Of a DNA stretch of 33,179 nucleotides, positions 1 to 33,179 are shown piece after piece. The stretch's first letter is position 1, and each line of letters starts with the position of its first letter. Made by a program: the position numbers and the translations under genes. The notes below the pieces were generated by a model. That model made no database searches and was not told where the DNA came from. It saw nothing but the letters and a program-made list of their open reading frames with translations. Origin of the DNA: Bacillota bacterium (GTDB taxonomy: Bacteria; Bacillota; Sulfobacillia; JAJZIM01); NCBI GenBank assembly GCA_021810565.1, contig JAJZIM010000034.1, positions 1 to 33,179 on the forward strand. The letters run 5' to 3'.

Positions 1-292
1 TACTTGGCGGTTCTCAGGCCTAGGGGTCGTCGAGACTCCGGGGGTCTGAGGCGGGAGGACGAGGACTCCAACCGTCAAGAAATCAAACGAGGAACCTGAA
101 AGTTCCGAACCGATACCTAGAAATGTCCAGGTTTCGGAGAGCGGATAGCTCCAGCGCCGGCAAGGAATTAGGCCGCTGGTGGTTCATGTTTGCGAACCCT
201 CGCAGGGGAACCCGAAGGGGCTTTCCGCCGGGTGCCGGGATCTCGCCGAAACGGTGTGCGGGGTGAATTGCTGAACGCTGGGGCCGGGGAGA
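1..292. other. gene-free lead-in with consecutive hairpins; possible structured RNA
   Basis: I see no credible protein here. Several short inverted repeats follow each other on the plus strand: TTGGCGGTT (4-12) can pair with AACCGTCAA (69-77, one G-U), GGAAC/GTTCC brackets a CTGAAA loop near 92-107, CCGAACC/GGTTTCGG follows, then CCAGCG/CGCTGG near 150-175, then GGTTC/GAACC near 181-200. That succession just before a terminator could be the end of a structured RNA or a leader upstream of the spoIIIA operon. I could not match it to a T-box, riboswitch, RNase P, SRP or tmRNA consensus. GC-rich DNA gives hairpins by chance, so confidence is low. Confidence 0.25.
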
Positions 293-324
293 CCGCGCTT
301 CGAGAGGGGCGCGGGCCTTTTTTT
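293..324 (+). terminator. intrinsic terminator upstream of spoIIIAA
   Basis: CCGCGC (293-298) and GCGCGG (309-314) form a perfect 6-bp stem with a 10-nt loop, followed by GCC and a run of seven T (318-324). This would end transcription arriving from the left and isolate the spoIIIA operon, whose first start codon is 83 nt further on. Confidence 0.6.
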
Positions 325-407
325 GCCCTCCACATTGGGTCAGGTGCCGGGCCGGGCGGTTCTACGCTTGGCCCTCCCCCTCATATCATCTGTCGGGAGG
401 GAAGAAA

Positions 408-1352
408 ATGGCACCTGGCGGAGGGGACGCGGATGGGACATGCGCCTGGCGGGAACAGTTGCGGCCGTTCCTGCCGGAGGAGGTGCGCCGGGCCCTGGCC
501 GGCCTGCCGGCGGCGTTGGCCGGGGAGGCGGAGGAACTGCGGTTGGGTGCGGGCCGGCCCCTGGCGGTGGTGCTGGCCGCGGGAGAGGTGTGGCTGGCTC
601 CGGACGGCCGCATGGTCCGGGAGGAGGGGGAGGCCGTGCGGCCGGGGGCGGAACTGGTCCAGCGCACCCTGGCCCTGATGAGCCGCTGGTCGGTGTATGC
701 CCTGGGGGAGGAGCTAAGGCAGGGTTTTCTGACCTTGCCGGGGGGGCACCGGGTGGGCCTGGTGGGCAGGAGCGTGCTGGCGGAGGGGAAGGTACGCCAC
801 CTGCAGCAGGTGGCGGGCATGAACCTGCGCATCTGCCGGGCGGTGCCGGGGGCGGCCCGGGAGCTTTTGCCCTGGGCCCTGGCGGCGGACGGGACGCCGG
901 CCAGCCTGCTCTTGGTGGGACCGCCGGGCTGCGGCAAGACCACCCTGCTGCGCGATTTGATTCGCGATCTTTCCCGGCGCGGTTTGCGGGTGGGAGTGGT
1001 GGACGAGCGCTCGGAGTTGGGGGGATGCGTGGCGGGAGTGGCGCAACTGGATCTGGGGCCGCGCACCGACGTGCTGGACGGCTGTCCCAAAGCCGAGGGG
1101 ATGATGATGCTGATCCGCTCCATGTCCCCCCAAGTGCTGGCCACCGACGAGTTGGGGCGGCCCGAGGACGCCGCGGCGGTGCTGGAGGCGCGCAACGCCG
1201 GGGTGGCGGTGCTGGCCACCGCCCACGGCGGCACCCTGGGCCAGGTGGAGCGGCGGCCCAGCCTGGCTCCCCTCTTCGCCGAGGCGGTGTTCACCCACCG
1301 GGTGCTCCTGGGACGCCGGCCGCGACCGGGAGCGGTCCTGGAGTGCTGCTGA
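408..1352 (+). CDS. spoIIIAA: stage III sporulation protein AA (ATPase of the SpoIIIA channel)
   Basis: Predicted AAA+/secretion-type ATPase that powers the SpoIIIA-SpoIIQ channel between mother cell and forespore. The 314-residue product has a Walker A loop GPPGCGKTT at about residues 171-179, a following VVDERSE segment, and the LATDELG segment with the acidic Walker B residues, in the order expected for SpoIIIAA. The ATG at 408 has GGGAGG at 395-400, a good spacing. It is first of eight genes in canonical order, and its end overlaps spoIIIAB by 10 bp. Expression is normally mother-cell specific (sigma E); I could not place a convincing sigma E promoter at a workable distance. Confidence 0.95.
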   Translation: MAPGGGDADGTCAWREQLRPFLPEEVRRALAGLPAALAGEAEELRLGAGRPLAVVLAAGEVWLAPDGRMVREEGEAVRPGAELVQRTLALMSRWSVYALGEELRQGFLTLPGGHRVGLVGRSVLAEGKVRHLQQVAGMNLRICRAVPGAARELLPWALAADGTPASLLLVGPPGCGKTTLLRDLIRDLSRRGLRVGVVDERSELGGCVAGVAQLDLGPRTDVLDGCPKAEGMMMLIRSMSPQVLATDELGRPEDAAAVLEARNAGVAVLATAHGGTLGQVERRPSLAPLFAEAVFTHRVLLGRRPRPGAVLECC

Positions 1353-1858
1353 GGCTGTTGGGCGCGGCGGGGGTGCTGGCCGCCGGCTTTGGGCTGGGCA
1401 ACCTGGCGGCGGCGCGCTACCAGGCGCGCACCCGGGAGCTGACCGCCCTGCGCACGGCCCTGGAGCTGTTCGCCACCCAGATCGCCTACACCGCGACGCC
1501 GCTGCCGGAAGCGCTGCGCCGCACCGGAAGCTTCGTAGGAGGTGGCGCCGGCCGGCTTTTGGAGTTGGTGGTGGCGATCCTGGAGGGGGAGGAGGACGTT
1601 TCGGCGGGGGAGGCCTGGGAGCTGGCCTTGGTGCGGGAGGAACTGCCCTTGACGGCCCGGGATCGGCAGGTGCTGCGGGACCTGGGGCCGCTCTTGGGCG
1701 AGGCGGGCTGTCCGGATCAGCTGCGGCAGCTCACCCTGGCCGCCCAGCGTCTGTCCGCCCAGGAGGCGGAGTCGCGGGAGGAGGAGCGCCGTCACGTGCG
1801 GCTGTGGCGGTACCTGGGATTCCTGGGGGGCGCCATGCTGGCGCTGGCCCTCCTGTGA
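1343..1858 (+). CDS. spoIIIAB: stage III sporulation protein AB
   Basis: Product of 171 residues, the usual SpoIIIAB length. It begins with a hydrophobic N-terminal segment, then a helical body (ARYQART, LRTALELF, TPLPEALRR), and ends in a second hydrophobic segment (YLGFLGGAMLALALL). This pattern and the position between spoIIIAA and spoIIIAC identify it as the GspF-like membrane component of the engulfment channel. I chose the GTG at 1343, which overlaps the spoIIIAA stop; an open frame extends much further upstream but only as antisense-like shadow of spoIIIAA. Translation is probably coupled to spoIIIAA. Confidence 0.9.
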   Translation: MLLRLLGAAGVLAAGFGLGNLAAARYQARTRELTALRTALELFATQIAYTATPLPEALRRTGSFVGGGAGRLLELVVAILEGEEDVSAGEAWELALVREELPLTARDRQVLRDLGPLLGEAGCPDQLRQLTLAAQRLSAQEAESREEERRHVRLWRYLGFLGGAMLALALL

Positions 1859-1872
1859 CGGAGGTGGGGAGC

Positions 1873-2070
1873 ATGCCTAACATCGACCTGATCTACAAGA
1901 TCGCCGCCGTGGGAGTGCTGGTGGCCATCCTGCACACCGTCCTCTCCAAGGCGGGCAAGGAGGAGTACGGCCAGATCGTGACCATCGCCGGGGTGGCCAT
2001 CGTCTTCCTGATGGTGGTGGAGCTGTTGAACCGGCTGTTCCAGACGGTGAAGACCCTGTTCAACCTCTGA
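1873..2070 (+). CDS. spoIIIAC: stage III sporulation protein AC
   Basis: Small membrane protein of 65 residues with two transmembrane helices (IAAVGVLVAILHTVL and IVTIAGVAIVFLMVVEL) separated by a charged loop with GKEEYGQ, typical of SpoIIIAC. The ATG at 1873 is preceded by GGAGGTGGGGA, giving a strong ribosome binding site; the longer frame starting at 1804 lies inside spoIIIAB and is not used. Part of the multiprotein channel that joins mother cell and forespore after engulfment. Confidence 0.93.
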   Translation: MPNIDLIYKIAAVGVLVAILHTVLSKAGKEEYGQIVTIAGVAIVFLMVVELLNRLFQTVKTLFNL

Positions 2071-2077
2071 GGCGGTC

Positions 2078-2464
2078 GTGCACATCCTCCAGATCGTGGG
2101 CTTCGCCCTGGTGGCGGCCGTGCTCACGGTGGTGGTCCGCAGACTCCGCCCGGAGCTGGGCCTCTTGTTGTCCCTGGCGGCCGGGGTGGTCATCCTGCTC
2201 CTGGTGTTGCCTTCCCTGCTGAGCGTGTTCCAGCGCCTGCGCTACCTGTCTGCGGCGGCCCAGGTCAACCTGCGCTACCTGGACACGGTGCTGAAGATCG
2301 TGGGGGTGGCCTATCTGACGGAGTTCGGGGCGCAGATCTGCCGGGACGCCGGGGAGGGGGCCCTGGCCGCCAAGGTGGAGCTGGCCGGCAAGGTGCTGAT
2401 CCTGCTGCTGAGTGTGCCCATCCTCAACGCCATCCTGGACCTTTTGATCAAACTTTTGCCCTGA
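2078..2464 (+). CDS. spoIIIAD: stage III sporulation protein AD
   Basis: Integral membrane protein of 128 residues with about four hydrophobic helices, starting HILQIVGFALVAAVLTVVV and ending LILLLSVPILNAILDLLIKLLP. The central segment LDTVLKIVGVAYLTEFGAQI with CRDAGEGALAAKVELAGK is characteristic of the family. GTG start at 2078, seven bases after the spoIIIAC stop. Acts with SpoIIIAC and SpoIIIAE in the inner (mother-cell) membrane part of the SpoIIIA complex. Confidence 0.94.
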   Translation: MHILQIVGFALVAAVLTVVVRRLRPELGLLLSLAAGVVILLLVLPSLLSVFQRLRYLSAAAQVNLRYLDTVLKIVGVAYLTEFGAQICRDAGEGALAAKVELAGKVLILLLSVPILNAILDLLIKLLP

Positions 2465-2478
2465 AGGGAGGTGGGAGC

Positions 2479-3606
2479 GTGCGCCGGAGCTGGCTGGTCC
2501 TCCTGCTGGCCCTGGTCCTTTGGCCCTCGCCGTCGGCCCGGGCCGCCGCCGCGCCGCAGACGGCGGGGGTGCAGTCCTTCCTCGACTCCATCAATCGGGG
2601 CACCCAGGGCTACCTGCCGCCGGTGACCCTGGGGGGCGTGGGGCAACTTTTGCGAGGCGGACCCTCGCCTTGGAGCGAGCGCCGGGTGGTCGGGGGATTG
2701 TGGCGGTACCTTTTAGGAGAGCTTCGGCCGAACCTGCGGCTGGTGGGCCAACTGGTGGTGCTGGCGGCGCTTTGCGCCCTGTTGCAGAAGCTCCAGGGCG
2801 CCTTTGCCGGGGAGACCGTGGGGAAGCTGGCCTATGCCGTGTGCTACCTGGCCCTGTTGGCCTTGGCGGTGAAAAGCTTCTCCCTGGCCGTGGGCACCGC
2901 CCGGGGCGCGGTGGACGGACTGACCGGCTTCATGGCCGCCCTGTTTCCCACCATGGTGACCCTGCTGGCGGCCAGCGGGGCGCTGATAACTGCGGGACTT
3001 CTGCATCCGGTGCTGGTGGCGGTGATCAGCACCGTGGGTTTCCTGGCCGCGAACCTGGTGCTGCCGCTGTTGGTCATGGCCGCCCTTTTGGAGGTGGCAG
3101 GCAGCCTCGCCACCGGCTTCAGCCTCTCCGGGGTGGCGGCGCTCTTGCGCCAGGGCGGGCTTTTGGTCCTGGGGCTCGGCATGTCGGCCTTTCTGGGCGT
3201 GCTGGCCGTGGAAGGGGCGGTGGGTCCGGTCTCGGACGGGGTGGCCCTGCGCAGCGGCAAGTTTCTGTCGGCCACCTTCATCCCGGTGGTGGGCAAGCTG
3301 TTCTCCGACGCCACGGAGGCGGTGTTCGGCTCGTCGCTCCTGTTGAAGAACGTGGTGGGGGTGGCCGGGGTGCTGGGGGTAGCCGTGCTGGTGGTCCTGC
3401 CCCTGCTCAAGCTGGTGGCCGTGGTCCTGGCCTACCGGCTGGCCCAGGCGGCGGTGCAGCCCATGGGGGCGGGGCCCGTGGCCAAGGCCCTGGGCACCTT
3501 GGCCCACGCCCTGACCCTGGTGACCACCACGGTGCTGGCGGTGGCGGTGATGTTCTTCCTGACCTTGACGGTGCTTCTGACGGCGGCCAATCCCGCCGTG
3601 GGTTGA
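2479..3606 (+). CDS. spoIIIAE: stage III sporulation protein AE
   Basis: Polytopic membrane protein of 375 residues. An N-terminal signal peptide (RRSWLVLLLALVLW, Ala-rich end near residue 25) is followed by a soluble stretch and then 7-8 hydrophobic helices. The segment FLSATFIPVVGKLFSDATEAVFGSS region is characteristic of SpoIIIAE. GTG start at 2479 with GGGAGGTGGGAGC upstream. It is the largest SpoIIIA membrane subunit and lies 12 bp before spoIIIAF. The G-rich coding strand and codon choice match its neighbours. Confidence 0.94.
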   Translation: MRRSWLVLLLALVLWPSPSARAAAAPQTAGVQSFLDSINRGTQGYLPPVTLGGVGQLLRGGPSPWSERRVVGGLWRYLLGELRPNLRLVGQLVVLAALCALLQKLQGAFAGETVGKLAYAVCYLALLALAVKSFSLAVGTARGAVDGLTGFMAALFPTMVTLLAASGALITAGLLHPVLVAVISTVGFLAANLVLPLLVMAALLEVAGSLATGFSLSGVAALLRQGGLLVLGLGMSAFLGVLAVEGAVGPVSDGVALRSGKFLSATFIPVVGKLFSDATEAVFGSSLLLKNVVGVAGVLGVAVLVVLPLLKLVAVVLAYRLAQAAVQPMGAGPVAKALGTLAHALTLVTTTVLAVAVMFFLTLTVLLTAANPAVG

Positions 3607-3618
3607 GGGGGGCGCAGG

Positions 3619-4119
3619 GTGCTGGGGGGCATCGAGGCCTGGGTGCGCACCTTGATCTGGATCAGCTTCTTCATCGCCGTCCTGGAGCTTGCGGTGCCCA
3701 GCGGCTCCCTGCGGGGCTATGTGCGTCTGAGCCTGGGCCTTTTGCTGGTGGCGGCGGTACTGCGCCCCCTGCTGCACCTGAACCTGGCCCCGCCGCCGTC
3801 CCTGCCGCTCCCGGCGATCCGAGGAGCCGCCTTGGCGGAGGGCCGGGCGGCCTACCGCCGCAACGAGGCGCGCTCGGTGGCCGAGTACCGGGTCCTGGTG
3901 CAGGAGCGCCTGGTGCGGCTGGTCCGGCGCTCGGCGGGGGTGCAGGCTCGGGTGCAGGTGTCCCAGGTCGGGGAGCCGGGCCGGGCCGGCTTCGGCAGCG
4001 TGCGCTCGGTGCGCGTGTGGCTGGCGGGGACGGGAGGAGGTGAGGCGGGGAGGGTGCGGGGGCTCATCGCCTCCTATCTGGACCTTCCTGCGGACCGGGT
4101 GACGGTTTCCGGGGGCTAA
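3619..4119 (+). CDS. spoIIIAF: stage III sporulation protein AF
   Basis: Product of 166 residues with two N-terminal membrane helices (LIWISFFIAVLELAV and LSLGLLLVAAVLRPLL) and a soluble alpha/beta domain ending in DLPADRVTVSGG. The C-terminal domain belongs to the ring-building-motif type found in SpoIIIAF-AH. Start GTG at 3619 right after GGGGGGCGCAG. Separated by 15 bp from spoIIIAG. Together with AG and AH it would form the periplasmic/intermembrane rings of the channel. Confidence 0.92.
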   Translation: MLGGIEAWVRTLIWISFFIAVLELAVPSGSLRGYVRLSLGLLLVAAVLRPLLHLNLAPPPSLPLPAIRGAALAEGRAAYRRNEARSVAEYRVLVQERLVRLVRRSAGVQARVQVSQVGEPGRAGFGSVRSVRVWLAGTGGGEAGRVRGLIASYLDLPADRVTVSGG

Positions 4120-4134
4120 CGGAGGAGGGATCGG

Positions 4135-4704
4135 ATGGACATCTGGGGCGGGGTGGACCGCAAGCTCTTGTGGCGCTGGGGGGCGGTGGGGCTGTTGGGC
4201 CTTATGGCCCTGGCCCTGTCGGGAGTGCTGGGCGGGACGAGCGCCTCCGCTCCCGCCAAGGGCACCCGGAGCCACGCCGTAGCGACGGCAGGGGGCATCA
4301 GAGCCCGGGAGCGCTCGTTGGCTGCAGAGCTGGCGGGGATCCTGGGCAAGGTGCGGGGAGCGGGGCGGGTTTGGGTGAGCGTCTCCCTGCGCTCGGGCCC
4401 CGGCGAGCGGCTGGCCCGGAGCACGGCCGACAAGGAGCAGACGGCGCAGCAGGGAGGGCAGACCACCACCAGCCGGGACCGCACCGCCGCGCCGGTGTTG
4501 CGGCGCACCGGCAGCGGCGGCCAGACCCCGGTAGTGATCCAGGAACGGTCGCCGCGGGTGGCCGGAGTGTTGGTGGTGGCCCAGGGGGCGGGGGATCCGA
4601 CGGTGCGCTTGGCCCTGACGGAAGCGGTGCAGGCGGCCTTGGACCTGCCGGCGTATCGGATAGAGGTTCTGCCGGGAGAGGAGGCGGCGTCCCATGTGGG
4701 TTAA
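4135..4704 (+). CDS. spoIIIAG: stage III sporulation protein AG
   Basis: Bitopic protein of 189 residues: short cytoplasmic N-terminus, one membrane helix (WGAVGLLGLMALALSGVL), then a soluble domain with EYSCA-like ring-building features (LAGILGKVRGAGRVWVSVSL, SPRVAGVLVVAQGAGDPTVRLALTEAVQAAL split over the domain). SpoIIIAG forms a large oligomeric ring in the intermembrane space. ATG at 4135 follows GGAGGGATCGG. The 3' end overlaps spoIIIAH by 11 bp, so the two are likely translationally coupled. A low-complexity Gln/Thr-rich loop lies mid-protein. Confidence 0.93.
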   Translation: MDIWGGVDRKLLWRWGAVGLLGLMALALSGVLGGTSASAPAKGTRSHAVATAGGIRARERSLAAELAGILGKVRGAGRVWVSVSLRSGPGERLARSTADKEQTAQQGGQTTTSRDRTAAPVLRRTGSGGQTPVVIQERSPRVAGVLVVAQGAGDPTVRLALTEAVQAALDLPAYRIEVLPGEEAASHVG

Positions 4705-5191
4705 GCAGGTGTCCAAGCGCGATCTTTGGCGGTTCGGGATCTTCCTATTGGTCCTGGTCCTCATCGGTCTGTACGTGTGGGCGGGGCAGCGGCCCGCCGG
4801 GCGATCGGGGGGCGGGCCGGCCATGGTGCAAGGCCCGGCGGCGACGTCGGGGAGCCTGGCCGCCTACCGGCTGGACTGGCAGACGGTGCAGAGCCGGGAG
4901 ATGGACCTGTTGCGGCGGTTGTCCACCTCCGGGGACAGTGCCGCCCTGCGCCAGCAGGCGGGCAGGCAGCTCTTGGACATGACCCGCCGCATGGCCTGGG
5001 AGACGGAGATCGACGACGTGCTGCGGGCCAAGGGCTTTCCGGGAGCGATGACCATGCTGCAGAGCCAGTCGGCGGTGGTGGTGGTGCGCGGCGGCAACCT
5101 GGATGCGGCGCGGGTGGCCCAGATCGCCGACATCGTGGAGAAGACCGCGGGCTTGCCGCCCCAGGACCTGGCCGTGGTGCCGGCCCGGTAG
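4694..5191 (+). CDS. spoIIIAH: stage III sporulation protein AH
   Basis: Bitopic protein of 165 residues: one membrane helix (FGIFLLVLVLIGLYVW) and a C-terminal YscJ/FliF-like domain with the typical end GGNLDAARVAQIADIVEKTAG. SpoIIIAH interacts with SpoIIQ from the forespore side to form the intercellular channel. ATG at 4694 lies within spoIIIAG. The gene is 60 bp upstream of accC. In many Clostridia accB comes between spoIIIAH and accC; no accB-like lysine motif is present here. Confidence 0.93.
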   Translation: MWVKQVSKRDLWRFGIFLLVLVLIGLYVWAGQRPAGRSGGGPAMVQGPAATSGSLAAYRLDWQTVQSREMDLLRRLSTSGDSAALRQQAGRQLLDMTRRMAWETEIDDVLRAKGFPGAMTMLQSQSAVVVVRGGNLDAARVAQIADIVEKTAGLPPQDLAVVPAR

Positions 5192-5250
5192 GCAGGGAAA
5201 CTCCCCGCCGGGAGCGAAAAAAGAAGAGCTACGGCAGAAGGGGGAGAGCC

Positions 5251-6594
5251 TTGTTCAAGAAAGTGCTGGTGGCCAACCGGGGGGAGATCGCGGTCCGGAT
5301 CATCCGGGCCTGCCGGGACCTGGGGCTGAGGACGGTGGCGGTGTACTCGGAGGTGGACAAGGAGGCGCCGCACGTACATCTGGCCGACGAGGCCCACCTC
5401 ATCGGAGGGGCCCAGGAGGCCAAGAGCTACCTGGACATGGCCGCGCTGATGCGGGCGGTTACCGACAGCGGGGCGGACGCCATCCATCCCGGCTACGGCT
5501 TTCTGTCGGAGAACCACCGCTTCGCCGAGGTGTGTCGGGCCTGGGGGATCACCTTCATCGGGCCGGACCCTGGAGCCATCGAGGAGATGGGGGTGAAGGC
5601 CCGGGCCAAGGAGCGCATGCGGGCGGCGGGGGTGCCGGTGGCGCCGGGCAGCGACGGAACCTTGCGGGATCCCTCCGAGGCGGCCGAGGTGGCCCGGCGC
5701 ATCGGCTACCCGGTGCTGGTCAAGGCTTCGGCGGGCGGGGGCGGCCGGGGCATCCGGGTGGTCCACGACGAGCAGGAGTTGGCCCAGGCCATGGAGCGGG
5801 CGGCCGCGGAGGCCCAGGCCTACTTCGGGGACGGCCAGCTGTATCTGGAGAAGTATCTGCCCGATCCGCGCCACATCGAGATCCAGGTCCTGGCCGACGC
5901 CCACGGCCGGGTGGCCTCCCTGGGGGAGCGGGAATCCTCGATGCAGCGGCGTCGCCAAAAGATCCTGGAGGAGGCCCCGGCCGTGCCGGTGGACGCCGCC
6001 CTGCGCCGGCGCATGGGCGAGGCGGCGGCCAAGGCCGCGGCGGCGGTGGGATACAAGAGCGCCGGGACGGTGGAGTTCCTCCTGGACCGGGACGGCAGCT
6101 TCTACTTCATGGAGATGAACACCCGGGTGCAGGTGGAGCATCCCTGCACCGAGCTGGTGACCGGGGTGGACATCGTGGCAGAGCAGTTGCGCGTGGCCAT
6201 GGGGGAGCCCCTGGACCTGCCGGAGGCCGTGGAGCCCTCCGGCTGGGCGGTGGAGTGCCGCGTCAACGCCGAGGACCCGGAGCGCAACTTCCTGCCCTGT
6301 CCCGGCACCATCACCGCCTACGAGGCCCCCGGCGGGCCCTGGGTGCGGGTGGACAGCGGGGTGAGCGCCGGCAGCGTGGTGTCGCCCTTCTACGACTCGC
6401 TCCTGGCCAAGGTGATCACCTGGGGGCGCGACCGGACCCAGGCCCTGGACCGCATGCGCCGCGCCCTGCAGGAGTTCCGGGTGGAGGGGATCACCACCAC
6501 CATCCCGCTGCACCTGAAGCTGTTGGAGGATCCGGACTTTCGCCGCGGCGAGTACCACATAAACTTCCTGGAGCAGCGGTTCGGGCAGCCGTAG
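5251..6594 (+). CDS. accC: biotin carboxylase subunit (acetyl-CoA carboxylase or related)
   Basis: ATP-dependent carboxylation of biotin carried on BCCP, first step of acetyl-CoA carboxylase or another biotin enzyme. Product of 447 residues, family length. Visible: N-terminal KVLVANRGEIAVRII, the HPGYGFLSEN segment, ATP-grasp glycine loop KASAGGGGRG at about 158-167, and EMNTRVQVEH at about 288-297 with the Glu/Asn metal ligands and catalytic Arg region, then the C-terminal biotin-carboxylase domain. I chose the TTG at 5251 because GGGGGAG sits 4-5 nt upstream; a GTG at 5263 would cut the conserved start. No BCCP (accB) or carboxyltransferase genes are adjacent, so the physiological partner is unknown; it could also serve a pyruvate- or other 2-oxoacid carboxylase. 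Confidence 0.93.
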   Translation: MFKKVLVANRGEIAVRIIRACRDLGLRTVAVYSEVDKEAPHVHLADEAHLIGGAQEAKSYLDMAALMRAVTDSGADAIHPGYGFLSENHRFAEVCRAWGITFIGPDPGAIEEMGVKARAKERMRAAGVPVAPGSDGTLRDPSEAAEVARRIGYPVLVKASAGGGGRGIRVVHDEQELAQAMERAAAEAQAYFGDGQLYLEKYLPDPRHIEIQVLADAHGRVASLGERESSMQRRRQKILEEAPAVPVDAALRRRMGEAAAKAAAAVGYKSAGTVEFLLDRDGSFYFMEMNTRVQVEHPCTELVTGVDIVAEQLRVAMGEPLDLPEAVEPSGWAVECRVNAEDPERNFLPCPGTITAYEAPGGPWVRVDSGVSAGSVVSPFYDSLLAKVITWGRDRTQALDRMRRALQEFRVEGITTTIPLHLKLLEDPDFRRGEYHINFLEQRFGQP

Positions 6595-6692
6595 GGGGGC
6601 GCTCGGACCGGCGAAGCGTGAGGATGATGGAGGGCGCCGGCGGCGGACCCCGGTGAGGGCCGACGGTTGGGAACTCGCGGCGCAGAGGAGAG

Positions 6693-7244
6693 ATGGCCAT
6701 TAGTACCGCCCTGTTGCTCATCGACATCCAAAACGACTATTTCCACGGCGGCAGGATGGAGCTGGCGGGGGCCGAGGAGGCGGCCCGGCGGGCGGGGGAA
6801 CTCCTGGAGCGATTCCGGTCGGCGGGAAGGCCGGTCTTCCACGTTCGGCACGTGTCGCTTCGGCCGGGAGCCACCTTCTTCCTGCCCGACACGGCGGGGG
6901 TGGAGATCCACCCCCTGGTTCAGCCGCAGCCGGGAGAGCAGCTGATCACCAAGCATTTCCCCAACAGCTTCCGGGAGACGGATCTGTTGGCACGGCTGCA
7001 GGGAGCGGCGGTGGACCACCTGTTGGTGGCCGGGATGATGACCCACATGTGCGTGGACGCCACGGTGCGGGCGTCCTGGGACCTGGGCTTTGAATGCACC
7101 GTGGCCCAGGACGCCTGCGCCACCCGGGATCTGGTCTTCGAAGATGCCCTGATTCCCGCCGCCCAGGTCCACGGCGCCTTCCTGGCGGCCATGAGGGGCA
7201 CCTACGCGGCGGTGCGGGAGGCGGCCTCCTGCGGGGTGGAGTGA
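6693..7244 (+). CDS. isochorismatase-family cysteine hydrolase
   Basis: Cytosolic hydrolase of 183 residues of the isochorismatase/nicotinamidase superfamily. The catalytic triad is visible: Asp11 in LLLIDIQNDY, Lys87 in LITKHFPNSF, and Cys120 in GMMTHMCVDAT, with the usual cis-peptide region before the cysteine. Start ATG at 6693 follows GAGGAGAG. Substrate cannot be told from sequence: the nicotinamidase metal-binding set is not evident, so a general amide/ester hydrolase is more likely than PncA. It lies 98 bp after accC, so may be read from the same transcript, and is followed by an intrinsic terminator at 7320-7355. First gene of the accessory island between accC and asp23. Confidence 0.88.
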   Translation: MAISTALLLIDIQNDYFHGGRMELAGAEEAARRAGELLERFRSAGRPVFHVRHVSLRPGATFFLPDTAGVEIHPLVQPQPGEQLITKHFPNSFRETDLLARLQGAAVDHLLVAGMMTHMCVDATVRASWDLGFECTVAQDACATRDLVFEDALIPAAQVHGAFLAAMRGTYAAVREAASCGVE

Positions 7245-7309
7245 GGCCCACCGACAGCCGGCCTTGGTTCGCCGGGAGGGAACCCCGGCCGCTGCCGTTT
7301 CCCGAGGGC

Positions 7310-7555
7310 ATGCCGAGAGAAAAAAAGCCACCGTGGCTCCGAACGGGCTTTTTTTGGCTGCGCGAGGATCAACTGCGGGTGGCCCTTGCCTATTACCGGC
7401 TGTATCTGCGGGAGATCGATGAGCGACTGCAGCGGGAGGCCAAGTGGACTAAGGAAGCGTTGGCCAGACGGCATCCGTCGCTGTCGCCATCTGAACATGA
7501 CGCCCGCGCATTCCCCTTCCCAGGCATAGCCGGGAGGGGGTCAAGCGGGCGATGA
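7310..7555 (+). pseudogene. remnant of a DUF433-type antitoxin (C-terminal part only)
   Basis: The readable frame gives 81 residues. The segment LREDQLRVALAYYRLYLREI with DERLQ resembles the C-terminal helix pair of DUF433 antitoxins (typically ...vraALaYy..hreEId...). The N-terminal winged-helix part is absent, and an intrinsic terminator overlaps the first codons, so the ATG at 7310 is probably not a real start; GTG at 7379 would give only the helix pair. DUF433 genes normally sit directly upstream of DUF5615 PIN-like toxins. Here the intact DUF5615 gene lies about 400 bp downstream, separated by an insertion-sequence remnant. I therefore read this as a truncated antitoxin. The family match is by eye only. 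Confidence 0.4.
7320..7355 (+). terminator. intrinsic (possibly bidirectional) terminator
   Basis: AAAAAAAGCC (7320-7329) pairs with GGCTTTTTTT (7346-7355); inside, CGT (7332-7334) pairs with ACG (7343-7345). It has T-runs on both strands, so it could work in both directions. It lies 76 bp after the isochorismatase-family gene and would end that transcript. Confidence 0.65.
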
Positions 7556-7564
7556 CAATCTCGC

Positions 7565-7593
7565 TTGCGTAAGGCGACCGCAGATGCTATAAT
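7565..7593 (+). promoter_or_regulatory. sigma-A type promoter before the IS remnant and DUF5615 gene
   Basis: TTGCGT (7565-7570), a 17-bp spacer, then TATAAT (7588-7593) with an extended -10 TG one base upstream (TGCTATAAT). This is among the best vegetative promoters in the window. The transcript would begin near 7600 and run about 350 nt through the tnpB remnant and its right-end hairpins into the DUF5615 gene. Confidence 0.6.
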
Positions 7594-7708
7594 TACCATT
7601 GATGGTTGGCCATAGGACAGAAATGGGGTCATCACGGGGAGGTGGTAAGGCAGCATCCGTCGGATTATAGCGGTCCCCTATCTATAGCCCACAAGGGCGT
7701 ACACGTCC

Positions 7709-7933
7709 TTGGACAAGCGGACTACCAGCCGCATTCGTCCTCTTCTGTTGTGGGCAGGGGAACATCCGTTAGGGATTTGCCAATGCCAACTAGGGCCGGA
7801 GCAGCCCGAAGTCACGCCTGGGGAGACCGACATAAGACGCGGATGGAGAAAAACTCCGTCGGCGCACAGATCGCTGAGCCAGGAAACTCCGGGGGCGACC
7901 CCGGAAACCCCCGCCTCAAGCCGCCAGGCTTAG
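7709..7933 (+). pseudogene. 3' remnant of an IS200/IS605-family tnpB (OrfB)
   Basis: The frame ends in a tail reading QPEVTPGETD...SLSQETPGATPETPASSRQA and stops inside a hairpin. Low-complexity tails with PEVTPGE and TPETP blocks ending in the right-end hairpin are common for TnpB proteins of IS605-type elements. The zinc-ribbon and RuvC-like domains are missing, so only the 3' end survives; the upstream boundary is not clear, and 7709 is just the first ATG in this frame. The family call rests on this tail plus the two hairpins that follow. Confidence 0.45.
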
Positions 7934-7952
7934 GCGGCGGGAGAGTTCATTG
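7888..7952 (+). mobile_element. right end of an IS200/IS605-type element, omegaRNA-like hairpins
   Basis: Two hairpins follow each other: CCGGGG (7889-7894) / CCCCGG (7899-7904) with a GCGA tetraloop, and CCGCCT-c-AAGCC (7911-7922) / GGCTT-AGGCGG (7927-7937) with a GCCA loop. They overlap the tnpB stop codon (7931-7933), as in the right end of IS605-type elements, where the same region encodes the TnpB guide-RNA scaffold. Downstream GGGAGAGTTCA acts as ribosome binding site for the next gene, whose TTG start falls at the edge. The exact right boundary is inferred. Confidence 0.5.
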
Positions 7953-8297
7953 ATCAAGTACTATCTGGACGAGAACGTGCCTCCTCAGGTTGCCGACGGC
8001 TTGCGGCGGCGAGGCGTAGATGCTACCGGCGCCCACGAGGTAGGGATGCTGAGGGCCTCCGATGAAGACCAATTGGCGCGGGCGGTGGGAGAAGGCCGCT
8101 GCCTCGTGACGCGCGATCGGGATGATTTCATTCGACTGACGGTACGGCAATACGACGAGGGCGTCAGCCATCGAGGGGTGCTGATCACCCCGCACACCTT
8201 GCCCAGCCGGGCGGTGGGGCACTTGGTCGAGGCCTTGCTCGAATATGCCGGGGCGCATCCGCATGGGCTATCGGCTTACGTGGTGGACTGGCTCTGA
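7950..8297 (+). CDS. DUF5615 PIN-like toxin-type protein
   Basis: Product of 115 residues starting IKYYLDENVPPQVADGLRRR and carrying TRDRDDF, the hallmark acidic residues of DUF5615 (PIN-like, Mut7-C-like): Asp7, Asp38/Asp40 in ASDEDQL, and Asp56/58/59. These proteins are predicted RNases and usually form a toxin-antitoxin pair with DUF433. TTG start at 7950, ribosome binding site GGGAGAG contributed by the IS right end. All key acidic residues are present, so the protein may be active although its usual partner is truncated. Transcription probably comes from the promoter at 7565-7593. The next 247 bp (8298-8544) hold nothing I recognise. Confidence 0.8.
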   Translation: MIKYYLDENVPPQVADGLRRRGVDATGAHEVGMLRASDEDQLARAVGEGRCLVTRDRDDFIRLTVRQYDEGVSHRGVLITPHTLPSRAVGHLVEALLEYAGAHPHGLSAYVVDWL

Positions 8298-8544
8298 TGC
8301 CTCGCTGCGTGGCCTATTCGGCGGCGTAGCTCCAGCACCCGGCGTCGAAGGCCGGCGTGACGGTTGCCCGCAAGCGGAGGGGCAAGGGACCACGGCGACC
8401 CAGGGCGGCTATGGTAACCGTGCGGCGGCCGAAGAAGGTGCGGTCGCGGGCGGAGCCCCACCCCGGCGGGCACCCGGGTCGGCGTGGCGGCGGGGGCAGT
8501 CGCAGGGTTCCTTGCCGTGGCCGCGGATGGTAAGCAAGGTAAAA

Positions 8545-9168
8545 TTAAGGATTTGCCATTACCTCTTCCACCGCCCGCAAGATGCGGGGCGCCGTCAACT
8601 TGGTGTCCCGTCCGAACACGACGATCCAGTTATTTTTTTGCGGCCATGCGCGATACCGCTGGATCAAACGATCTATACATCCTTGCGAGTAGCCATGGTC
8701 CTTCCGGCGGATCCCCTTAGTGGTTGGTTTGGAGACGATCACTACCAAGTCGGGGTCGCGGTATCTGGCCAGCAGTCGTCTCGCCTCCTTGCGGAAATAC
8801 CGCTGTTCACGGCAGGATGCCTTGGCCTCCTGGAGAATATGGGGCGCAACGATTTCGGCATCCTCCCACGGGATGCCGTCCAGGAGCGCCACCGGAATGC
8901 AGCTTCCCGCCACCTCGGCATAAACCGCCAGGCGATCTTGAAGAACGCGAAGCTGCGCCTGCGCGGTCCGATCCTCCGGATTCGCACGGCAGGAGCTTTC
9001 CACGAGCGGAACGGCTCGGGGCACCACCGTCCAATCGGGACGTTCCGCCTGCAGAAGACGCAACAGGGTGGCTTTTCCCTCTTCGTCCGGTCCGCACAGG
9101 GACACCAGCCATGTCAGCGGCACGCAGCATCCTCGCCTTAACCAGTGGAACTGCCTTTCTTCCGCCAC
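8545..9168 (-). CDS. P-loop nucleotide/nucleoside kinase-like protein, degenerate Walker A
   Basis: Product of 207 residues, similar in length to thymidylate and deoxynucleoside kinases. Near the N-terminus LVSLCGPDEEGKATLLRLL matches the P-loop of these kinases (GPDGSGKST-like) but the usual Ser/Thr after Lys is Ala, followed by Thr. Later features fit the fold: DPDLVVIVSKP resembles the core strand PDL.i.L, and GIRRKDHGYSQG followed by RYRAWPQ resembles the lid and the R..Y motif region. I chose the GTG at 9168 because GGAGG lies 8 nt upstream; the longer GTG at 9177 touches that site. Alone on the minus strand, convergent with DUF5615. Substrate unknown, and it may be non-catalytic. Confidence 0.55.
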   Translation of the reverse strand: MAEERQFHWLRRGCCVPLTWLVSLCGPDEEGKATLLRLLQAERPDWTVVPRAVPLVESSCRANPEDRTAQAQLRVLQDRLAVYAEVAGSCIPVALLDGIPWEDAEIVAPHILQEAKASCREQRYFRKEARRLLARYRDPDLVVIVSKPTTKGIRRKDHGYSQGCIDRLIQRYRAWPQKNNWIVVFGRDTKLTAPRILRAVEEVMANP

Positions 9169-9292
9169 GATTATCACCTCCTGTTGCTCCCGCCGGCGCC
9201 TCCGCGAGCTTTGCTCAAGATCCGCGGGGCCGCCCTAACGGGGACTTCCCGGGTTGTCGGCATCATTTGTCATTACAAGGGGCGTAATCCGC

Positions 9293-9508
9293 TCACACCG
9301 GCCACCGATTCCCCTCCGAGCCGGCCTGGATATTGGTGAATCGGCGCCAGGACGCCTTCAGCGTCATGGGCAGATACCCCCATCGCGGAGCGCCGGATAC
9401 CCGCACCTCACCCGGAAACATCTTCAGCAGGCGTTTCAGCGCCGCCGGGTCGTCCCCCAGCGCCTTGCCCTCCCTGATCACCTCCAGGACCTCCCGGGCG
9501 GCAGCCAT
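9293..9508 (-). CDS. small unknown protein, paralogue of the gene at 9560-9856
   Basis: Product of 71 residues of no family I recognise. It aligns with the second half of its upstream neighbour: LEVIREGKALGDDPAALKRL versus LEGAGKGRVVEILVDDPVTLERL, then KMFPGEVRVSGAPRWGYL versus DLFPDRLRQHKAPKVGYV. So this is a partial duplicate lacking the first 40 or so residues. Its ATG (9508-9506) lies in the loop of a perfect 20-bp inverted repeat, and there is no clear ribosome binding site, so expression is doubtful; translation re-initiation after the upstream gene is possible. May be a gene truncated by the rearrangement that made the inverted repeat. Confidence 0.4.
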   Translation of the reverse strand: MAAAREVLEVIREGKALGDDPAALKRLLKMFPGEVRVSGAPRWGYLPMTLKASWRRFTNIQAGSEGNRWPV

Positions 9509-9540
9509 GCCGCTTGCCGCGCCGCCCGGGAGGTCCTGGA
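9483..9540. repeat. perfect 20-bp inverted repeat with 18-bp spacer
   Basis: TCCAGGACCTCCCGGGCGGC (9483-9502) is the exact reverse complement of 9521-9540. The spacer is 9503-9520 and contains the start codon of the minus-strand gene at 9293-9508. No T-run follows on either strand, so it is not a standard terminator. It looks like a local inverted duplication: on the minus strand, the start of the downstream gene (codons for AAAREVLE) is copied backwards just upstream of it. Confidence 0.9.
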
Positions 9541-9559
9541 AGCTCTCCTCCCGGAACGC

Positions 9560-9856
9560 CTACTCCTCCGCCAGGAGCAGATGCACGTAGCCCACCTTGG
9601 GCGCCTTGTGCTGCCGCAGCCGGTCGGGAAACAGGTCCGCCAGCCGCTCCAGGGTCACGGGATCGTCCACCAGGATCTCCACCACCCGGCCCTTCCCGGC
9701 GCCCTCCAGAGCCTTGCGGATCGCCTTCAGGTTGCGCGCCACTCCGGGCTCCCCCCGCAGGTCCACCCGCAAGATATGCCCTCCCTTGCCGGAAACCTTG
9801 CAGGAATCCGCCCAATCCTTGGCGAAGCCTCCAACCAACACCGCCGCATCCGTCAT
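9560..9856 (-). CDS. small unknown protein (98 residues)
   Basis: Product of 98 residues, unrecognised. N-terminal half DAAVLVGGFAKDWADSCK and ILRVDLRGEPGVARNLKAIR looks alpha/beta; the second half (DDPVTLERLADLFP, APKVGYVHLL) is repeated in the downstream 71-residue gene. Start ATG at 9856 with GGGAGGAAG 6-7 nt upstream is convincing. Transcribed divergently from the secreted phosphodiester-glycosidase-family gene; the 120-bp shared upstream region contains the inverted repeat GGCGGG/CCCGCC at 9882-9899. The coding strand is G-rich, unlike the plus strand around it. No signal peptide or membrane segment seen. Confidence 0.6.
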   Translation of the reverse strand: MTDAAVLVGGFAKDWADSCKVSGKGGHILRVDLRGEPGVARNLKAIRKALEGAGKGRVVEILVDDPVTLERLADLFPDRLRQHKAPKVGYVHLLLAEE

Positions 9857-9881
9857 GGTCAGCTTCCTCCCTTCAAATTTC

Positions 9882-9899
9882 GGCGGGTCATCTCCCGCC
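9882..9899. repeat. short inverted repeat between divergent genes
   Basis: GGCGGG (9882-9887) and CCCGCC (9894-9899) flank a 6-nt loop within the 120-bp region between the divergent genes at 9856 and 9977. It could be an operator or a leader hairpin of the minus-strand gene. No promoter hexamers nearby are good enough to decide. Confidence 0.3.
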
Positions 9900-9976
9900 T
9901 CTGTCTTGTAGACGAACCTGGGCCGAATCCGTTACATCTTCCCCCAAGAATCTGCGGGAGGTTCTCGGACAACCCG

Positions 9977-11404
9977 ATGGCAACGATAACCCGACCCCTG
10001 ATTCCGGTCATCGTAGTGTCGCTGCTCGCCGCGGGCGCCCCCACGGCGACGGCCTTCGACGGCGTCTCCCCCTCCACGGCCACCGTGACCGCCGGCGGCG
10101 TCACCCGCAGCGTGCAGCTGCTGGAACTGGACTGGAGCGACCATCGGTACCAGCTCCTGCCCGTGCTGGCCCACGGACGGATCAAGGCCACCGAGAGCCT
10201 AGCCCATATGGCCCAGGACGCGGCAGCCGTCGCCGCCGTCAACGGAGGCTTCTTCAACGCCTACACCAACATGGAGCCGCAGGGCACCCTGGAGGTCTAC
10301 GGGAGTTACCTGGTCAACTCCGGCGGCACCCTCATGGGCGTCACCGCCAACAACCGGATGCTGATGGAACCGGACTCGAGCCTGTCCATAAAGGGCGGCA
10401 TAGACGGCGCTTGGTCCTGGCCCGACGACTGGTACGCCTGGGGTTTCAACCGCAACTACCACCAACCCAGCCAGATCGTCGTGTTCACCCCGGCCTGGGG
10501 CGCCGCCACCGGCGACGTGGGCAACGGAACCTGCGTCGTCGTTGACCGGGGAGTCGTCCAGACCATCGTCCAAGGCAGCGCGGCCATTCCCGCCCACGGC
10601 TATGTGATCTACCTGGGCTCCGCTCCCGACGCCCAGCAGTATCTCCAATACCTCACCCCCGGCTCGACCGTGGCCTACAAGGTGCAGGTCCTGTCCTACG
10701 GCAATCCCGTGGACTGGTCCGGCGTGGTGTCAGCCCTCGGCGCCGGCCCGCTCCTGGTATCCGGCGGTCGGGTCGTGGCCAACCCGCAGGCGGAGGGCTT
10801 CACCGATCCCAACATCACCAGCCGGTCCATGACCCGCAGCTTCGTGGGCGTCACGCCGGACAATCGGCTGGTCCTCGGGGTGATCCCCAACGTGACCATC
10901 CAGCAGGCGGCGGACATTCTTGCCAGCCTGGGACTGCAAGAGGCGATGAACCTGGATGACGCCGCCTCGTCGGGTCTGTGGTACCAGGGCCAGTACCTAT
11001 GGCAACCCAGCCGGAACCTCAGCAACGCCCTGGTCGTGGTGTACCACCGCCACCCCATGCCGGCCCTGACGGTGAACGGCAAACCACTCACCGGATACCC
11101 CTTGCCCTTCATAACCCACGGAACCACCATGGTTCCGCTTCGCCTCGTCTCCCTGGCTCTCGGCGCCTCGGCGTCTTGGGACCCCACCACCCGCGCCGTG
11201 ACGATCCAGGACGGATCGTCCACCATCTCCATTGCCATCGGCAGCACTGCCGCGCTGGTGAGCGGCCAAGCGGAAACCTTGCCCGTCGCCCCTGTGCTGA
11301 AGCACGACTACACCTACGTGCCGCTCCGCTTCATCGCCCAAGCTTTCGGAACCCAGGTCGGTTGGAATCCCTCCACCTACACCGTGTCCATCACCACGCC
11401 GTAG
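9977..11404 (+). CDS. secreted phosphodiester glycosidase (NAGPA-like) with stalk domains
   Basis: Product of 475 residues. A signal peptide (IPVIVVSLLAAGAPTATA, cleavage near 26) is followed by a NAGPA/DUF2233 domain at about 60-355: AAVNGGFF (89-96), GAGPLLV (255-261) and NLDDAASS (about 325-332, where many relatives have LDGGGS). Two copper-amine-oxidase-N-type stalk repeats follow: VNGKPL...MVPLRLVSLALGA...W and YVPLRFIAQAFGTQVGW. Such proteins are exported and are thought to act on cell-wall or exopolysaccharide phosphodiester linkages. Start ATG at 9977 gives a perfect signal peptide, but the nearest GGGAGG is about 15 nt upstream. The coding strand is C-rich, opposite to the core genes. 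Confidence 0.85.
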   Translation: MATITRPLIPVIVVSLLAAGAPTATAFDGVSPSTATVTAGGVTRSVQLLELDWSDHRYQLLPVLAHGRIKATESLAHMAQDAAAVAAVNGGFFNAYTNMEPQGTLEVYGSYLVNSGGTLMGVTANNRMLMEPDSSLSIKGGIDGAWSWPDDWYAWGFNRNYHQPSQIVVFTPAWGAATGDVGNGTCVVVDRGVVQTIVQGSAAIPAHGYVIYLGSAPDAQQYLQYLTPGSTVAYKVQVLSYGNPVDWSGVVSALGAGPLLVSGGRVVANPQAEGFTDPNITSRSMTRSFVGVTPDNRLVLGVIPNVTIQQAADILASLGLQEAMNLDDAASSGLWYQGQYLWQPSRNLSNALVVVYHRHPMPALTVNGKPLTGYPLPFITHGTTMVPLRLVSLALGASASWDPTTRAVTIQDGSSTISIAIGSTAALVSGQAETLPVAPVLKHDYTYVPLRFIAQAFGTQVGWNPSTYTVSITTP

Positions 11405-11560
11405 CACTACCGGAAAAGCGAACTCCTTCAGCAAACCGCCCAAACAACAACCCTGAGCTGGCAGCCTTCGTCCCACCAATTCCACACCAGCGCTCCCAGT
11501 TCCGGTTCCTCATGCTGGCCCCAGGAAATTCCTTCGAGAGATATTGAGGTGATCCGCAAC

Positions 11561-12823
11561 ATGTCCACCGAGGCTCCCGAGGCCCAGCCCATCGACTTCG
11601 ACGCCTTGGTCAGCAAGCACCAGGCCCGCCTGGTTTCCGTCGCCATGCGCATCACCGGCTCCTGGGAGGCCGCCGAGGACTGCGCCCAGGAGGCGTTCCT
11701 GCGCCTCTTCTTCGCCGTACGCGCCGGTGATGAGATCAAGAGACCCGGCGCGTGGCTATCCAGGGTGACCACCAACCTGGCCTTGGACCAGGTGCGGCGC
11801 AAGGCCAACCGGACCACCACCGGGTTCAACGCCGAAACCGAGGACGGTTCCCTGGAGTGGGAGCCCGAGGACACCCGCGAGGACACCGATCCCGCCGAGT
11901 CCACCGCCAGGAAGGCCGTGGCCGACTTGGTATGGCGACTGTCTGCAAACCTGTCCCCCTACCACCGGGTCATCCTCTCCCTGCGCACCAAGGAGCAGTG
12001 CGACTACGACGAGATAGCTTCCAGGCTGGGCATCACCCCCGGCAACGCCCGCGTCCAGTTCAGCCGCGCCAAGGAGGCCCTGCGCCAGGAGGTTATCCGC
12101 CACCTCGACCGGCGGGCCGTGGTCACCCCCGAATGCAGGTCAACCCTGACCGACCTGCCGCGCTTCCTGGACCACCAACTGTCCGAGGAGCGAAGGCGGG
12201 CCGTGGTGGAGCACCTGCGCACCTGCCGAGCCTGCGCCATGACGGAGACGACCTGCCGGGACTTTAAATTCTACATAAAGCGGGTACCCGGCTCCTCCAT
12301 GCGCCAAGCCCGGAGACAGACCGTGCAGAAGAACTTGGGGCAGAGCGGAGCATCCAGGGCGCACCCTGCGGGACAACCGCCCATACCGCACTACGCGATA
12401 AGCGGACTCGCGTCCCTGGCGTGGTGTCTGACAGCCCGTGGGCGGACCCCGGGCGGTGTCGCGAGGACACTAAACGATATGGTTGACCTGACGCCGCCCG
12501 AAATCGCCCAAGGACTCCGGGATGGACTTGGCTTCGAGCCGCAGGTGGTAGCCAAGGCGTTGCATGGCCGGGATGGTTTGGGCTTGGGGGTAGTGGAGGT
12601 GGCCCAGGCGCTTCAGAGCGGCCTGGGTCTGGACGCGGCGGCGGTGGCCAAAGCGTTACACGGTGGCTTGGGCCTATCCGTGTTAACGATACGTCGGGTA
12701 CTTCGGGACGATCTAGGGTTGGCACCGGTCGAGGTAGTTCAAGCGTTGCAGGACGGTCTGGGCCGGATTCCCCAAAGACTGCTCAAGCACTTCGGGACGG
12801 AAGGGCGCAGGAAGGGTGAATGA
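11561..12823 (+). CDS. ECF-type sigma factor fused to zinc anti-sigma-like motif and 15-residue repeats
   Basis: Product of 420 residues, twice the normal ECF length. Residues 17-80 are sigma region 2 (FDALVSKHQARLVSVAMRI, AEDCAQEAFLRLF, WLSRVTTNLALDQVRR); 128-180 are region 4 (LSPYHRVILSLR, YDEIASRLGITPGNARVQFS). Then Cys192, His218, Cys222 and Cys225 form the H-x3-C-x2-C zinc site of ZAS anti-sigma domains. A linker (230-305) leads to six tandem repeats at about 310-403 of the type VxVAQALxxGLGLxx. ATG at 11561 with GAGGTGAT 7 nt upstream is better than the GTG at 11549. No separate anti-sigma gene is adjacent; regulation may be intramolecular. It probably controls envelope or stress genes; the target is unknown. 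Confidence 0.8.
   Translation: MSTEAPEAQPIDFDALVSKHQARLVSVAMRITGSWEAAEDCAQEAFLRLFFAVRAGDEIKRPGAWLSRVTTNLALDQVRRKANRTTTGFNAETEDGSLEWEPEDTREDTDPAESTARKAVADLVWRLSANLSPYHRVILSLRTKEQCDYDEIASRLGITPGNARVQFSRAKEALRQEVIRHLDRRAVVTPECRSTLTDLPRFLDHQLSEERRRAVVEHLRTCRACAMTETTCRDFKFYIKRVPGSSMRQARRQTVQKNLGQSGASRAHPAGQPPIPHYAISGLASLAWCLTARGRTPGGVARTLNDMVDLTPPEIAQGLRDGLGFEPQVVAKALHGRDGLGLGVVEVAQALQSGLGLDAAAVAKALHGGLGLSVLTIRRVLRDDLGLAPVEVVQALQDGLGRIPQRLLKHFGTEGRRKGE
12488..12769 (+). repeat. six tandem ~45-bp coding repeats in the sigma factor gene
   Basis: The encoded units are PPEIAQGLRDGLGFE, PQVVAKALHGRDGLGLG (two residues longer), VVEVAQALQSGLGLD, AAAVAKALHGGLGLS, VLTIRRVLRDDLGLA and PVEVVQALQDGLGRI. Period is 15 residues with conserved Leu and GLGL. 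The protein pattern is much better conserved than the DNA, so selection at protein level is likely. Confidence 0.8.
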
Positions 12824-12880
12824 GCTGACCCGGTACGGCATGCTGAGCAGTGTGCGGGTCATGCCCGTAGTGCCAAGGGA

Positions 12881-13165
12881 CTACAAAGAGGTGCCGGCCA
12901 ACTGCTCCGCCCGGAAAAGACTCAGCAAGTGCGTGCTCAGATTCCACCGGGCCTTGAGAGAGGCCGCATCAGGACCGGATTCTCCAAAGACTTTCAGTAC
13001 AACACCTTGTGGGTTCGGGCGATGCGGGGCGTCATCTTCCGCAGTCATGGCCGCAAGTTTGCGCAAAGTGCTCAAAACCGCTGCCTGACGGGTTTTGTCC
13101 AGGGCAAATAAAGTGCTCTGGAAGACCGGGTTGTTAAGATCGAGCCTAAGGGCGTTCGCGGGCAT
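12881..13165 (-). CDS. putative toxin partner of the AbrB-type antitoxin
   Basis: Product of 94 residues starting ANALRLDLNNPVFQSTLFAL after Met, with LDKTRQAAVLSTLRKLAAMT. The start LNNPVFQ..LFALDK...AVLSTLRKL is reminiscent of RelE/HigB-like toxins (a first strand-helix element), but the C-terminal half does not show the usual arginine/tyrosine pattern and I would not name a family. The ATG at 13165 lies inside the antitoxin gene (20-bp overlap), typical of a coupled toxin-antitoxin pair. An upstream in-frame extension to 13357 only shadows the antitoxin. Convergent with the sigma factor gene, 57 bp away. Confidence 0.55.
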   Translation of the reverse strand: MPANALRLDLNNPVFQSTLFALDKTRQAAVLSTLRKLAAMTAEDDAPHRPNPQGVVLKVFGESGPDAASLKARWNLSTHLLSLFRAEQLAGTSL

Positions 13166-13418
13166 TGAGCTCTTGTTCCAAAGCATCGAGATCAGTAGCT
13201 GCAGGGGGATGGTCCTTTGCCCAGTTGATGGCCCCAGCAATCTCCTGTTGCACGCTGTCTTTGGCCAGCCACTGTTCACTGTCTGGAACGAAGCGGCCCA
13301 ATTTAACCACCCACACCCCGGGCTCCAACTCGTCGATGAGCACCAGCCGACCGGCATACTCCTTGCCCAAGGATATTTGGCCGCTAGAACCGACCGTCTT
13401 GGTTACCGTCATGGACAT
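13146..13418 (-). CDS. AbrB/SpoVT-like antitoxin
   Basis: Product of 90 residues (88 from the second ATG at 13412). The N-terminus TVTKTVGSSGQISLGKEYAGR matches the swapped-hairpin AbrB DNA-binding fold (vs.kGQItlPk.. type), followed by LEPGVWVVKLGRFVPDSEQW and a C-terminal helical arm that would bind the partner. GAGAGGAG lies just upstream; the second ATG has the more usual spacing. Its own promoter at 13455-13483 contains a 10-bp inverted repeat bracketing the -10, consistent with autorepression. First gene of a two-gene minus-strand operon. Confidence 0.7.
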   Translation of the reverse strand: MSMTVTKTVGSSGQISLGKEYAGRLVLIDELEPGVWVVKLGRFVPDSEQWLAKDSVQQEIAGAINWAKDHPPAATDLDALEQELNARERP

Positions 13419-13441
13419 CAGCTCCTCTCCGCCTGCGTCAC

Positions 13442-13483
13442 GCCATCATGCCATTCTATAGCATGATGGCGGCCTCCGGGCAA
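13442..13483 (-). promoter_or_regulatory. promoter and operator of the AbrB-type antitoxin operon
   Basis: On the minus strand TTGCCC (13483-13478), a 17-bp spacer and TATAGA (13460-13455) form a good sigma-A promoter. A perfect inverted repeat, GCCATCATGC (13442-13451) and GCATGATGGC (13461-13470), brackets the -10 in its 9-bp loop. This is where an autoregulating antitoxin would bind. Start codon is 24-40 nt downstream. Confidence 0.7.
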
Positions 13484-13719
13484 GGGGCTGGTCGGCGCGG
13501 AAGCTAGCCCGTAGGACCGAGAAGGCCTGAGATCATGGCGCCCGGGATGATGACCTCCGTGGTAGGGACGCCGCGGCGCGGGCGGCGTGGGGCCTGGGCT
13601 TTGCCTGCATCGGGATCCGGGACGCGGGCGGGGCCGCCCGGGATCCTGCCTTCCGGGCCCGGTGACCCGCGGGCCTGCGGAGCACGGCGCTTTCCCGGTG
13701 GAATTTGACCGCCGAGCGA

Positions 13720-13748
13720 TTGTTGCGCTTTCGCCCTGGTGATATAAT
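13720..13748 (+). promoter_or_regulatory. sigma-A promoter of the asp23-nusB operon
   Basis: TTGTTG (13720-13725), 17-bp spacer, TATAAT (13743-13748), 24 nt before the asp23 start codon. The 236 bp before it (13484-13719) hold no gene I can support; a GC-rich imperfect hairpin built on GGATCCGGG/CCCGGGATCC lies near 13609-13643. Confidence 0.6.
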
Positions 13749-13771
13749 CAGGCATCAGGGGGTGGACCGGC

Positions 13772-14116
13772 GTGGAGGAGCGCTCGCTCGGGGTCACCGA
13801 GGAGGTGGTGGGGATCATCTCCGGGGTGGCGGCCACCGAGACGCCGGGGGTGGCCGGTTTGGCCGGGGACCTGGTGGGCAACCTGAACGAGATGTTGGGC
13901 CGGCGCGGCTTCGGCCGGGGCGTGCGCACGGAGCTGCACGACGGTGAGGCCCGGATCGACCTGTTCCTGGTGGTGGAGTACGGCGGGCAGATCCCGGTGG
14001 TGGCCCGGCAAGCCCAGGACAATGTGCGGTTGGCGGTGGAGCGGCTGACGGGGATCCGGGTGGCGGTGGTGAACATCCACGTCCAGGGTGTTCGGGACGG
14101 GGGGAAGGAAGGCTGA
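13772..14116 (+). CDS. Asp23/Gls24 family envelope stress response protein
   Basis: Product of 114 residues with the full Asp23 (DUF322) pattern: GVTEEVVGIISGVAATETPG, VRTELHDGEARIDLFLVVEYG, IPVVARQAQDNVRLAVERLTG, VAVVNIHVQGV. These small alpha/beta proteins are linked to envelope stress and often precede nusB in Clostridia, as here. GTG start at 13772 after GGGGGTGG. Its stop codon overlaps the likely CTG start of nusB (CTGA). Confidence 0.92.
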   Translation: MEERSLGVTEEVVGIISGVAATETPGVAGLAGDLVGNLNEMLGRRGFGRGVRTELHDGEARIDLFLVVEYGGQIPVVARQAQDNVRLAVERLTGIRVAVVNIHVQGVRDGGKEG

Positions 14117-14568
14117 GCGAGCAACCGCTGCTGCGGGGGCGGCGCCGCGCCCGGGACTTGGCGCTCAAGGTGCTCTACCAGGTGGACGTGGGGCACGCCG
14201 ATCCGGCCGAGACCCTGGAGCGCACGCTGGCGGGCGAGCCGGAGGCCGTGGCTTCCTATGTCCGGATCCTGGTTACCGGCACCCTGGAGCACCTGGAGGA
14301 GACCGACCGGCGCCTGGGGGCCGCGGCGGTGGGCTGGCGGCCGGAGCGCATGGCCCGGGTGGATCGGGCCGTCCTGCGCCTGGCGGCCTACGAGATCTTC
14401 CACCGCGAGGACGTGCCCTTCGCCGTGGCGGTCAACGAGGCCGTGGAGCTGGGCAAGCGCTACAGCGGCCAGGAGGCGGCCCGCTTCATCAACGGCGTGC
14501 TCTCTGGGCTATCCCGGGGCGAGGGCGGGACCGCTCCCGACCCGGATTCCCCGGTTGGTGCGTCTTAG
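14113..14568 (+). CDS. nusB: transcription antitermination factor NusB
   Basis: RNA-binding factor of rRNA antitermination; binds boxA with NusE. Visible family motifs: RGRRRARDLALKVLYQVDVG at the start, DRAVLRLAAYEI, VPFAVAVNEAVELGKRY and EAARFINGVLSGL. The conserved RRRAR segment lies upstream of the first conventional start (TTG at 14158), and no ATG, GTG or TTG exists upstream in frame. The only candidate keeping this motif is CTG at 14113, which overlaps the asp23 stop as CTGA and follows GGAAGGAAGG. That gives 151 residues, the normal NusB length. A CTG start is unusual but better than losing the RNA-binding N-terminus. Confidence 0.9.
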   Translation: MSEQPLLRGRRRARDLALKVLYQVDVGHADPAETLERTLAGEPEAVASYVRILVTGTLEHLEETDRRLGAAAVGWRPERMARVDRAVLRLAAYEIFHREDVPFAVAVNEAVELGKRYSGQEAARFINGVLSGLSRGEGGTAPDPDSPVGAS

Positions 14569-14579
14569 GAGGTTTTTTC

Positions 14580-15416
14580 ATGTTCAAGATCCTGCACAAG
14601 CGGCTTTTGACCGGGGTGACCAAGCTGTTCGTGGTGGAGGCCCCCCTGGTGGCCAGGCGCGCCCAGCCGGGCCAGTTCCTAATCGTGCGGGTGCGGGAGC
14701 CGGGGGAGCGCATTCCCCTGACCATCGCCGACTACGACCGATCTGCGGGCACGGTGACCATCGTGGTCCAGGAGGTGGGCAAGACCACCCGTCTCTTGGG
14801 GGCGTTGGAAGAGGGGGAGGCCATCCTGGACGTGGTGGGTCCCCTGGGCCGACCGGCCGAGCTGCCCGAGACCGGGCGGGTGGTGCTGGTGGGGGGCGGC
14901 TTCGGGGTGGCGCCGCTCTTGCCCAAGGCCCGGGCCTTGAAGGAGCGAGGGGTGCACGTGACCTCGGTCATCGGGGCGCGCAACGCCGACCTAGTCATTC
15001 TGGAGGAGGAACTGGGGGCGCGTTCGGACCGGATGCTGGTAGCCACCGACGACGGTTCCCGGGGCCGCAAGGGTCTGGTGACGGACGTGCTGCGGGATCT
15101 GCTCGACGCCGGGGAGGTCGTCGACGAGGTGATCGCCATCGGTCCGATGATAATGATGCAGGCGGTGGCCGAGGCCACCCGGCCGGCGGGGATCCGCACC
15201 CTGGTGAGCGTCAACCCCATCATGGTGGACGGCACCGGCATGTGCGGCGCCTGCCGGGTCACGGTGGGCGGGCAGACGCGCTTCGCCTGCGTGGACGGCC
15301 CCATCTTCGACGGCCACGCGGTGGACTTCGCCGAGGCCATCCGCCGCGGCCGCATGTATCGGGCCGAGGAGCAGGAGGCCCTAAGAGTTTGGGAGGCGGC
15401 AGGATGCCCAAGATAA
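14580..15416 (+). CDS. nfnA: NADH-dependent ferredoxin:NADP+ oxidoreductase, small subunit (NfnA / SudB type)
   Basis: FAD- and [2Fe-2S]-binding subunit of 278 residues. N-terminal ferredoxin-reductase domain with FAD-binding IPLTIADYD, NAD-binding VVLVGGGFGVAPLLPKA at about 101-117, and C-terminal cluster motif MVDGTGMCGACRVTVGG with Cys222, Cys225 and Cys237 (the Asp before them is a ligand in characterised NfnA). Pairs with the next gene, which it overlaps by 13 bp. The complex couples NADH, NADPH and ferredoxin by electron bifurcation; the same family is also annotated as sulfide dehydrogenase SudAB. ATG at 14580 has TAGGAGG ten bases upstream. Confidence 0.9.
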   Translation: MFKILHKRLLTGVTKLFVVEAPLVARRAQPGQFLIVRVREPGERIPLTIADYDRSAGTVTIVVQEVGKTTRLLGALEEGEAILDVVGPLGRPAELPETGRVVLVGGGFGVAPLLPKARALKERGVHVTSVIGARNADLVILEEELGARSDRMLVATDDGSRGRKGLVTDVLRDLLDAGEVVDEVIAIGPMIMMQAVAEATRPAGIRTLVSVNPIMVDGTGMCGACRVTVGGQTRFACVDGPIFDGHAVDFAEAIRRGRMYRAEEQEALRVWEAAGCPR

Positions 15417-16807
15417 GGCCGGAGCGGCTGACCATGCCGGTGCAGGATCCCAAAGAGCGGCGGCGCAATTTCCGGGAGGTGGCCTTGGGTTTCACCCCCG
15501 AACTGGCGCGGGAAGAGGCCGAGCGGTGCATCCAGTGCAAGAACCCCTTCTGTGAAGACGGCTGCCCGGTGCACGTGCCCATCCGGGAGTTCATCGATCT
15601 CTTGCAGCGGGACGATCCGCAGGGAGCCTTGGCGGCGATCCTGCGAACCAACGCCCTGCCAGCGGTGTGCGGGCGGGTGTGTCCCCAGGAGGACCAGTGC
15701 GAAAAGCTTTGCGTGCTGGCCAAGCGCTACCAGCCGGTGGCCATCGGGCGCTTGGAGCGGTACGTGGCGGACCTGGCCCGCGACGCGGGCCGCGCTGTGG
15801 CGCCGCGGCGGCCCCGGGGACCCCGGGTGGCGGTGGTGGGCGGCGGTCCAGCGGGCCTGACGGCGGCGGGAACCTTGGCCGGCTTTGGCTATCGGGTCAC
15901 CCTCTTCGAGGCCTTGCACACCGTGGGCGGCGTGCTGATGTATGGGATACCGGAGTTCCGGTTGCCCAAGGACATTGTGCGCGCGGAGGTGGAGGGCATT
16001 CAAGCTTTGGGGGTGGAGATCCGCACCGACGCCGTGGTGGGCCAAAGCCCCACCGTGGACGAGCTGCTGGAGGAGGGCTACGAGGCGGTGTTTTTAGGCA
16101 CCGGGGCGGGCCTGCCGCGCTTCTTGCACATTCCGGGGGAGAACCTGGACGGGGTGTACTCGGCCAACGAGTTCTTGACCCGGGTGAACCTGATGGGCGC
16201 CTGGCGGTTCCCGGAGTGGGACACCCCCGTGCGGGTGGGACGGCGGGTGGCGGTCATCGGGGCGGGCAACACCGCCATGGACGCCGTGCGCACCGCGCTG
16301 CGGGTGGGGGCCGAGGAGGCCATGATCGTCTACCGGCGCTCCCCGGCGGAGATGACCGCCCGCCACGAGGAGTACGAACACGCGGTGGAGGAGGGGGTCC
16401 AGTTTCGCTTCCTGACCAACCCTCAGCGCATCCTGGACGACGGGGAGGGGCGGGTGCGGGGCCTGGAGGTCCTGACCATGGAGCTGGGAGAGCCGGACCG
16501 ATCGGGGCGGTGCCGACCCGTGCCGGTGGCGGGGTCGGAGCACGTGCTGGCCGTGGACACGGTGATCCTGGCCCTGGGGACCAGCCCCAATCCGGTGGTC
16601 AGCCGCAGCCTGGAGGGTCTGGAGGTGGCCGAGTGGGGGGGCATCCGCACCGACGAGCACGGGGCCACCTCCCGCCTGCGGGTGTACGCGGGGGGAGACG
16701 CCGTCACCGGGGCGGCCACGGTCATCCTGGCCATGGGGGCCGGCAAGCGGGCGGCCCAGGCCATCCATCGGGATCTAGCGCAAAGGGGAGAGGCAGTTGG
16801 CGGCTAA
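15404..16807 (+). CDS. nfnB: NfnB-type large subunit (glutamate synthase small-subunit family)
   Basis: Flavoprotein of 467 residues. N-terminal domain carries two [4Fe-4S] motifs: CIQCKNPFCEDGCPVHVPI around residue 45 and CGRVCPQEDQCEKLC around 90-104. Then VAVVGGGPAGLTAAG (FAD) and VAVIGAGNTAMDAVRTA (NADPH), and C-terminal YAGGDAVTGAATVILAMGAGK. It is annotated in databases variously as gltA (NADPH-dependent glutamate synthase), SudA or NfnB; the adjacent nfnA-type subunit makes NfnAB the best reading. Start ATG at 15404 inside nfnA. Tightly linked to folD (11-bp overlap). Confidence 0.9.
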   Translation: MPKIRPERLTMPVQDPKERRRNFREVALGFTPELAREEAERCIQCKNPFCEDGCPVHVPIREFIDLLQRDDPQGALAAILRTNALPAVCGRVCPQEDQCEKLCVLAKRYQPVAIGRLERYVADLARDAGRAVAPRRPRGPRVAVVGGGPAGLTAAGTLAGFGYRVTLFEALHTVGGVLMYGIPEFRLPKDIVRAEVEGIQALGVEIRTDAVVGQSPTVDELLEEGYEAVFLGTGAGLPRFLHIPGENLDGVYSANEFLTRVNLMGAWRFPEWDTPVRVGRRVAVIGAGNTAMDAVRTALRVGAEEAMIVYRRSPAEMTARHEEYEHAVEEGVQFRFLTNPQRILDDGEGRVRGLEVLTMELGEPDRSGRCRPVPVAGSEHVLAVDTVILALGTSPNPVVSRSLEGLEVAEWGGIRTDEHGATSRLRVYAGGDAVTGAATVILAMGAGKRAAQAIHRDLAQRGEAVGG

Positions 16808-17648
16808 GATTTTGGACGGCAAGGCCACGGCTCAGAGCCTGCGGCAGGAGCAGGCCCAGCGGGTGGCCGCCCTCCAGGCCCGGGGGATCACCCCGGGGCT
16901 GGCGGTGGTGCTGGTGGGGGAGAATCCGGCTTCCCAGACCTATGTGCGCAACAAGGAGCGGGCCTGCCAGGCGGTGGGCATCTATTCCGAGGTGCACCGC
17001 CTGCCCCAGAGCACCTCGCAGCAGGAGCTTTTGGGGTTGATCGCCGGGCTAAACGCCGATCCCAAGATCCACGGCGTCCTGGTGCAGCTGCCCCTGCCGG
17101 AGAAGTTGGATGAGGAGCAGGTGATCCTGGCTATCCGGCCGGACAAGGACGTGGACGGCTTCCACCCGGAGAACGCCGGCAAGCTGCTCCTGGGCCAGGA
17201 GGCTTTCATCCCCTGCACGCCCCGGGGCATCCTGGTGCTTTTGGAGCGCGCCGGCATCCCGGTGGCGGGCCGGGAGGTGGTGGTGGTGGGCCGCAGCAAC
17301 ATCGTCGGCAAGCCGGCGGGCCTGCTTTTATTGGCCCAAAACGCCACCGTGAGCGTGTGCCACTCCCGCACCGCCAACCTGGCCGAGCACACCCGCCGGG
17401 CCGACATCCTGGTGGTGGCGGTGGGCAAACCCGGCTTCATCACCGCCGACATGGTGCGACCGGGGGCCGTGGTGGTGGACGTGGGGATCAACCGGGTGGG
17501 GGACCGGCTGGTGGGGGACGTGGATTTCGAGGGGGTTTCCCAGGTGGCGGGGTGGATCACCCCGGTGCCGGGGGGCGTGGGCCCCATGACCATCAGCATG
17601 CTTTTGGAGAACACCCTGGAGGCGGCGGAGCGCCTTGCCTCAGCTTAG
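16797..17648 (+). CDS. folD: methylenetetrahydrofolate dehydrogenase / cyclohydrolase
   Basis: Bifunctional FolD, 283 residues, interconverting 5,10-methylene-THF and 10-formyl-THF with NADP. Seen: PGLAVVLVGENPASQTYVRNK (catalytic Tyr/Lys region), VLVQLPLPEKLDE, DVDGFHPENAGKL, PCTPRGIL, VVVVGRSNIVGKP (nucleotide binding) and PVPGGVGPMTISMLLENT near the end. TTG start at 16797 after GGGGAGAGG, overlapping nfnB by 11 bp. In line with xseA, xseB and ispA, a common order in Bacillota. Confidence 0.96.
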   Translation: MAAKILDGKATAQSLRQEQAQRVAALQARGITPGLAVVLVGENPASQTYVRNKERACQAVGIYSEVHRLPQSTSQQELLGLIAGLNADPKIHGVLVQLPLPEKLDEEQVILAIRPDKDVDGFHPENAGKLLLGQEAFIPCTPRGILVLLERAGIPVAGREVVVVGRSNIVGKPAGLLLLAQNATVSVCHSRTANLAEHTRRADILVVAVGKPGFITADMVRPGAVVVDVGINRVGDRLVGDVDFEGVSQVAGWITPVPGGVGPMTISMLLENTLEAAERLASA

Positions 17649-18840
17649 CTTTCCCTGCAGCGTGGGGGAGCTGACCGCCTACCTGCGGGGGCTCTTGGAG
17701 TCCGACGCCCTGTTGTCCGAGGTGTGGGTGGAGGGGGAGATCTCCAACCTGCGCACCCCCTCCTCGGGCCATGTGTATTTCACCCTGAAGGATGCCCGTG
17801 CGGCCCTGCGCTGCGTGCTGTTCCGCTCGCGCAAAGAGGCCCTGCGCTTCGCGCCCGAGGAGGGCCTGGCGGTGGTGGTCCGGGGCGCCGTGGGGATCTA
17901 CGAGGCCATGGGGCAGTACCAGCTGTACGTGGAGGAGCTGGTGCCGGTGGGCCAGGGCGCCTTGTTCCTGGCCTTTCAGCAGATGAAGGAGCGCCTGGAG
18001 CGGGAGGGGCTGTTCGACCCGGCGGTGAAGCGACCCCTGCCGGCCTTCCCCCGGCGCATCGGGCTCGTCACCTCCCGCACCGGTGCGGTGCTGCGGGACA
18101 TCCTCACGGTGGGGCGCCGGCGCTTCCCGGGGATGAACTTCCTCCTGATCCCGGTGCCCGTGCAGGGGGAGCAGGCTCCGGCGGCGATCCGCCAGGCCCT
18201 GGAGCGGGCCGGCCGGGAGGAATTGGATCTGGTCATCCTGGCCCGGGGTGGGGGCAGCCTGGAGGAGCTTTGGGCTTTCAACGACGAGGGGGTGGCCCGG
18301 GCCATCCGGGCCTGTCCCGTGCCGGTGGTCAGCGCGGTGGGGCACGAGACGGATTTCACCATCGCCGACTTCGCCGCCGACCGTCGTGCCCCCACCCCTT
18401 CCGCGGCGGCGGAGATCTGCGTTCCCGACCGACGGGAGCTGGAACGGCTGATCGGGCAAGCCAGGGGCCGGCTGGCGGCGGCCCTGCGCCGCGCGGCGGA
18501 CCGGGGCCGGCTGCGCTGGATGAGGCAGGCGGAAGCCCTGCGCCGCTTCCCCCGCCGGCTGGAGGAGCGCTCCCACGCCCTGGACGCCCTGGAGCTGCGC
18601 CTGCGGGCGGCGGGCGGGGCGGCGGCGCAGCGGGGGCGCTCGCGGGTGGAGGCCCTGGCCGGCCGGCTGGCGGCTCTGAGTCCCCTGGGGGTGCTCTCCC
18701 GCGGCTATGCCGTGTGCCGCGTCTGGCCCGAGGGGCCGGTGGTGTCCAGCGTGGAGCAGACGGCGCCGGGGGAGCGCCTGGCGGTGCGCCTGAAGGACGG
18801 GCGGCTGTGCTGCGCGGTGGAGGAGGTGGGCCGGGAGTGA
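17635..18840 (+). CDS. xseA: exodeoxyribonuclease VII large subunit
   Basis: Catalytic subunit of ExoVII (401 residues), degrading single-stranded DNA from both ends. N-terminal OB-fold (EVWVEGEISNLR, SGHVYFTLKDARAALRCVLF), then the catalytic core with IGLVTSRTGAVLRDIL, LVILARGGGSLEELWAFNDE and VSAVGHETDFTIADFAADRRAPTPSAAAE in two parts, an Arg-rich helical arm, and C-terminal VLSRGYAV. TTG start at 17635 overlaps folD by 14 bp; 4-bp overlap with xseB (GTGA). Confidence 0.96.
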   Translation: MPQLSFPCSVGELTAYLRGLLESDALLSEVWVEGEISNLRTPSSGHVYFTLKDARAALRCVLFRSRKEALRFAPEEGLAVVVRGAVGIYEAMGQYQLYVEELVPVGQGALFLAFQQMKERLEREGLFDPAVKRPLPAFPRRIGLVTSRTGAVLRDILTVGRRRFPGMNFLLIPVPVQGEQAPAAIRQALERAGREELDLVILARGGGSLEELWAFNDEGVARAIRACPVPVVSAVGHETDFTIADFAADRRAPTPSAAAEICVPDRRELERLIGQARGRLAAALRRAADRGRLRWMRQAEALRRFPRRLEERSHALDALELRLRAAGGAAAQRGRSRVEALAGRLAALSPLGVLSRGYAVCRVWPEGPVVSSVEQTAPGERLAVRLKDGRLCCAVEEVGRE

Positions 18841-19046
18841 CGTTCGAGGAGGCTCTGACCCGGTTGGAACAGGTGGTGGCCGCGCTGGAGCGGGGGGACC
18901 TGCCCCTGGAGGAGTCCTTGCGCCTGTTCGAGGAGGGGGTGGCCCTCTCCCGGCGCTGCCACGAGCTGTTGCGTTCGGCGGAGGGCAAGGTGGAGGTGTT
19001 GTTGGCGGAGGGCACCCAGCCCCTGGAGACGGGCGGGGATGAGTAG
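18837..19046 (+). CDS. xseB: exodeoxyribonuclease VII small subunit
   Basis: Small subunit, 69 residues, with the family signature TFEEALTRLEQVVAALERGD, LPLEESLRLFEEGVALSRRC and LLRSAEGKVEVL. Start GTG at 18837 overlaps the xseA stop by 4 bp, and the 3' end overlaps ispA by 8 bp, so translation is coupled throughout. It binds the XseA arm and is needed for activity. Confidence 0.95.
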   Translation: MTFEEALTRLEQVVAALERGDLPLEESLRLFEEGVALSRRCHELLRSAEGKVEVLLAEGTQPLETGGDE

Positions 19047-19923
19047 GGAGTATTTGGCCCGCCAGGCCGCCCGGGTGGAGGAGCGGCTGCGGCGGATCCT
19101 GCCCGAGGACGGCTACCCGCCCCAGCTCTTGGCCGCCATGCGCTACAGCCTGCTTGCTCCGGGTAAAAGGCTGCGGCCGGTGCTTCTGATGGCGGCGGCC
19201 GAGGCGGCGGGGGGAGAGACCGAAAAGGTTTTGCCCGCGGCCTGCGCGGTGGAGGCCGTCCACGCCTACTCTCTGATCCACGACGATCTGCCCTGCATGG
19301 ACGACTCCGACCTGCGCCGGGGCCGACCGTCCTGCCACCGCGCCTTCGGGGAGGCCACGGCCCTTTTGGCGGGGGACGCCCTGCAGGCCCTGGCCTTCGA
19401 GCAGCTCACCGGGGCGGAGCAGGTGGCCGCCTGCGGCCCGGCGCGGGTGCTGACGGCGGTGCGGGAGCTGGCCCAGGCCGCCGGGTGGGACGGCCTGGTC
19501 GGTGGGCAGACGGTGGATCTCGCCTCCGAGGGGCGCTCGGTGGACGAGGCGACCTTGGGATATATCCATGGGCACAAGACGGGGGCCCTGTGGCGCGCGG
19601 CGGTGCGCATGGGGGCGACGTTGGCCGGGAGCAATGAGCATGCCTTGGCCAGGCTCACCGCCTATGCCGAGGCTTTCGGCCTGGTGTTTCAGATCACCGA
19701 CGACATTTTGGATGCGGTGGGGGAGGCGAAAGACCTGGGCAAGCCGGCGGGGGCCGACGGGGCGCGGGGCAAGGCCACCTATCCCGCGCGGTATGGCATC
19801 GCGGAGTCGCGCCGCCGGGCGAGGCACCTGGCCGGGGAGGCCCTGGGGCAGCTGGACGAGTTGGGAGACAAGGCCGTTCCCTTGGCCGGACTGTTGGAGC
19901 TGGTGCTGGAGCGCGATCGTTGA
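19039..19923 (+). CDS. ispA: polyprenyl (farnesyl/geranyl) diphosphate synthase
   Basis: Trans-prenyltransferase of 294 residues making farnesyl diphosphate or similar from IPP and DMAPP. First Asp-rich motif DDLPCMDD at 82-89, preceded by GKRLRPVLL, and second motif DDILD at 221-225; GGQTVDL and HGHKTGAL are also present. DDxxxxD spacing in the first motif is as in bacterial FPP synthases. ATG at 19039 overlaps xseB. Last gene of the operon; only 6 bp separate its stop from that of the convergent gene, leaving no space for a terminator. dxs, often next, is not here. Confidence 0.94.
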   Translation: MSREYLARQAARVEERLRRILPEDGYPPQLLAAMRYSLLAPGKRLRPVLLMAAAEAAGGETEKVLPAACAVEAVHAYSLIHDDLPCMDDSDLRRGRPSCHRAFGEATALLAGDALQALAFEQLTGAEQVAACGPARVLTAVRELAQAAGWDGLVGGQTVDLASEGRSVDEATLGYIHGHKTGALWRAAVRMGATLAGSNEHALARLTAYAEAFGLVFQITDDILDAVGEAKDLGKPAGADGARGKATYPARYGIAESRRRARHLAGEALGQLDELGDKAVPLAGLLELVLERDR

Positions 19924-19929
19924 AAAGGG

Positions 19930-20328
19930 TCAATATGGGCCGACCACGTCGCCCGCCCGGTTCGGCAGGGTCCACCGGGCGGCGGCCAGGAAGGACTGGG
20001 TTAGCTCCTGCAGAATGCGCCCGTTGCGGCCGGCGTAGTCCACCTGTAGGCGCTGCGGCCGCAGGCTGAAACAGGATTTCTGGGCGGAGGTGAAGCCTAC
20101 GCGGCACCTGCCCGGCTGCAGGAGCAGGATCTGAATCTCCACCACCTCGCCGTGGCTGTTCTCCAAAAGGCCCAGGAGGCCGGCGGGCTTGGTGGCCTTG
20201 ACCACGCCGGTGGTGGGGTCGGTCACGCGCAGACGGTACGGGGGCAGTTGCTGGATGGTTTCCAGGATTACTGGGAAGATTTGATCAGGCGTGGCTGCAA
20301 CATCCACATGGCAGCGTTTGATGGCCAA
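19930..20328 (-). CDS. unknown protein (132 residues)
   Basis: Reads KRCHVDVAATPDQIFPVILE at the start and contains RLRVTDPTTGVVKATKPAGLLGLLE, then EVVEIQILLLQPGRCRVGFTSAQ. The beta-strand-rich pattern with VDVAATPDQIF could be an SRPBCC-like or DUF1499-like fold, but I cannot name it. I chose TTG at 20328 because GGAGGT lies 6-7 nt upstream; an open frame continues to 20601 through lower-GC sequence without family-like features. Convergent with ispA, divergent from the CRISPR leader. Confidence 0.6.
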   Translation of the reverse strand: MAIKRCHVDVAATPDQIFPVILETIQQLPPYRLRVTDPTTGVVKATKPAGLLGLLENSHGEVVEIQILLLQPGRCRVGFTSAQKSCFSLRPQRLQVDYAGRNGRILQELTQSFLAAARWTLPNRAGDVVGPY

Positions 20329-20803
20329 CCTGGCACCTCCTCTTTGGGCGGGAGAAAGCTCCGGCCTATTTTTGTTATCGGACAAAAGGTCGGGATCTTT
20401 TGGATTTGCCGGACGGCGGTGGAAGGATGGTGCAGGTTGGCTGGGTGGGAGGTGCCATGGGGGCCGGAGCAAGGAACGGAAAAAAGGTGACGATCCGCCT
20501 ACTTCCGAGAAGGATTTTGGCAACCGGTGGCGAAGAAAAAAAGTGTGAGCGGGAGGGCCTGTCCTCCAAATTGCACCTTGGAAAATTGAAGACTGACCCA
20601 ACGTCCGAGTGATTCTGCAGGGGTCGATTAGCGGAAAACGAGCTGCGAGGAGCTAGGACGAGCAATCCCAAGCATTAGGGAGATGTGGCGAATCGGCGAT
20701 TCGGCCTGGGGTTTACATAAGGGGGTGATTTATGGGAGATATTTGCTGTACCGCGGAAATGGCCTCACGGAGCCGCATGGGAAGCGGCTTCGTGAGGGGC
20801 GCT
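20329..20803 (+). other. CRISPR leader region, no gene
   Basis: No protein is convincing here. GC falls compared with the core genes, and A-runs appear. The array side carries two notable inverted repeats: CGAATC-GGC-GATTCG (20689-20703), which repeats the GAATCG word found in the CRISPR repeat, and a 14-bp hairpin at 20763-20797. A promoter driving the array to the right must lie here, but no hexamer pair is good enough to place. A good ribosome-binding-site-like GGGGGTGAT precedes an ATG at 20732 that reads into the array; I treat it as chance. Confidence 0.55.
20763..20797 (+). repeat. 14-bp hairpin at the leader-repeat junction
   Basis: CCTCACGGAGCCGC (20763-20776) pairs with GCGGCTTCGTGAGG (20784-20797) with one G-U pair and a 7-nt loop. 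It lies six bases before the first repeat. No T-run follows, so it is not an intrinsic terminator. Confidence 0.8.
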
Positions 20804-22396
20804 GTCAGAATCGATGCCCCGAATCGAAGGGGATTGAGACGCAGGGCCTATGCCCGAAAAGCGACCGTACCCCAGTCAGAATCGATGCCCCGAATCGAAG
20901 GGGATTGAGACATTCAGGGCGGTGCTCGGCGTCCACGTCCGAACACAGGTCAGAATCGATGCCCCGAATCGAAGGGGATTGAGACCCGGGGAGAGACAGT
21001 CGCACCGCCCACTGTGAGCACAGGTCAGAATCGATGCCCCGAATCGAAGGGGATTGAGACGGAGTCCTCCGCCTCGTACAAATGCTCCACCAGGCCGTCA
21101 GAATCGATGCCCCGAATCGAAGGGGATTGAGACAACAGCGCCAGTGCCATCCCCGGGGTCTTGGGCAACGTCAGAATCGATGCCCCGAATCGAAGGGGAT
21201 TGAGACGGCGGCCTCGGCTGCCCCGGCCTCGAATGGGTCGAGGGTCAGAATCGATGCCCCGAATCGAAGGGGATTGAGACTAGAACCACCACCCGCGGAG
21301 GGGCCGATCATCGGAAAAGTCAGAATCGATGCCCCGAATCGAAGGGGATTGAGACCCCACCGCCCGAATGATCCCGTCCACCAGGTCCCGTGTCAGAATC
21401 GATGCCCCGAATCGAAGGGGATTGAGACCTGACACCATCGTCTTCTCCTCCTTCCTTCCTTTCGGTCAGAATCGATGCCCCGAATCGAAGGGGATTGAGA
21501 CGGGCTTCCCCTTTAGGGTGTACCCTCCATCCTCCCCCTCAGTCAGAATCGATGCCCCGAATCGAAGGGGATTGAGACCCGGAATGGGCAGACCCGCCCC
21601 CACTTGCAGGCTGTGCGTCAGAATCGATGCCCCGAATCGAAGGGGATTGAGACCCATCTCCTCCGGCGTGGACGGCTGCGCCAGCCCGTTGTCAGAATCG
21701 ATGCCCCGAATCGAAGGGGATTGAGACTCAGCAGCCTGGGATGGCGGCCCCCGATCCGTTCCAACGGGTCAGAATCGATGCCCCGAATCGAAGGGGATTG
21801 AGACACGAAGGCCTTCTCCAGAGCCGCGATCTGCAGTTCCTGTCAGAATCGATGCCCCGAATCGAAGGGGATTGAGACGTTCGGGGGCGAGGATGGCAAC
21901 GATCCTTGAGTTCAGTGTCAGAATCGATGCCCCGAATCGAAGGGGATTGAGACTCCACCTCTTGACCTCGTATACCCCCACCATTTTAAGTCAGAATCGA
22001 TGCCCCGAATCGAAGGGGATTGAGACAGCGCGCCAGCCGCAGGCCGCGGAGGCACAGCGCCGCGTCAGAATCGATGCCCCGAATCGAAGGGGATTGAGAC
22101 CTCATCGAAGCGCCGCCGGGGATCACCCACCGCCCGGGTCAGAATCGATGCCCCGAATCGAAGGGGATTGAGACCCATTTCGGCCACCTCCTTTCCTTCA
22201 AATTCCGCCCCCGTCAGAATCGATGCCCCGAATCGAAGGGGATTGAGACTATGCCCAGCGGTGGCCATCGTAACGGCAGCCGCAAGTCAGAATCGATGCC
22301 CCGAATCGAAGGGGATTGAGACGGAACCTGCGACAGGCCCGTGACGCCCTCCAGGGCGTGTCAGAATCGATGCCCCGAATCGAAGGGGATTGAGAC
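20804..22396 (+). CRISPR. CRISPR array, 22 repeats of 37 nt, 21 spacers
   Basis: The repeat is 37 nt, begins GTCAGAATCGATG and ends GGGGATTGAGAC, with CCCC/GGGG able to form a short hairpin. All 22 copies read identical, including the last. First copy 20804-20840, last 22360-22396. Spacers are 34-40 nt, mostly 36-38, all different. The 3' end ATTGAGAC corresponds to the 8-nt crRNA handle (ATTGAAAC-like), so transcription runs left to right, toward the cmr genes. Spacers at 21429-21464, 21954-21989 and 22175-22212 are antisense to what look like gene starts. Cas6 is not in the window. Several open frames across the array are artefacts of the repeat. Confidence 0.98.
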
Positions 22397-22693
22397 CGAG
22401 GCGGTATACATGCATGACTAATCCATCTAGTTGCCCCGAAAGGGGCGAAAGGAGGTCTATGTGCTGATGGTGGACTCCCTTCAAGCCCCTTGCCCGTACC
22501 AATGTTCGCGACACCGTTGCCCTCCTTGCCATATGCCTGACAGACAAGCGAAATCATGACCGGGGGACTCAATCGCCTTTGAGCGACCGCTAGTGGAGGT
22601 ATAGATTGCACCCAACGCGCTATGATATGAAGCATACTTTGTCTTGCTCCTCAGTATTCCGGCCATAAACACGAAATATGAAACAAGGAGCCT
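22397..22693 (+). other. array-cmr1 intergenic region with a GAAA-loop hairpin
   Basis: No gene seen. GCCCC (22433-22437), GAAA loop and GGGGC (22442-22446) form a stable tetraloop hairpin 36 bp after the last repeat. It has no T-run. It resembles a shortened repeat core (TGCCCCGAA...AGGGG), so it may be a decayed repeat or a processing structure. The promoter of the cmr operon should lie here or in the leader; I found no convincing pair. AAGGAG at 22685-22690 is the cmr1 ribosome binding site. Confidence 0.5.
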
Positions 22694-23863
22694 ATGCGGA
22701 TGTATAAAATGGTGGCTGAATTCCAGTTGGTTACTCCGGCGTTCTTAGCAGGGGCAGAGCAGAAAAGCCCTGAATTGCGGGTTACCAGCATAAAGGGAGC
22801 GCTGCGCTTCTGGTGGCGGGCTAGGCGCTTCGCAGGCTGCAGAGGCGGCATAGATGGCATGCGCCAAGATGAGAGTCTTATTTTCGGCGATTCTGGCGCG
22901 ACGGGATGTTCAGCAGTTGTGATGAAAGTTAATGGGACCCTAACTATAGCGAATCCTGGAACCATACTACCGATAATGGATGACTATCCCGGGGCGCGTT
23001 ATCTTGGATACGGCGTTATGGAAAGTGTGGGCAGCCAGAAGAGAAGGACAAGAGCCGGAGAACTCATCAGAGGGTGCCTGCAACCTGGGCCATTCCAGGT
23101 CACCTTTATTTCGAAAAAGGTTTTTGACCCTTCGTTCATCGATGCCGTAAAACTGTTCGGGCTATTAGGAGGAATTGGGAGCAGAAGCCGAAAAGGTTAC
23201 GGCAGTGTCACGCTATTGAGGCTAGAAGGGGATGGAGTAGCAAAGTGGGAATGTCCGCCAGACATCGAGGCTTATCGGGAGCGCTTGACTAAGAACATCG
23301 GTACACAGCCGTCAGGTGACTCAGAGCCGGAGTATTCGGCGTTCGGAAATAAGGCTAAAGTGTACGCAATTGCTGAGGGGAACGCGACTTTGGATCTCCT
23401 CAATTCGATCGGCGAGGAGATGCAGATGTATCGTAGTTGGGGTAGGAATGGCCGGGTTAATGGTCAGGCTTCTGAGAGGAACTTCCAATATGATCACGAC
23501 GAGATGAAGAATGCCTGCGAAGGAACAGTGCCGCAGGGGCATCCTAAACGGGTGGTGTTTGGTCTGCCCCATAATTATTTCTTCTCGAGCATAAACTGTA
23601 AGGTCTCCGTTAGCGCGGTCAAGGGACGTGACGAGATCGAGCGCAGGGCCAGCCCCTTGTTCATTCATATCCATCAATTCAAGGAAGGCTCTTATACAGC
23701 CGTGGCCACCATCCTTTGGTCGGAATTCTTGCCTCTTGGCACAAAGATTGAGGTATCGGGAGGAGGAGCTACCCATACATTTGAACCTGAGCTGGATTTG
23801 TCTGTCTTGGATAATTTCGTGAAACGGTTCGACCAGGGGGGGCAGAGAATATGGCCCAAGTAG
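22694..23863 (+). CDS. cmr1: type III-B CRISPR RAMP protein Cmr1
   Basis: Cmr1 (389 residues) caps the 3' end of the crRNA in the Cmr complex. The RAMP signature is clear: AEFQLVTPAFLAGAEQKSPE followed by LRVTSIKGALRFWWRARR near the N-terminus, and the glycine-rich loop LLGGIGSRSRKGYGSV around 160-175. The C-terminal half is less conserved. ATG at 22694 is only 3 nt after AAGGAG; the next ATG at 22700 has the more standard 9 nt and may be the true start. It overlaps cmr2 by 13 bp. GC content is much lower than in the core genes. Confidence 0.93.
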   Translation: MRMYKMVAEFQLVTPAFLAGAEQKSPELRVTSIKGALRFWWRARRFAGCRGGIDGMRQDESLIFGDSGATGCSAVVMKVNGTLTIANPGTILPIMDDYPGARYLGYGVMESVGSQKRRTRAGELIRGCLQPGPFQVTFISKKVFDPSFIDAVKLFGLLGGIGSRSRKGYGSVTLLRLEGDGVAKWECPPDIEAYRERLTKNIGTQPSGDSEPEYSAFGNKAKVYAIAEGNATLDLLNSIGEEMQMYRSWGRNGRVNGQASERNFQYDHDEMKNACEGTVPQGHPKRVVFGLPHNYFFSSINCKVSVSAVKGRDEIERRASPLFIHIHQFKEGSYTAVATILWSEFLPLGTKIEVSGGGATHTFEPELDLSVLDNFVKRFDQGGQRIWPK

Positions 23864-25719
23864 GAGGGAGCTACCTGCACTTTACCTTGGGGCCGGTGCA
23901 GAGCTTTGTGGCCCAAGCTCGTCGGACGCGGGACCTGTGGGCCGGTTCATTCCTGCTGTCCTACCTTACCGGCCAAGCGATGGCCGCTGTCTTGCGTAGT
24001 GGCGGAAGGATTGTGTTTCCCGAGGTCGCTCGGGATGGAGAGCCAATAGATCCGCTGCTGAAAGCGATCATGAACGGCGGGCAGGGGCCTGACTTTGGAT
24101 CTTTGCCTAATCGTTTCAAGGCTGAGATAACAAACGGATTTTCCCCCGAGCAATGCCGTGAGGCCGTTGCAACGGCGTGGGATCGGGTAGCTCAAGTGGT
24201 TTGGGATGAATTTGTGGCTCCTTCGGTGTCATACGGTAAAGGCACCGAGGCCATTTGGCAACGTCAGATCAAGAACTTTTGGGAAGTCGCTTGGTGCATT
24301 GGCGAGGAGAATAACCTGCTGGATCGGCGCAAGAACTGGCGCAGCGGTCATGCCACCGTAGAGCCTGGCGATAAGTGTACAATGATGGGCACATTGGAGG
24401 AGGTATCCGGATACACCAGGTCTATCGGCCGTGAAGCAGAGCAGCAGCGATGCTTTTGGGAAAACATTCGCAGATGCCGGGGCGTTGGAAAGTTAAATCT
24501 TCGTGATAATGAAAGACTATGCGCTATTGCCTTGATTAAGCGCCTCTTTCCCCTGACGGGGGATAGCATCGGATGGAGGATGCGACCTCATTTTCCTTCC
24601 ACCGCCTATGTGGCGGCTGTACCATGGCTTGTTGCTGCGCTGACGAACAAGCCGAAGTTAGCGCTACAATATGGAGAGGCCTCCAAGGGGATCGCTGATC
24701 AGAATTCCCGCATGGCGATTGAGCAGTTCCGTAGCATCAAAGAAGCTGTGGGGCATGATCAAGACAAGCGGGGCTTCGCGTCCTTGGGTGGCGAATACTT
24801 CCATCAGGCAGCCTTGAAGGACGGAGATCGTTGGGAAGAAAGTACGTCTGTTGCTCGTGAACAGCTACGGGCACTGCTGTCGGAGGACAAACTTGGGGAA
24901 CCAACCTCCTTCTTCGCCATGTTGCTTATGGATGGAGATCGGTTGGGCAAGCTGCTCCAAGGGCACGATAGCACTCAAATCAGCCAGGGTTTGGCTCGTT
25001 TCACTGGGCAGGCCCAAGATATTTTTGAGAGGCACGATGGGGTGGTGATCTACGCCGGAGGCGATGATGTGTTGGGACTATTTCCTGTGAGTGAAGCCAT
25101 TGGGGCAGCATTGGACCTCCGACGGGTTTACGAGGAATCCTTCACTGATACGACTGCTGCAGGGCAGGCCACCATATCCGCCGCCATCGTTTATGCACAT
25201 TACAACCATCCCCTGCAAGCGATGGTGGCCAAGAGCCACGACCTCCTGGACCGGGTCGCAAAGGAAGGAACGGGTCGGAGCAGTTTGGCGGTCACCGTAT
25301 GGAAAGGATCTGGCCCTACGTTGGAGTGGTCCATGCCTTGGGAGTGCCTGACGGAAGGTGCGCCAGCCGACGCCAACCTGGTGGACGAACTGGTTACCGC
25401 TTTTCGCAATGACGATTCGGAACCTGGCGGCCAGTATTCCAGCCGTTTCTTCTACCACATTCAGGAACGTTTCCCCCTGTTTGCGGATCGAGAGTACGAC
25501 GAGGACGTTCCCGTTCGTCTGCTGGTAGCAGAGTACCTTAAGAATAAAGAGGGTCGCCAAGTGACCATTGAAGAGGCTCAGGACAGAGTAAGCCGCCTGA
25601 TCAGAATGTGCCGCAAAGTGAAGCGAGATGCTGTCGGCAAGGTGGAGTTCTGTGGCAAAATCACGATAGATGGAGCATTACTGGTGAGATTTCTAGCCAT
25701 GGGAGGTAAAGCTGGATGA
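23851..25719 (+). CDS. cmr2: Cas10 (Cmr2), HD-less, cyclase palm intact
   Basis: Large subunit, 622 residues. It starts directly with YLHFTLGPVQSFVAQARRTR and DLWAGSFLLSYL, so the N-terminal HD DNase domain is absent. The Palm motifs are present: MDGDRLG with Asp361/Asp363, and YAGGDDVLGL with GGDD at 403-406, so cyclic oligoadenylate synthesis is expected. The zinc site usual in Cmr2 is partly lost: where a CxxCG is expected the protein has DKCTMMGTLEE, and later ERLCAIALIKR instead of LCxxC. Start ATG at 23851 inside cmr1; ATGA overlap with cmr3. Without HD, immunity should rely on RNA cleavage by Cmr4 and on signalling to the CARF effectors downstream. Confidence 0.95.
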   Translation: MAQVGGSYLHFTLGPVQSFVAQARRTRDLWAGSFLLSYLTGQAMAAVLRSGGRIVFPEVARDGEPIDPLLKAIMNGGQGPDFGSLPNRFKAEITNGFSPEQCREAVATAWDRVAQVVWDEFVAPSVSYGKGTEAIWQRQIKNFWEVAWCIGEENNLLDRRKNWRSGHATVEPGDKCTMMGTLEEVSGYTRSIGREAEQQRCFWENIRRCRGVGKLNLRDNERLCAIALIKRLFPLTGDSIGWRMRPHFPSTAYVAAVPWLVAALTNKPKLALQYGEASKGIADQNSRMAIEQFRSIKEAVGHDQDKRGFASLGGEYFHQAALKDGDRWEESTSVAREQLRALLSEDKLGEPTSFFAMLLMDGDRLGKLLQGHDSTQISQGLARFTGQAQDIFERHDGVVIYAGGDDVLGLFPVSEAIGAALDLRRVYEESFTDTTAAGQATISAAIVYAHYNHPLQAMVAKSHDLLDRVAKEGTGRSSLAVTVWKGSGPTLEWSMPWECLTEGAPADANLVDELVTAFRNDDSEPGGQYSSRFFYHIQERFPLFADREYDEDVPVRLLVAEYLKNKEGRQVTIEEAQDRVSRLIRMCRKVKRDAVGKVEFCGKITIDGALLVRFLAMGGKAG

Positions 25720-26837
25720 GCGAGAAACTATGGCAGTTTTCTGCCCTGGACTCGTGGTTTTTTCGGGACGGGAGTCCAATGAATGCTGGAGGAGGACAGC
25801 AAACTTCGAGGAGCCTTTTTCCTCCTTTTATGACCACCTTGCAGGGAGCTATTAGGACTGTTCTTGCTCAAGGGCAGGGATGGGATCCGGAAACGCCCGC
25901 CAAATGGCCGAGAGAGTTAGGTAGCCCTGACGATTTGGGGGATCTATCTCTAGACGGGCCCTATCTTCAGGCGGGAGACGATTGGTTATTTCCGGCACCC
26001 CTACATCTGGCGGAAACAGAGGTCAAGGACGCTGGACAGAGAGGCCGAAACGCTGATCGCGTCATAGCCTTCATACGGCCTGGGGAGGACAAAATCGAAT
26101 GTGATCTTGGATGGGTTAGATTGCCGGAAATGGATCTTCCGGGAGCCAAGCCACTGGAACGCTGGTGGATCTGTCGATCCGGTCTGGAGGATATCCTCGC
26201 AGGGCGGCAACCCCAGGCGGAACACATGAAAGCCGAAGGTGACCTGTGGTCCTACGAACCCCGCGTCGGCTTGGAACGGGACTTGGCGACTAGGACCGCC
26301 AAAGAGGGGCAACTGTACTCGACGGCCCAGATACGGCCTCATAACGGGGAATTGAAACTGGGGGTCATGGTGGGTGGTATTGAGGAGGCATGGCACCCGC
26401 AGGAACCGTTGCTCATCCCCTTGGGAGGCGAAGGAAGGCTCGCTAGAGTAGAAGTAGTGGACCCTCCCGAACTATTTCCGACGCCGCCGAACGCCTTTGA
26501 TGGCCAAGGAGATATGGTCCGATTCATGGTTATTTTAGCTACGCCCGGATGGTACGAGAATTTGTCGGACGTGGTTCGGAAAGGCCCTCCTGGCCTCCCA
26601 GGAAACTGTGTTTCGGCCTGCATCGGCAAATTGCAGCGGGTCGGCGGTTGGGATTTGCAGCGACGAAAACCGAGGCCGTTGGAGCCGATTCTGCCGGCGG
26701 GAAGCTGCTGGTTCATGGAAGCGTCCGCGAAGGAGGCCAAGACGATCCTGGAGTGGCATGGTAAGGTGTCTGGTCACAAAGCCCAATACGGCTTCGGTAA
26801 ATTGCTAATTGGGAACTGGGGAGGAAGAGAAAAGTGA
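25716..26837 (+). CDS. cmr3: type III-B CRISPR RAMP protein Cmr3
   Basis: Cmr3 (373 residues) binds the 5' handle of the crRNA with Cmr2. Seen: LDSWFFRDGSPMNAGG near residue 10-25, where the family has D..FFRDg.P, SLFPPFMTTLQGAIRT, and the C-terminal glycine-rich motif HKAQYGFGKLLIG. ATG at 25716 in a 4-bp ATGA overlap with cmr2, and GTGA-type overlap with cmr4, so the operon is translationally coupled. Length is normal for the family. Confidence 0.93.
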   Translation: MSEKLWQFSALDSWFFRDGSPMNAGGGQQTSRSLFPPFMTTLQGAIRTVLAQGQGWDPETPAKWPRELGSPDDLGDLSLDGPYLQAGDDWLFPAPLHLAETEVKDAGQRGRNADRVIAFIRPGEDKIECDLGWVRLPEMDLPGAKPLERWWICRSGLEDILAGRQPQAEHMKAEGDLWSYEPRVGLERDLATRTAKEGQLYSTAQIRPHNGELKLGVMVGGIEEAWHPQEPLLIPLGGEGRLARVEVVDPPELFPTPPNAFDGQGDMVRFMVILATPGWYENLSDVVRKGPPGLPGNCVSACIGKLQRVGGWDLQRRKPRPLEPILPAGSCWFMEASAKEAKTILEWHGKVSGHKAQYGFGKLLIGNWGGREK

Positions 26838-27664
26838 AGGCTATCTTGATGGGACTGCTGGCTGAGACCTTCCTGCATCCGGGCAGCGGGGACAGTGCGG
26901 GGGCTGTGGACCTGCCGGTAGCCCGGGAGAAGCACACCGGCTACCCGGTGATTTTCGGTTCCAGTCTGAAGGGGGCGTTGCGGGAGGTAGTGGAGGCGGC
27001 GGAGGGCAAATCTGAGGCCGACGCCATTTTCGGAAAGCCGGAGGAGGCTGGCTCTGTAAGCGTTACCGACGCCAGGTTGATCCTTTTGCCGGTACGTTCT
27101 TTGGCCAGCCATTTCCGATGGGTTACCTGCCCCTACTTGTTGGAGCGTTATCAGCGGGACTGCGAGTTGGCCGGCAGTAGTGTGAATATCGATATACCGA
27201 AAGTGGAGGATGGAACCGCTGCGGGCACGAAAGAGCAGGAGGGAATGATCTTTCTGGAGGAGTTATCCTTCTTAGTGAGTAAGAAGGAGGATTTAGGAGA
27301 AATAGCCAAGGGGCTGGGGCATTTAATTAGGCACAAGGAAGCGAAGGACCGATTGCGTGAAAGCCTTCTGGTAATCTCAGATGGCGAATTCGCCCATTTT
27401 GCGGCCAATGGCTTGGCTGTAAATGCCCGCAATGTCTTAGATGATGCCACAAAAACCAGCAAGAACCTTTGGTACGAGGAAACCATTCCGCCCGATGCCG
27501 TATTCTACAGTTTGCTTTTTTCGCCAGGAGGACGGGATGCGGTAGCGGAAAAGTTGCAACATCTCTTGCGGGAAAGGCCGTACCTGCGGGTGGGCGGGAA
27601 TGAAACCGTGGGGCAGGGTTGGTGCACCGTTGCCTTGAATCAAGGGGGGAAGTACGGTGAATAG
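26834..27664 (+). CDS. cmr4: type III-B CRISPR RNase backbone subunit Cmr4
   Basis: Cmr4 (276 residues) forms the filament and cuts target RNA every 6 nt. The N-terminus has ETFLHPGSGDSAGAVDLPVA with Asp26 at the position of the catalytic Asp known in Pyrococcus Cmr4. Then YPVIFGSSLKGALRE (RAMP loop), and near the end LRVGGNETVGQGWC. The GTG start at 26834 overlaps cmr3. The intact catalytic Asp means target RNA cleavage is expected to work. Confidence 0.95.
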   Translation: MKAILMGLLAETFLHPGSGDSAGAVDLPVAREKHTGYPVIFGSSLKGALREVVEAAEGKSEADAIFGKPEEAGSVSVTDARLILLPVRSLASHFRWVTCPYLLERYQRDCELAGSSVNIDIPKVEDGTAAGTKEQEGMIFLEELSFLVSKKEDLGEIAKGLGHLIRHKEAKDRLRESLLVISDGEFAHFAANGLAVNARNVLDDATKTSKNLWYEETIPPDAVFYSLLFSPGGRDAVAEKLQHLLRERPYLRVGGNETVGQGWCTVALNQGGKYGE

Positions 27665-28055
27665 AGCAAGGACGCTGGAGCTGGAGCGAGCTAACGACGC
27701 ATGGGAAAAAGTCAAGACTATAGCGGCGCAAAATGCGAAGGGCAAATACGGCTCTTACGTAAAGGGCCTCCCGGCAGCTATTTTGGCTAACGGCCTGGGC
27801 CAGGCAGCCGCGACGCTCCTGGCTGCCGCCAAGGGACAAGGGAATAATGACCACCAGGCTTTGTACAACCATCTGCAGGCATGGCTATGCCGGGACGATC
27901 CCTCCGCTCCTTACCGAGGCAAGGCGGATCTGATGCAGGCGATCACTAAGGGGGATAGGGCAGTATATCTACGAGCCCAGGCAGAGAGTTTAGCCTGGCT
28001 GGGTTGGTTGAAAAAATTCGCCGCAGCCTATTTGCCTGAGGGAAAGGAAGACTGA
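27657..28055 (+). CDS. cmr5: type III-B CRISPR small subunit Cmr5
   Basis: Small alpha-helical subunit (132 residues) of the minor filament that lines the target RNA. Diagnostic segment KGKYGSYVKGLPAAILANGL followed by GQAAATLLAA, then HQALYNHLQAWLC, and YLRAQAESLAWLGWLKKFAAAYL at the end. GTG start at 27657 overlaps cmr4 by 8 bp. Confidence 0.95.
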   Translation: MNRARTLELERANDAWEKVKTIAAQNAKGKYGSYVKGLPAAILANGLGQAAATLLAAAKGQGNNDHQALYNHLQAWLCRDDPSAPYRGKADLMQAITKGDRAVYLRAQAESLAWLGWLKKFAAAYLPEGKED

Positions 28056-28059
28056 TGTG

Positions 28060-29133
28060 ATGGTGCCTCTATATAGCGGTAGTAATGCCCCACCGCGGCC
28101 GCCCGCCGAGGCTAACCTAGGCCTTTGGTATAATAAATTTGGAGACACTTGGAACGGAGCGAGAAAAAACGAGCAATGGAAGCGTGCCTTGATTAGCTCG
28201 GTGACTGGGGTGAAACAGAACGAATTACTCCAACAGGCATGTGCCAGACTATGTCACTTATCCGAGGCATTGCACGGGGAAATACGCTGTTTACAAACGA
28301 ACGGTCGCTTTGTTACCGGCCTGGGCCGTGAACACCCCATAGAAAACGGCTTTGCTTGGCATCACACGCTTGGAGTACCTTACTTAGCTGGATCCTCAGT
28401 TAAAGGCGTAGTCAGAGCTTGGGCACAGGAATGGAGGGAGGTTAATGAGGAGGATTTGGCTCGCATTTTCGGCGGCGCATCTAATGGTGATGACAGAGCT
28501 AGAGGAAGTGTCATTTTCTTCGATGCCCTGCCTTATAAACCCCCAAAATTAGAAGAGGAAGTAATGACGCCGCATTACTCCGAATATTATCGCAAAAATG
28601 GTCCACCTGCCGATTGGTATTCACCTACGCCCATACCCTTTCTCACAGTGGCGGCTAGGCAGCCCTTTATTTTCGGAATAGCACCGGTGGGGCTGGGGAG
28701 GACATCCAAAACGGATGTGGACAAAGCTATGGCTTGGCTAGTTGAAGCACTAGAATGGATCGGTGCCGGAGCCAAAACGGCGGTTGGATATGGCAGGTTT
28801 GTGCTGGACGACAAAATAACCGAGGAATTGAGGCTAAGCGCCAGAACACACGTTGAGACAGTAAAGGCCAGCGACCTGGACAACTCAGCGAGTCCTATCC
28901 GGAGAGAGATGGACAATGACGGTTATGCATCGGACAAGTTTATGGAGTTTCTGACCAGAAAATGGTTAGGCAGGATGGATGCTGCGGATACTTCCGAGGT
29001 TGATCGCCGGGAGATAGCTAAGCTCTTAGCAGAGTGGTACCAAAGGCAACGACCGACACAATGGACCAGCCCGTCGGGAAAAAATGAGGATAAGGTTAGG
29101 CGTATTAAGGATGCCTTGGCGGTGCGTGGGTGA
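28060..29133 (+). CDS. cmr6: type III-B CRISPR RAMP protein Cmr6
   Basis: Cmr6 (357 residues) caps the complex with Cmr1. Typical features: RFVTGLGREHPIENGFAWHH, LGVPYLAGSSVKGVVRAWA (RAMP loop), ARGSVIFFDALP, and WIGAGAKTAVGYGRF. ATG at 28060 has AAGGAAG upstream; GTG at 28057 is an alternative. The C-terminal part from about residue 265 (SDLDNSASPIRREMDNDGYA to RIKDALAVRG) is helical and extends beyond the core. Last gene of the low-GC cmr block. The sequence after its stop has no clear terminator. Confidence 0.94.
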   Translation: MVPLYSGSNAPPRPPAEANLGLWYNKFGDTWNGARKNEQWKRALISSVTGVKQNELLQQACARLCHLSEALHGEIRCLQTNGRFVTGLGREHPIENGFAWHHTLGVPYLAGSSVKGVVRAWAQEWREVNEEDLARIFGGASNGDDRARGSVIFFDALPYKPPKLEEEVMTPHYSEYYRKNGPPADWYSPTPIPFLTVAARQPFIFGIAPVGLGRTSKTDVDKAMAWLVEALEWIGAGAKTAVGYGRFVLDDKITEELRLSARTHVETVKASDLDNSASPIRREMDNDGYASDKFMEFLTRKWLGRMDAADTSEVDRREIAKLLAEWYQRQRPTQWTSPSGKNEDKVRRIKDALAVRG

Positions 29134-29496
29134 GGCCCAAAGTGAAGCTCAATTCTGGTCGCATCCCCTTTACAGTTTAGTAATGTGGGCGAAGTGCCGA
29201 GGTATACCGGCATTTCCCCGCGCCCCTAGAATTCGGAGGCTTGCCGCGCATAGTTATGCAGAATAATGGCATGGCTACTTATTCCGGAAGGAGAGAAGGG
29301 AGGGCACAGAATACCCAAAATAGTTCATATGATTATGTGATCCATTTATCCTGGGTGCCCAGATATTTTGTGGGGCGTCACCCTGACGGTTCTCGGAGGT
29401 TACTTCGTTAGTGTGCCAGATAGAGCTGCCAAAGGCAACAAATAGCAGCGACACCTACCGGGGAAGGTGCCGTCCCCGGGGGTTTCGTACCCGGCT
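29134..29496. other. gene-free stretch after cmr6
   Basis: I see no protein. AT-rich at first (29250-29350), GC-rich later. A hairpin CCGGGG (29458-29463) / CCCCGG (29474-29479) with a 10-nt loop is followed by GGGGTTTCG; it could be a weak terminator or a remnant of an insertion-sequence end next to the transposase piece that follows. Confidence 0.5.
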
Positions 29497-29775
29497 TCAG
29501 GCTACGCCCTGCTCGCAGTCCGCGCCCGAGTACAGCAGCGGGGATAGGTAGCCCGGCAGGACCCGAAGCGACATCTCCGCCTGCTTTTGGAATACCAGCA
29601 GTTCCGTCTTCCACAGGGCCGGCGCCTGCCGGTGGGTGCTGGAGGCCATGTAGGTGCGGGCTGTGCTCCGGCCCTCGGCCCACATCCCGGCCAGGTTCAG
29701 CCAGGTGTGGGCTACGGCCAAGACCAGCATCAGGCGGCCGAGGTGGCCGTGGGTGCAGGCGCCGGACTTTACTAC
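29497..29775 (-). pseudogene. C-terminal remnant of a DDE transposase (IS4-like)
   Basis: On the minus strand a frame reads HGHLGRLMLVLAVAHTWLNL, then AGMWAEGRSTARTYMASSTH, and ends WKTELLVFQKQAEMSLRVLPG and a stop. A hydrophobic RLMLVLAVAHTWLNLAG block followed by a short basic tail is typical of the end of IS4-family transposases (RLLLVLALAyxWLxLLG). The catalytic domain is missing; the frame upstream becomes antisense to the next gene. The family guess is by eye. Confidence 0.4.
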
Positions 29776-29788
29776 AGGGAGGCATCCT

Positions 29789-31354
29789 ATGCGGGTTCTA
29801 ATTGCCCCTCTGGGCATGACACCCCTGGTGATCACGGAGGCGGTGGTCGCCCTTCGCGAATCCCCGGAAGGGCCGCGGGCGGTGCCGCAGCAGGTGGTGC
29901 TCCTGTATCCCAACGACCCCGAACAGCCGGAGCGCTTCATCGACTACGGTGCGCAGCTTTTGCAAGAGGTTCTGCGGGAGTGCTGCGGGATCCAGGTCCG
30001 CCCAGTTCCCCTACCCTTCGCCGACCCGTCGGACGGGGAGTCCTGCATCACCTACCTGCGCTTACTGCGGGATGAGCTGGAGGCCCACCGGCAGGACGAG
30101 GTCTTCCTTCTGGTGAGCGGTGGGCGTAAGAATACCAGCGCGCTCACGGCGGTTCCGGCCCAATTCTACCCCAACATCCACGGACTGTACCACGTGCTGG
30201 ACGCCTTGGAGGGAACCCCGGAGCAGCGTCGATACAGCGTGGAAGACCTACAGGGGATGGATCCCGCTGCACGGCGCCGGGCGATGTTCCCGCCCGTCAA
30301 CGAGGTGCGATTGGTGCCTTTGCCTTTTGCGCGCCTCTCCGATGCGGAGGAACTGCGCCGGTATCTGACCGGCCCTCGCCGGGAGGAGGAGTTCCGCCTG
30401 TCGGCGGAGGCGGAGGAGTTCTTCCGGGGCGTCTTCGGTACGGGCACTGTCCGCCGTCTCGCCGTGTGGCTCTCGGCGGCGGCGGAAGAGGACTTCACGG
30501 CCTTGGGCCCCGACCGCAAACGCTGGGTGCGGGCGCAAGTGCTGCGCCTGGCTGACCCGGACTTCCTGGAGAAGGAGCACCAGCGCCGGTACGTGGCGGC
30601 GGAGAGCGACTGCTGGGTGCATCCGCAGGGTCGACACCCGCTGCGCATCCTTTTCTCCCCGTCACCGCGGGAGGGACGACTGGTGGTGCAGCGCATCCTC
30701 TCCCATGCGGAGTACGATCGGTTTCTGGCCAGGGGCGGCCTGCCGCGGGCGGCGGATTTCCCCCCCTATCTCCCGCTTGAGCACTTGCCTGTGGCGACGG
30801 GCGGCACCCTGGTGGCGCCGGTAGGCCTTTCACCGATGGTGGTGAGCCAGATCTACCGGCTGCTGGAGCGGGAGGGACGGCGACCGGATCGGCTGCTCCT
30901 GCTCCCCACCTCCGCCGCGGCGGTGCAGGATGGGGTGCGGATGCTGGAGGCCGCTTTTCGGGCGCGGGTTCCCAGGTTGCGACCGGAGGTGCGGCCTTTG
31001 CCGGTGCAGGACGTGGCTTGCGCCGAAGATTGCACCATCTTCGCGGCGGCGCTGCAGCACGCGCTGCGGGAAGCGGATACGGACAAGCCCCGCTACCTTT
31101 CTATCGCCGGGGGACGCAAGGCCATGGCCGCCGTGGCGTACTACGCCGCCCAGATGGAGGGCATCCCGGAGGTGTTGCACACCACCATCGTGGATGAAAA
31201 ACTGGAGCGGCAGGTGATTGGAGAGACCTCGCCAGCGGCCTTGGCGGACTTGGCCCCGGGGGAACAGCAGCGGCGTCTTTTCCTGGACGCCTACGCCGAG
31301 CGCCTGGCCGACTTCCGGCTGATCATGGTTCCGGTGGTTCCCCTGCATCCGTAG
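29789..31354 (+). CDS. tandem-CARF protein with central RelE-like domain (CARF-RelE-CARF)
   Basis: Product of 521 residues. Residues 1-190: CARF domain of the NE0113 type, VLIAPLGMTPLVITEAVVAL and LLVSGGRKNTSALTA (GGRK 111-114). Residues 335-500: second CARF, TLVAPVGLSPMVVSQIYRLL and YLSIAGGRKAMAAVAYYAAQ (GGRK 441-444). Between them (about 222-316) lies a RelE/ParE-like toxin pattern: ALGPDRKRWVRAQVLRLADP, EKEHQRRY, then RHPLRILFSPSPREGRLVVQ and RILSHAEYDRFL. Candidate catalytic or RNA-binding residues are Lys262, Arg282, Arg286, His306 and Tyr309. By family knowledge, cyclic oligoadenylate made by Cas10 should bind the CARF pair and switch on ribosome-dependent mRNA cleavage (compare the CARF-RelE effector Cami1). 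ATG at 29789 with GGGAGG upstream. High GC, unlike cmr genes. Confidence 0.75.
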   Translation: MRVLIAPLGMTPLVITEAVVALRESPEGPRAVPQQVVLLYPNDPEQPERFIDYGAQLLQEVLRECCGIQVRPVPLPFADPSDGESCITYLRLLRDELEAHRQDEVFLLVSGGRKNTSALTAVPAQFYPNIHGLYHVLDALEGTPEQRRYSVEDLQGMDPAARRRAMFPPVNEVRLVPLPFARLSDAEELRRYLTGPRREEEFRLSAEAEEFFRGVFGTGTVRRLAVWLSAAAEEDFTALGPDRKRWVRAQVLRLADPDFLEKEHQRRYVAAESDCWVHPQGRHPLRILFSPSPREGRLVVQRILSHAEYDRFLARGGLPRAADFPPYLPLEHLPVATGGTLVAPVGLSPMVVSQIYRLLEREGRRPDRLLLLPTSAAAVQDGVRMLEAAFRARVPRLRPEVRPLPVQDVACAEDCTIFAAALQHALREADTDKPRYLSIAGGRKAMAAVAYYAAQMEGIPEVLHTTIVDEKLERQVIGETSPAALADLAPGEQQRRLFLDAYAERLADFRLIMVPVVPLHP

Positions 31355-31377
31355 GCTTTTCGAAGGGAGGCCGAAAC

Positions 31378-32835
31378 TTGGAGGGACTGAAGGAGCTCAG
31401 CGAGCGGTGGAAAAGAATGCCTGCGGATGAGGCACAGGAATTCTACGACCGGGAGGTATTTCCCAGGGTGCTGGACGAGGTGGTGCCGCGGGAGCGGGCC
31501 AAAATGGGCCTCTCTGGGGATGAGGCGGGTTACGAGGTCATGGTGCTGCCGCTTGGCACCTCGCCGGAGCCCCTCATCATCTCGCTGGCCGTGTGGCGCC
31601 CCCGCCGGGTGCTGCTTTTGCCCACGGCGCAGAGCCGCCCCCTGGTGGAGCGGGTGCGCCGTGAAGCGGGGCTGTCGGAGGAGCAGGTGGATGTGCGGGA
31701 GGTGTTGCCCAATGATCCGCTGCCCTTGTATACAGAGATCCGGAATGCCTACCAGCGGTGGGGCCGTCCCGATCGGGGGGCGGTGGACATCACGGGGGGG
31801 ACCAAGGTGATGGCGGCCGGGTCGGGCATGGCGGCCAGTGCCCTGAAGTTCGACGTGGTCTATGTGTGGGGTAAGGAAAGGTATTTGGAGCAGTACAGGC
31901 ATCCCGAGCCGGGCACAGAAAAGGTGATGCGGATCGAAAACCCGCTATCAGTCTTGGGGGATTTGGACTTCCAGGCGGCTTGTGCCATGGCCGAACGACA
32001 TGACTACGGCGGCGCCCGGTGCATTATGGACGAGCTGGCGCGCAAGGTGCCAGGGGAGGGGGCCCTGGTGTACGGGATCTGGGCCCGCTTGGGGCGAGCC
32101 TACGAGGCCTGGGACCTCCTCCAGGTGGGGCGGGCCGCCCAGGAATTGGAGGCCCTAGAGGCGGGACTGGACCAACACTGGCGCCTTCCCTATTTGGCCC
32201 GGCTGACGTCTCGGCGAGAGCAATTGCGCGCCCAGCGGGCGGCGGTAGTGCTTTTGGCCCAGCGCCTGCCCGTGCAGGCCGCGGCGCTGCCGGTGGCCGA
32301 TCTAGCCGACGCGCAGCTCATGTGTGCCGTCATCGGAACCCTGTATCAGGCGGCCCTGCGCCGCGAGGCCGCTGGAAGGTTGGACATGGCGGCACTGCTT
32401 TGGTACCGGCTGCTGGAGGTGCTGGAGCAAAGCCGTCTGGCGGCTTTGGGACTGGACACCGCCAAGCCGGACTATGCTGCCTTGGCGAAGCAACTGGGAA
32501 GGACCCTGGAGGACCTCCTTGCCGCATACAACGTCCAGCGCCAGGGCATGGACCTCTCGCCGATGGAGGCGCTGCCCGACCCCGTGGACTTGGTGGCCGG
32601 ATACCTGCTTCTAGCGGCGGTAGGGCAGCCGTTGGTGCTGCGCCTCAACAGCTTGCGGGAGCAGACGTCCCAACGCAATTTCAGCATCTATGCCCACGGG
32701 TATTCCTTCGTCTCGGAGAAGAACCTGCGCACTTTCCGCAGCCTAGCCGAGGAGGTGCTGGGCCGCTACCTGACGGCAGTGGGCATCGAAGCCGCGCGTC
32801 TGGAGGAGCTAGCCTTCGTGCCCTGGGGGGACTGA
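31378..32835 (+). CDS. CARF-HEPN ribonuclease, Csm6/Csx1-like (TIGR02710 type)
   Basis: Product of 485 residues. CARF domain at about 50-190: YEVMVLPLGTSPEPLIISLA, RVLLLPTAQSRPLVERV, and VDITGGTKVMAAGSGMAASA with GGTK at 140-143. A long helical middle (200-400) leads to the C-terminal HEPN-type motif Arg433-NFSIYA-His440 (Rx6H) in LREQTSQRNFSIYAHGYSFV. The DxTGGTK and RN....AHG pair is typical of the TIGR02710 group of CARF proteins. Expected role: non-specific RNase triggered by cyclic oligoadenylate. TTG start at 31378 with GAAGGGAGG upstream. It lies 23 bp after the CARF-RelE-CARF gene, so they are one operon. Confidence 0.8.
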   Translation: MEGLKELSERWKRMPADEAQEFYDREVFPRVLDEVVPRERAKMGLSGDEAGYEVMVLPLGTSPEPLIISLAVWRPRRVLLLPTAQSRPLVERVRREAGLSEEQVDVREVLPNDPLPLYTEIRNAYQRWGRPDRGAVDITGGTKVMAAGSGMAASALKFDVVYVWGKERYLEQYRHPEPGTEKVMRIENPLSVLGDLDFQAACAMAERHDYGGARCIMDELARKVPGEGALVYGIWARLGRAYEAWDLLQVGRAAQELEALEAGLDQHWRLPYLARLTSRREQLRAQRAAVVLLAQRLPVQAAALPVADLADAQLMCAVIGTLYQAALRREAAGRLDMAALLWYRLLEVLEQSRLAALGLDTAKPDYAALAKQLGRTLEDLLAAYNVQRQGMDLSPMEALPDPVDLVAGYLLLAAVGQPLVLRLNSLREQTSQRNFSIYAHGYSFVSEKNLRTFRSLAEEVLGRYLTAVGIEAARLEELAFVPWGD

Positions 32836-32837
32836 GG

Positions 32838-32984
32838 ATGTTCCTGATCAGCCTGCTGAGGCAGCAGACCCATCCATGCCTCCTCCGCACAGCCAAACTG
32901 CGGCCCTTGGGGCGGCTAATGCTGGTTTCCAGAACACAGATAGCCGCCGGAGGGCGATCGTACGGCATGGATGGGGCGACCTGA
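32838..32984 (+). CDS. small doubtful ORF (48 residues) after the effector operon
   Basis: ATG at 32838, two bases after the stop of the CARF-HEPN gene. The product FLISLLRQQTHPCLLRTAKL, then RPLGRLMLVSRTQIAAGG, shares the string LGRLMLV with the transposase remnant at 29497-29775 (there on the minus strand), so it may be another insertion-sequence fragment instead of a gene. The remaining 195 bp (32985-33179) show nothing I recognise. Confidence 0.2.
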   Translation: MFLISLLRQQTHPCLLRTAKLRPLGRLMLVSRTQIAAGGRSYGMDGAT

Positions 32985-33179
32985 CTAGTGCGTCCCGATC
33001 TGGCAGCGGAATGGCGGGAGGTACCCGAGATATTGTTGAGTTAATAGTCCATAGCCCGCCTTCCGCACGTCGAGAGGTCTCTCCGTGTGAATTTCCGACC
33101 CTTTCTTTTGGCGGTCAACCGCATGGCTCCTTCAGGTAGATGGACATCGGCACTTTGAGTAGGTATAGAAGTTTTCGTA

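Follow-up and report, generated by a model that had tools for sequence, protein, structure and literature searches.

The closest described counterpart of the protein analysed here is Cami1, which is activated by cA4 and cleaves mRNA in a ribosome-dependent manner as a dimer. Each Cami1 chain has one CARF domain of the CARF7/APE2256 type and a C-terminal RelE domain. Within the parts of the literature covered, CARF-RelE proteins carry a single CARF domain only, and an earlier notice of a CARF-RelE-CARF protein is possible. Cami1 itself has ring-nuclease activity (PMC12409355). Ring nucleases of the Crn1/Csx14/NE0113 (CARF5) group, which also includes regulators, are represented by Crn1, a family of small stand-alone proteins, and by Sso2081, in which motif I is G-T-S, motif II is G-R-K, and replacement of Ser11 by Ala lowers ring cleavage by about 80% (PMC10018336). 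Two CARF domains per chain, which enclose the effector domain or lie next to it, are found in Can1, described as a monomer (PMC11229360), and in the PADLOC classes CARF2--CARF_HEPN_CARF and CARF4--CARF_PDDEXK_CARF, which follow a CARF-effector-CARF pattern by name. Csm6-2 (CARF-HEPN-CARF-HEPN) has an intrachain CARF pair (PMC13187428), which is asymmetric.

The window, a 33,179 nt stretch of DNA from a Bacillota bacterium, carries a type III-B CRISPR locus with the following features:

20804–22396, no strand assigned: CRISPR array, 22 copies of the 37-nt repeat GTCAGAATCGATGCCCCGAATCGAAGGGGATTGAGAC (repeat search)
22694–23863, plus strand: cmr1 (TIGR01894, PADLOC Cmr1)
23851–25719, plus strand: cas10/cmr2, with an intact GGDD cyclase motif at aa 403–406 (TIGR02577, 1.2e-42)
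25716–26837, plus strand: cmr3 (PF09700, 4.5e-66)
26834–27664, plus strand: cmr4 (TIGR02580, 9e-62)
27657–28055, plus strand: cmr5 (PF09701, 1.8e-35)
28057–29133, plus strand: cmr6 (TIGR01898, 3e-40)
29777–29782, plus strand: GGGAGG ribosome-binding site of the effector gene (sequence), with the ATG 6 nt further on
29789–31354, plus strand: CARF5-RelE-CARF5 effector gene, 521 aa (ORF, Pfam, NCBIfam, PADLOC, paralogue)
31378–32835, plus strand: CARF-HEPN effector gene, Csx1-like (TIGR02710, 4e-40; PF09670, 1.8e-20)

The 521 aa open reading frame at 29789–31354 is present as the initial annotation had proposed, and the single-chain layout that it had read there, with a RelE-like segment between two CARF domains, was borne out within a type III-B locus that looks active. 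A longer frame opening with GTG at 29654 was considered and rejected; the ATG at 29789 is preferred because it is preceded by the GGGAGG site and matches the start of a paralogue described below. The gene lies between the complete cmr1-cas10-cmr3-4-5-6 operon and the CARF-HEPN gene, which is co-oriented, begins 23 nt downstream and has an intact HEPN motif, RNFSIYAH (RNxxxxH). Ancillary effectors of type III systems are encoded with a cyclase-competent Cas10, and the Cas10 found here carries that motif (GGDD) and is the sole match to PF22335 in the genome. A type III locus adjoining a CARF-HEPN (Csx1-type) gene is also the setting of Cami1/CARF7-RelE proteins, and one survey counts 54 cases in which Csx1 and Cami1 occur together (PMC11229360).

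The interval of roughly 650 nt that separates cmr6 from the effector gene (29140–29780) holds no recognisable gene; an open stretch on its reverse strand, which Pfam does not match, could be what is left of a decayed mobile element. Elsewhere in the window, the stage III sporulation genes spoIIIAA and spoIIIAE (408–3606) place the host in a spore-forming lineage, and the protein encoded at 9254–11404 combines a copper amine oxidase N-terminal domain with a phosphodiester glycosidase (NAGPA) domain.

Within the effector gene, the following parts were located, all on the plus strand:

29789–30364, plus strand: N-terminal CARF5/NE0113 domain, aa 1–192 (Pfam NE0113, Csx14 TIGR03642, PADLOC CARF5)
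29813–29824, plus strand: motif I of the N-terminal CARF, GMTP, aa 9–12 (Sso2081 alignment; GMAP in the paralogue)
30119–30130, plus strand: motif II of the N-terminal CARF, GGRK, aa 111–114 (sequence)
30365–30454, plus strand: linker, part of which looks like a remnant of the winged-helix tail seen in CARF7-RelE proteins (FRLSAEAEEFF here, ITLSPAGTVYY there; PADLOC match starts at aa 204)
30455–30748, plus strand: RelE-like domain, about aa 223–320, ~95 aa (PADLOC, hhalign, Foldseek)
30644–30646, plus strand: Arg286, proposed catalytic (at the position of the Arg conserved in Cami1-type RelE; kept in the paralogue and in L009/L010)
30704–30715, plus strand: His306 and Tyr309 (HAEY), proposed catalytic (corresponding to the H....Y of Cami1-type RelE)
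30800–31351, plus strand: C-terminal CARF5/NE0113 domain, Crn1-like, aa 338–521 (Pfam NE0113 at 348–520, NF040581, Sso2081)
30824–30835, plus strand: motif I of the C-terminal CARF, GLSP, aa 346–349 (Sso2081 alignment; GTSP in the paralogue)
31109–31120, plus strand: motif II of the C-terminal CARF, GGRK, aa 441–444 (sequence)

Both sensors belong to the family to which they had been assigned, GGRK-type NE0113 CARFs with the motif at 111–114 and 441–444. Pfam Cas_NE0113 (PF09623) matched the protein in two stretches (6e-30; 105 bits against a curated cutoff of 23), and homology between the two CARFs extends from end to end (169 columns, 1e-11 by hhalign). The Csx14 model TIGR03642 fits best on aa 9–136, with a combined score barely above its curated cutoff, while the Crn1 model NF040581 covers aa 341–471 at 47.3 bits, under its equivalog cutoff of 125. 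Among solved structures, those nearest in sequence are Sso2081-type ring nucleases, which match the C-terminal CARF (3e-7). Neither CARF falls within CARF7/APE2256, the APE2256 match lying under the Pfam cutoff. The effector is thus outside Cami1 proper, since both its CARF family and its domain layout, with a second CARF after the RelE, differ. It also differs from the Crn1/Csx14/NE0113 relatives found, none of which has two NE0113 domains or a RelE.

The two CARFs differ in their ring-nuclease motifs. Motif II is present in all four CARF domains of the effector and its paralogue; the serine of Crn1 motif I is retained only in the C-terminal CARFs (GLS in the window copy, GTS in the paralogue) and is gone from the N-terminal ones (GMT and GMA, respectively). 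Other proteins of the phylum labelled Csx14 (TIGR03642; L040–L043, L045, L047, L049, L051 and L052) by eye combine a CARF5 domain with a LuxR/GerE-type HTH; these look like regulators, not ring nucleases, because of the HTH and because GVEP or GLEP replaces GTS. Another CARF5 protein (L007, 5294–6304, minus strand) matches PDLC01907 end to end, and its C-terminal domain resembles, by eye, the C-terminus of a CARF7 protein in L011.

The middle segment is very probably RelE-like, as first suggested for a stretch of ~95 residues similar to RelE/ParE. The PADLOC model CARF7--CARF_RelE matched aa 204–314 on model positions 223–328 of 344 (8.3e-5), and the paralogue matched the same model independently (1.5e-4). 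A two-row alignment of the segment was compared by hhalign with the RelE parts of L009 and L010, which are full-length same-phylum CARF7-RelE proteins (1e-112 or better to PADLOC CARF7--CARF_RelE), giving a score of 30.9 over 87 columns; none of 300 column shuffles reached this value, the best scoring 18.6. In the L009/L010 profile, the CARF part matches the solved chains 8phb and 8phj, which we take to be AvCami1 (in the record they are named just as a protein of the APE2256 family), and the last part has a very weak match to E. coli RelE (E 0.2). Together with the winged-helix-like linker, the order CARF, linker, RelE is shared with Cami1/CARF7-RelE proteins, and the RelE segments align. Residues D274-C275, R286, H306 and Y309 correspond to D289-C290, R302, H320 and Y324 of L009, and on this alignment Arg286, His306 and Tyr309 are proposed to be catalytic.

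A single-sequence AlphaFold model of aa 201–324 has a pLDDT of 46, and its last elements are two helices, three strands and a helix, in this order. Foldseek placed RelE/HigB structures first and at seven of the first eight ranks; none of the matches is individually significant, the best having E 0.27, and they serve as no more than support because the model is of low confidence. The segment has no Pfam match, and a PDB sequence search with aa ~194–324 gave no credible match. These last results, with the weak fold matches and a poor full-length model, would fit a spurious RelE match and an unrelated linker domain, a reading that is nevertheless very improbable, given two independent PADLOC matches of about 1e-4 in the right register, the shuffle result and the fold ranking.

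A RelE/ParE fold could also be present without an mRNase role, as a ParE-type gyrase inhibitor or a structural element, making the protein a ring nuclease or regulator. The lysines that have roles in E. coli RelE are without a conserved counterpart in the segment by sequence, and the RelE part is the least conserved of the three between the two copies (44% identity); both points favour such a reading and count against a working mRNase. ParE toxins have the same fold without the catalytic residues (PMC11980606), and a Synechocystis CARF7-RelE protein showed ring-nuclease activity but no RNase activity when total RNA was supplied without ribosomes (PMC9676260). However, the segment is nearest in sequence to the RelE parts of CARF7-RelE proteins, to whose family Cami1 belongs, and Arg286, His306 and Tyr309 are common to these and to both paralogues. 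We regard a middle domain without an mRNase role as improbable, and the RelE-like domain as probably an RNase.

The paralogue is a full-length copy with 55% identity on another contig of the same genome (C76). As in the window, it is followed by a CARF-HEPN gene (58% identical to its counterpart), beyond which lies a gene for a CARF-PDDEXK protein. The copies are 61% identical in the N-terminal CARF and 53% in the C-terminal CARF; dN/dS between them was computed but is given no weight, because their synonymous sites are close to saturation. A tree groups the two N-terminal CARFs together and likewise the two C-terminal CARFs, showing that the arrangement is older than the split of the copies. 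This speaks strongly against a misassembly or a fusion that arose by accident in recent times; a chimera was likewise ruled out by the full-length copy on a separate contig with the same downstream gene.

The C76 copy lies in the second CRISPR region of the genome (C76, 453–12684), which has repeats of its own and, by eye, cas6, a reverse-transcriptase/primase-like protein and cas1 as neighbours; the CARF-PDDEXK protein (8572–9636, minus strand) is Card1/Can2-like. No Cas10 was found in this region, so that five CARF effectors may depend on a single Cas10.

The protein in all likelihood works as a CARF-RelE effector. The explanation that we put first, tentatively and at a little under an even chance, is an effector that belongs to the adjacent type III-B system and is gated by cyclic oligoadenylate, with an intrachain CARF pair, a RelE mRNase and a C-terminal CARF acting as a timer. 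The Cmr complex would detect foreign RNA and Cas10 would produce the cyclic oligoadenylate, most likely cA4. Both CARF5 domains of one chain would form an asymmetric pocket, whose closing around the ring would set free the RelE-like domain in the middle, or orient it, for cleavage of mRNA on ribosomes. The N-terminal CARF would only bind, and the C-terminal CARF, with its ring-nuclease motif retained, may cut the ring slowly and so act as an off-timer. The computed parts of this explanation are the domains, their order, the intact Cas10 motif, the gene context and an arrangement kept in two diverged copies.

Pairing of the CARFs within one chain, so that each signal molecule would govern one toxin, had been envisaged by the initial annotation; the analogy with Can1 and Csm6-2 makes it plausible. 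Can1 and the two PADLOC CARF-effector-CARF classes differ from this protein in having PD-(D/E)xK or HEPN effectors and other CARF families; Csm6-2, in which the asymmetric pair has been shown, differs in having HEPN effectors, two per chain, in forming tetramers and in preferring cA5. A single-sequence AlphaFold model of the full-length protein (pLDDT 42.7, pTM 0.34) gave no usable CARF-CARF interface, and its fold matches, which include the CARFs of Crn1 and Cad1 alongside unrelated Rossmann proteins, were set aside.

The asymmetry of the CARFs can be explained by an intrachain sensor in which one half-site cuts, and just as well by a Cami1-like homodimer to which a ring nuclease is fused. 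In the homodimer, the N-terminal CARF and RelE would act as in Cami1, each ring engaging two chains and two toxins; the C-terminal CARF5 domains would pair as in Crn1 and remove the signal. The loss of motif I from the N-terminal CARF and its retention in the C-terminal one, in both copies, would be accounted for, and so would the standing of Crn1/Sso2081 as the best structural relatives of the C-terminal CARF by sequence. The genome has no other CARF5 protein to supply a ring nuclease; Csx3 was not found either, which carries no weight since the control for that search gave no match anywhere. Effector-ring nuclease fusions are known, namely Csx1-Crn2 (PMC7293037) and Crn4 fusions (PMC12830947). 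The Marinitoga Csx1-Crn2 protein would then be a parallel in joining both activities in one chain, although its effector is HEPN, its ring nuclease is of the unrelated DUF1874 type and it has no CARF pair. A separate gene would, however, be a simpler source of a ring nuclease, and the two CARFs are homologous over their full length and both carry GGRK, as expected of partners in one pocket. The homodimer is a serious candidate to which we give about one chance in three. The intrachain pocket is slightly favoured over it, by analogy, because homologous domains bracketing a single effector recur in the CARF-effector-CARF classes. A stricter form of the intrachain pocket, a monomer in which two unlike CARF5 domains make an asymmetric pocket for one ring and one RelE, with a single cutting half-site and possibly an odd ring, is somewhat unlikely.

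The arrangement is rare in the genomes sampled. An NE0113 domain occurs in 26 of 398 same-phylum genomes, and two in one intact frame only in the source genome; CARF7-type matches were found in 29 of the 398, with none in the source genome at the threshold used. Full-length matches to the effector were absent from the 153 other genomes of the class and from the other sampled genomes of the phylum. Homologues were found neither in plasmid and phage records (tblastn) nor in viral contigs. Pattern scans of GTDB contigs returned nothing, which is weak evidence of absence since the patterns were narrow (8 residues). A published ring-nuclease survey applied a length limit of 250 aa (PMC12409355), and with this limit and such rarity, CARF-RelE-CARF fusions may be missed.

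From its sequence, the effector looks like a real but rare variant of the CARF-RelE effectors, made of known parts in an apparently new arrangement. The loss of the ring-cutting motif from one sensor half and its presence in the other form a natural experiment. If the asymmetric monomer is correct, cutting at a single half-site would open the ring to a linear intermediate and give an on-state of long duration; its uneven pocket could even favour an odd ring such as cA5 or cA3, as in Csm6-2. A single-chain CARF-RelE-CARF protein puts directly the question of whether RelE needs pairing to work. In this arrangement a single alarm molecule could be linked to a single toxin, and the consequence of one ring driving one toxin becomes a question that can be asked.
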